From Phialocephala subalpina (taxonomy: Eukaryota > Ascomycota > Leotiomycetes > Helotiales > Mollisiaceae): 64,000 nt of DNA. Of this stretch, positions 1 through 64,000 are shown one piece after another (position 1 is the first letter of the stretch; each line of letters opens with the position of its first letter). Where the stretch lies: NCBI GenBank assembly GCA_900073065.1, contig FJOG01000021.1, positions 751,528 through 815,527 on the forward strand, given 5' to 3'. The notes beneath the pieces were generated by a model that saw only the letters and a program-made list of their open reading frames with translations, made no database searches and had not been told where the DNA came from. A program made the translations under genes and the position numbers.

Positions 1-3000
1 TTTTTTTAGTTTCTTTAATTCTTTTAATTTTTTAATCTTTATTTAATCTTTATTTAGTTTTCTATTTACTTCGTTCTTTTCGCCGCTATAATTTCTACCG
101 CCGCTTTTTTTCCTTTTAACGAAAAATCTTTAATACTTTATGTATTTAAATATATTAAAATACATTTAATTATATTTAAAATACATTAAAATTACATTCG
201 ATTATATTTAATCACATTATAAAAGTATTAAATACTTAATTAAAGGAATATTTACTACGATATTTTAAAGAATTTATTTTATTTACTTTATTTTACTTAC
301 TTTTTTTCTTTACTTTATTTATAACGTTTTTACTTCGTATTAATTTAAAGTTACGATTTTCTTATATTATTATTTTCTTTTTTAATTCGACTTTATTTCA
401 ATTCTTTAATTCATATAATCTTTAAAAAAAGTAATTTCGCTAATTAAATATATTTCACTAATTTAAATACTTTGCATTTATTATTTTTAAAAGCTTTTAT
501 ATTCTCTCTTTATAATTACGATATAAATATATTTATCGGATTTATTACTTTCCCTTTAAAATTTATTTAATATAATTTATATAAAACGATACGAAAATTC
601 TTTATTTATACTTTAAAATTTCTTATTTAGAATTAATATATTAAAGTTTTAAATACGTGTAATACGCTTCTTAAAATCCTATTGTAAAAGTAAATAAAAT
701 CCTTATAACTCTTTATTACTTATAACTTACGAATATTTGTTTACTTTTTCTTATGTAATTTTCTTACGAGTATAAAAGTTTACGATTACCCTTTTTATAA
801 TTAAAACTCTTTTTTTCAAATTCTCGCGATTTTTTCTCTTTAAATTTAAATTATTTAATACGCAATTATTTACGTATACATTTTACGTTTATTATTGCTT
901 TTTATTAAAATCCTCGGTAAAATCTTTTTATTATATTTTAAAAAAATATTACGTAAAATCTTAAAAATATAAATTTTATATTTCGAACGCATTAAAAAAA
1001 TACGAAAATTATAAGCGAAATAATAAAGGAAATTCGCGTTAAATAAGAGATTATTAAAGATATAACGCCTTTAAATAAAGTAATTACTATTAATAATATT
1101 AACGAGATACTTATAAATATTAAAGAAAATATTAACGAAATAATAATTAATTAGTATAATAAAATCAGAAATAATATAATTATAAGATTTTCCGGGGAGA
1201 TTCTAAAGAAATATAAGGAAATAAATAAAGGCTTTTTTATAAAAGTAAATAAAATTGAAAAAGCGCGCGCGGGAATTCAATAAATTCGCGAAAACTTATT
1301 TAAAACTTTTAATAGAAATTTCGCGCGTTACGATTTTAAATTTTTAACGTGAATTTAATTATTCTATTAATTCATTAAAAGATCTTTAATAGAATTTAAT
1401 AGCAAATACGCATATTAATACTTTAATTAAATATTCCGTATAAAGTAATTTGTACCTCGAAAAATTATTAAAGTTTTTAATATAATAATTATTAATCGAA
1501 ATAAAGTTTTTCGGTTTTTTTATACTTAATTATTTTTCCGGTTTACCGATTATAAGAAAACTTTAAAATATATAAAAGTAGCGAATAAAAAGTTGAAAAT
1601 AAATATCTTAAAAAGAATAATTTTAAAGTAACTCGAGTTTACTTTTTATAAAAGCGGAATTTTAATGAGCAAAAAATATATTAAAGCGCTTTTCTCAATT
1701 TTCGCCGATAAGTTTAAAAACTAAAGAATCGTAGTAATTATTAGCGGAAATATTACGATCGCGAATTTTATTAATTATTCGAATGATATTAATAAAAATT
1801 TAAATTCTCTTATAAACGCGAATAGTATTTCCCTCGCTAATAATCTTAAAATTAAACTTTTTAAATTTATATTTAATCGAATTCCCGTTTTAATTACCCC
1901 CCGCTTTTCTAATCTAATTCTTACTACGATTATACCGGCTTTATTAACGCCTATTAAACTTATTAAAAGAATTACTACCGATAATAAAAACTATAAAAGA
2001 ATAATTAGTTTCGTATAAAAAAAGCCTAAAATGATTTATACCCCTTTTTCTAATTATAATACAACTTTTTCCCGCTTTATAATTAAGTTTTTAATTAGTA
2101 AAATATATATTTTAAACGAATATACGTATAATATAATTAAGTTTTAGAAATCGGATATAACGTTTTTCGATAATTTAAATTTCTATAATCAAATTAAAGT
2201 TTTAATTAATATTTATAATACTTTTTAATATACGTAAAATAAATAATTTTATTATATTTATTATTAAATTTTCTTTAAAGATCTTAGTATAATTCTAAAG
2301 GAAAATTAAAATCAAATTAAAAGTATAATAAAGAAATTAATTAAAGTTTACGAGTTGTATATTAAAAGAATAAACTTTCGATTTACTTAAATTTATCCCG
2401 ATTCTCGCTTTTAGTTTTAAAAGATTAACGCTATTTTATAGTATAAATAAAAAGTATTAACGAAAAACCGATTTTAACTTTTTAAAGTTTTTATTGTTTT
2501 TATTCGAGTTTCTTCGATTTAATTTACTATCGATTTAAATATTATAATTATATACGTTATATAAGACTTCTTTAAATAAACTAAAAAGAAAAGTATTTTA
2601 TTTAATTTTTTTTAAAGAAATCGAAATACTAAAATTTTATACTTATTAAAATTCTTTCGATTATATTTACTTTTTGCGTAACGCGTATTTCTCTCTTATT
2701 ATTTAACTCTTATAAATAAACTTTAAATTATAATTAGCGTTTTACCGTTTTTTTAAAGATTATTCTTTTTATTTCGTTATTTATTTTTATTTAATTAGAT
2801 TTATTTCGAACGAAAAATTAAATTATATTATTTACGAAAATAAAAATATCGAATTATTATATATTAAAGTTATCTTTTTTTATTTAATACAAATAAATTA
2901 TTAGCGAGTTAACGATATTAAGAAATTCGATCGCTAAAAATTAAAATATTAATAAAACTCTAATTATTATTAAATATTTAATCGAAAATTAAAAAATAAA

Positions 3001-4100
3001 ACTATTATACTCAAAGAAAACGTATAAACGAAACCTGCGGAAATTCGATTTCAAAATTTCGAATTATATATTTATCGATTTAATACGTTTATATATCGCT
3101 TTTATAATACTTTTTTAATTAATTCGAGTCTTCGAATATTTCTTCCGATTAATTTAATCTTTATTAGTACAAATAATAAAATTTATAGAGACACGATATA
3201 TATAAATCTTAAAGAGGCTTATAATATACTTCGAATCCCTTCTCGACGTAATTTCTTTTAATAGACTCCCAACGATAAATCGTTCTTTAGCAATATTTAA
3301 CTTAAAAGAATTAATGTAATCTTCGATATAATTCGCTATACTAAGCCCTTAAATCACCTTATTATCCGATTCGAGATATTTCAATAATTAAACTATAATA
3401 ATACTTTTACGGACCGATATTTGCTTATTTAATAACGCGAGCAAACTATTAAACAAATTAAATAAACTCTTTAGTATTTTAAAATAAAAAAGAAAAAAAT
3501 ATTCCTTAGTAATAAGTTTTTCTACAAATGTATAAGCGAGAAATTGAAAATGCTTATAAAAGACGATCGGGAGTATTTAATTATCTTTAACGATAAAAAC
3601 GAACCCGAGATTTATTTACTTCCTTTTCCTCTTTTATTAGATTTTAAAAAGAAAAACAAAAAGATTTTAAACGAGATTACGTTTAAATAAATATTACGCG
3701 AAGCCTTTAATATCCTTAATAATAATACGTTTAAATTATTATAAGTTTATAATTTAAGAAATACAATCGAAGAATTAGTAAATAGTTTTAGTATTTATTG
3801 TGATATATTTATATATAATTAACTTCTCTTCTTTTCTTCTTTTAAAACTCGAAACGAATTTAATATATAAAGGGACGATTATAATAAAGCGATTTATTCT
3901 ACTTTAAAAATCCCTATTTATAATAATAATTTCGGAGATTTATATTAATTATATATCCTTTAGTATATAAAGAGCTTTTTATTCTCTAAAAAACAAAAAG
4001 AACTTTCTATTATTCCATTTTACTGGCCTTACTACGTATAACGAATAATTATAAGAGCGAAGTTAAATATTTACCAAAGTTTATAAGTTTATTATAATTA
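1..4100. repeat. AT-rich RIP-degraded repeat block
   Basis: Very AT-rich DNA with stop codons in every frame. CpA and TpG are rare, while many remaining cytosines sit in CpG, as expected after CpA-to-TpA RIP mutation of repeats. No named family could be read here. A protein-like open stretch of about 68 codons lies on the plus strand near 3487-3690, rich in Lys, Ile, Leu and Asn, but it matches nothing I recognise and could be chance in such biased DNA. The block probably holds remnants of one or more transposons; the end of the pogo-type element that starts to its right may lie within it. Confidence 0.75.
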
Positions 4101-4114
4101 TATAAAATTGGGTG

Positions 4115-5013
4115 GTTTTCCTCTAAGAAAGCCATTACCCTTTTACAATATACTCTTTGAAATTATATTTATATGATTAAAACGCGCCGATATCAAGAGG
4201 TTATATAAAATGCGTAATATAAACAAGTAATTGAAATAATCGAATTCGATTATCTTAATAATAATTAATAAACTTTTGCGTAATATACGAGTTATACTTA
4301 TTAAATATTAATATCTTATATTGACTTTTTATTTGATTCTTCGTGAATTTATCGAAATACTTGAGCTATAAAAGAATTAATCGATCGTTTGTAAAATTAG
4401 AATTTGAACGTACGAAAAGGATATTATCGTTTATATCGTTTTGGAAGTATTTGCGGAGATAATATGCTCCTTTGAAAATGATTATAGCGGGGACGTAATA
4501 ATCTCCTATAGAAATGCATTCTATTATTATAACCAATTCCTTATTATCTGGGTTATTAACGTAAATACGCATTACGTTCGTAGGGATAATAACGATTCCT
4601 TTAATTATAATACCAATTTAATAGCCCGTTTTATCGAAGTTATAAATATCTTCGTTCAAAATAGCCTATTTGTCCTTGCACCTCTTAAAATCCTTAAAAT
4701 GGCATTCGATTTTTTCGCGATTATATGCTTTTAAACGTGCAATAAAAAGAAGTATTTTATGGAGTATTTTAAGTTATTCGTAATTGCGTGATAATTATCT
4801 TTTGATCTATCGTCGTAATACTATTTCTTCCTTTTTACTCTTTACTCGTAGAATCGAATTATATACCGCAATAGCGTTCTCGATATTAGTAAAACGTCCT
4901 ATATTATAATATATAAACAAATAATCTTTTAATATATTATCTTCAATTTATGCAAACTTTTTATTATATCCACCGCGAGTTAAAGAAGCTAATACTCCAT
5001 TTCTACGACAAAG
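4115..5013 (-). pseudogene. pogo/Fot1-type DDE transposase, main part (RIP-dead, split by gypsy)
   Basis: Minus-strand frame resembling fungal pogo/Tigger transposases. The DDE_1 core is readable: NPDNKELVIIIECIS, then IIIFKGAYYLRKYF, then SNFTNDRLI, and further on a degraded stretch equivalent to the conserved second catalytic region and the following PLDIGAF. Upstream is an N-terminal stretch containing HFKDFKRCKDKQ. Several in-frame stops are present, all compatible with C-to-T or G-to-A change. The first 41 codons lie at 11396-11518, on the far side of the gypsy element. Removing the gypsy element and one 5-bp target copy joins codon 41 (GTT) to codon 42 (CTT) in frame. The C-terminus fades out near 4115. 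Confidence 0.85.
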
Positions 5014-5018
5014 AACGC

Positions 5019-5364
5019 TATAACGGTTGGCTCGACCAACTAATTATAAGGTGGATAATATATGATAAGGATTAAATAATTCCAATGAAAAGTAACATTT
5101 AAACCTAATTACTAAGTATAGTATTAAAATACTATATTTAAGTTAAATACGAAGCTCTTATCTAAAAGAATCCTATCTACTTATATAGAATTTTCCTACT
5201 CTTAGAGTCTAGAATAATAGAGTCCTTAACTATTCAAGACTCCATCACTTAGGACTTTATCACGTGACTACTAAGTCCCGTATTCCTATGATCCTAGGGT
5301 CTATTGTAGGCGAGTTTACTCGCTTACTAAGTCTATAGTCCATTAGATTATGTGAGTCGTAATA
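5019..5364 (-). repeat. Gypsy 3' LTR
   Basis: 346 bp, the left copy; 3' LTR in the element's minus-strand orientation. It begins TATAACGGTT where the right copy has TGTAACGGTT, so the canonical TG end is RIP-mutated to TA. Both copies end in AATA, consistent with a mutated CA end. Confidence 0.95.
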
Positions 5365-6639
5365 TTATCCCTCTTCTAATTAGCGTAATCCCGACGTTTA
5401 AATCAAAGTAAAGAAATATTATTCTTATATTATAATTTTCCTTCTTTCCCGTTATCTTTTATCATATCGCTTATTGCATATAAGAAAAGAAAAGAAAGAT
5501 TAGCGTTCGCTTTGGGCATCGAGAAATTAAGGCGTTCGATTAAAATATATTTTCATTATAAGAATTACATCCGCCGATACTTTTTTAACAAGTTCGAATC
5601 GCTATATTACTCTAAATGCATTCGATTCAAACGATCTTGCGATTCCGCGGGCTATTTAAAAGTAGTAATCCGTAAACTCGTATATCGTTTTTTTTGTGGT
5701 TCTCGGTTTAAAAGAACCCCGGCGACTATTCCTAAATTTCCTTCAAATCTCGTATTGGATTTTTTTACTTTTTGGCTATTAGTTTTCGAGTTAAGCGTTT
5801 CCGAACTTGAGATAATCAACCTCTTTTTTTAGGCAAATCCGAGTTTTAACGGTGGAATACTTCAAACTTCTCAAGGCAATTAAGATTTTATTTAAGTTCT
5901 TATATATTCTTCGAATGTAAATACTTTTGCTATTTGATCAAATACTTAATTTGCCTTTTAACGTATTGGTAATCTAAGATATTCTTTATATCGTATTTAG
6001 CGTTTAAATTAACTAATTCGATTTTAATTTTTAAAGCTCGCGATACTTCTAATAGTACTAATTTAAAGAAAGATATATGAAATACCGAATATATATTCAT
6101 ATTATTAAATAAAGTAAACTCGTAATTAATTAGTCTTTTAACTTTTTTGATTTTATATAATCCAATTTTCTTGTGATTTAATTTATCGTTTAATCGTTTC
6201 GTTTTAATGTTCCGACGAATTAAATAAACTTTATCCTTTTTTTTAAGCGTAAATTCTATATTACGATACTTATTATAATATAGTATTAATTTAATAGCTA
6301 CAAACTGTATATTTTTTACAAGTCTTTCGCGTAAAAACTTTAATTTATCAATTTGAATTTTAGTATTCTATACTTTCGATTCTATTGAGTGCAATACTTA
6401 GTATACTTTAAATTTATATTTATAATTAGCGTAAAAAAGCGAGACTTTCGTACTTTTTATTATTGCGCTATTATACGCGAATTGCGCTAGTAATAAAAGT
6501 TCCATTTAATTGTTTTACTAGTAATTAACGTAATAATAGAAATATATTTCCATTATTTGATTTAATTGTTTTATTTATCTATTTATCTGAGAATAAAAAG
6601 CCGTTGAAAGTTTTTATTTGATTTTTAATAGTACGATTA

Positions 6640-6860
6640 AAGTAATCTAGAATTTCGAAGTAAAAAGTTTATCTCGATCTAAAATAATTTCATTTAATAC
6701 TTTATAATTAGTTATTACGATTCGTAAAAATATATAAATTAAATCTTTTATTATATATATTTCAAAGTATAAAACTATATATGCGTATTTCGTGAGTTTA
6801 TTCGTAATTACAAAAATAGCGTTATATTCGATATTCGATATTAATTCTCTCGAAAATAAT
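6640..6860 (-). pseudogene. Gypsy integrase core remnant
   Basis: The minus strand reads YNAIFVITNKLTKYAYIV and ends in LDRDKLF. These correspond to the Ty3/gypsy integrase segments around the first catalytic Asp (D.LTK) and the SDRD box, with substitutions expected from RIP. Its position downstream of the reverse transcriptase confirms gypsy rather than copia order. Confidence 0.85.
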
Positions 6861-7953
6861 AACTTTACTACGAAGTCTTAAGTAATAGACTTCTAAGCGC
6901 TTAAAAATATATTCGGTGACCGTATATTACTATAAAGAGTATACTTCGCGATTTTATTTCGAATATATATATCGTATTTATTAATAACCTCAATAGTTTT
7001 CCCTTTAAATCTCGAAATGTAAAAGTCTTTAAAGATCCGCTCCATAGTCTTCGTAATCCCTTAGTATCTATAAACTAAAAGTTTATATTGCGTTTTAATA
7101 AACTCTAATTAGAAATTCTTAAGAATATAAAGTTTCTTTTAAAACCGTAATATTTTAAATTCATTCGTAAAAAGTTTTATCGAGTATTATAAAATTATTT
7201 TTGCGATAAAATCTTTATCGTAATTTCCTTTGAAGTTATTAATAAGCGTTATATCGATTAATTTCGAAATAATAATAATTATTACTTTATTAAATATTAA
7301 GCCGCTTTCGATTTTTTTAAGTATCGCGTATAAAAATAATTTAACGTCGTTTTAATATTCCGTTTTCCGATTAAAAGTATTTGCTTTATTATTCTCCGAT
7401 TTTTTAATATATGAAATCTTAAAGTTATACGTAATTAACATTTCGATTTATTATATTTATCTTCGGATAAATTCTTTTATTATAATAAAAAATATTAAGT
7501 TTTTATAATTAGTATATATTTATATTTAATATTTCGATTTTTCTAAATAAATTCTCTATATTTAAAACGCTTTTATAATTATAAATAGCTTTTTATCGTA
7601 GATTTCGTAATTTAATTCGATTAGTAATATTTTGCGAGAGTAATATACGATTAATTACTATTTGCTTTACTTATTAAATTAATTAAATATTATATTAATT
7701 ACAAAATTTAATGCGTTTATTTCGATAATAATATGTTTATTTAAATCGAACGTAAAAAAGAATAATACTTCCGTAAAGCGTTATTTAAATTAATTAAAGG
7801 CGTATTAAACTTTATTTATTTATTTAAATATTTAGTTTTTTTCGTTAATTCCGTTAAAGGGATTATTACCGCAAAGTACTTTTATACGAAGCGTTAATAA
7901 AAGTTCGCAAATCCTAAAAAAGACTATACGTCTTTGATTATTTTAAGTGCTTA

Positions 7954-8530
7954 CTAATTAAGTATTATTGATACTTTCGTAGAATCTATCGATAAATTTC
8001 CGATTGAGATTATATAGTTTAAGAAGTCCGTTTTTTCCACATGGAATTCGCATTTCTTAAGTTTACAAACTAAGTTCGCATTTTTTAGAGTAGTTAATAC
8101 TATTTTAATATCGTTAATATGCTTAGTAAGCGTCTTAAAGTATACTAAGATATCGTTCAAATAATAAATAACCATGATATTTAAGAATAACCATAAGACG
8201 ATATTTATTATGCGTATATATATAGCGGGCGCATTAATCAAATTAAAGGGTATAATTAGATACTCGTAATGTTTATACCTTGTCCTAAACGTTATCTTCC
8301 ATTTTTCTCCCTCTTTTATTCGGATTAAATTATAAGTTCTACGCAAGTCTAATTTACTAAAGATTTTAACTTTTTAAAGTTTATCGCGTAACTCGTTTAC
8401 TAATGGCAACGAATATCGGTTTTTAATAATAATCTTATTAATTTTCCGATAATCGATATATAATCGTTTCGTTTTATTTTTCTTTAGTATAAATAATACC
8501 GAGCTCCTTATTAATAAAGCCGATAATCAT
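7954..8530 (-). pseudogene. Gypsy reverse transcriptase remnant
   Basis: From about 8520 leftward the minus strand reads RSSVLFILKKNKTKRL then YIDYRKINK, the conserved start of Ty3/gypsy reverse transcriptase. After a break, the open stretch 8346-7954 carries KWKITFRTRYKHYEYLIIPF and the catalytic box as YYLNDILVY. The family has YLDD there, so the first of the two aspartates is now Asn, a G-to-A change that would abolish catalysis. Part of the RIP-dead element at 5019-11395. Confidence 0.9.
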
Positions 8531-11049
8531 ATGAATCCTTTTATTATATTCTCGTCGATATATTCTTTAAACGTCTTTAAATCGTCTACCGATATTTAGT
8601 AAATAAATGAGTATAATAATTCCTTTCCGTCTTATAAGGGTATTTCGTAGTTTTATTACTTATATTTAAAGAATACCTCGATTTTTTTCTCGTCTTTAAA
8701 AAAGTTCAAAAACTCGTAATATTCTATTGGTATTTACTTTAATAATAAATCTTAAATATAGTATTTTAATTCTTTTGAGGAAATAGCGCAAACTTTTCTC
8801 TAGTTATTTATTCTTATTTCTATATACGAAATCTTACAAATTTGGCATTTATTAAATATAAACGTTTTTTTAATTTAATCGATCGTTAAATTATATCGTT
8901 TAATTTATAATATCCCGAGTATAAATAAGTAATTAATATTAATTATATCGAAGCTTATTTTTTCGGTGTATTCTCGTCGTATAAATATAATCTATAGTAT
9001 TATCTTTACGTCGATTTGTCCGGACTTTAAAGGGTTTCCATCGATCGTAATAATAAAATATAATCGCGATTTAATTATCGTGGCCTATTCGTTGTTTAGT
9101 ACTAATTGTTTTGATATATAATTGCTTATTACTCTCGAATCGATTATCGCTTTAATCTTATATATATTTATTTGTATAACGCAAAATAATTATCTAATAC
9201 TTCCATTAATAATATATACTTTTCTATATTATTATCTATTGAGTACATTTTCCTATCGGCGGTTTAATTCGTTAGCGTAAATAAATCGGAATACACGCTT
9301 TACACCGAGTAGTAGCTATATTGCTCGTTCGAAGGTTTCCTCGTAATATATAGAATTATTCTTAATATTTTATTATATTTTTCGATTCGCGCTTTCTGTG
9401 AATATTTCGTAGTATTATCCTACGATTAATTCGTGATTAAGTATAGGGAGAACATCGTTTAATATAAGTAATTATTACATGTAATAATTAGTATTATTAC
9501 GTTATTTCTATTTAATTCGTCGATGATTTTAGTATACGATTTCGTACGTTTAACCATATTTTAATCCCCTCGTATTCGATTAAAGCTTAATATACCGAGC
9601 TCCTCCGTCCAAGTTTTACTATTCACGAGTACAAGTTGCGATATTATCTTCTCGTTAATAAATATACTATTCTTATTTAATCCGTGGGTAATATTCTAAC
9701 CAAAAGTTTAATGTTATAAGAGACTTTAATAGTCTTTAATCGTCGTACTTTAGTAGTTTTTCGTCCTTTGACTTGGAGTTTTCCACAAATAGTTAATACT
9801 AATTAATTAAAGTTTTAATTCTATCGAATTGCTTTACTAAGTTATTTATGTTATCGTTTATTTTATCGATCCTTTGCTATTAATTATCCCTTAAGAATCT
9901 CGATTTTACCGCTCGCTTAATGAAGTTTACCGCTTGCTCTTTTTAGAACCTTTAAAAGTTTTTTTCGGGGATTAATCGAAACGTTCTTAAATCGTTTTCA
10001 AGTTCCGATCAAATGGCTTGCGAATCGTTTTATTATTCGTCCAATTTTTCGCCGTTATATAATACTCTTCTCGTGATTATATATATTTAGTGGGGTTCGT
10101 TATAATTTTCGCGTTTAATTGCGTTGATTTATTTCTTCGCACGTCCGTTTTATAGTTTAGTTTTTTTATATGAGTTGATTATATATCTCGAAAGGCTATA
10201 TTCGAAGTATAACTTTTTTTCGCGATATCAATTTATTTCGTCCTTAGAAAATTGTTTTTTCTTTCCTTTGAAAATAGCGTTAATTTCTATTAGTGAGTTA
10301 TAATAGCCTTAAGAGCTTAAGTTCTTTTTATTCTTATTATTTCCTCCTTTGAATTTATTAAAGTAATACTCCCTTTTTTTAAGCGCTCGCTCGTACAATT
10401 TATTATCGAAGTAAATAGCGTCGTTTATTATAATTTGTATCGAGTCGTACTTATCACGGCGTATTAATTCGTTTTTTACCGCGTCTTTTAATCCCTTATA
10501 AAATTAGATTATAAAGGCGTTTTCTCTTTAGCCCGTAATTCTATTTATATGCTATTAAAATTCCGCTACGTAAATTAATGCCGCTCCGGTTTAACGTAAG
10601 TTAAATAGTTTACATTCCGCGATTTTCTCTTTATTTACGTTCTTAAATACTTTAGTGATTTTTTCTTTAAATCCTTTAAACGTGCCGAAAATCTCTTTAA
10701 TTAAAAAGTCCCATTTCGTTATTTGCCCCTTGCAATCGAGATAATTTTATTAGCTCGTCTCGATTTAATCGAAGGCTACTCCGATCAAGTACCCCGTATA
10801 CTAAAGAACTTGTTCATTTTCCGTCCGGAATATATTCTCGTTGAATTTGATATAAAGTGCATATTGCATTAAATACACTCGTAATTTGCTTTTCGTACTA
10901 TCGAAAGTATTAAGCTCGCGACTTTTGATTTTCTTCGATATTTTTACAACGAGTTTTAGTGGAATAAACTTCGAAATACTTCTGGATAACGCTAAAACGG
11001 TAAATATAATGGAATACGTAGTTAGTATTACAAGAGATAATGCTCAAAG

Positions 11050-11395
11050 TGTAACGGTTAGCTCGATTAATTAATTATAAAGTGAGTAATATATAATAAG
11101 GACTAAGTGATTCTAATGAAAAGTAACGTTTAAGCCTAATTACTAAGTATAGTATGAAAATATTATATTTGAATTGAGTACGAAGCTCCTATCTAAAGGA
11201 ATCCTATTTACTTATATAGAATCTTCCTGCTTTTAAAGTCTAGAATAGTAGAATCTCTAACTGTTTAGGACTCCATTACTTGGGACTCCATTACGTGACC
11301 ACTAAGTCCCGTGTTCCCATGATCCTAGGGTCTATTGTAAGCGAGCTTACTCGCTTACTGAGCCTATGGTCCACTAGATCATGTGAGTCGTAATA
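11050..11395 (-). repeat. Gypsy 5' LTR
   Basis: 346 bp, the right copy, retaining the TG terminus (TGTAACGG). It aligns to 5019-5364 along its full length without gaps, with about 50 differences. Confidence 0.95.
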
Positions 11396-11518
11396 AACGC
11401 ATAGATAAAAAGCACGCGTTTAACGCGCAACTTTTACTACTTTTATCCCAGGATTTTTCCTTATTAATTCTAAAGTATTTTAAACCTTTTTCTCTTCGTA
11501 ATCTACTTTTGGAGGCAT
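11396..11518 (-). pseudogene. pogo/Fot1-type transposase, first 41 codons
   Basis: Reads from an ATG at 11518 down the minus strand, beginning MPPKVDYEEKKV, with two in-frame stops at codons 13 and 33 (TAA, both explicable as CAA to TAA). It is the N-terminal end of the transposase that continues at 5013 on the other side of the inserted retrotransposon. The presumed upstream part and terminal repeat of the DNA transposon lie at about 11519-11690; no matching left terminal repeat was found by eye. Confidence 0.8.
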
Positions 11519-11718
11519 TATAGTAATGGATAAATCAATTTGAAGTAAGAATAGTAATTTTTGAGGTCAAAAACTACGCATTACTAACTAACTACGCATT
11601 GCTATCCCTCGCCCGATTACGTAAGGAATCAGGGCGAGATGTGCCAACCGAGCGATTATATTAAATGAAAATATAATTTTTTTAATATAATTAAAAATTT
11701 TATAAAGAAATAAAAAGT

Positions 11719-11719
<1 letters not shown>

Positions 11720-11764
<45 letters not shown>
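11720..11764. repeat. (TAA)n microsatellite
   Basis: About 14 uninterrupted AAT/TAA units at the boundary between the AT-rich transposon block and normal-composition DNA. Confidence 0.95.
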
Positions 11765-11766
<2 letters not shown>

Positions 11767-11828
11767 TATTTGCTCTCCTTAATATCGCTAGCGATGCACC
11801 GTCGATAAACTTTTTACCGGATTACAAC

Positions 11829-12695
11829 ATGGCAATTGAGGAGACATATACAACAGTTGCCAGGCGAATCATTGCTTTAGAGGGCGATCTGGCGATTTTG
11901 GGCTTTGCAGACTATAAAGTTTGGGAGAAGAATCGAGTTCCATCTTGGGTTCCAGACTGAAGGATGAGTACTCAAGACGTCAGCCAAGCTTGTAGAATAC
12001 TCAATGGGAAGTACGCTGAGTTGGCTATTTCGAAAAGATTGGCCATATTTCGCAACTCTCAAATCAAAAGCCAGTATTCAGAATGATATCTCAAACAACC
12101 GGTTGTTGGGACTTAGCGGGCTTGGGCGGTATGAAGTGAAAACGACAGCAACACCATACGGCGGATCAGTTGACCTTGAATGGCTCATAGATCAATGGTA
12201 TGCACTAGCCAACGCGTGCCACCCGGATGGAATTTATCCGAAGAATGATGGAGACGTGGAATTGGCATTGTTGGTACCATTTGCGGGGACCTTTTCCCCT
12301 CTGTGCACAACAAAAGAATATCAGACAAATTCAAAACCAGGTTCTACCCAAGATCCTTCAAGAACGATACTACTAGAGAAGAGAAGTTGGTGGAAGTGTT
12401 TACCTTCCTTTGCCACTTTCATACCCGCAGGCAAATTTTTATTCGCGGCCAACAGGGTCTTTTTGGCGTAGGACCAGCAGAAACTGAGGTGGGAGATGTG
12501 GTCTGTCTCTTACTTGGAGACAGAGTTCCTTATGTCTTGAGGCCATTGGCAAACGGCAATTACCTTCTTATTGGTGAGTGTTATCTGCATGATATGATGG
12601 ATGGGTGGTTGATTATAGAGCTTCAAGCTAGGGCTGCAATGGCAAAAGGTGATAATAAATTGGCCCATCGGATATACAGAAATGTATTGAAGTAA
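11829..12695 (+). pseudogene. HET-domain protein, C-terminal remnant (truncated, frameshifted)
   Basis: The first block (11829-11960) reads MAIEETYTTVARRIIA and ends LPSWVPD-like as RVPSWVPD, then TGA. This is the segment that follows the HET domain in fungal heterokaryon-incompatibility proteins. The last block, in the same frame and open to 12695, reads RRQIFIRGQQGLFGVGPAE, TEVGDVVCLLLG, then VPYVLRP and LIGECYLHDMMDGW, the conserved C-terminal block of HET proteins. The middle is broken by stops and frame changes; the plus frame from 12004 covers part of it. The N-terminal HET domain that should lie upstream is replaced by the transposon block. HET proteins trigger cell death on non-self fusion; this copy cannot be functional. 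Confidence 0.85.
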
Positions 12696-13677
12696 ATGAG
12701 CCAATTGAACACGAGTGGAAAGTTGTTTTTGAGTAGATGTTACAGGGTATTTTCAAAATCAAGACTAGTTCAAATTCATTATATAATGCAATAATTAATT
12801 TGTTAGAAGTTCTTTTAAATATAATTAAAAGAAGTTTATATAAGGGTCTACTTTAGGATCTTTGGGAGCTCATTTGTGCTCCTTAAGCATTGTCGTTAAA
12901 ACTTAACGAAAACAATATGAGAGAACAGAGATCAGATCAAGTGTGATTGGCTAAAAAGCAAGAAGTCAACACCCGTGACGATCTGATAGATTTTGCTCAG
13001 GATAACCAGGTTTGCTCAGGGGAGATGCTCAGGGTGCTCAGGCGAGTTGACCGAGCCGAGGCTGTTTAGCGCCTGAACAAGAGCGGCAATCTTACTAACT
13101 ATATACGACATACAAGAAAGAGAAAATTGATTCATAATACTCCCAAATCAGTACCAATGGGCTGTTGACTCAAAGCACCAAGCTCCACTTGCTATTGCAA
13201 CCATTTGTAAAGATCAAACTGGAGTAATGCTTTGGAAAGTTTCCTAGCTACGGTTCAGGTCAACAAAACACACCCTTCAAACGGAAAGTGAAGTGAGGGG
13301 CTATCATTGTCGATAGTTAAAGATGTTGTCAATTAGATTGAAATAGATGGAGAGAGTAGACATCGATACATAAGCAAAGAGACGAGTAGCGGCATTCAGA
13401 AAGAGAAGGAGAAAGCAAGCAGGTGTTCAAAGAGCAGACAACATTACAAGCTGCACCACCTTGATTACTGTGGCGGGCATTTGTGTCTGCCCTGAGAAAT
13501 CTGTCATCTTCCTTTGTACGCATGCTTGAAAATTGTACCCCTGCTCGAGGGAGGGTGATAGTTATACCTGCCCAACTAAGGATGATTCTCATAGTAATAA
13601 GGCTGGAGCTGGGTGTGATTCACTTTCCACTGCCACTTCCAATTCAGGTTCTTGCAGCGTCCAGCGGAGGAACCAGG

Positions 13678-13684
13678 TATAAAA
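13678..13684 (+). promoter_or_regulatory. TATA box 1
   Basis: TATAAAA in the context AGGTATAAAACCTTG. First of four similarly placed TATA elements. Confidence 0.4.
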
Positions 13685-14244
13685 CCTTGCTCTGACTTCA
13701 AATTCGCAAAGCAAGAAGAAATCGTAACGAGGTCCATAACTGAATCTATTCTTGCGACCATAGCGGCAAACTCTACAGGCCTGCTCACATCGGCTTCGAG
13801 GCTAAACCCGACAGAAGTGTGGGATCAATTTTAAGTTAAGTTGCTAGAAGCAGAAGATGAGAGATGTGACATGACTGAGTCTTTGACAGCAAGGACTCAA
13901 AATCCGCGCTCGAAACTTAATGATCAGACGTAATAAAAGCTAGATGCATGAACGCCAATTGCAAGAGACAGCTTGAGAAAAGAGAGGTTACCTTCAATGA
14001 AGGTGGGGTCCACAATTGGGTTCTGGTTCAGGACAGCTTAAATGGAGACACATAGAGTCATTCCATCTCCAAAGCCTCGGTCGTGTAGAGGTCCAAAGCA
14101 GCACAAGGAGGGCGACATTTATACGCTTTCTCTACCCCTAAGCGTTATCTGAAAGCACAGAATACTGAAAACAGGCGTTTGGTGCTATTTTATCCTTATT
14201 TGCAGTGCCCTAAGGCTTGCAGAGAATCACAGATGCAATCGAGG

Positions 14245-14251
14245 TATAAAA
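14245..14251 (+). promoter_or_regulatory. TATA box 2
   Basis: TATAAAA in the context GAGGTATAAAATCCTG, 567 bp after the first. An ATG lies about 60 bp downstream at 14305, with only a short frame. Confidence 0.4.
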
Positions 14252-14921
14252 TCCTGACCTCTGACCTCCCAAAAAAACAGCATCACCACCAACAACGCCG
14301 CCATCATGCCTCATCGTCTTTGCCAACATGTGTCGCCCATAGCCAGACATCGACCGCATACGTCTTGTTCATTTGTCTTCGTCGTGTCGAGCCTAGATTT
14401 GACTCGCACTTCAACATATGTTCGCGTCCAATAGTTTGGTCATTCTGACATTAAAGACCAGAAGCGTGTGAGATGGAATCGACTGTAGATTTAAGAAAGG
14501 GGGAAGCTGAGACTATATACACATAAAACAAGGACCCATTTAATGTTCCACGTGACCTCCAACTGATAAGCGAGAGAACATTAAAAACAACAGCAAACTT
14601 TCGTTCCAAGCCCAAAATTCTAAGATTGGACCCGAACAGCGAACCCCCTACAGGAAAGCCGAAGCAAAGATAACTTTCAGGACATAGGGTACGAATACGA
14701 AACTACCTATCGCACCCATCACGCGAATCTCATGATATGCGTATGTGTCTATTGAGCATTATTGATTTCAAACAAAATGTGGCAAATGAGATATTTATAT
14801 ATCTTGCCACAGCTTCGATAAGACGCTGTCTCATTCACGAGAACAGCATTGAAGTTGGGTACGAGTCGCGACTCACATCCCCTCCCATCTCTCGCAGCGC
14901 GCTTGGAACGAAGTCACGGGG

Positions 14922-14928
14922 TATAAAA
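14922..14928 (+). promoter_or_regulatory. TATA box 3
   Basis: TATAAAA in the context GGGGTATAAAAGCCTAC, followed by a CT-rich stretch typical of fungal transcription starts. Confidence 0.45.
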
Positions 14929-15503
14929 GCCTACTTCCTCTCCTTGTACCGCAATCTTCAACGACAGAACTACAGGATCTATCCCACCCGAGGCGCGGGG
15001 AAGAAAGACCAACCTAGGAACACGATTATCATTTACGTGTAAGCCTCGACGACGACTAGTAGTCGCTGGAACCCCGAGTCACGATGCGTTGCCTCCAGAC
15101 CTAGATGCTAGAAAACAAGACAAGAAGTGGCGTGAACGTGATAGCAACAGCAAGGTGTCGTCTTAAACTTTGGAGCAGCAAATGGAAACATTGAAAGAAA
15201 GCTCCAGAACAAAAAAACAACCAGAGCAGAGCAGAGCACACCACAGAAGAACGAGCAGGCGAGCCCGCGAAGAAAAGGAAAATAGGAGCGCGAGAAGGAG
15301 AGAAAGAGGTCGAAGCCACTCTTCTTCGTTAACTTGCTCATCCGTATTATGTTGTTGACCGCAGTCATAGCAGGTAGGGTGAGAGGTGATATGTATACTC
15401 TCACATGCCATTATTTCGCTCTCCGGGATATAGCTGACACCCGAGCGAAGTTGCGATTCGGTTTCACTTTCGGTTCAAGCAGGCTGCCCCTCTTTACTGG
15501 GAG

Positions 15504-15509
15504 TATAAA
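15504..15509 (+). promoter_or_regulatory. TATA box 4
   Basis: TATAAA in the context GGGAGTATAAAGCCTC, followed by CACCCATCTTCTGC. Confidence 0.35.
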
Positions 15510-16784
15510 GCCTCACCCATCTTCTGCTAAACGACACCAATAGAATATAGGTAGATGCAAGAAGAAGCCCTGTATGGCGGTGCCGTCTTTTGCACGTTCT
15601 GTCGACGCACCGAACGGCGACTCAATTCCGTCTTCGAATCTCATGTAGTTGGTTTTTTCATCGGCTTTGACGTGAGGAAATGACCACTCAAGCTCTTTCA
15701 AATATGAGACGAGAAGCAAAAACAAACTTGATAATAAAAATTCATCACAACCCAAAGTCAACAGAAGAACACAACCAAGCTCCAACATCAAACGTAAAAG
15801 TGACGAAAACAAGCACGAAAAATAAGAAAGTTTGAACTCCTTGAACTTGACCACACATAGACCCGCGGTTCCGGGAACCGCGAACTTCTTACTCCAGCAC
15901 ATACCACCTCGGGCGTGGTGTGAGACAATATGTGGAAGGGAATGGCGAGGCTGCGTAATTCGATTCACCTCCGCCTTCAGCTTCAAGCCCCAAACCAGAC
16001 AAGTGAATCTCCTCCAACCAGCTGCACAAATTACCCTCAAAAACAAAACAAGAAACATCCCGCAAACATCCCAACAAAACAACAAAACTTTCCACAAAAA
16101 TAAACCACTGAAACCCCCAACCAACCCCACACGCCACTTAAGCCTAGCGTGCGGACAAAGGGAAGTACCCGTGCGTACGTGCGGCTGAGGGGTATGGGGG
16201 TACAGTAGCTTTATTGGCTGCACGCTCGTGCATCTCGCTTGGTGGAACCGAAAATCAAGGTCCAGCCTGTCAAGACACGAGGGTGGTACTGGGCCTGGGA
16301 AAGATCACGCCACTTGCTGACTTGACCGCTTCTTATTTTTGGGCGCATACCTTGGCGTTGCAGCTGCCAATCTGGCATTGTCTCATTTGAGTTGGGCGAT
16401 TGGAAGGTCAGAGCGAATCGAGAGATGAAAAAAAAAAGCCTAAAATATCAGGAGCTGGAATTGAAGTGATGAACTCGGACTGATGAGATGAAAGATGGAC
16501 AATATCGTGAAGAGTTTTGATATTCAGTATTAAATACTATGCATCAATGCAGCAGCAAGTGCAAGTAGAAAGCAGGTATCGACAACGGCATCAACGAGGA
16601 CGACCTGTCATCAACGCCAAGCCAAGCTCGAGTGAGTGAGCAAGCAGAACAAAGTAACTGCTATGTACAACCCCTTTTGTCACCAGCCAACTCCCCCAAT
16701 GCCACCATCTCATTCCTATATTCCTACCCGGGTATCCATCCATCCGATCATTCATTCACGCATACCATGAAGAGGTGAATGTGT

Positions 16785-17837
16785 TTAGACATCATGCTCC
16801 TTGGCCTTCGCTCTCTCGCTCGCGCCCTTAATCGCCGTACTCAAATCACCTACGGGAATCTGGAACGGGAAGTCCAAAGCCGCTAACATAATAGCAAAGA
16901 AGATCCACCATCCCGCCATACTCGTAACAAACGTAAACGCACCCGCCGCAATCTGCAACCGGCCCGCCAGTCTCGCAGCGCTCGCAGCAGCTTCACCGGT
17001 ACCACCAAGAGCATTCGCGGTTTGCCAGTAAGCTCCAGAGAGAAGAGCGAAAGCAATCACGAGCGTGAAGAAGATGACGACGAAGACGACGTTGGTGCGG
17101 AGAGAGCAGATTAGGTAGACGAAGCAGAGGACTCCCATGAAGACGAGGAAGAAGGCGAAGGATGATGTGAAGCCGACGGTTGAGAGGCCTGCGGCTTCGG
17201 GTTGACCAGCTGGAGCATATGAACCGTAGGCGTAGTAGAAAGGTTGGAGGGTTGAAGCGAAGGAGAGCCAGAAGGCGCCGAAGGAGGTGAAGACTACGAA
17301 GGGGAAGGTGTTGCCGAGGATGAATTCGAGGAAGCCGCCGAGAACCATGAGGAGACCACCAAAGAAGTAGTAGGATCCGCTGCGAATTTTTAGCATATTG
17401 ACGAGAAGAAAGGAAGCTGAGAGACTCACGTTCCAGCTGCGCCGTTACCGCCAGCACCTCGCCAGCCCATCAGGTCGCAAGACAAAGGTGAGAGGGAGAG
17501 CAAGAAACCGAGGAGGGCGCTAGGAATTGTTAGCAAAGCTCAAAAGCAGATGGGAAGAAACGTACACTGGAGTTGGGTTACCAAAGGTCTTTCGTAGATC
17601 ACCTTTGACAACATTTTGAGGAGAAAGGTATATCTTCTCGAAGAGCTCAGGGGAGATTGAAATGCTGCCCGCCGTTCGGATTCTCTTCAACGCCTCGCCA
17701 TGGTCCATGTTGGCATCGTGTAGATAGTGTGCTGAGCCTCCATTGCCATTGGTGTACCCATTACCGTTCGAGAAGTCCTTCTCTAGTGGGTCCCCATTCG
17801 CATTTGCGCGAGCTTGTGCATTGTATTCTGCCGCCAT
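16785..17837 (-). CDS. Gpr1/Fun34/YaaH (acetate transporter) family protein
   Basis: Three exons, 17837-17566, 17519-17430 and 17379-16785, with GT-AG introns (gtacgt, gtgagt donors), give 318 residues. The N-terminus is hydrophilic and rich in Asn and Gly (about residues 1-60). The family signature NPTPV lies at residues 87-91, followed by about six membrane segments and the motif GNTFPFVVFTSFGAFWLSF. Characterised relatives (yeast Ady2, Aspergillus AcpA) carry acetate or ammonium across the plasma membrane, and some members are regulators or sensors. NPxP is NPAPLGL in classic transporters; here it is followed by ALLGF. The length is usual for the family and the frame is clean. Substrate is inferred from family only. 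Confidence 0.93.
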
Positions 17838-20521
17838 TGTGACTGATGTGTGGTTTTCGACCCTTTACTGGACGTCGGAATTTGAAGAGTCGTAAGATAA
17901 ATGAGAAGGGAAAGAAACAACGGCTATGTAGGCAAGTACAGGTAAATACAGGGATACTTTACACACACGACGACCAAGATGGAGAATCAAGCAGGCATGA
18001 AATCTGGGGTCCCAACCATTATGTAGCTCTTGATACTCGATCGCCTCCGCACTTACGGAGCCCCGGATTCCTGTCGCAGCTCAGAGCTAAGTGCTACCAG
18101 TCGATCAGTCGATCCCGGTAGATGCAGCTCAGCATCACAGCTTCCATCCCTGAGAGGAGAAGCTCTGGCTGTCCGGATCCGTTCAAGCGTTAAGCATTGG
18201 CGCTGGCGAATTCTGGAGATGAGGTGTTGATCTGGGAACTATCCGGCTTTAGCTGGCCTGGCTTGGACTGGGATGACTCTACGGTAGCTCCAGATGAACA
18301 GCCAGACTTCGAACCATCTTGGAACTCTCAGTGGTGGTCGTTACTTATGTCCGGATTCCGAAGGTTGGAGCAAATACCCCAGGCAGGCCAATTGGATTGG
18401 CCAGATACTTGTCGTGACAGCAGCATTGTCCATTCTCAACAGTTCGATATCTCCTTTCAGTCGTACCTCTCTCCCCCTATTCGAGGGTCTGGAACATGCG
18501 GCGTAGAACTCACGTCATGGATCAAAGGAACGGAATTATGGCGTTCCCTCATCCAATAACATCCATGCACGCATCTCTCGAACCGCATCAGCCATGCATT
18601 GAATGCTTGTCCTCGCACGACTCGCACACCTCTGGGTATGCGCCTCTCCACTGGTCGCTGGGACGGCGTGGGCAAAAGAAATGCCGGCCAAGTGGAAGAG
18701 GCATCAGTGAGTGGCGTGGTGACGGTTTGGCGTTGGTGGTCGATCGCACAACCGAAATGCGGGGGAAGTACCAATCCTGGGGATGGGAGATCAAGACTGC
18801 AAGGCGTATTGGTTGCTGCGTGCGGTATGGACGTTGCACCCTTGCGGATGAAGAGGAGATGGATCCATTTGATGAGGCCATAATCGGTGAATGGACGTCA
18901 ATAGCTGTGGTGGTGATGAGAGAAGCTTGATGAGGTCGTCGGAAGAAGGGTCTTACTCTACCCGCGGCTACTCCTTCCTCAAGCGAGAGATTCACGTGAT
19001 GCCCTGCCATTTTATATTTCACTTGGCAAGTGCAAAAAGTCGAGCACTCAGCCGTTGTAACCGTCTCAAACAAGGATAAGAAGCCACAGAGTCATGGTCG
19101 CTGCCACTCACGTCCCCAGATTATTCGGCTTCGAAGCCGGTGCGGAAGCAAGCAAACGTCGGATGCGGCACCAACCCGAGACTACGAAGAGATACAGCGA
19201 ATCAAATACCAGCGGAGGTATTCAAAAAAGAATTATACACTTTTGGGTGCTTTTTATGCAGAGCCAGATGCATTTAGTTGTTATTGAGGGGTCAAGAAGA
19301 GGGGAAGTCGTGATTGTTTTTTCTATTCGCTACCAGTAAAATATATTTGTGCTGTCATTCTGCAGCCCTATAATTGACAAAAATACAGGCCTACCATTAT
19401 CCTTTTTAGAATATCTGAAAACTCTCGTTTTTAACGTGATTCGCGTGATTCATCTCCTCCTTTTCCTCGAGATCTTCAAATGTCACGCATGTAGCGGTGG
19501 AACAATCTAAAAAGACCTCGGCCTGGCCCTCGAGATCTTCGTTTTATGTTGTCGCCTCGTCGAAGATCTAAGTAGATCTAAGTGACACCATCATCGACGG
19601 CGTCATACTGGCGTCGACGGCTATATCTGCCGAGGTTAGCATCCCGTGACTTGAATGCGGAGAAGAGCCTCGTGGCGTCCCTTACATGGGGAGTCGATCT
19701 ACTGATGAGATTAACGAGACTCACGAGATCCATAAAAATCCCGAGGATGCGGAGGTGGAGAACTTTCCACGTGGATGAGTACGTACTGGAATAATGGGGG
19801 TCATTTGAACGTCAAACAACTCTTCACGGTCGTGAGGAGAAAAACGACGAGTAGGGAAGGTCAGACGAGCTCAAAGTGAAGTACTTTGAGACTTTTCTTC
19901 AGTTGATAAGTTATTGCAAGAAAATGCTTCAACGAAGAGTCAAGTGAGATTCTTTCTCTTGGTGTTTATTAACACGTTTCTTGGCCCTTTCCTACCGTCA
20001 TTCTTGAATTCTTGCAATCTTTATGACACAGATTGCGCGAACAATAACTCTCTTATTGCATGCGCTTGCTCTTCAGCCGACGTCACGGCTGTTGGGTTTA
20101 TACGAACGGAGGGAGTTATAGTTTCATTTTATTGGCATAGATCCGATGCTGCAACTTCAAGGAGGGCCGTCTCAAAATTTATAACATCCCATCATTCTCT
20201 TTCATCTTCCAATTCGATTATCTTGCGTTGGTCTTAACAGACGCCACGCTATGATTTTCAAAAGTGTTGTTACTGCGAGATGCTGTTTGCGAAAACCTAA
20301 GTTGCCAGTCATTTCTTGATATCATGATTCACGAATCTCATTTGATGCAACTATTCCGTATTATTCAACAAAGATTTCAGTCTTGACAATATGGTACTCA
20401 TGAATAAGACATCCGGTCTATGAACGGGAGAAATCATGAATAAATATCGCGAGACTCCTCTCCAACTTTCAAATTTTAACGAAGCATCCCCTCACGTTTT
20501 CATCTTCTTACTCCACCAATC
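17838..20521. other. Intergenic, no convincing gene
   Basis: Contains the promoter of the leftward acetate-transporter-family gene and the upstream region of the rightward secreted protein. Open stretches on both strands at 18.0-19.1 kb overlap each other and resemble random translation. Two copies of CTCGAGATCTTC occur near 19468 and 19530. Confidence 0.5.
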
Positions 20522-21314
20522 ATGCTCTATCAAGCAGCTAGTGCTATTGTGGCCTTTGCAGCATATACGGGGGTGGTTGTCGGCTTTCTAAATCCACTCG
20601 AGCCAGCAACTTCAGTATCGACATTGGTCGGAGACATCAAGTTATCAACTCGTGCTATATCAAACGTTACAAAACTCTCAACCAGGTATCTCCATCCCAT
20701 CTCTCTCCTCCCAAGTTCCAACTAACACATCAACAGCGGCACACGCACAGGACTCGGGACAATCTACTACTAATACTCCACTCCCTCCTCCTGCGGTCCC
20801 GTCAACCCCGACTCAGTCTACATCGCCGCCCTCGGAAACTACTGGATGAACTGGGTCTACCGAGCCCCTTACTGTGGTCTCCTCCTCCATGTCACCAATA
20901 CCGGGAGTAATGATGGTGTAGGCGGAGTTGGGAATAGTATTGTGGTCCAGGTAGCGGATACGTGTGAGGCGTGTGATGAGAATCATGTTGATTTCTCGCT
21001 TGCGGCGTGGAATCACTTGACGGGGTATGCTGCGCCGGGGACTATATTTATTGCTTGGTAAATTAAAAACTTTTATTTGGAGGAGGGAAAGGGGAGGCGA
21101 GGGAGTGGAGGTCGGAGAGTGAGAGGTGAGATGAGGAGACTTGCTGATTTGTGATAGGAGCTTCTGCGAGGGGTGCCAGTTGAGCGGCCCGAGTATGATC
21201 CCGATGAATGAGATCAGCTCTGGATCTAGGATCGAATGGCGGAAGAAGTTGATGGCTGCTGGATGGTTACTCGGCTTGTTTGTTTGTGGTACGATATATC
21301 TTTTGAGCTTTTAA
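20522..21314 (+). pseudogene. Secreted RlpA-like double-psi beta-barrel protein (one nonsense codon)
   Basis: Exons 20522-20685, 20737-21057 and 21158-21314 with GT-AG introns form a 214-codon frame. The start gives a signal peptide (MLYQAASAIVAFAAYTGVVV). The mature part fits the RlpA-like/expansin barrel: GTRTGLGTIYY, YSTPSSCGPVNPDS, APYCG, VVQVADTCEAC, VDFSLAAWNHL, then across the third intron FIAWSFC. These are the usual Gly-Thr-Tyr start, paired Cys, Asp-Cys-x2-Cys and terminal Trp-x-Phe-Cys. An in-frame TAA at 20771-20773 (codon 67) interrupts the barrel. It may be a pseudogene, an allele-specific null or a sequence error. The family includes secreted cell-wall-associated and plant-interacting proteins. 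The last 30 residues are hydrophobic and their assignment is uncertain. Confidence 0.72.
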
Positions 21315-21479
21315 GTGTTTCGCCTCAGTTGAAGCCTTTTCATTCTGAATCAGGCGTCTTGCCCGGCTTAATCTATATCCAAGTTAATCTTTTATAGTAC
21401 CGCCAACCAGCAAGTTCCTTACCACATTCTTAACCTTTATAACATCATTTTTGTTGTTGATATTGAAAAGCAGTGTTGC

Positions 21480-21563
21480 AGTGCGGGGTAAGTAGAACCC
21501 CGCACTTCCCCTTTCACCCCTATAAATTTAGCGATCGAAGCCTGAACATTTAGCGAGCGTAGC
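21480..21563. repeat. 10-bp stem hairpin plus direct repeat
   Basis: AGTGCGGGGT at 21480-21489 pairs perfectly with ACCCCGCACT at 21497-21506 across a 7-nt loop. Just downstream, ATTTAGCGATCGAAGCC and CATTTAGCGAGCGTAGCC form a near-tandem repeat. Possibly the edge of a transposable element or a 3'-end structure; function unknown. Confidence 0.5.
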
Positions 21564-21886
21564 CCTACTTGTTTTATGGTCATGATTTTCCTGCCGCAGT
21601 ATATTTCTCCTGAGTTATTCAAGTGACTGATTTATTGTCGGCATCTGCGCGTTTCATACTGGATTGAATTGTCGTTGCTGATGCTTCAAGAAGCCGAGTC
21701 AGCCACTGACAGTGGGGACATCAATGAGTCCTGCGAGTCCTGCAGGTCCTAGTCTGTGCTGACATCGGTATCCAAAACTCAGGGAGCTCAGCAACACTTC
21801 ACGAGTTTATCAACACCTGACTACCTCGAACCTCAAACTTCTCACAGTCAAATCGATCAATCATCAAATTATCGTTATTCAACACC

Positions 21887-23690
21887 ATGCTATCCCTCAA
21901 GCTGTTCCTCAAGCTGGTATTGGACTGTGACGAAGCAGGGCAATGCATCAACGTCCGGATGACTTTGGACATCCCTCAATTCAAAAGGGATTAAGTTCTG
22001 TTTCACCACATCATGTTTCGAGGACCGATCAAAACTATTCAATACACTGCGAATGATCTTCACCTCCAAGATGCACTCAGTTCTGTCCCAATCTATCATG
22101 AAGACTCAAAAGACGGACGCCAGCGCAAGTTTCTCGCAGGTCGAGACCTCCCACCAGGAGAATTGACAATTGAATACCAAGCCGCGCCCTAGAACCCCAC
22201 AGAATCAAGTCCCTGCATCCCTCAAATAGCCATCGAAAGAGACGGCGGCGGACTCACCGGAGCAGGTAAGTCCCACCTTCTCGGAGCAATATTCCCTTAT
22301 CGCGCTATCATAAGAGCCTTAAAACATTCAGTTACTCCCGCGAATGTCCCGCTACACCTAGGACTCTCTCAAATGTCTGAAAGAAGCATGCTGACTCCGA
22401 GATTTTGGGGGAACAGGAATGTCATTCATTCCCCGGTCAGCACTCGATGTAATCATGGACATCACCATCGAATGGGGCCTCTCATCCACACCTCCTGGGA
22501 CACGAGCATCATGCTCACTAGGAGAAGGCACAAAAGTCTCCGCTCAACTAAAACCTGAGGTACTCGACGAGTGTTTCTTCGCCGTCGGTCCTCTGCATAG
22601 CTACCCAGCCTCCGAAACCAATGGGAAATTCGGCATGTACTGGCTCGAGAACCCACCTTTCGATGCCCCAGCTTTAGGTCAACGGATGGAATCCTTACTT
22701 CCAGAAATGACTGCTTTCTTCCGGGATGACGACCCCACCTACCGAATCTTCATCCGTCGCAACATCCAGAAATGTGTTTCGAGCCGAGGTCTACATCGTG
22801 GTTTCGTCTTTGCTTGGACGAAAGTTGTTCCTCGAGATGAGGATGAGATCGAGGAATTTTTGATCCATGAGACGATTCATAACTGGCCTCGACTTGGCTT
22901 CTCGATTAGTGGTCCGACGCAAGAGGAGTTGGCTGATGGGTGGTTTAATGAGGGGATTGCGGAGTATTACTCTTTGATCCTGCCGTATCGGTTTGGGATA
23001 TGGTCAGAGGAGGAATTCATTCGGAGAATGAATATCCGGATTTCTGGGTATTATACTAATCCGGATCGGGAGGTGAAGAATAGGGATGTGCAGGAGAAAT
23101 TTTGGAAGGGCGGACATGTGAATCGAATTCCGTATCAGAGAGGGTTCATGTGCTTCATGAAGCTGGCATATCAGTTGAAGAAAGCAGGCGGTCGGTCTTT
23201 GGATGAACTTATTCTCGAGATGGTGGGTCTGAGACGTCAAGAGAAGCCGCATGGCATCACTATTTGGCTTGCTATGCTGGAAGTAGAACTTGGTGGTCCT
23301 GATTCTGTGACGGAGTATCATTCGATGTCCAACGCGGTCCCTATCATTCTCCCTTCAGATTGCCTCCGTGTTACCGAAGACTTGGAATGGAGTCTCCGAA
23401 GAGAAGATCAGGAGGAGTTTTATCTTGGCTTCCCAGAAGATTGTTTGCGTGATAAACCAGCTGTGGTTCGGAATCTGGACCCTGAGTCTCGGGCTGCGGC
23501 GGCTGGTGTCCGCAATGGGGATCTCATCACGCCTCAATATAGCTTCTTTGTCATTGCTGAGAGATGGGAACGGACGTTTGACATGATAGTTAGAAGGAGC
23601 GGTCTTGATAGCTCAGAGGGGTTCAAAGTGCTAAGTTGGTCACCGAGGAGTCGGAAAAAAGTGGAGAGTTATCAATTCATTCAAGAATAA
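21887..23690 (+). pseudogene. M61-like zinc peptidase (HExxH) with C-terminal PDZ-like region; two 5' nonsense codons
   Basis: Exon 1 is 21887-22265 and exon 2 is 22417-23690 (intron gtaagt...aacag); the joined frame has 551 codons. Exon 1 reads MLSLKLFLKLVLDCDEAGQ and GRDLPPGELTIEYQAAP, an N-terminal beta domain, but carries TAA at 21992 and TAG at 22190. Exon 2 is fully open (423 residues from its first ATG at 22419). It has HETIH (residues 150-154 of that ORF), then WFNEGIAEYYS supplying the third zinc ligand Glu, as in M61 glycyl aminopeptidases. A PDZ-like segment follows (NLDPESRAAAAGVRNGDLI). Both stops are explained by CAA/CAG to TAA/TAG. An N-truncated 423-residue product from 22419 is possible but would lack the N-domain. 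Confidence 0.78.
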
Positions 23691-23717
23691 CTTTTGGAAT
23701 TCACAATAGTCAATGCT

Positions 23718-24114
23718 AGGCTGCTCGTGGGGGGACCCATGGGGGAAGTTTCAAGATTTTACCCCACCCACAAATACTCCATAGGGTAAAGATATATTGT
23801 TACTTCCCCTATGGAGAAACCTGTGGGGCTTAGCGGTGCTCTATAGAGTGCTAAGACTACATAAATGTATAACATATACATAAAATATGTATAACTATAT
23901 AAAAATTATAAAAATATGCAAAATCTATATATATATTATACATTTATGTAGTCTTAGTACTCTATAGGGCCCCGTTAAGCCCCATGAGGGAAGTTCTCCA
24001 AAAAAAAAAAACTCTACTCGTGGGGGATTCAAAAACAAAAATCTCCACTTATAGTTCCCCATAGGGTGGGGTGGGAATGGGGTTTTGTACCCCATGGTTT
24101 TTTTGCGAGCAGCC
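23718..24114. mobile_element. 397-bp MITE (TA-flanked palindromic element)
   Basis: The ends GGCTGCTCG (23718-23726) and CGAGCAGCC (24106-24114) are inverted, and each is flanked by TA (23716-23717, 24115-24116), the target duplication of Tc1/mariner/pogo elements. Much of the interior is also a long imperfect palindrome, for example CTAAGACTACATAAATGTATA pairing with TATACATTTATGTAGTCTTAG around 23860-23960. No coding capacity. The sequence can fold into one long hairpin. Confidence 0.85.
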
Positions 24115-24624
24115 TAATAGTCACTGAACCAATCTTTAATGTTCTGAGAGCCTTTTTGACATCCCGACTTCAAGGCTTTGGTATTTCTTATGGTCTTGTA
24201 TATTCCATTAATTATATTCTTCCTGAGCAATACTGGCGTTATGATAAATCAGGAGCTATTGTCGGATGGTATTCTGCTCACAGAGGCAGTCATTTTCGTA
24301 ATACTAATGCGAGGAAACAAATCATTCTGCTGATGCACTTATCTTTCGTATTGGGCCCATGTAGTCCCTTTGTTCAAACAGATGTGAATAATTAAATGAG
24401 AAAGTTTTCGCGTGCAAAGAATACCTCTTTGTTGCATTCTGGGTCAGCCGCAACCAGCCTCTAAATCAAGAACCTCAATCGACTACCTTCACCAACAAAG
24501 GTTTCGAAAACACAAAACATTTTACTTTTCTAGGAATCTATCTCACTTGATCACTTTATATGTCAATACAAACCTCTCGATAACTATACACAACTATACA
24601 TTAAAGGCACCTTCAAAATTAAAC
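24115..24624. other. Promoter/5' region, no gene
   Basis: About 500 bp between the MITE and the next start codon. No conserved reading frame seen. Confidence 0.5.
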
Positions 24625-26103
24625 ATGGCTCTTATTCCTCCTATCCCTTGGGTGATGGGGGTACCATGCGTGAATCATGGCCTCCGAACCTTCGAGCTCA
24701 TTCCCGATATCATGAGAGGTGTAGCCGGCCAGCCCACGCACGGAATCTATCCCATTTTGCGTATGCCTGTTTACAAGACATATGCACAGCATGCTGCCAA
24801 TCGAACTGCAATTAATGCCGAGTTTGCAGTCTGTGGATGCCAAGGAGCAATTGCAGCTTGGGCTCGTAAGTTAACATTCTATCATGTACCTCAGATGAAG
24901 AAATACTAACATCCTCCAGGATTCAATATAGCTTGGGCAACTATCAATGGAGGTCCTGTAAGTTTAGAGCTACCCATTTACCCCTTGTCTTTAGAGTTCC
25001 TGCTCTTCGGCCATGCACCTCAAAGACAGGCATTCTTCGACCCCAAAAGTATTAGGATGTTATGACTGACTATTTGATGTAACCAATAGGGCCCTGCTCT
25101 AATAGGCGGTACCAAGGCTTTTAATGATGCGTTTGAGCTTGGACCTGCCAACGTCCCACCAGTCTTTGCTGGACTTCCAGGTGAACCGCCTCTCATCCAC
25201 CGTACTGTTGGCAACTGGGGACCATTTTTCCCTCCAGACACATTTGATTTCGTCAAATCTCGTACACATCAAATTTGGCGGAAGCTGAACCCTATATCAT
25301 TCTATCCTAAGCATATGCACAACTCCTTCTGGCATGCACTCTCGTTTGCGATTTGGCAGGATGAGAAATATTGGGCGCAGATCAAAGCTAGAGTAGCTCG
25401 TTACGCTCAAGAGATACTTACTCCTCCGTGGGGCCCTGGGGTCCATCCAAGAGCAGTTGACTATCAGAATCTTAACGCTTATGCTCTGGTCAGGGCTGCT
25501 GCAGTAGGGGCTGCTGCTCCAATGTATCCTGTGGCGCATTTACATAACCAACTTGCACCGGATGGGGGCCTGCTTGGAGCTGTACTCGGCGATCGAGCAA
25601 GCAGTGAGTTGTGGCAAATTGTCGCCGATGCGCTCAGGATCGAGCTACTGGTCATCATAGCGCAACCTCTTCCAACAGATCCTCAAAAGCTCATTGTCCC
25701 TCGAGGTCAGCATAATGCCAAACAAGTTTTCCTCTATCTAGAGATCGACGGAGAGTACAGAGCTGCTGAGCCTGCATCTCGCGATCCTGGCTCATACCGA
25801 TTTGAGTGGTTCAAGGACGTAGAGCATAACATACCTGCGAGAACTGCGGCGCAGGCGCTGACGTGGGCCGTGAAAATCGATCTTGCTGACGAGAAAAGGT
25901 CACCGTTCACGATCGTTGATACCTGGGAACGTCCGATCGGTGTTCCTCCTATGCCAGCTGGTGCCGCTGTTCCACCTGCAGCTATTCTAGGTGCTTACGC
26001 CCCACCATTTGTGCCACCTAACCCAATAGTGGTAGACCCTATCTCATCAGTTGCGACTGATGCACAGGCATTCACGTATTTAAACTCGGGACATTGGTGC
26101 TAG
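24625..26103 (+). CDS. Hypothetical protein with possible catalytically dead OTU-like fold
   Basis: Exons 24625-24865, 24920-24957 and 25090-26103 (gtaagt donors) give 430 residues with a clean frame. No signal peptide or membrane segment. The family is not recognised with confidence. The middle resembles an OTU cysteine-protease layout: HNSFWHALSFAIW (from residue 170) where OTU enzymes have DGNCLFRAL, a helical block, GDRASSELWQIVADAL where they have WGxxxELxxLAxxL, and VFLYLEIDGEYRAAEP where they end in a His-containing strand. The nucleophile Cys would be Ser172 and the catalytic His is absent, so any such fold would be inactive. The C-terminus is Pro/Ala-rich and ends GHWC. It could equally be an unrelated lineage-specific protein. 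Confidence 0.8.
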
Positions 26104-27425
26104 AGAACTGGTATCTTGGATAAAAGAGGGGGGGCTTGTAAAGAGACCTGGGTATGTTGGAGTTTGCGTGCTTTACCTTGATGCTTAACTTGTTAGAGGT
26201 TAAAAATCTACTACTGACACCCCAGTTTTTGAAATCCACTATTTAACTTCTCTTCTGGACTAAGCTCGAAGTGTATCCGACGTCGCTGTCGACGATCCTT
26301 CAACCTTGACATGTTGAGATATAAGTCAAAGTCAGAGGCAGAGGCATAAGAGAGAAATTGGCATTCGTACTGGAGAGAAAAAATGCATCATTTACTCTGC
26401 GTATTGAATAATCCAACTTCTAATTCATATGTTGAATGCACGGCAGCACGTGTGAGACCAATACAAACAACCACTCATGGTAATCAGCAACTGCAAGAGC
26501 GCATGCTATGTCTTGAGAGGCCTCAAGAGTGCGTACAGCGCAGCTGATTTGATATACAAGCTAGTGTGGATTGCGGCTCTCTCGCTTTTCGACTTTGAAA
26601 GGATGCGAACTATACCTAAGACGGAAAGAAGTTACACCATGATCTTGGAATATCCGGTCTTGGGTTCGCATTCCTTCATCTGATGAATGCTCCACCGGCT
26701 CAAGCGCGATTCATAATGGAGACTTCGATTTGCGCCAAAACTGCAACGGAAAAGCATGTTAGATTTGTTTCTATCTCCGCGAGAGGTTACCACCAGTTTT
26801 AGAGAAGCAAGTGCGGCAGCAACATGTCGGAAGGGAGCAGATAAAATTTGCGACGGGTGTCATCTAATCAAGGGCTAGAATCGCTACCCCAATGACTCAC
26901 GACGTAACCAAGCGAATAGATTATACACAATAGTATTGCAGCAAGGAATACCATGTCGCAGACTGGGCGCATCACAGGGAGGATTGCTGCTCTGAGCTCA
27001 AACAGAATACCTAGGCAGCAAATTTCTTGGCTGAAATGGACAAGCCGTCGCAGCAGCAAAGAGACACGAGCAAGAAAAACACGATAAACGAGACCTAAGC
27101 CATAAATGATCGATCAGTATAATAATGAATCCTGGGAATGCTTGCGAGACTCGATACATTTATGGTGAAGTGGGAAGTGAAGTGGTGAAGAATGAGAGAA
27201 GATGTGAGGTGAGATTGAAATACGAGCCATGCCTGATTGGGCATGACGTCCGTGCGCATCAGCCCCCTATCGAATTCTCATCGGCTTCACTCTCCATCTT
27301 TATCTCCAATATCATTCAAGTTCACAACTCATCGCGGATTCAACATCTTAGCTGTCCTCCCTGTCTGGTATCGCAACGGCGACGATCAGAGGATTAGAGA
27401 CAGCCACGAGCTCCGAGACATCACA
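26104..27425. other. Intergenic, nothing recognised
   Basis: 1.3 kb with only short open stretches on either strand. Contains the promoter of the EXPERA gene. Confidence 0.5.
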
Positions 27426-28157
27426 ATGGCCGTGTTAGGATTTGCCCGGAAGCGCGACCTTGTTTACTTCATCCACTTCTGCATGTCAATACCTATCATG
27501 TTTTGTTAGTATTCACTATCCCCCACATATGTCTGCTTTCTGCTCGGGGGCGTCAAGGCCTGCTGTCTCTTCCTCCTTCTCATGACGTAGACTTTCTGCT
27601 GATATCACGTGATAGTGATGGACCTCCAAGCCCTCTACCCTCCGTCTCTGGTCCCTGCCTTTATGGAGAACCTGAAATCGTTCTATATCAACACTTATAA
27701 CGACCAATTCTTCATCAACACTCCACTATTCTTCAAGACTTTCATGTGGACCGAGATTTTGTACCAAGCTCCCGTTTCGCTATGGGCGATTCCAGCTTTA
27801 CTTCGAAGTGTGTTTGCCTCCTCCTGGATATTCATTGTCAAAAGCTAACATATGACAGACGATCCGAAAGTTCCTGTGGTTCTCCTGCCCTTCGCCACAC
27901 TGGTATTTCTCACGACTCTCACTTGTGTTGTCGATATGTGGAGCTGGTCGGTCCCTTTGGAGCAGAAGATTGAGTTGAGCAAGCTTTATGGCCCTTATTT
28001 GGTTCTCCGTATGTCGAACCTTCTCAATATTTCTGAATAAATGTGCTAAACCTGATTCATAGCGGCATACATGGGCGTTGATATGTGCCTTCGTCTCCTG
28101 GATACCATCAAGCGAGCTTCTGCAACTTCAGCCCCGGCCACGAAGAAGTCACAATAA
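27426..28157 (+). CDS. EXPERA-domain membrane protein (TMEM97/EMA19-like)
   Basis: Four exons, 27426-27504, 27616-27807, 27859-28008 and 28063-28157, all GT-AG and phase-consistent, give 171 residues. It starts MAVLGFARKRDLVYFIHFC. The EXPERA family features are present: an N-terminal helix with the acidic-aromatic DLQALYPP, then FKTFMWTEILYQAPVSLWA, a third helix with TCVVDMWSW, and a fourth ending in a Lys/Ser tail (KKSQ). Four membrane helices are predicted. Relatives include the mammalian sigma-2 receptor TMEM97 and EBP-type sterol isomerases; the fungal members are mostly uncharacterised ER proteins. The Lys-rich end could be an ER-retention type signal (inference). Confidence 0.92.
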
Positions 28158-29184
28158 TTACAGCGATGGCTCCGAAACGGTATATCGACCAAATCTACAT
28201 CCTACGCACCTTGTTCTGGAAAGATCTAACAGAATTGTGTACGAGGGAGCATCGGTTGTGCAAATGCTAAGAAATGTGTTCGGGATCCCGAGAGCATTCC
28301 ACTAGCATAGTTCTTGTTGTACGTTGTATAGAATTCTGCGTCGTAAGATCGATGCTGCGTGTGTAGGGAGCGCGTGTTTTCGAAGTCCCATATGTGGTGG
28401 AGGTGGCTTAGCTTAGTAACTTCTGCGTACCATGCCAAGAACCTTTGCCAGCTTTTTGGCTCGAACTCTAGCCTCGGAAATATCGGTGTCGATCTCAATC
28501 CTAAAACTGTGACTATCGTTCCTATGACGTCTTTGGAGTTGTTCTCAGGGATGTCGAGTAGAGTGGTGAGTTGGTAGTCTTGCTAACTCTGAGTGGGTGT
28601 CTCAATGGATAATGCGGGTAAGGTCATCCATGTAGTAAAGCACATTCCATTGCAACTATAACTAAAATCCAATGAAAGCCTTCGGCGAATAAGTTGAAAA
28701 AAAGAAGGGTGCTGTGGCTGGGCAAAATAGAAGGCAAGCTTCTTTGTAATATTCCTCACCCCCGAGAAACGTAGAAGCCATTGGACTTGACTACAACAAA
28801 TCAACGGCAGCGACACGAGGTCGACAATGATCATACCTAGACACTATAGGTACAAGTTGGATAAAAATGAAGATATGGATGGCATTATTCGGAATCGGGA
28901 AAAAAATCGACGCCCTCCCTGAGCTTTCAATACCAGGATAGCATTCCCGAGTTTTCTGTAAGTGCGCACAGTCTCTTGCCTCGCTGAGAATAGTGAGCCT
29001 ACTCTAATTTATCGGCCATATACCATGCCTCCGCCAGTTCATCTGTATTCCGACTCCAATCCACATCCTTCCAACTGGCTTCCAGTTCCTTCATATTTTC
29101 TACCAGCTCACGCTTCAGTTTTGGCCAATCAACCGAGAGTCTCAGGGATGAATTTGCGAGGCGGCGATTGTAGTTTTGCTTGCT
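28158..29184. other. Intergenic, nothing recognised
   Basis: 1.0 kb between the converging 3' ends of the EXPERA and tyrosinase genes. No supported gene. Confidence 0.5.
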
Positions 29185-30551
29185 CTATTGGTAGGTATAG
29201 CAAAACGGACCTTCAGTGGTGCTCATCAACTCTCTCATTGCGATGGAAGTGCCCGCCGCGTAGCCAAGGTTAATCAAAGTGTCTAGGGTGGTGTTCGCCG
29301 AGGGAGGATAGTTCAGAAAGGTGCCAGTACCAGAGATCGCGTTCTTGCGATTCGCAAGGTCTAGGTTTTGCCAGATCCACCATACACGATCGATCATGCT
29401 GTGATGAAGGTAGAAAGCAGGATCGCCAGGTGAAGTGAAGACATCCGCGCCCGGATCGCCAGCAATTGTGTAGTGTCCTCCGCCGTGAACTCCGATATTT
29501 CCCGAGCCTGGGACCCCCTGCATGACCATCTCGAAATCCCAGATGTCGTTGTTTTGGGTTATAAGGTTAAGGATAGCCGTGCAATTGGCATAGAGTTGGT
29601 TGATTGCTGTACCAATATCGCGTTTGAGGCAACGCGGGTTGTAGTCGAGACCGGTGCCTGTGAGGGAACCTCCGCCATTGAGGGGGAGCGATACGGGCCC
29701 AAGGTTGACAGTCATATTCCTAAACGGTCCTGAACTAACGCACCCACCTCCAGTTCCGGCAGGGAGATAAATGTCTGGGTATGTCCCGAGAGATAAGGTC
29801 AGGGGACCACGACCGGCAATATATTCGCCATTGCCTGACATGCTCGTAGCACTACCATCAAAAATTGGAGATGCGGTTGTGTTTGACGAAGACAGGCCCC
29901 AGTTCCAGTATCTATAGGATATTAGCCAAAACCAGACGAGGAATATTCTGGGAAGTCATACGGCTGTGTTCCAGTATATCCGCACTCATTTCTCAGAGCT
30001 TGCTCATAATTCCACGTAAAGTAGCGATGCCACGCAAGGAACGTCCCCTGGTAACAAAACCAGGTCAGCTAGAGACCAGATTAGGTTTGGGCATGAGGTA
30101 TGACTTACAGTATAGTGGATATTCAAAGTCTGGTTGATGTGCGTTCCGACAAAGTCATCATAACGTGACCTCACTCCTGGAATGAGACTGGTAGGGGTTA
30201 AAGCGGACTTGCTCTGAAGGCATAGAACGGCATTCGTATATGCGATTCTCTCCTTGGCGCTGAGAGTGCCCCTAATGTGATGTTTTAGTCAGCGTTTGTA
30301 GAGATCACGGATGTTAAAGAGGGTCTTAGGAGATTCAGTCCGCACCATTCTTTGCGCACCGAAATATTGTCCTTGGTGCATGTCGTGGTGCGCTTTGTGG
30401 TGGTGTTAGCCAAAGCAGCTAATGCGTTCTCCGAGGCCTCTTGCGACAATTGATCGAGGAGGGCAAGCGCGTTACTGTCATCATCGGGTGTGGGAGCAGC
30501 CAATGCGGCTGCTATTAGCATAGCAAATCTGACGGGCGTTAAGAGACGCAT
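29185..30551 (-). CDS. Secreted tyrosinase
   Basis: Four exons, 30551-30346, 30271-30109, 30047-29962 and 29911-29185, give 393 residues. It starts MRLLTPVRFAMLIAAALAAP, a signal peptide. Type-3 copper ligands are all visible: CuA His113, His121 and His130 (THINQT, NIHYT, FLAWHRYF), and CuB His294 and His298 (GVHGGGH) with the HH pair at 321-322 in YLHHSMIDRVWWIW. It also has SPIFDGS and MSGNGEY, typical of short secreted ascomycete tyrosinases of about 380-400 residues. The family oxidises mono- and o-diphenols to quinones; in fungi this serves melanin formation or secondary-metabolite tailoring. An upstream in-frame ATG (30593) would put the signal peptide internally and is less likely. Confidence 0.93.
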
Positions 30552-33164
30552 GCTGACTCGAAAGAAATCCCTTCGGAGGAGCAAGGAAATCAAGCAGGCG
30601 CACAGCTAGGTGCACGAATTGAGCAAAAGAAGTCGAACTGGCTTAAAACAAGTGATAGAAAGGGAAGAGATGGGAGCTAAGTGCATCAACTCAGTACTTA
30701 AGCACTTTTGCATGTCAAAAAATACCAACGTCCTATCTCAAATATTGATTATTCCATGCTGTAGCTAATTTTCCACAGCCCCACTACAAACTGGCAGAAG
30801 TGTTGCAGTCCATTCATGGGTCGGCTCGGCCCATGGGGAAACGGTCTATTCTGTCGATTTCCAACCTGCCTGGTTGAGCAGAGCGTTTCCCATGGAGGCT
30901 TTGCTATCGAATGGATGGCATGGTAAGCACTAGATCCTAATGGAATATGCAATCCTGAATAGAGTTTTGCCTAAGTGTTAGCCCCCTAATTTTAGTGCTG
31001 CCACCCTATCAAACCNNNNNNNNNNNNNNNNNNNNNNNNNNNNNNNNNNNNNNNNNNNNNNNNNNNNNNNNNNNNNNNNNNNNNNNNNNNNNNNNNNNNN
31101 NNNNNNNNNNNNNNNNNNNNNNNNNNNNNNNNNNNNNNNNNNNNNNNNNNNNNNNNNNNNNNNNNNNNNNNNNNNNNNNNNNNNNNNNNNNNNNNNNNNN
31201 NNNNNNNNNNNNNNNNNNNNNNNNNNNNNNNNNNNNNNNNNNNNNNNNNNNNNNNNNNNNNNNNNNNNNNNNNNNNNNNNNNNNNNNNNNNNNNNNNNNN
31301 NNNNNNNNNNNNNNNNNNNNNNNNNNNNNNNNNNNNNNNNNNNNNNNNNNNNNNNNNNNNNNNNNNNNNNNNNNNNNNNNNNNNNNNNNNNNNNNNNNNN
31401 NNNNNNNNNNNNNNNNNNNNNNNNNNNNNNNNNNNNNNNNNNNNNNNNNNNNNNNNNNNNNNNNNNNNNNNNNNNNNNNNNNNNNNNNNNNNNNNNNNNN
31501 NNNNNNNNNNNNNNNNNNNNNNNNNNNNNNNNNNNNNNNNNNNNNNNNNNNNNNNNNNNNNNNNNNNNNNNNNNNNNNNNNNNNNNNNNNNNNNNNNNNN
31601 NNNNNNNNNNNNNNNNNNNNNNNNNNNNNNNNNNNNNNNNNNNNNNNNNNNNNNNNNNNNNNNNNNNNNNNNNNNNNNNNNNNNNNNNNNNNNNNNNNNN
31701 NNNNNNNNNNNNNNNNNNNNNNNNNNNNNNNNNNNNNNNNNNNNNNNNNNNNNNNNNNNNNNNNACGGAGGTACAGCTCAATTGGAAAAGTATATCCCTT
31801 GATTTAGTTCCAGAAGAGGACAAGGGGAGAGGGGGAGGTGCATACCGCGAAGATATGAGAGGACGGCCGAACCATGGGTGCTAGTAGGGGCAGCAAACGA
31901 CATACTGTACGCAAGTATGCATGACGCACGGAAATTAGGGGTTCAAAGCATTCAGAAGATGAGTTTTCCGGGTGGACGCGAGAGCTGCAAAAAATTATTT
32001 CTTCACCCGAAAAGCTGAATAGATAGTCGTACCGCCTACTTGGTGGGTACTACCTTTACCGAGACCACGGAATATTTTGCCTGACAGTGGGTCATCAGAA
32101 CAACCTTAATTCCTTCGATTTCTCTCCCCAATTCCCCAAGTTGGAAGGGGTGGGGCCGAGTTGGTATCGTGGGGAACGATCGCCACGCGGCCACGCGGCC
32201 ACGCTTTCGCGTTAACTTTCCTCATCCCAGATCTTGCTTGCAGTCGATAGTTTCCGGACTTCCAGTACCCAATAGTATTGGGGAAGTACCATCCATGGGT
32301 AATCCCCGATTCCTCGTGGCGCAACGGGAAAACCACTGAGTCGCTTACTATTGTCGCGCCACAATTCTCTCAATTCTGAATGAAGCATCCGGACCTATTC
32401 CCCGCTCGCCTGTCGGAATGCTGCCAGGCTAGTGTGGAGCGGGTGCCCTGGTTTTGGGACTCTTCGGGCGTCCCAACCGCGCCAACCGCGCCAACCACCC
32501 AGAATTCAACGCAACATACTGTACTAAACTAATGCTTTTTACAATCAACCGTTTTCTCTCACAATTTTCTCCGTTTCTCTTAAGTTAAGATTGGGTTTAG
32601 TGTTAAGAGGAACCCGTAGGAGCAAGTGCGTCCAAGTATGGTAATTATCACGAGTTGATGGACGCTCTCCTCGCTGCTTGGCCTTGGGAGGATAAAAATA
32701 TCTTAAGACATCGCAAGGATTTCAGTCGTTGCAGAGTAAAACATTGTGAGTTGATTGGTCGACACACCTCGTTCGTGGCTTATCTACATGACAGGCCGTT
32801 CCAGTATTTAACCCCTTTGAGGCAGTCCAAACGTCTTCCCGGGATTTGTGGCTAGTAAATTTTCATCACACTGCCGACGGTCAGACCTCCGCAATAACTC
32901 GTGTGCATGTATCCTGCTTTTCAATTCTGCACATGCGCCTTCTCGATGAAGAAGGTCGGGGGAAAGTTCCAAAACACGTGGAAACCATGGGACGGACAAA
33001 CGTGGTTCGTGTCGCACAAATCTCAATTGGAAAAATTGGATCCGTTTCACTTATCAATCCCATTGCGCGACCAAGTTCTTTTCTGCAAACTTTATCTGCT
33101 AGCCATTCATACAACGATTTCCGCATCTGATTTTATGCTCTAGATTCGCCAATTCGTTGCCAAG
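30552..33164. other. Intergenic region with assembly gap
   Basis: No supported gene on either side of the gap. Small GC-rich tandem repeats occur, such as three CCACGCGG-type units near 32190-32215 and two GCGCCAACC units near 32477-32500. Confidence 0.5.
31016..31764. other. Assembly gap (749 N)
   Basis: Run of N. The apparent reading frames through it have no meaning. Confidence 1.
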
Positions 33165-34609
33165 ATGTCGACGTCGCTCCTACCTGGCGCAAATGAGTCA
33201 GATATCAACAAAGGGCCAGCGATCCTCGCAACATGCTGTACCATGACAGTGCTGGCTTTGGTTTCCGTGTGCGCTAGGGTCTTGGTTCGAGTGAAGATGG
33301 TCCGCAGTACAGGTCTAGACGTAAGATTCTCTGGTTGTCAAGGATCGAAGATTCGATTAACAAATGTCAGGACTATGTTATCATTTTCGCCATGGTATGA
33401 GTGATCTCCAAGTTACTCTTCCACAACTTTTCTAACCTGATCGCAGGCTCTCTCCCTAACTGGAACGGGTGTCATTATTCCAGAAGTGATGAACGGCGCC
33501 GGTCGCCACATTGCGTATTTGGATCCTGCGAAGGCATCGGTCGGCCTGAAGCTCAACTTCGTAACACAACCTATCTATCTTTGGGCAATCACTATAGTCA
33601 AAATTTCAATTGCGCTCTTTTTGGTGCGCATTGCGCCGAACAAGTTTTACAAGAGACTTTTGTGGGGAATCATCGCCTTCTTATTCATCTATACCGCAGT
33701 ATGCTTCATGACTATCGTGCTTCAATGCAAGAATTTGGCCATCCTTTGGGACTCCGGCGTCAAGACCACATGCTGGACACCAAGTACACTAAGAGGTCTA
33801 AGCTATACAAATGCAGGTCAGTAACATATCCAAGTTCACTCCCGTACCTGTATCCGTGCCAAACCTTGCTGATCCCTCCAAGCTCTAAATATCATCACGG
33901 ATTTACTTCTCGCCGCTTTGCCTGTACCCATGCTATGGAATGTCCAAATAAACCCTCGAACAAAGGCATCTCTGATCTGCATCATGGGCCTAGGAGTCTT
34001 GTACGTTTCCATCACATCTTGGTAACGTGGTGTGTCATGCTGAACATCTTTTCCAGTGCGTGCGCTGCGGCTATGGTTAAAACGTCCTACATCGTCAACT
34101 ATGGGAAAACTGGGGATTTCCTCTGGGACTCTGCCAATCTTACTATCTGGATTGTGTAAGTATATTCCAGTCCGAGGCACTTGCCAAGGCTTACGGTCAA
34201 CACTAGTATTGAATGCAATACGGGTATTATCGCGGCATGTCTTCCTTGTCTAAAACCAATGTTCAAACGGATTCTCGAGAAATCTTCTTGGGCGTATGGG
34301 TCCAGCAGAAGCAACAACAAGACCAACAACCATTCCCTACACACTTTTCGCTCCCACCAAGTCCACGGTTCCAAATACCAGACTTCTATCACTGCAAGCC
34401 ACATCACATCGAAATCTGCGAAAGTTCAACTCGAAGGCATGGGAGATAACCTCAGTGAAGAGAGCATCTTACCGCTACAAAACAATACAATCACCAAGAC
34501 CACGTTAATAACGGTTGACAGGTCCACGTCAGACGGAAACTCTGAGAGAACCCCTTGGTCAAAGAAGTTCGACGTTTCGCCTGAGAGGAAAATCGAGGAT
34601 AGAGTCTAA
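33165..34609 (+). CDS. PTH11-like rhodopsin-domain integral membrane protein
   Basis: Six exons, 33165-33320, 33371-33394, 33447-33816, 33883-34000, 34057-34155 and 34207-34609, all phase-consistent, give 389 residues. Seven membrane helices and the family landmarks are visible: DYVIIFAM after exon 1, FVTQPIYLWAITIVKISIAL in helix 3, TTCWTPSTLRGLSYTNA, ALNIITDLLLAALPVPMLW, and TIWIVIECNTGIIAACLPCL. These match the fungal rhodopsin-domain family that includes PTH11-type GPCR-like receptors. There is no N-terminal CFEM domain. The C-terminal about 110 residues are Ser/Thr-rich and probably cytoplasmic. The ligand is unknown. Confidence 0.92.
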
Positions 34610-34711
34610 GTAAGTTATAATATAGTGACTTATTCAAAACTTAAGGGTGTACAAATAGGAAGCCGCAATCGAATCCCATTATAGCTATTCACTTACAAAT
34701 ATGTCGTTGCT

Positions 34712-34784
34712 CGTTTTTTCAGTCCTTTTTTACGATTCTCGCATCTCCTTCTTATATTGCCCCCTCAATTTAGTATCCCACTCA
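34712..34784 (-). pseudogene. 73-bp fragment of the 51.5-kb family gene
   Basis: Aligns without gaps to 51460-51532 with 7 differences, 6 of them C-to-T relative to that copy. On the minus strand it encodes EWDTKLRGQYKKEMRES followed by a stop, the C-terminal end of the protein encoded at 51478-52122. It abuts the 5' break of the STAND pseudogene at 34785, so it marks a rearrangement junction. Confidence 0.8.
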
Positions 34785-36560
34785 TGCACGATCGAGAGCA
34801 CAGGATCGCGGTGGCTCATTTGAAAACCTTTCAGTGGATCTTCGCTCCTTGTCACCTCGTTCGAGACAAGCCTTGGTCAAGCATGGTCGAGTGGCTAGAG
34901 GGCGCTGGGAGCATATACTGGATGACAGGGAAGGCTGGATCTGGGAAGCCGACCCTAATGAAATACATGTCTCAATCCGAGGACCAGGAAGCACTTAACT
35001 AGATGGGCTGGAAGTAGTCGATTCTACTGCTGGAATTCTGGAGGCCCGTTCCAGATGTCCAAGGAAGGAATGCTCCGGCCTATTCTGGGCGGCGCCCTAA
35101 CTCAAGTACCATCCCTTACTGCAGCAATATTTCCAGAGAGGTGGCAATGGTTTCGATTGCTAGGAGGCGATGTCAATTCTTGGACATTGCCTGAGTTGAT
35201 AAGTGCCTTTGAACTTCTACTTCAGCAAGCCAGCAACAAGCTCAAGATATGTCTGTTTATAGATGGACTAGACGATTTCGATGGTGACCACAGCGATCTC
35301 AACGATATTATTCGAGCCGCGGTACAGCACCCTTGTATCAAAGCATGCCTTGCGAGCCGACCATGGCCGGTATTTGAGGACGATTTCTCAACACATCCGA
35401 GTTTGATGCTCCAACATCTGACTTATTCAGACATCGTGGCATACTCCGAGGAAAAGCCGAGAAGCCACCCTGGATTTCTAGCGCTGCAAAGGCAGGAGCC
35501 CTATTACACCTCCTGTCTAATTGAGAGTATTGCCGTACAATCTGACGGTGTCTTTCTTTGGGTGTTTCTTGTCGTTCGATCTCTGATGGCGGGACTATCG
35601 AACAGTGATAGGATATCGGATTTGCAACGTCGGCTGGAGGATCTACCCTCGGACCTTGAGGATCTTTACCAGAAGATGTTCGATAGCATCGAGCCTTTCT
35701 ATGTTAGTGGTGCCTATCAACTGCTATCGCTTGCTCGAGACGGTCAAGGATCTCTGACGGCGCTGGCTTTGTCTTTTGCTGACGAAGAAGATGCCACTTT
35801 GGCAACCAAACGTGAAGTGATTCCAATAGAGGATGACGAGAAGCTCAACAGATATGAGAGTATCAAACGCCGCCTAAGCGGCTGCTGCAAAGGTTTCCTC
35901 GAAATTCCGTATTTGGCATGCTCTGGGGAAGATATGGTGAATGATATTCCGGCTCAAGATGAACCAGCGGTCGGCGTCATAGATGGCATAGAATCAACTG
36001 CACAGAATCCGCCGGACCCTGTCGGCCTGGCATCTTTGTGTCCTACTGGATCCATGGATCCATCTCTTCCAGATGAATCTGCCCATGAAGATCTCGAAGA
36101 TCGTTCTCTCACCCCGCCCAGCGACCCCGACCGTGGTATCCCGGGGTTGTTCGAGCAACTCGAGCAACTTTATGAGACGTCGGACTTCCGCCAAGGCCGT
36201 ATACCAGGTTTTTCAAGACCGTATGGGGGAGTAGGCACCGATCGTGGGGATAGGAAGCGACAACAAGATGATCCTTGGTTGGATTCACATGGAAGTACTC
36301 TGGCCTATAGACGTGCCAGACATACTTTGTCGACCAGGCTTCGTCGTCGTGAAGAACTGACTCTAGTGAACGAAAGCCTCCGGCCCATTCGAGACCTCAT
36401 AGATCCGGCTAGGATGGCTGTGGAAACAGAACATGATGCTGGAGAAAGCGGGGAAGATCCTATCGTTGAAATTATTACGTCGATAAGCACACATCCTGCA
36501 TATTCCGAGGTTGCTTACCTCCACTGCACCGCTCGAGATTTCTCCAGAGCCCACACGTTG
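34785..36560 (+). pseudogene. NACHT/STAND protein, N-terminal part (5'-truncated, frameshifted)
   Basis: Begins abruptly inside the conserved pre-NACHT segment (AHLKTFQWIF) with no N-terminal effector domain, directly after a foreign 73-bp fragment. Walker A is WMTGKAGSGKPT, with Pro replacing the usual Ser/Thr after the Lys. A one-base frameshift near 34998 separates it from RWAGSSRFYCWNSGG. The following open frame (to 36563) carries Walker B CLFIDGLDDFDG, ACLASRPWPVF and the NACHT C-terminal helices (DGVFLWVFLVVRSL, LPSDLEDLYQKMFDSI). The family are fungal NLR-like signalling ATPases linked to non-self recognition and cell death. A Tc1/mariner element interrupts it at 36561. The remainder is at 37897-39017. 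Confidence 0.85.
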
Positions 36561-36562
36561 TA

Positions 36563-37896
36563 AGAGTTGGGGCCACAGCTCGTGGACCCCCCTAAGCGAG
36601 AACATCAAAATGAGACCTCATTTTCCAAAAATCACCATTCCTCCAATTATTAATAGTATTTCTTGAAACTTGAACTACAGATTAATAAATAGTAGCTAAT
36701 CCCCTTACTTCAATTACATCCTCCAATTTACAAGTCAATCTCTCAGTATAGTGCCTGAAATCACGTGGGTCCACCTGATCCCAAAGCCTCTGAATCTCCC
36801 TATATAATGCCTCCTTAGAAGTTGGTACAAATGGAAGCTTCTTTAACTCCTCTTTCATCCACCTCCAAACCTTCTCAATAACGTTCAAATCAGGTGAAGA
36901 AGGGGGCTAATCAAAGCCTCGAATGCTATATTAAAGCTTGGCAAGTCTCGCATGCCCTTTATGGACCTTTGCCCCATCTTCCATGAAGATATACTCCGCT
37001 CTAAGCTCGTCAAATAGAGGGAAAACAATAGGTTGGAGTACTTGATCACGGTACGCCCGTGAATTGACTCCTTTGGCCTCTTCCTCTTTCTCTAAGAAGA
37101 CCAATGGAGACTTGTAATCCCAGCCAATTGCTCCCCAGATCATAACCGACACTCTTCCTGACCTATAAGTCGATCGAATACAGTCTGAACACCTCTTTTC
37201 ATCTACCCTTCGAGTCACCTATACCCTCCCATTCTTCCCTAACTCAAGGATGCACTCGTCGGACCATATAACTTTCCTCTAATCCCCTCCTCCTTCTCTC
37301 GAAGCTGCCCAATCAGATGTCCCCCACCATCGATACTTATAAGCAAAAGCAAGCCTCTTTTTAGCTTGGGCCCTTGAGATAAAGGGCCGAGGACAAGCTA
37401 TACACCGTCGGTAGCCTGCTTTACGGAGTTCTCGTCGAATAGTTCGAGCAGATGCTTGGATATTTAGGGCCCTTTTGACTTGCTCAAAAGTCATGCGTCT
37501 TATGCCGTAGTTTCGAGAGATAAAGCGAATAATTTGGCGAATATCTCGTTGATTAAGAAGCTTCTTCTGATAAAGTTTCCCTTTTCTCGTGGTACGGCTG
37601 GATTTGGCTTTGCACATGCGCTTTGCAGTGCTTCGAGGGACCCTTATCTCTTCAAAGATCTATTTCCATGATTTACCGTCGGCGCGCGCTTGGCGTACTC
37701 TAGCGCGTTTCGGGGTTTTCCAAACTTGATTAGGCTCATAGATAGGAAAGGACGAGAGGATATCTGTCTGCATTTCGAGTTTGGTGAGGTTTGGATTAGT
37801 GGTTGAGTTGTGGCAAACGTTTAAAAAGGAGGGTGGGAAATTAAGGTGGGGAGCCAATCTCGCTTAGGGGGGTCCACGAGCTGTGGCCCCAACTCT
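36563..37896 (-). mobile_element. Tc1/mariner-type DNA transposon, 1334 bp
   Basis: Perfect inverted repeats of 39 bp lie at 36563-36601 and 37858-37896 (starting AGAGTTGGGGCC), flanked by TA at 36561-36562 and 37897-37898. One transposase gene occupies the minus strand. The intact, identical ends suggest a fairly recent insertion or one still mobilisable in trans, although its own transposase is dead. Confidence 0.95.
36682..37773 (-). pseudogene. Tc1/mariner transposase with five in-frame stops
   Basis: One continuous frame of 364 codons from ATG 37773 to TAA 36682, the usual length of the family. It is interrupted by stops at 37660, 37279, 37219, 36931 and 36907. Readable parts: two N-terminal helix-turn-helix regions (KRARVRQARADGKSWK and ISRNYGIRRMTFEQVKRAL), the first catalytic Asp in VIWSDECIL, the second in YIFMEDGAKVH, and PPSSPDLNVIEKVWRWMKE around the third acidic residue. 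All five stops can be explained by C-to-T on one or other strand, as in RIP, and no frameshift is seen. Confidence 0.93.
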
Positions 37897-39017
37897 TACA
37901 AGCCACATCACGGGGTTGCCCAAGAGATTTCAGCCCCCACCTGGCTCTTCTACGAGGCAATTTACTTGTCCTGAAAACAACGCCTACTTTGGCTTTTGGT
38001 CACAGGCTGGGTCATAATTCTGGATGGGACGCTTTGCATGCTTGCATGACCCATGCATCAATGCTCGAGCAAGACCTGTCACACTTTCCCAACTTGTGTA
38101 GCCTCCTTGATGTGGTAGATTCCACAATGACACAGCATGACACAAGTCAATCCATTCAAGCAACGCAAGCTAGTTCCAACACAACCCACCGGACAGCCCA
38201 GCGCCCAGGTAGTCATGGCGAGACAAGATTCTTAGCTTTTGCTGCATAGTATCGGCTTCAAGGTTATATAACGAGCAATATTAAATAAGGATCAAGTATT
38301 TTCGAGGTCGACAAGAAGCATCCATTCCTCTACTACACAACGGTTGAGTTCCGCGAGTATAAATCTTTACAAGACCACTCGACCCAATTCGGAAATTATC
38401 CTGTTCCCAGTCTTCCAATGGTCAGACAAATCCTCCAAGCTGGTGCAGACCCCAATGAGCATCTTCAGGACTCAGCTCAGACGGTGTGGGAAGGAATGCT
38501 AGCAAATCTGGCCGCGACGACAAAATCCTGGGATCTACCCGCAGAGCAGGCTGGAATCGTTCTGCACCATTGGATCAGTATCACCAAGGAATTCATACAG
38601 CACGACGCCGATCCTCGATTTAACCGGAATAGCGAAGTAGGATCATACATCCGTGAAGCCTTCGGACCCCTTCTGCCAGAGAAGGCAAAACAACTTGAAC
38701 AAATGTTGAAGAATAGCCAAAGAAAGCTCTCTGGCCTCAAACGCTTCTTCATTCCTCCAAAAAAGCAGCCTCAGCTTAGCTTTGAGGATATAACACCGCT
38801 TTCAACACTAAAGAGGTTCGAAGCAATGCGATTTTCGTCATCTTCGTTCACAGAATGGATGCAAAGGCCAAAATTGCCCTCGGGTGATGACGTTGAAGAA
38901 GAACTCAGGTTAGGAAGGATGGAATTCCTCCGAAAGAAGCGCAAAAGCCCACCGAGTAGTAACAATCTCCGACAAGGCAACAAGCGTATTGGGCCAGCAG
39001 ACGGTGCTACCGGGTGA
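37897..39017 (+). pseudogene. NACHT/STAND protein, C-terminal part
   Basis: Continuation of the gene at 34785 after the transposon. It reads RDFSPHLALLRGN then LVLKTTPTLAF (in a frame shifted relative to the upstream part), then DALHACMTHASMLEQDL. TAG and TAA codons break the frame near 38247-38290. An open stretch 38418-39017 follows, beginning MVRQILQAGADPNEHLQD, the usual C-terminal region of fungal NACHT proteins of this type. The last about 80 residues are Lys/Ser-rich. With the truncation, the Walker A change, two frameshifts, nonsense codons and the transposon, the gene is certainly dead. Confidence 0.8.
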
Positions 39018-39760
39018 CTAGAAAGCCTTGAACTCAGCTTACAACATCGGAGGAAAATTGGTTGAATTGGAAGCGCTTTGTATGCCATGCAGGTGAATCT
39101 GACCTAGGATGGGGAACAACACTTTAAATTTGAGCCGTAATTTGGTCTGCTGGAGCACTGAAAGGTCTGAATCATGCGTCTAGTCTGCTATTCACATCTC
39201 CGTAAGATCACTCTCGCATATTTTCAAATCTTGGCCGCCAACACTTCAAGAATTGAGCCACTTCTCAATTACTGACCTATGCTATCCTAGATTCAATAGA
39301 TTGAACAGTGCCTTCTATTTATCTTCATGCCAAGTTGCTCAACTAGAACTCGACATGTGGCACAAATTTCCGAAGTGTTGGGTGTGAGTTTGAATATGCG
39401 AAACTCCTCTTCGCGGATGAATGTTCTCCGATAGTTGATAACACAGACAACATTTACGGCCTCTGTTATATTTCCAAAGAATACCACCCGAATATTCTTT
39501 TACAGCTAAAATACTTACTATGGGAATTCATTTGAAGCTCTTTCAGTTCTTCGGCGAAGTCTTCCTGACTTTCTGACAAGTGAGTTTCGAGAGGAGCCGA
39601 GGTAGAAATGATGAGCATAAGACGGATGCCTGGGGGAGCTTGACCAGAGGATTAATAGCGAGGAGACCAAGCGGTTAGTAAATGAGTTTTTGAGGGGGTT
39701 TAACCCTAAGGAGAAGACTTTGGATATCGATAATATTCTGAAGAAAGTGAATAAAACGGG
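39018..39760. other. Intergenic, no supported gene
   Basis: Normal composition. A plus-strand stretch near 39640-39760 reads ELDQRINSEETKRLVNEFL and further protein-like residues up to a stop beside the AT-rich block, possibly the C-terminal remnant of an unrecognised gene. A minus-strand stretch at 39293-39487 is also protein-like but unassigned. Confidence 0.35.
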
Positions 39761-39769
39761 CTAATAATA

Positions 39770-40500
39770 GGTAAAATATTAAATACTAATACAAGATAAA
39801 ATTATTATAAGAAATATAAAAATAAATTAGAAATAATAATAAGTATTACTAAGAAGAATTTTTATAGTTATTATATAAAATTAATTAAAAAAATATAAAT
39901 TTATTATTAAGAATATTTTTATTTATAAAATCTTTTCTTTTTATATTAATACTTTTTTATATAATTGGAAAAACTTTAATTTTTATTAATTCAAATTATT
40001 TAAAAAATATATATATATTAATAATATTTAATTAATTATATATTTCAAATTTGAATAATTTATTTAATATTAATATTTATATTTTTAATTAGAAATATAA
40101 TTATGATTTTAAATATAAATAATTTTAATAAAATATTAAATTAAAAAAACAATTAAAAAACTTTATATTTATTTATATTTTAAATATAAGAATATAATTT
40201 ATAATTATATTCTTATAAAAATTTAATATTAAATATTTTTTTTTCGAAAAAAGAAATTTATTATATATATTTAAAGAAATATTAGAAATAAATTTTTTAT
40301 CCGAGGTTAAATTTATAAATATAAAATTAAAAAGAATTAAATAATATTATAAAAAATTTCATTATAATTAAAATAGAAAAAATATATAATATATAAAATT
40401 CTTATATCTTTAATAATATTAATAAGGTTAAATCAAAGCGTAAACTTAATAATAGAATTCTATAAGAGTTTTTATATTTTATTATTTATTAGATTTTATT
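39770..40500. repeat. Extremely AT-rich islet 1
   Basis: About 730 bp almost devoid of C and G. Unlike the 1-11 kb RIP block, CpG is also nearly absent. No frame is readable. It lies downstream of the leftward ATG22 gene. Confidence 0.8.
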
Positions 40501-40647
40501 ATTCATAGTTTATAATATCCGTCCAAGGATCAATTAAGCGTTAATCCCAAGTAGTCCTATGAAATCACAAGCAATGAAAATATAGCATCGGGAAGCCGAT
40601 AGTATATACCGGATGCTATTAGAAAACGTTTCTATGTAAAATTAGGT

Positions 40648-42479
40648 TCAAATGTTCTTGCTGTTATATTCCTTCGTATCGACCGATTGGTCATCGGCCA
40701 CTTTGCGGAGATCTGTGGCTTCTCTCGCCAAATACTCGGTACACTCTTTCTTGCTCTTAACCTCACTAATGAAGAATATACCAACAAATGGAAAGAACGT
40801 TAGAGCGGCTGACCAAGGATATGCTGCCCACTGATTGCCTGTACGATCAACAATAGCACTAGCTACAATAGGACCAATCCAAGCAGATCCTTTCGATACT
40901 ATACCTAACAAACTGAAAAACATATATTCTCTTCCACGTGGCACAAGTTCGGCCATGAATGCTTGACCGTACGAGAACTGAGCGCCTATGGTGAATCCTT
41001 GTTGGGCCTGGTATAACCAAAATTCCCACAGGTTGTGATATCCAATTTTTGTTGTCCAAATACCGGGCATACCCCACAGAGCAACCAGCACGCAGCCAGC
41101 ATTTGTCCACTGGAGCATTGTCTTGGTCCGGAGATGGAAGATTTTCTGGGTGTAATATGCGCTAAAGACACCGACCGCAGCAGATGCTCCTTGCACCGTA
41201 ATCAAGTACGTATTATAAGTAGCAGAAAAAGCGACGACTTGCGTTTGCGAGATCGAGACGAGCGTAATAGTAGTGTTGATTCCGTCGGCAAGCAGGAAGA
41301 AGGCGATTAGATAAAAGAACGTCTGCTTCAAGGTCCATGCCTGCTTTGCCGCGAACCACGTTTGCTTGAAACCAAACGTGAGATAGTTGTCCCCTTTAGG
41401 TAGCTTTGGTCCCGGACGCTTCTTCTCCCACAGAAACCACGGAATGGCGAAGATAATCCAGAATCCTGTACAGACAGCAACCGACACTGAGTATCCCCAG
41501 TTATTTTGTTGTGTAGAGTCATTCGCACCGACGCCGAAGAGAGCACCGAGAGAAAGAGCGCAGCAGACTGTGAAACCAACGTTATTCCAGACGTAACTGA
41601 TATTCATGATCTTCGAACGTGCCATCGAGCATTTGTACTCGAACTGCTCTTCGTTTATGCTGCCGTTCAGAAGTTCCTCTTTGGCTTGTCGAAGTTCCGG
41701 AAGGTCGTGCGCAAGTTTAGGGAAGATAGCATTGAAAAAGACGTAAGACGCCCAGAACGTTATGCCTATGTAACCCCACCACGGTCAGAAAACTTCTCGC
41801 TAGTGACTGCGGTGATTTGGAACGTTGAGAAACTTACTACACAGAATATACACAGCCATTGCTGTTCGCCATTGCGAGGCCTTAGTGATACCCAAGAAAC
41901 CGAACTCAAACGCCCAACAAAGGACTGAAAATCCTCTCACGACCCATGGATTCCAATTGCCGTAATCCGCCAGACTACCAACTCCAATGAATACGATTGC
42001 TTGCGCAAGGAACGTCAGGCCATTTCCTATCAAGATCACAGATGTATATGCTTTCGTCTTATTGCCACCACCCCAGAATACATGACAAGGCGCGGTAGGA
42101 TCGACGTCGCAGGATGAGCTGCCCAAAGGTAGAATGTTTGGGTTGAATCCTGCTTGATATATCAAGTTCTGGAAGAGAAGATTGGAACTGGTATAAGTTG
42201 TTAGTATGGACCGCTGAAGTATATAGGGACATAAGTGGGATCTGGTACGTACTACTGGAATGATCCGATGCCATTGTTTCCAGCGTAATACGCATAGTAA
42301 GACCAGACCTCCTTCCTGGTAGCTGGTGCTCCTGAAGGAGTATACTGATCAAGGTCTCGTATCTCGTGGGAAGCTCGTGTTGACTCGTCGGTTGGCCCTG
42401 GTGCAGCAACTGCAGTGAACGCCAGCTTGGAGATATGGTCCCCCTCGCCCTCGGGCTTGTACTCCTCAATAGTAGCCAT
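40648..42479 (-). CDS. ATG22: ATG22-like vacuolar amino-acid effluxer
   Basis: Exons 42479-42253, 42187-41838 and 41765-40648 give 564 residues with consistent phases (donors gtacgt and gtaagt). The N-terminus contains TRKEVWSYYAYYAGNNGIG followed across the first intron by FQYSNLLFQNLIYQAGF, the ATG22 signature. About 12 membrane helices follow in an MFS-like fold, with RSKIMNISYVWNNVGF, LADGINTTITLVSISQT and GAQFSYGQAFMAELVPRGRE. Yeast Atg22 exports amino acids from the vacuole after autophagic breakdown. Ascomycetes carry several paralogues, so this may be a paralogue rather than the core gene. The frame is intact despite AT-rich flanks. A leucine codon (TTG) six bases upstream is not the start. 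Confidence 0.9.
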
Positions 42480-43150
42480 TGTCAAACGACAGCAAGATAT
42501 GCTTGATCGCGGCTCTGGTCTTCTGGCTCAATGGGATACCAAACGAAAGTCCAGTAGCCGACAGGTGGTGGGAGCATTGGAGAAGGACTGCGAATGTGAT
42601 GGTAGAAGTAGCTTCTCAAATTCCAGTACCCTGGGAGCTTCAGACAGCGGGACGGGAGGGAAGAGGGACGGGGCAACTACAGATGTGCCCCGGCTTGTGC
42701 AGATGCAGAGTGACACGACAGAGAGAGAGTGGTGAGAATGTCGCTTCCCAAGCAGGCGGGGAGCTGAGACAGGGATTGAATTGTGGAGAGAATTGAGAGA
42801 AATGGTCGGGTGATCACGCACTGACCACCACACCACATAAGCGACTTTGTTTGCTACCCAACCAAGCCAATTGTAGGGGGCGTGGCGCCCTTCCTAGCCC
42901 GAAACCCGGAGGGGGGACAAAAGGGACGAGGGCTTAGTCTTATCTATGAGAAGTTCGAGTAGTCTCTAGCCTCGTCTTATTATTACTAAGCCTGCGGGCG
43001 CGCTACTAGCCCTAAGAGCGTAGTACGGAAGGTACTTTGGCTTAAACAAGTCAGCTGATATTACGACTCAGAGGTGCTTTTTTTTATCTTCTCTGTAGTT
43101 TTCGTCGTGACCTTTTCACAAAGTATCGGACACCTTCCTTCAGAGACGTA
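42480..43150. other. Intergenic: ATG22 promoter and unassigned sequence
   Basis: Holds the ATG22 promoter. The stretch 42872-43048 starts TGTAGGGGGCG and ends TTAAACA, LTR-like, but has no flanking duplication or second copy. Confidence 0.4.
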
Positions 43151-43320
43151 CTATGGTCTTTGGATAAATAATCGCACCCCTGAGGGTTTTAGACTGAGCC
43201 TCAAACCATGGCTTTATCGAATCAGATAGCTGGATTTTGAGCTTGCGAGGACCTTTTGTATGTGGAATGTGCTAGAAGCATTAACCCTCAGGGGTGCGAT
43301 TATTTATCCAAAGACCATAG
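43151..43320. mobile_element. 170-bp MITE with 38-bp perfect inverted repeats
   Basis: The first 38 bases (starting CTATGGTCTTTGGATAAATA) are exactly inverted at 43283-43320, and TA flanks both ends (43149-43150, 43321-43322). The interior is about 94 bp and non-coding. The size and TA target duplication fit a Tc1/mariner/pogo-derived MITE. It sits in the upstream region of the permease pseudogene. Confidence 0.92.
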
Positions 43321-43322
43321 TA

Positions 43323-43362
43323 TACTTCGTCCAAGGATAAACAAGTGCGCCCCTAAGGGTGG
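43323..43362 (+). repeat. Degenerate terminal-repeat-like half
   Basis: GGATAAACAAGTGCGCCCCT resembles the MITE end GGATAAATAATCGCACCCCT and lies directly after it in the same orientation. Possibly the end of a related element into which, or beside which, the MITE inserted. Confidence 0.4.
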
Positions 43363-43641
43363 CTGCTCTTTCGATGCCTCTCATTTAATTCGAAACGAGG
43401 AAATGAGAATATGAACGCAAACGAGCGTATCGCAATCTCTTTTGGCTGCGAGAATATGCTATCTCTGTCACGACCACATAGCTTAGACTCTGCTTCTCAG
43501 ATATAGGGGCAAGGAGAGAGAGTCTCGACATGGGTGTCGATGTCATATATCCTTATGAGGGGCGGCGGCTTCCGTCTTTAGATCCTCACGAGCCATTTAC
43601 TACAGTGTCAGCGGCTCACAGGAGCTCGAGAACTTTCCATC

Positions 43642-44316
43642 ATGGCACCACGCTCAGAGGAGCAGCACAATTCCCTGCCGAATCAAGCCACAAGACGATC
43701 GAGTTCAGCGGAACATCAACATAGCCTCGAATCCTCCCAGGCTATCCAACGTCGCATCAACGGCCTCCCAAGTATTGAAGAGTGCCCAATGACGACGCGC
43801 TTGATCCCAGAGGCATCGCCGTCTGGTGCATCTTTGTCACCCAAGCGCTTGCGACGGTCAAGGAACAACTCAGGAGCCGGAAGTGTCACATCTGCTTCCA
43901 GCCATGTTACGGGCAGCAACGTTCACTCTTACTCTAATTCCCCTCCACTTCAAAACGAAGATTATGAAACCAACGATCATGACAATGCAGAAAGGGACGA
44001 ATGTGTTGGGGAGAGATCAAAATCGATATTCCGTGAGACTATGCCAGTCGCTTTCAAACAATTGAAGGTGATTGATATAGTATGCCTAATCTTGAACAAA
44101 ATGATTGGCATCGGAATATTCACGACTCCCGGATATATTCTTAGTCTGACTTATGGAAAGGACTCGGCCTGATGTTCTGGGTTCTCGGAGGTGTCTACGT
44201 TGCTCTATGGTAAGCAAAGATCCAGCGTACAAGAACACCTGATACTGAGATACTCTAGCCTAGTAATATACCTCGACTATGGCACGGCGATGCCTTTCAA
44301 TAGAAGAGAACTTATA
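43642..44316 (+). pseudogene. Amino-acid permease (APC, MUP1-like), N-terminal part
   Basis: Starts MAPRSEEQHNSLPNQATRR with a long polar Ser-rich N-terminus, then FKQLKVIDIVCLILNKMIG and GIFTTPGYIL, the first helix of APC-superfamily amino-acid permeases (GIGIFTTPG). A frame change occurs near 44165 before LMFWVLGGVYVAL. An intron (44210-44258) joins to CLVIYLDYGTAMPFN. The gene is then interrupted by AT-rich DNA from about 44317. Fungal MUP1-type permeases take up methionine and other amino acids. The remainder is at 45011-46351. Confidence 0.8.
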
Positions 44317-45010
44317 TATATAAGATCTTACTCCTTGGGAAACTATTAAGAAGTAATATAGGAAATTGAATAATATTTAATAATAAAAATAAATTATTTT
44401 ATTTTATTTATAAATAATTTAAATATTATATTTCTATTCAATAAATTATTAAATAAAATCATATATTGAAATAATTTCGTTTAATTGATTAAATATATAA
44501 AAAAAGTTTAAAAAGTAAATTTAATTAGAAAAGATTATTTATTTATTTAAACTTTAAATATTTCGTTAATATTGAAAATTAATAATCTTTTAAATTAAAA
44601 CCCAAAGGATTTATTTAATAATAAATTGAATAAAATATTTAAAATTATTTTCTTTATAATAAAATATTTGAAAATACTTTAGAAAAAAGTTTTAAAAAAA
44701 GAAATTAAATAAAATAAGAAAAAGAATTTTAAGAATTTGTTTTATATTAAAGAAAAATAATTTTTAGATTTTATTTTTATTTAAATTATAAAGTTCTTTA
44801 ATTTTTAATATATAAAATAAAAAGGATTTTAATTTATTATTATATTTAAATTTTATATAACATTATATACGAAAGTTATATAATTAATTAATTAATTTAA
44901 TAATTTAATTAATAATTTATTATTCTTATCCAATTGAATAATACTTAAATAATCTTTTTTCATATTATTGAGAAGCCTTTCTCATAAATATCTAGTTCAA
45001 TAAAATCTAG
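44317..45010. repeat. AT-rich islet 2, inserted in the permease gene
   Basis: About 690 bp of very AT-rich DNA, nearly free of C and of CpG, that splits the permease after its second helix. The codons either side (ending MPFNRREL, resuming PRPTLFSTIL) are adjacent in the family, so the block is an insertion. No terminal repeats or target duplication could be defined. Confidence 0.75.
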
Positions 45011-46351
45011 CCAAGACCAACGCTTTTTTCAACCATTCTATTCAGCGTCTATTTCCTATCTCTCGTCCATACCTCTGGCAACGCGATAGCCTTTGCAAGG
45101 CAAGTCATTATTATAGCGGATCTACCAGCACCGCTTCCTGCAGATGGCTCTAAACCAGACCCACCTGTCTTCGATAATCGTGTCGTGAACTGAATCGCCT
45201 TGTCTGTCCTCGGACTTGTGTGCCTTCTTCACTACTTCACGAAACGTCTCGGTCTCATTCTTAATCGTGTCAGTGCGTTCTATAAGATCGTCTTGGTATT
45301 CACAGTTGCGTTTCTCGCAATCGGCTTTCGTAAGAAGCACGTCGACTTTCATTGGCAGGTTCGATCGGAGCCAGGGTTTAAACCTTTCGACAGCGTTTCT
45401 GGATTCATATACATTGTGTATAGCTACTCTGGATGGGAGAACGCAAACTACGTCATCGGAGAGCTCAAAGCAAAGCCAAGAACTCTTCGCCTTGGGGCTT
45501 TCACCGCTCTCACTTTGGTCACTACCGGCTACCCCTTGCTCGTCCTTGGCTATTACCTGGCCTGCTCAACGATCGACATCGAGAACAGCCAGGATCTTGG
45601 GATGGCAATAATATTAGCTCCCACCTTCCGGTTTGGCGGTGCGAAGTACGGTCTTCAAGTTTGCATCGCGTTGAGTGCATTCGGCAATCTCATCGCAGAT
45701 GTGTATACAAGTTGCAGAGTCAAGCAAGCTATTGCTCTACACAACTTCATTCCATTTGCCAAATTCTTTGCAGCCGACTCCGAGTCTTTCGGGACTCCTG
45801 GTGGAGCCCTGATACTTCATTAGATATGCTCAGCAATAGTCATTATTTCGATTCCAAGTGCCAGCGATGGCTATGGCTTCGTCGTCGGTCTTTTCACCTA
45901 CGGCAGCTGGCTGTCGGATTCGTCATGGGTGTCTGTTACTTCACCCTCGACAAGCGACTCGACAAACCTTCACCAGAAGATTGGAACCCGATACTGCGTG
46001 GCTTCTGGCCTACTTTCGCTGCTGGCTATGTCCTTGCAGTAGTCAACTTGGTGCTTTTTAGTCGCTGCTGCCATTCCTACAGGCGCCGGAGAGATACCAA
46101 GGTGGGAATGGGCAGTTACTCTTGTGTGCGCATCTGCGGCTTCAATCGTATACTGGGTTGCTTTAAAGGGACTTTCAGGTGGATTGGGAAAGAAGATGGG
46201 ACACCAGGTAGTTCTAAAGGAGATCGAGCAACCTGATGATTTTCAGAGAATGCAAACTGAATATAGAAGAGATGGAGCGCAATGGAAGTATGATTGGATA
46301 CCATTTCCGGACGAGCAGAATCGTGTGGTTGGATGGATTTTAAAGGTATAA
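45011..46351 (+). pseudogene. Amino-acid permease (APC, MUP1-like), C-terminal part
   Basis: Resumes with TLFSTILFSVYFLSLVHTSG then NAIAFARQVIIIADLPAP, followed by TGA at 45191 (Trp in relatives), an open stretch with YIVYSYSGWENANYVIGELK (the family's SGWxNxNYVxGE motif) and KQAIALHNFIPFAKFF, and a TAG at 45821. Two frame changes then lead through DKRLDKPSPEDWNP to a final open part ending EQNRVVGWILKV. With two nonsense codons, at least two frameshifts and the AT-rich insert, the transporter is dead. Confidence 0.82.
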
Positions 46352-46379
46352 GAGGTTTTGAAATGGGTATTCAATCGTT

Positions 46380-46680
46380 TGTAATATTATATATACTATA
46401 GGACTATTAGAATTCCAAGATAATAACTTCTGTGGTAAATATTAATATATATTTAAATATTTATTATCTTATTAATTTGAAGGCTTTATTTATATTATTA
46501 TATATTTCAAAATTATATAATTTATTTATATTTTAAACGCAAAAATATAATTATTTATTTATAAAAAGTTTATTATTTTTAAGAAAATTCTTATTATTTT
46601 TATAATCTTATTATAATTGAAAAGTTTTACGGTTAATAGTTATTAATTAAGATTAGTAATAGGAAATAAAGATAAAACCG
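46380..46680. repeat. AT-rich islet 3
   Basis: About 300 bp of very AT-rich DNA resembling islets 1 and 2 in composition, between the permease pseudogene and the four-domain gene. No frame or repeat recognised. Confidence 0.7.
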
Positions 46681-46835
46681 CTTGTAATATCATTTTTACC
46701 CTAAGTTCTTACTCTAAGGGAAAGATGTTTATATCTACTAATATAAACGAGAAGGCAAAGGTTCGAAGTCGCCCGAATCATATATATCACAAGGCATTCC
46801 TATTACAAATCTACCAAGATTTTCTCCTTCCTTTC

Positions 46836-49800
46836 TTAAGTACCTCCAAAGACTAAAAGGCTTTGAATATTGACTCTGCCAAAGCCACGCCGGTGCAATA
46901 GTTCCCGGCCACGGTGAACAGGGAACTCGGCCACGGCCATAACGCTGATATCTTCAGCTCCGATGCCAGCTTCTTCTAATAGCCGTAGCACCGCATAAAG
47001 CGTCTCCCCCGTGGCAAGTACATCGTCCACCACCACTACTGACGCGTCTCTAGGAATCACATCCCGGTCCATCTCAATCCTCTTCTCTCTTGAATCGTTG
47101 GATACCGAAGACGAGATATGTGACGGGGACTTGATGACGGAAATAGTGGGAGGGGGGAGCTTGCCGGCTTCGCGAATCAGCGCTAAGGGTCTATCGACCC
47201 GCGCAGCCAACGCCGACGCATAGACAAAGCCGCCGGCCTCGCAACAAGCCACCACATCGACTTTGGCCCAGTCACCGGTGAAGTGAGTATGAAGCAGAGA
47301 TGTGCACAGGGCCAGCCCACCCGGCTGCTGGGAGATGTCGAGCACGTGGCGGAACTCGATGCCCGGGTGTGGAAAGTCGGGTACCGCGCGCACCATATTC
47401 GCCAGTCGCTGCAGGTTCTCGTGGAAGAAGGGAAGCAGGTAGCGTTCGGCAAGCCTTTTTGCCGCCTCGTTTCCGGTCGTGTCATTGTCGAAGATGAGAC
47501 TGGGGCGGTAGTCCAGCGCCGTCAAATTCGGCCTGCCATTGTAGCTGTCCTTGTTGTCCTTTTTATCGTCACCATCGTCATCGCCGCCGTGGCACCCTCG
47601 GCGAACCCGCCGCGTCTCTTTGCTAGCTTCGACGCGAATCTCGAACAGTCTGCTATCTGGCACCAAATGCGACAAGGCTGCGACCGGCGCCTCGTCTCTC
47701 ATCCCGGTGATTAGTAGCACGTCCACATCTGCGGCACCGTACACCACATTCAGAAAATGCTCCTCTGGCAGTCGAGGTCGTTGCTGTACCTGGCCCTGGA
47801 AAAATGTCGTCAACGTTGGCCGGTGTTGCTCCTTGTAGGTACGGTCACAAAGCAGGCGGTTTAGGTCGGCACCGGTAGCTGCCGCGTATTCTTGCTTGGT
47901 CGCATCGCTAATGCTGACTGCACGTGCCGTGAGGCTTTTGTGGGTGTATGAGGTGAACACGGAGACCCAAATGTCGGCGCAATAGTCCTTGCCGGCACAG
48001 CTTTCGCCTGTGACAAGAATGATGAGCTTTTGTTCCATCGGCGCTTTCGGGAGCGGGCAGGCGTAAGCCAGCACATTGCGCGGGTCCCAACTGTGTTTGA
48101 GTCGGGCCAGGCGCGGCCGGTTTGGTCCAAAAGCCCTGGCCGCTAGAGCACCGTCTCTAGGGTCCGGCCCGAGGTCGGCGCCGTAAGCTCCGCTACTTAA
48201 GGGCAACAAGGCCCTGGCAACATTGTAAACCCATCGCACGGCAGCTCGAGCAACTTCGGTTCCATCTTGGTCGCGGGGCCAGACACCAGTCACCACGCAG
48301 GCAAAGTCCCAGTCTCGACAGCCGAAAGCAGTGGCATCGGCCGCCACGTCGCCCATTGCTCCGCCACCTTGCAGCAGATGGAGATAGCAGAGTGGGCCGG
48401 GGCGAGTCTCAACGGCTGCCACCAAGATGTCGGCGAAGTTCACTGCTCCGATGCGTTTTAAGAATAAACATCGCTTAAACGAGGAGGTCTTGCCGCCGCC
48501 GTGCCCGCCGTGCATCCCGGACATGTACATCTCGGTCTCAAACAAACCGACTCCATCCACGACCTTGAAATTGTCTTCCGGCCCCAAAATTGTACTTATA
48601 GGCGTGGGCGGAGGCGTGGGCGTCTCAAAGGTGGGCCTAGCCGTGGAAGATTCAAACATAGTCACGCCAAGATGCAGCTGGTCGGTGTCCCAGTACAGAT
48701 ACGCGTCTGCAGAGCAGTTCCGGGGGAGCTTCCTAGCAACAAATTCATCAAAATCGCTAAGCTTTAGCCGCGCCTCGAGGTTGTCGCTTAGCGGGACAAC
48801 CCAGTTTCGAATGGAATAGGTCAGAGCAGTATAAGCCTTGAAAGTAACGCTGACCACGATGCCAAAGTTGGTCCCGGCGCCTTTTACCGCCCATAACAGA
48901 TCGTTTTCGTTTTCTGGGCGCACGGCGCCTGCCGGCTGGTGTTGGCTGGGTACACGGCCGACGCAGAGGACCTGGCTGGAATCGACGCTAACCACCACGG
49001 CACCGACGATAGCGTCGCACGCGAGCCCGTGTAGCCTAGCCAGGTGCCCGATGCCGCCTTGTAGCCACAGCCCCGCGCCTACGCTGGGGCGGGCCCCAAG
49101 GGGCACTGTCACGCCCGCCGCCATGGCCTTGCGGATGATATCTCCCGTCTTGCAGCCGGCCTCGACGACGACCAAGGAACCAGAATCGGAACCAAGTTTT
49201 CTTCCCTCCTCCCCGGCCGTGAGAATGTGTACTTGGTCAAAGGCGCCCATGTCGACCGAGACGACGTTGGGCCAAAGACAGTGGCCACTGTGGCCCCCGC
49301 CGATGACAGTCAAGCCGACCCTGTGCTTCAAAGCCCAGCGAACGCACTGTTGGATGTGTCGGACCTCTGTTGGCCTAATAACAGAGGCGGGACGATGGAG
49401 GCGAGCCTCCCGGTTTTTAACCGTCATGTCCCCCTTCACTAATGGTACCTGCGCCGTCAACTCCGGCAACGTGGTCGCATGTTGGGTAAAGGCCATCATG
49501 ACGTTGGGTGAGCTAAAGAAAAGATAGTCTGGGTGGGCTTCCTCACGACGGCCCAAGGCGCGGCACACCTTACGCCACTCGGCTCGGATAGCCTTGTCCA
49601 CGTCCACATCCTGCATGACAAACCCCGCGATGAAAGGAGCAAAACAGTCCAGTACCTCGTCGTCATTTGCCACGCAAGTGACTCCGGTAGGGAAACAAGC
49701 TGTTCGATAGCACATTAAGCCGTCGAGGTGCAGGGTGTCACGATGGAAAACCACCACCATTCCGCCTTCTGGCCGCTCAACAAGCATTTCCAGCGCCCGT

Positions 49801-50333
49801 TCGATGAACCTGTGTTTGGGCTTCATGCCGTACATGCTGTGGCAGAACAGGATGACGTCGAATTTTTCGTCGCCATCACTCGTGCCGGTGCCGATGCCGC
49901 TCCCTGTGTTGCTGTCCAGAACAAAGGGGATTCGAAGGATGTCGGGCGGGCTCTCCAGGCAAGGTAGCGGAGACTCCGTCTCCGAGGTAGAGCAAAACCA
50001 TTCTTCCAACCTTGTAGCAAACAAGCCGTTAGGCTCAAATGCAGTGTATCTCCTGATCTTCCGTCTCAGACGGCTGGGCAGATATCCAAATACGCTCTTC
50101 GGGCCAGGTCCAATTTCTAGCACCGAGATATGAATACGCGAGTTGAAGAGAGGGGCTAGCAGATGAGATAGTTGAGGGATAATGAAGTCTTGGTACGTTA
50201 TCCATCCTGAACCCCGCACTAAATTGTCGAAACCAGCGCTATACTGTATATCGGACAACGGCTGCTTCGGGGACGACGTCGTTGCCGTGACTTTCTGCCT
50301 AAGATCCTGCTTTAGGGAGTCGAGAGTGGCCAT
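46836..50333 (-). CDS. Four-domain fusion: methyltransferase + FAD oxidase + PMVK-like kinase + phosphoribosyltransferase
   Basis: One uninterrupted 1165-codon frame without introns. Residues about 1-290: class I SAM methyltransferase (VLEIGPGP 71-78, FEPN 99-102, FDVILFCHSMYGM 158-170). About 310-765: PCMH-type FAD oxidase of the berberine-bridge family (IGGGHSGHC near 344-352, PSVGAGLWLQGGIGH 416-430, C-terminal LKHSWDPRNVLAY). About 768-970: P-loop kinase with Walker A GESCAGKD (776-783) and a body resembling animal-type phosphomevalonate kinase (LNRLLCDRTYKEQHR 824-838, LLITGMRDEAPVAAL). About 975-1165: adenine-phosphoribosyltransferase-like domain (VPDFPHPGIEFRHVL, EAGGFVYASAL, PRPP loop VVVVDDVLATGET 1099-1111). 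A Gly/Asp/Lys-rich insert lies near 914-930. No signal peptide; probably cytosolic. The gene is visibly GC-richer than its flanks, suggesting a different history. A nucleotide-tailoring role is inferred; the substrate is unknown. Confidence 0.9.
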   Translation of the reverse strand: MATLDSLKQDLRQKVTATTSSPKQPLSDIQYSAGFDNLVRGSGWITYQDFIIPQLSHLLAPLFNSRIHISVLEIGPGPKSVFGYLPSRLRRKIRRYTAFEPNGLFATRLEEWFCSTSETESPLPCLESPPDILRIPFVLDSNTGSGIGTGTSDGDEKFDVILFCHSMYGMKPKHRFIERALEMLVERPEGGMVVVFHRDTLHLDGLMCYRTACFPTGVTCVANDDEVLDCFAPFIAGFVMQDVDVDKAIRAEWRKVCRALGRREEAHPDYLFFSSPNVMMAFTQHATTLPELTAQVPLVKGDMTVKNREARLHRPASVIRPTEVRHIQQCVRWALKHRVGLTVIGGGHSGHCLWPNVVSVDMGAFDQVHILTAGEEGRKLGSDSGSLVVVEAGCKTGDIIRKAMAAGVTVPLGARPSVGAGLWLQGGIGHLARLHGLACDAIVGAVVVSVDSSQVLCVGRVPSQHQPAGAVRPENENDLLWAVKGAGTNFGIVVSVTFKAYTALTYSIRNWVVPLSDNLEARLKLSDFDEFVARKLPRNCSADAYLYWDTDQLHLGVTMFESSTARPTFETPTPPPTPISTILGPEDNFKVVDGVGLFETEMYMSGMHGGHGGGKTSSFKRCLFLKRIGAVNFADILVAAVETRPGPLCYLHLLQGGGAMGDVAADATAFGCRDWDFACVVTGVWPRDQDGTEVARAAVRWVYNVARALLPLSSGAYGADLGPDPRDGALAARAFGPNRPRLARLKHSWDPRNVLAYACPLPKAPMEQKLIILVTGESCAGKDYCADIWVSVFTSYTHKSLTARAVSISDATKQEYAAATGADLNRLLCDRTYKEQHRPTLTTFFQGQVQQRPRLPEEHFLNVVYGAADVDVLLITGMRDEAPVAALSHLVPDSRLFEIRVEASKETRRVRRGCHGGDDDGDDKKDNKDSYNGRPNLTALDYRPSLIFDNDTTGNEAAKRLAERYLLPFFHENLQRLANMVRAVPDFPHPGIEFRHVLDISQQPGGLALCTSLLHTHFTGDWAKVDVVACCEAGGFVYASALAARVDRPLALIREAGKLPPPTISVIKSPSHISSSVSNDSREKRIEMDRDVIPRDASVVVVDDVLATGETLYAVLRLLEEAGIGAEDISVMAVAEFPVHRGRELLHRRGFGRVNIQSLLVFGGT

Positions 50334-51459
50334 GTCAGTTTAGCAGGAATTTGTGTGTATCTCGCCTTAGTAGGGATGGCGAAGGCACCGTTACTAATGT
50401 GTAGACTAGCTAGTCGATCCTTTCAATTGATCTATAGAGTGTCATCGAGGCAGGTCCGACGTTAGATACATATCAGGTGATGCGGCCGCTCGATTGCATG
50501 ATTGCTCATGCATCATGTTACGCCTGAGGCTGAAAGTAATTCCTCGAATCGCGACTCAACTCTCCACGACTTCCAGCCTTTGTGCATGATACCAGCGTCC
50601 GAAATATCACAACAATTTCTGCCAAATGTGCTCAATATTCCCCCGTTCGCGTGGAACTTTCACATATGACTGGTTCAATTTGGATGTTTTTGTCGAGATC
50701 ATGTCGAAAAATCCGAGCCCTGCTCTGAATCAAAGTTCAATGGGCTCGGCATCGCGCGTCGGCCAAACCCAGCGACAGGTCCCTTGACTCCCTTCTGGTG
50801 AACTGGACTTACATGGCTCAACTAGCCTAATATCTTCCGATCCGTAAACAACCCAGGACATCTCTCTGCAAGCAGCCGGCGGGACCGTAGGGACAACCAG
50901 GCCGATCCTAACTCATCCAAATTTCGTAAGGGGGAATGATCCGGCTACTTCCGACTACATCTGCGTCCTCGACGGTCCAGGGTTTTGGCTTATGCGTAGT
51001 CAGAGCAGGCATCGCTGCTAGTAGTGCAGAGACTCGAGTATTATCAGCTTGGCTTCACAACCCCGGAAGGTCTGAGGGGACGAGCTTGTTGAGGCTTATG
51101 GAGGATATCTGAGTCGAGATATCGTCTGCTAAGTGATTTTCCCAAAGTTCTTCCCTAGTTCTAGTTAGTTGGCGATCGGTTAGTGCACTAGATGGTCTAT
51201 ACCTTGAGTGTTTCTCTGCACTTGCGTGCGAGCTATGTAGAGCTTCTTCGCTCGAATTCAGAATAAACATGCGCCGGACACTTGACTTGGGCTAAGAGAT
51301 ACCGAGCGTTGACCAAACTACAGCAACAGTATCCGATCGAAATATTAAATGCTATAGCTACCACAAAGTCGGCGGCTTGAAGAATGGGTGCAGGTATCGC
51401 CGCTGTAGTACAATGATGCGTACCGACCGACTTTGTCGTCCTCGCGCCTTTAAAGGTAG
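50334..51459. other. Intergenic, nothing recognised
   Basis: Presumed promoter of the four-domain gene (leftward) plus about 700 bp unassigned. A NotI-like GCGGCCGC lies near 50481. A minus-strand 71-codon frame (51055-51270) has no recognisable relatives. Confidence 0.45.
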
Positions 51460-51477
51460 CGTCTTTTCAGTCCTCTT

Positions 51478-52122
51478 TTACGATCCTCCCATCTCCTTCC
51501 TATACTGCCCCCTCAACTTAGTATCCCACTCACCACCACTCACCAGTCTCCTAGCAGCCTTCTCACCCTCCCTAATCCTACACACCCACCCCCTAAACTT
51601 CAACCCATAAAATGGCACCAAAGCTTGGACCTGACTCCAATCCGTCACCGGACTCATGAACACGACCTCGATCCCTTTGATACCCTTCACCGGCCACTGT
51701 CTAATAATCCCAACGGCACTCTTCACGACTTCGCGTTGAGTGAGCTTCAAACTCAGACTTTGAGTACGATAGCTAGGGTAGATGAGAGTGATGTGGAGTT
51801 TAGAGCTGAGGGTCAGGTATTGTGGGAGCGTAGTAAGAAGGGAGGTGCGCCAATCTGCGAATGCTGGGGAGAGGTAGTATGAGGATGGAGGTGTGAAGTC
51901 GAGGGTTGTGGAGAGGGTGGTTCCGGTGGCGCTGAGTGCGGGGTGGGAGGGCATGGCGGCGAGGCGCTCGTCGGGTGTTTGGTAAGTTGACTTTTGAACT
52001 TCGGGTGAGACTGAAAGGGTTGCCGCAGTACATTTGGGTGAAGATGTTGCCAAGGAGGCCGTGTCTGCCGGCTCTGAGCTTTCGTCATCTTTAGCGATCA
52101 TGTCAAACTTCGACGAAGACAT
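51478..52122 (-). CDS. Unrecognised protein, family A member 1
   Basis: A single exon of 214 residues starting MSSSKFDMIAKDDESSEPAD. The N-terminus is Ser/Thr-rich and low in structure (about 1-60); the rest is compact, mixed alpha/beta. It is a paralogue of the plus-strand gene at 53312. Shared blocks include DERLAAMPSHPAL / EQHVASMPACSAL, WSQVQALVPFYGL / WKQVKLLMPLYGL, and GGEWDTKLRGQ / GGSWDLRLLAL. No known domain, signal or membrane segment. The two genes are divergent and share a 1.2-kb intergenic region. A 73-bp piece of its 3' end is duplicated at 34712-34784. Confidence 0.75.
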   Translation of the reverse strand: MSSSKFDMIAKDDESSEPADTASLATSSPKCTAATLSVSPEVQKSTYQTPDERLAAMPSHPALSATGTTLSTTLDFTPPSSYYLSPAFADWRTSLLTTLPQYLTLSSKLHITLIYPSYRTQSLSLKLTQREVVKSAVGIIRQWPVKGIKGIEVVFMSPVTDWSQVQALVPFYGLKFRGWVCRIREGEKAARRLVSGGEWDTKLRGQYRKEMGGS

Positions 52123-53311
52123 TGTGATTACGATGTGTTGAAAAAGACTGACGTGAGGTGAGAGGTCCTGTGTTGAGAAAAGAGAGATGACTGACGAGGA
52201 GCATAGGGCCTTGAAGTATCTTAAAAGATTGAAAGAGTCTTATCTCGACTCTTTGCGAACAAAGACGTATGCAAGCAACCTCGTCATCATACAATTCACG
52301 GGGCTTCAATCGAATCCGAGGCCAACAAAGAAATATGGAAAGACCGCCTGGAACATTTGAAACAATTCGTTGGATGACAAGCTACAAGCATTGGGATAGG
52401 GCAATTTCCTAAAGACAATGATCTACAAATCCGACCCTCCACGCGCCATTCCATTCTATTACCTCTTCCTGAAGCCCACGACCCTTTGCTCCAAGACTCT
52501 TTGCAACAAAGCACTTCGAAACAGCGCCGCGAGTACGAGCCGAGATGCGGCTAGACTGGCGTCTGCCAAGACTGCTCCGAATGATTCTCCTCACAGTAGG
52601 ATCCTCAAGAAAACCCAAACTCTCATCCTTCTTTGCTCTCTTCGTAGTTCTCCCCAATCTCCCATACATACTCACAGGATACATCCTCTCATTCAAATCT
52701 GCCTTGTAGTATAGATGACAGTGTACTCGAAGCCGGGGTAAGAGCTATTGTTACAGAGCAAGTGTCAGGGCTGCATAGTATTGAACTTTTGAGCAGCCGT
52801 TTGAAAGCATTTTGATGTCTTTGTTGCATTATATGTCAAAGCAGTGGAGTGCAGCTGACCACCGCAAAGCATAGCAACAAAAACTTTGATTAGCCGAAGG
52901 CGTCTTTTGATGTCCCAAAGTTGGATGGTGCTCTTTGAACAAAGCACTTCTCAAGTTCGGATCCGAAACACGATTTGGCCCGTTTTTGGTCGTAGCGACA
53001 CGTTGACAACAATGGCACTGCTTATGATCAAAGATGATGTTCAAGTTTCTAAGTTATCGATTGACAGCAGGAATAATGCGATTGTTTACTCGCTCGTCCT
53101 CTCCTTGTCATGCGGGGATGGAGAAGCTGTACAGCATACCATCAATCTGTTCATCGAAGTTGAACAGCAAGCACAACTCATCTCTTCCAACTATTTAGCC
53201 CTCCAAGATGTCCCTAATTCTTCCCCTCCTCATCATCACCAAGTATCTACTCTAACCTACCAAGCCTAACTACAGATTTCACAGCCCAGTAAGTACAAAA
53301 TACCAAACACA
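52123..53311. other. Shared intergenic region of divergent paralogues
   Basis: 1.2 kb. Open stretches on both strands (52409-52714, 52886-53269) lack support. Presumed bidirectional promoter region. Confidence 0.45.
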
Positions 53312-53914
53312 ATGTCATCCACCAAAATAACCGGATCCTACAAACGCAACTTCCCCGCTCTGGCACAGGCCGTCAAGACCCAAACGACCAAGACGGTACC
53401 AGTCCCAGGCAAGACCTTGACTCCCGAACAACACGTAGCCAGCATGCCGGCATGCTCAGCCCTAGCATTCAACCCCACCACCTCCACTTTCACAACCACT
53501 CTCTCCCACCTCGACCTCCTGTCTCCCAAGAGTAGCACTACCCGAACTCAGCTCCGCCGCTCCTTCTTCTCCAATCTCTCCATCTACGCAAAACACTCAT
53601 CTCTCATCACCGCCATCCATCTTGTCATCCAATGCCCGAAACCCACCAAAGCAGACGCCAGTCTCATCAGAAGCGTGGTCAAGGAAATGGACAAGTTCAA
53701 GAACCTTGACAAGATGACGGTGTTGCGGAAGACGAAGACAGTGGACTGGAAGCAAGTGAAACTACTCATGCCGCTGTATGGACTCTCATACACGGAGTGG
53801 ACGGTGGAGATTGAGGAGAGCGAGAGAAGTGAACGATACGAAATGAGGGAAGGTGGATCCTGGGACTTGAGACTTTTAGCGCTCAGGTCCAAACTGGGGC
53901 TGAAGGGTATTTAA
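53312..53914 (+). CDS. Unrecognised protein, family A member 2
   Basis: A single exon of 200 residues starting MSSTKITGSYKRNFPALAQA. Paralogue of the minus-strand gene at 51478-52122. The conserved core includes a MPACSAL block near residue 50, a central beta-like segment (ITAIHLVIQCPKP), and the C-terminal VDWKQVKLLMPLYGLSY and GGSWDLRLLALRSKLGL. Basic N-terminus, no membrane segment. The repeated hydrophobic/WDxxL C-terminal block suggests a small folded domain. Function unknown. Confidence 0.75.
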   Translation: MSSTKITGSYKRNFPALAQAVKTQTTKTVPVPGKTLTPEQHVASMPACSALAFNPTTSTFTTTLSHLDLLSPKSSTTRTQLRRSFFSNLSIYAKHSSLITAIHLVIQCPKPTKADASLIRSVVKEMDKFKNLDKMTVLRKTKTVDWKQVKLLMPLYGLSYTEWTVEIEESERSERYEMREGGSWDLRLLALRSKLGLKGI

Positions 53915-54753
53915 GGAATCAAGTATCGGAGGAGCTCAAAAGAGGTAAGTAAAGTAAAACGTGAGAAGGGATAAAATATGCAATGAGAGAAAAAAAAAGT
54001 CTTTCCTTTAAACAAGTTTCCATCATCCCCATATGCAGTGAAAGTAACAAAATTTTGTGAATAGGAGCGTTCACCTGGAAATAGAGTAGACAAAGAACTT
54101 GAAAAGCCGCTCAGAATTTCATGAATATCTTTAAGAAACCATGCAGGTTAGTTTTCAATTAGACGCACCTCAAGACTTAACAGTATATCTTCCTTCTCTT
54201 CCATCAGGTAAAGTCCCGGACCCCTTTATGCACCTTACCCCTTTTCCACCCATCTTTAATTTTCAGAGATCAGACAAAACCAACTCATTTGCTTCTACCA
54301 ATCTTATCTCACAATGTCCAAGTTCTCACACCCATTCGCACCTTCAGTCGTTCCTCCTCTTCTTAGACAAGCGAATACGAAATACGAGCCGAACCACGTG
54401 AGAGGTGTCGCGGAGCAAAAATGGACCTCGTCAATCCGAGATACGTTCGATATGCACCATCTTCCAACCAACCTCACCACAGTCCTGCAACCCTGCAGCG
54501 ATCACTGCGTCGTGACCCGTCAATTGCGCAATTGATTGGTGCTTTGATACTTGGCGATACCTTCATGCAGGCGCAGAGAATCTTGACGATCCCATCGCAC
54601 CAGTACCGAAGCGCCTGCAGGCTCGATTGTTACACGGTCGCGGTCTCATTCCACGCGTCGTTTTCGCCTGCGGAACTCTCGACAAAGCCTCATTTGATTT
54701 TGATTGCGGCTTGACTTTGTGGCTGTTCGGTACCAGATTATCTCGCGTCTAGA
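53915..54753. other. Intergenic, no supported gene
   Basis: Small plus-strand frames at 54141-54714 include an ATG at 54314 with 73 codons (MSKFSHPFAPSVVPPLLRQA...). Nothing supports it beyond being open. Confidence 0.4.
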
Positions 54754-56103
54754 ATGTCGTCCGACATGTCAACAAACCCGGCAAACCCTGCGCCGTCAAA
54801 GACGAGACGCTCACACACCAAGTCACGAGGAGGATGTGCTGAATGCAAGCGACGCAAACTCAAGGTTGGCATTCTTTGAATAATTGTTCAGGAAATTTAC
54901 TGACAATAACAGTGCAATGAAGCCAAGCCTATTTGCGCTGGATGCACGAAACGTGAGGTCACCTGCGTGTACTCGAAAATGGTCTCCAGAGCTGCACCTT
55001 CCAAAGATGCAGGCCAAGAATCAACTCCAAGACCCAACGCCTTGATACCAACCCTCGATCCAGCAATCGGTACAAATGGAGCTCATTCTGCATTCCAAAC
55101 GGCAATCTCTCCTGGCGCATTGGTGGCCGGGCAGTCGCCAAATTCAGCACCGCGGGGTATTGGCCAATTCAATATGGAGGACATGACCTTGTGGCACCAA
55201 TTCATATGCAAGACATCTCCGACACTGGCGAGTCCCTGGGGAAATGAGTTGCCAAGTCTCGCGCTCAACTGCGACTATTTACTCCATGGAATTCTGGCTC
55301 TGGGTGCACTTCATCTTGCATACTGCAATCAACTGGGTCCAGCGAAGCAAGGACATTACAGTTATGTGGCGAACCATCATTACGATCTGGCTCTCTGTCC
55401 TTTCCAACAAGCCATGGCAAACGTCACTGCAGAGAATGCGAACCAACTCTTTGCGTTCTCGACTCTTCTTTTGATCTTCAACTATGCATCCAATCGATCG
55501 CCAGGACCTGCCTTCCCCTTTGCTGCCGCCGAGGCAACTGAAGGCGTCTCAAATTGGTTGGCTTGTCTTCGAGGATGTAGTGCTATCTTCGCGATTGCAC
55601 AAGAATATGTAGAAGCTGGACCGATGGGCTTCCTCATATCAACAGGAACGCAAATGCAAGCAGCACTTCAGGCTGGTGCCAAGCCCACAGCTGAAGACGA
55701 CAACAGCCTGACTCAGATCAAGAATGTGGTTTTGAACAATCCATCAGTAAAGTCATCAACGACCGACGATGAAATGGATGCCTACTTGGATGCGATTGAA
55801 CGACTTCGCGCCTTGCTCGCGGCCACGACTCAGCCCCTGGATTCGATTCTCAGACGCGCAGCCTGTTCGATCTGGCCAACCAGAGTGTCGGATACATTCG
55901 TTCGACTGCTGAGTGAGAAGCGACCACCTGCAATGATCATAATGGCGCATTACTGTCTGTTGTTGAGGGGATTGGAGGATGTTTGGTGTAGGTTTGATCT
56001 TTTTCGAGCGTTCCCCTTTATACTTGTTGGGAGCTTGAAAATGTCCCAGGACTCCCAGGACATTCGCCTCAGCTCTTTGAAATGCATGAGAACAGAATGC
56101 TAA
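54754..56103 (+). CDS. Zn2Cys6 (fungal binuclear cluster) transcription factor
   Basis: Exon 1 is 54754-54864 and exon 2 starts at 54913; the frame runs to TAA 56101-56103 (433 residues). The cluster is complete: Cys28, 31, 38, 45, 48 and 55 (GGCAECKRRKLKC, then PICAGCTKREVTC), with the intron falling between residues 37 and 38. The region after about residue 130 matches the fungal-specific activation domain (TLWHQFICKTSPTLA, NCDYLLHGILALGALHLAY). The last about 38 residues look like translated intron. A phase-0 acceptor at 56108-56109 would add a terminal exon ending at 56235 (DMEHRGLNLFQIVERSLGDE...) that fits the family better. Target genes are unknown; the four-domain gene is about 4.4 kb away. 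Confidence 0.88.
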
Positions 56104-56519
56104 CTTCAGCGAATAGACATGGAGCATCGGGGCCTAAATCTGTTTCAAATCGTCGAGCGCAGTTTGGGCGACGAATGGGCGATTTATGTTGAGCATCCCC
56201 GACGGGAACTCACTCGCAAATCCTACGGCCGATAAAATAACCCGAATACGCTGTACGCGGACGTTGTCGCGTTCCGTCAGCACAGCCACACGGGGTTTTT
56301 GTGGGGCGGACTCTCCGGGGAACGATACCGATACCGAGAAGGGAACAACTCGCTGTATAAGAACGGCGAATTTCTCTCCTCCAGATATTTCTATCAGCAT
56401 CAGCAACTTAAACAATTCCTGTAAGACTACAATCAACTTCACCAGTCTCCAAAACATTTTCGCCTTCTCCAAACTTTCGCACCTCGCTTAGCCACCAAAC
56501 CTCACTCTCAACTATCAAC

Positions 56520-57014
56520 ATGGGCCTGGTCAAAGCTGGAATTTATATTGGCGCTGCCACCTACATAATGTAAGTATCTCGGGTTTTTGAGCCTTGTTAC
56601 CTGCATCGACCACTAACACTTCGCAGCAAAAAAATCAAGGAAGACAAGGCAAAAGACTCCTCCAAGTCCGCGCCTCCTCAAACTTCCCAATATCCACCCC
56701 CAGGCGCCTACCCCCAATACCAAGAATCACCTCGCGGCTCCCCATACCCTCCCCAGTACCAACAATACCCACCTCCACCTTCCCAACCACAACAAAAGTT
56801 CGGATACTACGATACACACGGCCCATACGAGGCTCAATACCAAGCACCTCCTCAAGTTCCATACGGTCGGGAAGAACGGGGCACGATCGAGGGTCGTCCT
56901 TACGCATCTCAGGCTTCTTCGAGAAGAGAAAGTGTTGAGAAGAGGGCTATTGAGGATTCGCCTGCGCCGAGACAGTGGCCGGATGCGAAGCCGGTGCAGA
57001 GCAGCAAGTGGTGA
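56520..57014 (+). CDS. Small Pro/Gln/Tyr-rich protein with N-terminal hydrophobic segment
   Basis: Exons 56520-56569 and 56627-57014 (gtaagt donor) give 145 residues. It starts MGLVKAGIYIGAATYIM, a short hydrophobic helix that could anchor it, then a basic KKIKEDKAK, then a disordered Pro/Gln/Tyr-rich region with PPPGAYPQYQ and PPPPSQPQQ, and a charged C-terminus ending PVQSSKW. Similar short proteins are widespread in ascomycetes but uncharacterised. The clean splice and sensible composition support it as real. Confidence 0.8.
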
Positions 57015-57653
57015 TTGGGATGATGCCTTGGCGCTTTGCATGATTTTCTTTCTTTGATGGCTGGGCTTACGGGGGCGGTGGATGTATAAGATAGATGAAG
57101 TTGGAGTTGGAGTTGGGCAAAGGGAAGGGTGAAGCATCGCATGGATCCGAGCAATTTTTCTTTTCTTGTTTTTAGCGGTCTGCTCGCTCCTCTACATGCA
57201 ATGAATTTCCTTCAACGTCAATGCCACAACCTACCGTGATGACGATATTTGAACAGAGTATATGGTGATGAATTTCAGATGTCAAAATTGAGATGTGGGG
57301 AAAGCTTTGCCCGACCCCTGAAAGTGGATGTCAGCGACTTGAAGCCTGACTGCCTCAGGCACAACATCCGGGATAAACGCGACCGCGGCTTCGAGAACCT
57401 CAACTACTTAGCTTCCAGCATGTCAATCTCACGACAATTGGTCCTGCCTCTCCGAGGTGCTGGTCACACTTGGTCAAATCCACGACTGGTTCTACGCCCG
57501 CCCAATGTCACTTGTTACACCACCTCTGCAATTGCTCAGCGCAATGTCAAGGCATGGCGATCGCGTCGCCGTTCAGGTGGTTGCATTCACGGCAGGAGAC
57601 ATACATACTCCACCAACTCCAGTTGGACCTGGGATTGGACGGCTCTGATGCAG

Positions 57654-58773
57654 GCGCTCTGCGAAGACGAAAGCGAAGCCGAAAGAGCGCCGACGTTGGA
57701 AGCTGCCTAAACCTGACGAAGGCGAACTTCTGACGATACTGTTTTTGGTACTTGTATTAGGGGAGGTCTTTTATTATTTTCCACCCTTCTTGGAATACCA
57801 AGTTGTTGCTAAGGAAAGCCATTCTGCAAAAATAAGCATAATCACAGTCCGCACATCGAAGCCTGAATCAGAGGTGTTTTTGGGTCCCACTACTGCGCTC
57901 GAGCTCGACGCTCGCCAGTGGCAGAGAGCATGGAAAGAGGGGATTTGGACATTCCAGGTCAGCGACTACACGAAGAGATTTCCGCGGATTTTTGGTAACG
58001 TTTCGTCTTACACGCCACTACCACCACTCGATGGGCAGGATCCTGGCTACATACGTCTTCTTGTACATAGGCAAGAGGATGACGATGTTGAAACAGATGC
58101 GGTACACGAGAAGGTATCGCAAAGGGGGTCTCTAATTCGCATGGCACGGCCGAAATGGTTTGGATATGTTGCGCCGATACCAAAGGATGTTCAGCAGGTC
58201 ATCCTTTTCGCAAGTGGCGTCACTGGAATTGCGCCTATGTTGCAGACGATCCATACCCTCCTCGAAGCGCGGAGGGGAGACGGCATCGAAGGTCGGACGC
58301 CAAAGATACACGTTGTATGGTTCAAGCAAAATCTGGGACGTGTTCACGGGAACGGAATGGCTCCATCCTATGAGACATCATTCGAGGCGTCGGCAGTGGA
58401 CAGGATAGCCAGCGCAGAGCTCGAGAGATTGCGCTTGGTTCGTCCGGACAAGCTTGTCATTGAGCCAGTTGACGTGGGCAGTACGTTCGCACAGGTGGCG
58501 AAGTTTATTGAGTCGGCTCCACGCACGCGTCGCAAACTAACATTCTTGCAACGTTTGGGCACGTGGCTACAGCGACCTCTTTCTTTGGGATCATTCAAGA
58601 CGGTGGACAGTGCTAGACTGTTACTTATCTCGGGATCCAGAGGCTTTGCGGAATCTCTGTCTGGATACAGCGAGGGTCGGAGCTATACAGAAGACGAACC
58701 GAGTATTCTTACTAAAGCTGAGCAGGCAGGCTGGAGAATCTTGGACCTTTCTACGATGCAAGTGTGTACTTGA
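57654..58773 (+). CDS. Mitochondrial-type FAD/NAD oxidoreductase (CYC2/AIM33-like), 5' end uncertain
   Basis: The open frame reads KPKERRRWKLPKPDEGE, then a membrane helix (LLTILFLVLVLGEVFYYFPPF), then a ferredoxin-reductase-type FAD domain (KISIITVRTSKPESEVFLGP), and the NAD domain with VILFASGVTGIAPMLQTIHT and a late LLLISGSRGFAE. The order helix, FAD, NAD fits CYC2-type inner-membrane oxidoreductases that support cytochrome c biogenesis. A likely targeting sequence starts at ATG 57420 (MSISRQLVLPLRGAG) but in another frame. An intron ending at 57653 (ATGCAG) or a frameshift must connect them, and I could not find a good donor. Ends at TGA 58771-58773. Confidence 0.8.
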
Positions 58774-59229
58774 ATATTTTAGGCTTGTATTCCGAACAAA
58801 GTTTCTCGGCTCGGATTGCGATCTCAACTGTTCGAAAATACCAATATCCGGCTCAACAATCTCAACTCCATGTTCCGATTCATATGACCTAGGGTCTATG
58901 ACCACTTGATGTCGCGATCAGATGCATGAGTGTGTTTCTTCGTATTTGGTTTGGCTTTTGAAAACCTGCCGGCAATTTGGTTCATTTGTCATATCCCGTC
59001 TTCAAGCAGCTCAAGCTTCTCAACCATCGTGTCACGAGCTTTGGCTTTGGCGACAAATTGGAGCCCAAGGTATCACTGAGGCTTAACGTAGCCAGGCTCC
59101 TCGGTCGTAGGTCAAGGCTTCCAGCTTGCGCTCTCTAAATTGCAAGTCCGAATCGACCAAGGCACCACGACCAATAATTGAACAGAAATATTTTTTTTAC
59201 ACCTTGTATACCAAGAGTAGAGAGCTGGT

Positions 59230-59340
59230 CCATCGCACCAATTTCCTAGGTCGGTTCTCCGAGCTCAATGCCGATTGTTTTGACACCGATCGTCAACTGA
59301 CAGATCTGAAGAACGGCGACTCGGTATGTGATGCATCGCA
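59230..59340 (+). pseudogene. HET C-terminal fragment
   Basis: Plus-strand stretch FSELNADCFDTDRQLTDL resembles VEFNGDCFDTDHRVTDL in the HET pseudogene at 62302-63790. An isolated remnant with no other HET motif nearby. Confidence 0.55.
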
Positions 59341-59474
59341 TGGATCCGGACAATCTCTCTTCTCTCTTCTCTTTCATTTCCCGCTGCTTCGCTGCTCTCT
59401 ACGAATTGAATTTTCTTAACTGGCAGACAATACCGTCGGCGTTGATCTTTCATTTCCTCGCATTCGCCTTGAGT

Positions 59475-60408
59475 TTATTTCCCAATTTGCAGAAAAACCA
59501 TGAGAACGACAGAGTACCTATGCGCTGTCAGTAGCGACTCTAAGGAGGAAGAACGATATGACAGGTGACTTACACAGCAGTCGCTCCCAAAGTCTCGAAT
59601 GGTTTGGCAGCAGTCGCATATGTGACTACACAGAGGAACAATGTTATGAATCCAGTGATCCAGGCCAAGCTCGCTTTGTTACTGCTAGTAAATTCCAAGA
59701 TCCAAAGTGGGGCAATGAGCATCACGAGGCCAGCAACAGCAATGGTGACGGAAATGCAGCCATCAATTCTTTCATCAGACATATACAGTTCATGTTTAGC
59801 ATCATAGTCACTGCTGTCGATGCCTTTCCTCTTCACTCGCCACGGTCTGAAGATGCGAAAAGTGCCGCAACCTCTCGAAGAAATTTCGCAGAGGCGATTG
59901 GGATTTCGGGACGACCGAGAAGAGATCACTGGTGTGGTTTACGTATGTTGCTTCTCCTACTTGGATAGCATTGAGATGATTTTCCAGCCATTGCCGGATG
60001 TTCTTTGCGTCTTTTGATGGGACAGGTGGTCGGTTTGCAAGCTGGGAGTAATAGAATATGAACTCGTCTGATCTCTATTGGCGGGATTCTTCTCGGATGC
60101 TAGCTGAAGTTATTACTGTACTCCTTTAATTTGCGACAAATCATACCCTGTAGCAATCGTGCTCTTGCACTCCCAGCATCAGCTCCGAAGGACCCATTGT
60201 GAATATCCGGTGTGCTTTTCTCTAAAGAGGCTTCGTCCAAAGTCGCGAGCTCATGCTCAAGAATTTCGATCTCATCTTGAAGCGCTAGACACACCTTCGC
60301 ATTCAGCACCGAGAACCGTCGAAAAACAAGAAAATCATTGTCCAAGGCAATGAACTTCGAATAGTGCCGGTAACCAGTGTACTTCCATTCCTTATCCTCA
60401 ACTTCTTC
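59475..60408 (-). pseudogene. DUF6594 membrane protein (one frameshift)
   Basis: Exons 60408-60117, 60067-59574 and 59517-59475. The first begins after an acceptor (CTACATAG) and reads EWKYTGYRHYSKFIA, then DNDFLVFRRFSVLNAKV, the DUF6594 start, with a coiled-coil-like LQDEIEILEHELATL. The second has YYSQLANRP, NIRQWLENH and SPLRNFFER, then after a one-base frame change KGIDSSDYDAKHELYMSDER and the membrane part LVMLIAPLWILEF and ITGFITLFLCVVTYATAAKP. The last exon ends VYSVVLMVFLQIGK. Two or three C-terminal helices. The upstream first exon was not located. If the frame change is a sequence error the gene could be intact. Function of the family is unknown. Confidence 0.75.
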
Positions 60409-60934
60409 CTATGTAGGTGTCGATTATAGTATTTCTAGTCGTCTTGACGTCGACGAATCAGTCATATTTGATTTCGAGCTCGTCGGTTTGTGTTGCAATC
60501 CAGTAGCCATATCGAAGAGATCCAGTCGTGATAATGATCTGAAAGCTTGCTGACGCGAATCATTTGCTGTTCAGCGAAGTTTATCCACGCCTTGGTTGGT
60601 TCGAACCAGGAGCCGCGATGTCGCAAGTGCATGTAAAGGCACAGACTCAAACCTGCTTTTTTTCCCTTCTCAACGCGCAACATGTTCGAACGATACTCGT
60701 TCAAGGTCGTGGAACCTGTTGGTTGGTTGCAACGACGTTGATTTTGTTGATGAGGTTATCTGGTGGAGGCTGTGCAGGTCTCGAACGCATCTGGCGTTGA
60801 TAAGGCATATCAAAGCCCACAGTCTCATCCCGATGTATTGATCAGAAGTTGAAAGATCTGTTGATTTCCGTAGCACCTTTATCATTTTTGACATAGTTCG
60901 AACCGTTGAGTCTGAGGACCCTTAGGCGGGAAGT
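60409..60934. other. Intergenic/unresolved
   Basis: Would contain the missing first exon and promoter of the DUF6594 gene. An ATG at 60464 (minus; MTDSSTSRRLEIL) is one candidate but lacks a clear donor. Confidence 0.35.
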
Positions 60935-62119
60935 ATGTTATTTGATGTCGCCACCAGCGTTGACCAAGGGAATGGAAACCGACGACGAGAGCCTCCGAAG
61001 ACGTCGCTTGCAGGAAAAGTGCTGAAGAAGAAACGGAAGGTGGGAATGAACGCTTTTCCTCCCCCAGCGAAACCAACTTCTTTCGGTTCCCTTATCTCTC
61101 AATTCGAAATACAGGAGGAACAGTGAATAGTTTGGGGGATTTGGAGGACGACGGTCGATACAGCCTGAGCGCGGCTCAATATCAACGGCAATCCAATGAC
61201 ATCAGCTCTTCGAATTGAAACACATTCACATCTGCAGAAACGTCCAGGGAGATACCGGCTGCGTCTCAGTCTCTTTCTCAAACGGAATCGCTCACAGCGT
61301 TTGAAAGACTTCTGGATCTCAATCCATACCTGAGGCCTTACATCAAGTACAAAATACCACTCGAGCGCAAAGGTAACTTCCAACCGGAGTTTCCGGTCCC
61401 TCCAATCTTCTACTGAAGTTCATGCAGGGCATGCTTAGACCATGGTGACATTTGTAACGTTGATCAGGGAAATTCTTCCTCTAAGTGCTCCGCGTGTATT
61501 CGGTTTGATGGGAGGTGTATATTTGCAAATCGGGAAGGCAACATACCTGCCAAGCACGAAACACATTTTAATTGTGGTAGATGCATCACAAATGGCAGGT
61601 TACAAGAAGATTAGGAACAGATACCCACTCCAAGCGCATCCACGCAGACAGAAAACTCACATTTCAACGAGTATGATGACTACAGACTGCCCAGCTTATC
61701 TCCGAATGCAAGGCTCCTCTTTCTAGTTGAGATCAGAAAGCAGAACAGAGAAGAACTGTCTCCTGAAACAAGTAAAGGAACTGGATGAGGAGGTAACGAG
61801 GTCAAGGTCATTCTATAGCCAACCACGACGTCCAGTGGCATTGGGTGTTCAGGAATTTTGGGACCCCGCGAAGCAACTGCCACTAGCCCTGCGAGGAGTG
61901 GGGAAAGAGATTAGATCGAGCAAAGACGGAGCCTTTTCTGCTGACAAAAACAATGATGATGACGATGGCGACGAGGATGATGGTTACACGGTTCGCGAGC
62001 TTGAGAAGGACGAAGGTCTTAGGATATCTACTGATGAATTTTGGAAGCGAGAATTCGAGGAAAATAGCAACCCAGACTGGTATTACTTCTGGGAGCATGA
62101 ACCGCGAAAACATCGTTGA
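60935..62119 (+). pseudogene. Decayed Cys-rich (zinc-cluster-like) protein, unrecognised
   Basis: A series of protein-like stretches: 60935-61126 (KVLKKKRKVGMNAFPPPAKP), then one frame with stops from about 61123 to 61780 reading TAFERLLDLNPYLRPYIKY and SSCRACLDHGDICN, KCSACIRFDGRCIF and NCGRCITNG, a pair of Cys-x2-Cys-x6-Cys units reminiscent of a fungal zinc cluster. A shift to another frame then leads to 61727-62119, with a long acidic run (about 61950-61985) and a C-terminus rich in Trp and Glu (FWKREFEENSNPDWYYFWEH). At least three in-frame stops and two frameshifts. I do not recognise the family. Confidence 0.6.
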
Positions 62120-62301
62120 TACTACAGACGAGGACGATACGAACCCATTTGTAACAGAGTGGAGGAGATTTGTTGTTTTGGAAGAATAGAAGCTCGGGGG
62201 CCAGGGGTAGAATATCAAAGACAAACTCGGACGTGAACAATTCATGTGATGTGCACTCATGTCTACACAATCGTGACTTCCCGAGTCTCTGCGCCTTCCC
62301 A

Positions 62302-63790
62302 CTACCCAGACCCTCCTCTATGAACCAGCGATCCCACTCTCCTATACGTCGATTCCTCCTTCGCTCTCACCAGGACAAGCGCATACGCCGCCGCTATTTG
62401 GCTCGATGGATCTTCGGCCTTAAGTTTTTGAGATCGAGTAAGATGCTCAATTGGACATTGGCTAATGAAATCCTTGTCTGTGACAGTGAAGTGACCAAGT
62501 AGAAGAAACCATACTGTCTCGCCAGGACCTAGATCAGTGACTCGATGATCAGTGTCGAAACAGTCGCCGTTGAACTCAACAGAGTCTTGGTCAAATTCCA
62601 TGGTATTCCTGATCACAGTCTTCTTCATGTACTGCCAAAGATCACGTTCCTCTGCGGAAGAGTATTTGTTGAATGTGGCGTTGATGTCCCTCGCTGACTC
62701 GGTCGTCTGGAAAGTTCCTTGTATCAATGGCCCTCGAATCTTCAGCCAAAGGTCTTCGCACATCCCGAAAACATTGATAGTATTCTGCGAGCGATGAAAG
62801 CTTTGAACTTGACAACTTGGATCTATCATAAAACCGTGGATATTGACTAGATCATACGTGATCTTCGGAACGTCATCGCTATGTGTCCATACAGAAGCCC
62901 ACGACCAAGATGGTGCACCAGCATCAGCGTCACGGAAGCTCGGATGCTGGTTCTTGAATGCCATTTCTTTCCTCCAACATAGAGCTCTAGGAAGATCCTG
63001 CGACCAGAGACCTCCGAGATACCAGCAGTCGCCAGATAGCTGTTTGGCGACTCGGGAAGCGAGACCGGAAAGCGAGGGAAGACGATCTATCTGTTTGGTG
63101 AGTTTCAGCGTGCAGTACTCGGTGATGAGCTCCAGCCAGATATCCAGAATTTGGGATTGGTAACATTTGGTGAGATGATCGATGTGTATATCACCTTCAG
63201 CTGCTCGAGTTTCCTTTCGTCGGAACTTGCTGAGAGTTGCAGTATTCCTGACGACAGTTGCAACATGCCGTCGGGGTCACCCCATCGATGATCTTCCAAT
63301 CTTAAACACTCGCACGAAAGTCCGGATGCACACTCCCATATCAGCTCCTCTGCGTGAAAATGCAATGTCCTTGCCGATAGAAGCCGTTCTTGAAAACCCC
63401 AGCCGCGACTCAGAAGCGGAGACGTATGCTCCATCGTATTCTCATAGTTCATAGTCCGTGTAAACCGATCATGAGCAACATGCAACGCGTTCCTCACAAA
63501 TATCTTGTAATAGCCTTCCTCGTCGTCTTCGGGCTCAATGGTAGTATTATCTCCAACGTTGGTTTCGATCTGATTTTGAGAATCGAGAGACCATCTCTCC
63601 GCGAAGCAGCCGCCTTTGCCGTTGCTCGAGTGCGTGGTGGCAAGATTGAGCTACGAGTTCATGTAGACGTCTGCCATTTTCGCTGATTCGATTTCCCAGT
63701 CTCGTCGATCGTCTTGAATGATGCAAACTATGTCGACCTGGGCGAATGGCCAAGTGGACTCCTCGCCCGGCAGATCCTCGGGCCCGCCAA
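62302..63790 (-). pseudogene. HET-domain protein (5'-truncated, nonsense and frameshift)
   Basis: The upstream part reads WPFAQVDIVCIIQDD, RRDWEIESAKMADVYMNS, a TAG at 63651-63653, then GGCFAERWSL and SPLLSRGWGFQERLLSARTL, all core HET-domain motifs. A one-base frame change near 63140 leads to WLELITEYCTLKLTKQ, IDRLPSLSGLASRV, DLPRALCWRKE and APSWSWASVW, the conserved post-HET region, then the variable C-terminus to TAG 62302. The start of the HET domain is missing upstream of about 63790. HET proteins mediate vegetative incompatibility. Divergent in sequence from the remnant at 11829. Confidence 0.88.
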
Positions 63791-64000
63791 GGCTTATCTA
63801 TTACTGAATAAACTCTACCCTCCGTTGTTTCCTCGCTGATTGGTTTGCTTTTTCAAAAGCTACTTATGTTTGGTGGAAGAGATCCTGTGTAACAGGAGAT
63901 AGCGTTTTGCTCATATGCGCTGTTGAATGCGACGAGCCTCACGCACCTGAATAGGGCGAGAATTTAGACCAATGCTTAACGAGCCTAATGAACTAAGTCT
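63791..64000. other. Window end, nothing recognised
   Basis: The minus strand here does not continue the HET domain; no other feature seen. Confidence 0.5.

Follow-up and report, generated by a model that had tools for sequence, protein, structure and literature searches.

A single open frame in the ascomycete Phialocephala subalpina joins four enzyme modules, each of a different family or fold, whose signature motifs are nearly invariant among homologs. The phylogeny of these homologs is incongruent with fungal classes, two of their lineages occur in this one genome, and many relatives are shortened. The reading that we favour, tentatively and at just short of an even chance, is that this is one intronless four-module gene, predicted to build and tailor a modified purine-like nucleotide, that has moved between fungi many times. 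The gene lies in a 64-kb stretch of DNA, analysed here in full (the window), on one contig (C35) of a 68-Mb assembly of 119 contigs. Its features are as follows, in window coordinates:

46736..46835, no strand assigned: 3′ flank common to the gene and a dead fragment on contig C45 (alignment 46736-47143, 80% identity)
46836..50333, minus strand: frame of the four-module protein, 1165 residues plus stop, ATG start, with homologs of equal length
46839..47420, minus strand: adenine-phosphoribosyltransferase-like (PRTase) module, residues 972-1165
47001-47039, minus strand: PRPP motif of the PRTase module
47499..47603, minus strand: acidic low-complexity linker, residues 911-945, seen in the sequence, the alignment and the predicted model
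47604..48038, minus strand: phosphomevalonate-kinase-type P-loop kinase (PF04275), residues 766-910
47985-48008, minus strand: P-loop of the kinase, GESCAGKD
48039..49433, minus strand: berberine-bridge/6-hydroxy-D-nicotine-oxidase-like FAD oxidase module (FAD_binding_4 and BBE), residues 301-765
49434..50333, minus strand: histamine-N-methyltransferase-like SAM methyltransferase module, residues 1-300

An in-frame TAA starts 9 bases 5′ of the ATG of the 1165-residue frame, and the transcript presumably lacks introns. GC3 of the frame is 0.65, inside the range of 12 other open reading frames of the window (0.45-0.68), so composition by itself gives the gene no foreign mark. Directly downstream lies a 16-base inverted repeat (94%; 46650-46665 and 46797-46812), which partly overlaps the 3′ flank shared with the C45 fragment. 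Elsewhere in the window are two divergent frames that look by eye like paralogues of one family and have no Pfam match (51478-52122, minus strand; 53312-53914, plus strand), a tyrosinase frame (29185-29841, minus strand), a GPR1/FUN34/YaaH frame (16785-17429, minus strand), and a DUF7791 frame (35055-36563, plus strand) with an additional sub-threshold match to the Nephrocystin-3 N-terminal domain. Positions 1-12000 are strongly AT-rich (GC 0.19-0.32) and likely represent debris of repeat-induced mutation.

A sequence-only reading had proposed the order methyltransferase, FAD oxidase, kinase and PRTase, and this order proved correct, with both kinase and PRTase placed by Pfam. Matches comprise P-mevalo_kinase (residues 774-891, E 5.3e-21, 75.1 bits against a cut-off of 33.8), Pribosyltran (residues 999-1123, E 1.3e-18, above its curated cut-off), FAD_binding_4 (residues 315-452, E 4.1e-12, 46.4 against 26.4 bits) and BBE (residues 732-757, E 1.3e-4, 22.3 against 20.6 bits), while Methyltransf_23 falls under its cut-off (residues 53-194, E 0.0013, 18.9 against 27 bits). 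By sequence the methyltransferase module has chance-level matches in the PDB (best E 0.46, to a carbonic anhydrase); its fold is that of histamine N-methyltransferase, at 13–14% identity, from which it differs also in being fungal and fused. The oxidase was matched mainly by sequence, to 6-hydroxy-D-nicotine oxidase (6-HDNO; E 5.1e-16) and EncM (E about 1e-13), and the kinase aligns weakly to phosphomevalonate kinase (PMVK) structures 7xnd (E 0.014) and 3ch4 (E 0.054). Mean pLDDT of the whole-chain model is 65, which restricted fold matching from that model to the PRTase part; pLDDT is below 50 across residues 914-940 of the acidic linker. The C-terminal module has both the PRTase fold and the PRPP motif. 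In the parts available, the open-access full texts that we searched gave no description of this architecture, in agreement with the earlier statement that no described pathway enzyme is known to have such an order; the module families are known singly.

The same architecture, sought in other fungi as the earlier reading had suggested, is widespread among filamentous ascomycetes. A protein search gave 1092 matches at E ≤ 0.001 among 7992 scored, and the best 120 of these carry the same three Pfam domains at 78–91% identity over 91–100% of the query. Many matches are single frames on metagenome contigs, presumably called without introns, judging from their sources. Thirty-nine rows among the best 120 bear organism names, representing seven classes (Geoglossomycetes, Lecanoromycetes, Leotiomycetes, Sordariomycetes, Dothideomycetes, Eurotiomycetes and Orbiliomycetes) and Sarcosagium (incertae sedis). 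Class labels were checked by look-up of 31 names covering all 30 genera (Monosporascus via M. ibericus). One homolog (P0212) comes from a bacterial MAG and was taken as contamination. We rejected a bacterial or viral origin: 59 stretches of GTDB contigs had the patterns used and none was confirmed as a relative, and the 80 viral-contig matches kept from 118 confirmed ones all lie within the PRTase part (residues 937-1162). The fusion is concealed in public databases by the naming of 1160-residue proteins as, for example, "adenine phosphoribosyltransferase".

Active-site residues are nearly invariant across the query and 119 homologs (those longer than 1100 residues among the best 120 of the 1092 matches). 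The four motifs quoted in the sequence-only reading exist in the chain and barely vary in this alignment, and the chain, which that reading took to look active, does look catalytically intact. Conserved in 120/120 sequences are L72, E73, G75 and G77 of methyltransferase motif I, G776, G781, K782 and D783 of the P-loop, and D1104, G1109 and T1111 of the PRPP motif (D1103 in 119/120); the flavin-linking-type His348 of GGGHS is found in 119/120. Four basic kinase residues, Lys813, Lys834, Arg838 and Arg879, are also present in 120/120. We take these to correspond to Lys48, Lys69, Arg73 and Arg110 of human PMVK, from a by-eye alignment that the alignment to PMVK structures covers in part; their retention on the acceptor side would be predicted for a phosphate-ester acceptor. 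Searched open-access literature, in the parts available, offered nothing useful on residue roles in human APRT or PMVK.

Each module also departs from its known relatives. The kinase resembles animal-type PMVK in PF04275 membership, the GKD P-loop and the presumed acceptor-side Lys/Arg positions, but the second arginine of the PMVK RR pair, after Arg879, is replaced at residue 880 by Asp (116/120) or Glu (4/120). It scores 26 bits against the 188.15 of equivalog TIGR01223, far short of the cut-off for true phosphomevalonate kinase. Similarly, the PRTase module is APRT-like in fold, at about 23–30% identity to the human and Giardia enzymes in its best fold matches, and falls short of the true APRT equivalogs (86.6 against 185.85 bits for TIGR01090; 102.9 against 125 bits for PRK02304.1-5). 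Unlike APRT, it is joined to three further enzymes, has Gly1034 in 120/120 sequences where the APRT motif DSRGF has its arginine, presumably pyrophosphate-binding, and carries an altered and longer flexible loop; the missing arginine and changed loop suggest that it may use another base or have an altered function. The oxidase shares FAD_binding_4, BBE and the GGGHS histidine with 6-HDNO, EncM and berberine bridge enzymes but is about 16–22% identical to them in fold matches and is fused. Arg415 occupies, in 120/120 sequences, the column that presumably holds the second, cysteinyl flavin link of berberine bridge enzymes, which bind flavin through both His and Cys; no more than one covalent bond to flavin is therefore expected here.

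The fusion is unlikely to be a housekeeping enzyme. In fungi the phosphomevalonate step of the mevalonate pathway is performed by ERG8, and an ERG8-type frame lies apart from the fusion, on contig C111 of the host (three pieces of one 520-residue frame, none alone above the family cut-off). The host also has two other APRT-like genes, on contigs C43 and C82 (exon pieces, none above the equivalog cut-off), and no further PF04275 match was found in its genome.

Family chemistry and motif conservation make nucleotide chemistry the most natural prediction for the fusion. Under this scheme, the C-terminal module would use PRPP to attach 5-phosphoribose to a purine-like base, and the kinase would add a second phosphate to the phosphomonoester of the product, by chemistry like that of PMVK. 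The FAD oxidase would act on a carbon-nitrogen or carbon-hydrogen bond, and the histamine-N-methyltransferase-like module would N-methylate an amine, the targets of both being the base or a side chain. Substrate, reaction order and product are those that we infer. The most interesting rival, and a rather improbable one, is that the kinase makes a sugar donor: a sugar-1-phosphate would be converted to a diphosphate, an analogue of PRPP, and the PRTase-like module would transfer its sugar to a base, with the oxidase and methyltransferase tailoring the resulting unusual nucleoside. Angustmycin-type pathways use a comparable route. PMVK turns a monophosphate into just this kind of diphosphate, the DSRGF arginine of APRT is missing from the PRTase module, and a phosphopsicosyltransferase (7f06, E 3.4e-4) is among that module's weaker structural-database matches; however, its PRPP motif is intact and ordinary APRTs are by far its best matches. 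Alternatively, the modules may form no single pathway, being either a collection of activities for salvage or detoxification or a set of enzymes controlled by the PRTase as a PurR-like ligand sensor. We consider this unlikely given the near end-to-end alignment of the best 120 of 1092 homologs and the joint near-invariance of the motifs of all four modules.

The homolog phylogeny departs from fungal classification in several respects. The homologs form a star-like tree whose tips are long, and among 38 class-labelled sequences (Sarcosagium being left out as incertae sedis) identity between classes (0.741-0.909, mean 0.798) is close to that within classes (0.748-0.933, mean 0.822). Same-genus identities (0.77-0.92, 10 pairs) overlap the between-class range. 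Constrained trees reject clades of the two Hyaloscypha copies (p 0.000175), of seven Leotiomycetes (p 0.000266) and of ten Lecanoromycetes (p 4.2e-9); for nine Lecanoromycetes minus Icmadophila the result is borderline (p 0.051), and none of the Sordariomycetes, Dothideomycetes, Hypoxylon and Xylographa clades is rejected. Sarcosagium is included in the analysis that gave the same-genus identities, the star-like tree and its label clustering, the constraint tests other than those on Lecanoromycetes, and the clade means given below.

The host genome also carries dead pieces of the gene, one of them of a different lineage. A whole-genome search recovered the resident gene, a fragment on contig C45 (residues 1061-1165) and two small pieces on contig C53; remaining matches are weak (27–44% identity), to ordinary oxidases and PRTases. 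The C45 fragment, which has about 100 bases of 3′ flank in common with the resident gene, is 94% identical to a homolog designated P0113 and 75% identical to the resident copy, which ranks 134th of 237. Two clades, A and B, each hold several fungal classes: the fragment is closer to B (mean identity 0.854, against 0.742 for A) and the resident copy to A (0.802, against 0.775 for B). Over 104 codons the two differ by dN 0.126 and dS 0.577 (dS bootstrap 0.38-0.84); at about 0.22, dN/dS suggests that purifying selection acted in the past. For the C53 pieces, against which the resident copy ranks 7th of 132 and 50th of 133, a separate lineage is less clear than for C45. Along the gene, these pieces (C53:58985-59097 and C53:91634-91762) meet at a single point, where they overlap by 7 bases; on the contig their order is reversed and about 32.5 kb separate them, an arrangement reminiscent of a circle opened at that point. 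Aspergillus cristatus likewise has a second, shortened copy, about 17% different from its own full copy.

Horizontal transfer between fungi is the likely cause of these patterns. A fusion older than the split of the classes, duplicated and differentially lost with no movement between species, is a doubtful alternative. It is consistent with class labels that cluster on the tree beyond chance (12 changes against a shuffled mean of 23.9), by which vertical descent accounts for part of the history, as well as with diverged copies in many genera (54–66% identity in the kinase-PRTase part) and with decay of the fusion gene, which looks common. It fits poorly with the C45 and resident copies, which come from two main multi-class clades and differ by a dS of just 0.58. 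Copies of both clades are thus unsaturated at synonymous sites, where ordinary genes of different fungal classes would be expected to be saturated. Furthermore, three Aspergillus species are 11–16% apart, equal to many between-class pairs, and two species of one Hyaloscypha complex are placed in separate clades.

We also examined candidate carriers of the gene. The genome has at least 25 matches to DUF3435, the captain of Starship transposons, and none of those listed is on contig C35; C45 has one degraded match, roughly 26 kb away from its dead fragment. The upstream flank of the fusion gene is single-copy in the genome except for one 49-base match, and the downstream AT-rich stretch is similar to many AT-rich places in it. 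In the homolog model of Aspergillus glaucus (P0109) a stretch of GTP cyclohydrolase I comes first, and of the two host loci for that enzyme (C53:17000-17585 and C14:451037-451618) the one on C53 shares its contig with both dead pieces there. This link, across about 41 kb, was set aside as too weak, and a third apparent case (P0181) looks by eye like an out-of-frame reading.

Most short relatives look like broken fusions. A search with the kinase-PRTase part found 283 proteins, with relatives of about 400 residues among the best 120; within these 120, alignments start in the oxidase or earlier in 49, at residues 740-771 in 38, and later in 33. In the kinase-PRTase tree (103 rows, including 18 chosen full-length rows, all from the closest matches) the approximately two-domain forms are scattered (29 changes against a shuffled mean of 30.4), while longer shortened forms cluster (24 against 33.9, with 0/500 shuffles as low). 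All 18 full-length rows fall inside one 55-row part, which leaves 48 rows of shortened forms alone, so with full-length rows chosen among the closest matches the tree cannot show fusion ancestry in this diverged part. Of these 48 rows, 29 retain part of the oxidase; the start lies at residues 740-771 in 16 and further on in 3. Three of the 27 starts inspected (P0170, P0190 and P0194) have a full-fusion-like start joined to the kinase, in P0194 to the oxidase end just ahead of the kinase. We rejected an ancestral two-domain kinase-PRTase enzyme; a diverged set, P0233-P0235, may truly consist of two domains. Some of the short forms are due to errors in gene models and to contig ends. A search with the methyltransferase gave 173 matches, the best 120 at 41–91% identity, which we read as pieces of the fusion.

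Together, our results support the sequence-only reading in part, and one intact copy beside dead pieces of another lineage suggests a broader possibility, to which we give somewhat less than even weight. A complete small-molecule pathway in one intronless gene may roam filamentous ascomycetes, being gained repeatedly by fungi of different classes, kept for a while with all four active sites, broken and sometimes regained, with a new modified nucleotide as its product and a benefit or selfish effect driving the turnover. If the four modules work as one unit, the gene would provide a single-gene route to a new nucleotide that is easily expressed in a laboratory host. If it is truly mobile between classes, it would show clearly that a metabolic gene can be mobile with no need of a cluster, and its turnover would raise the question of which selective force is responsible.
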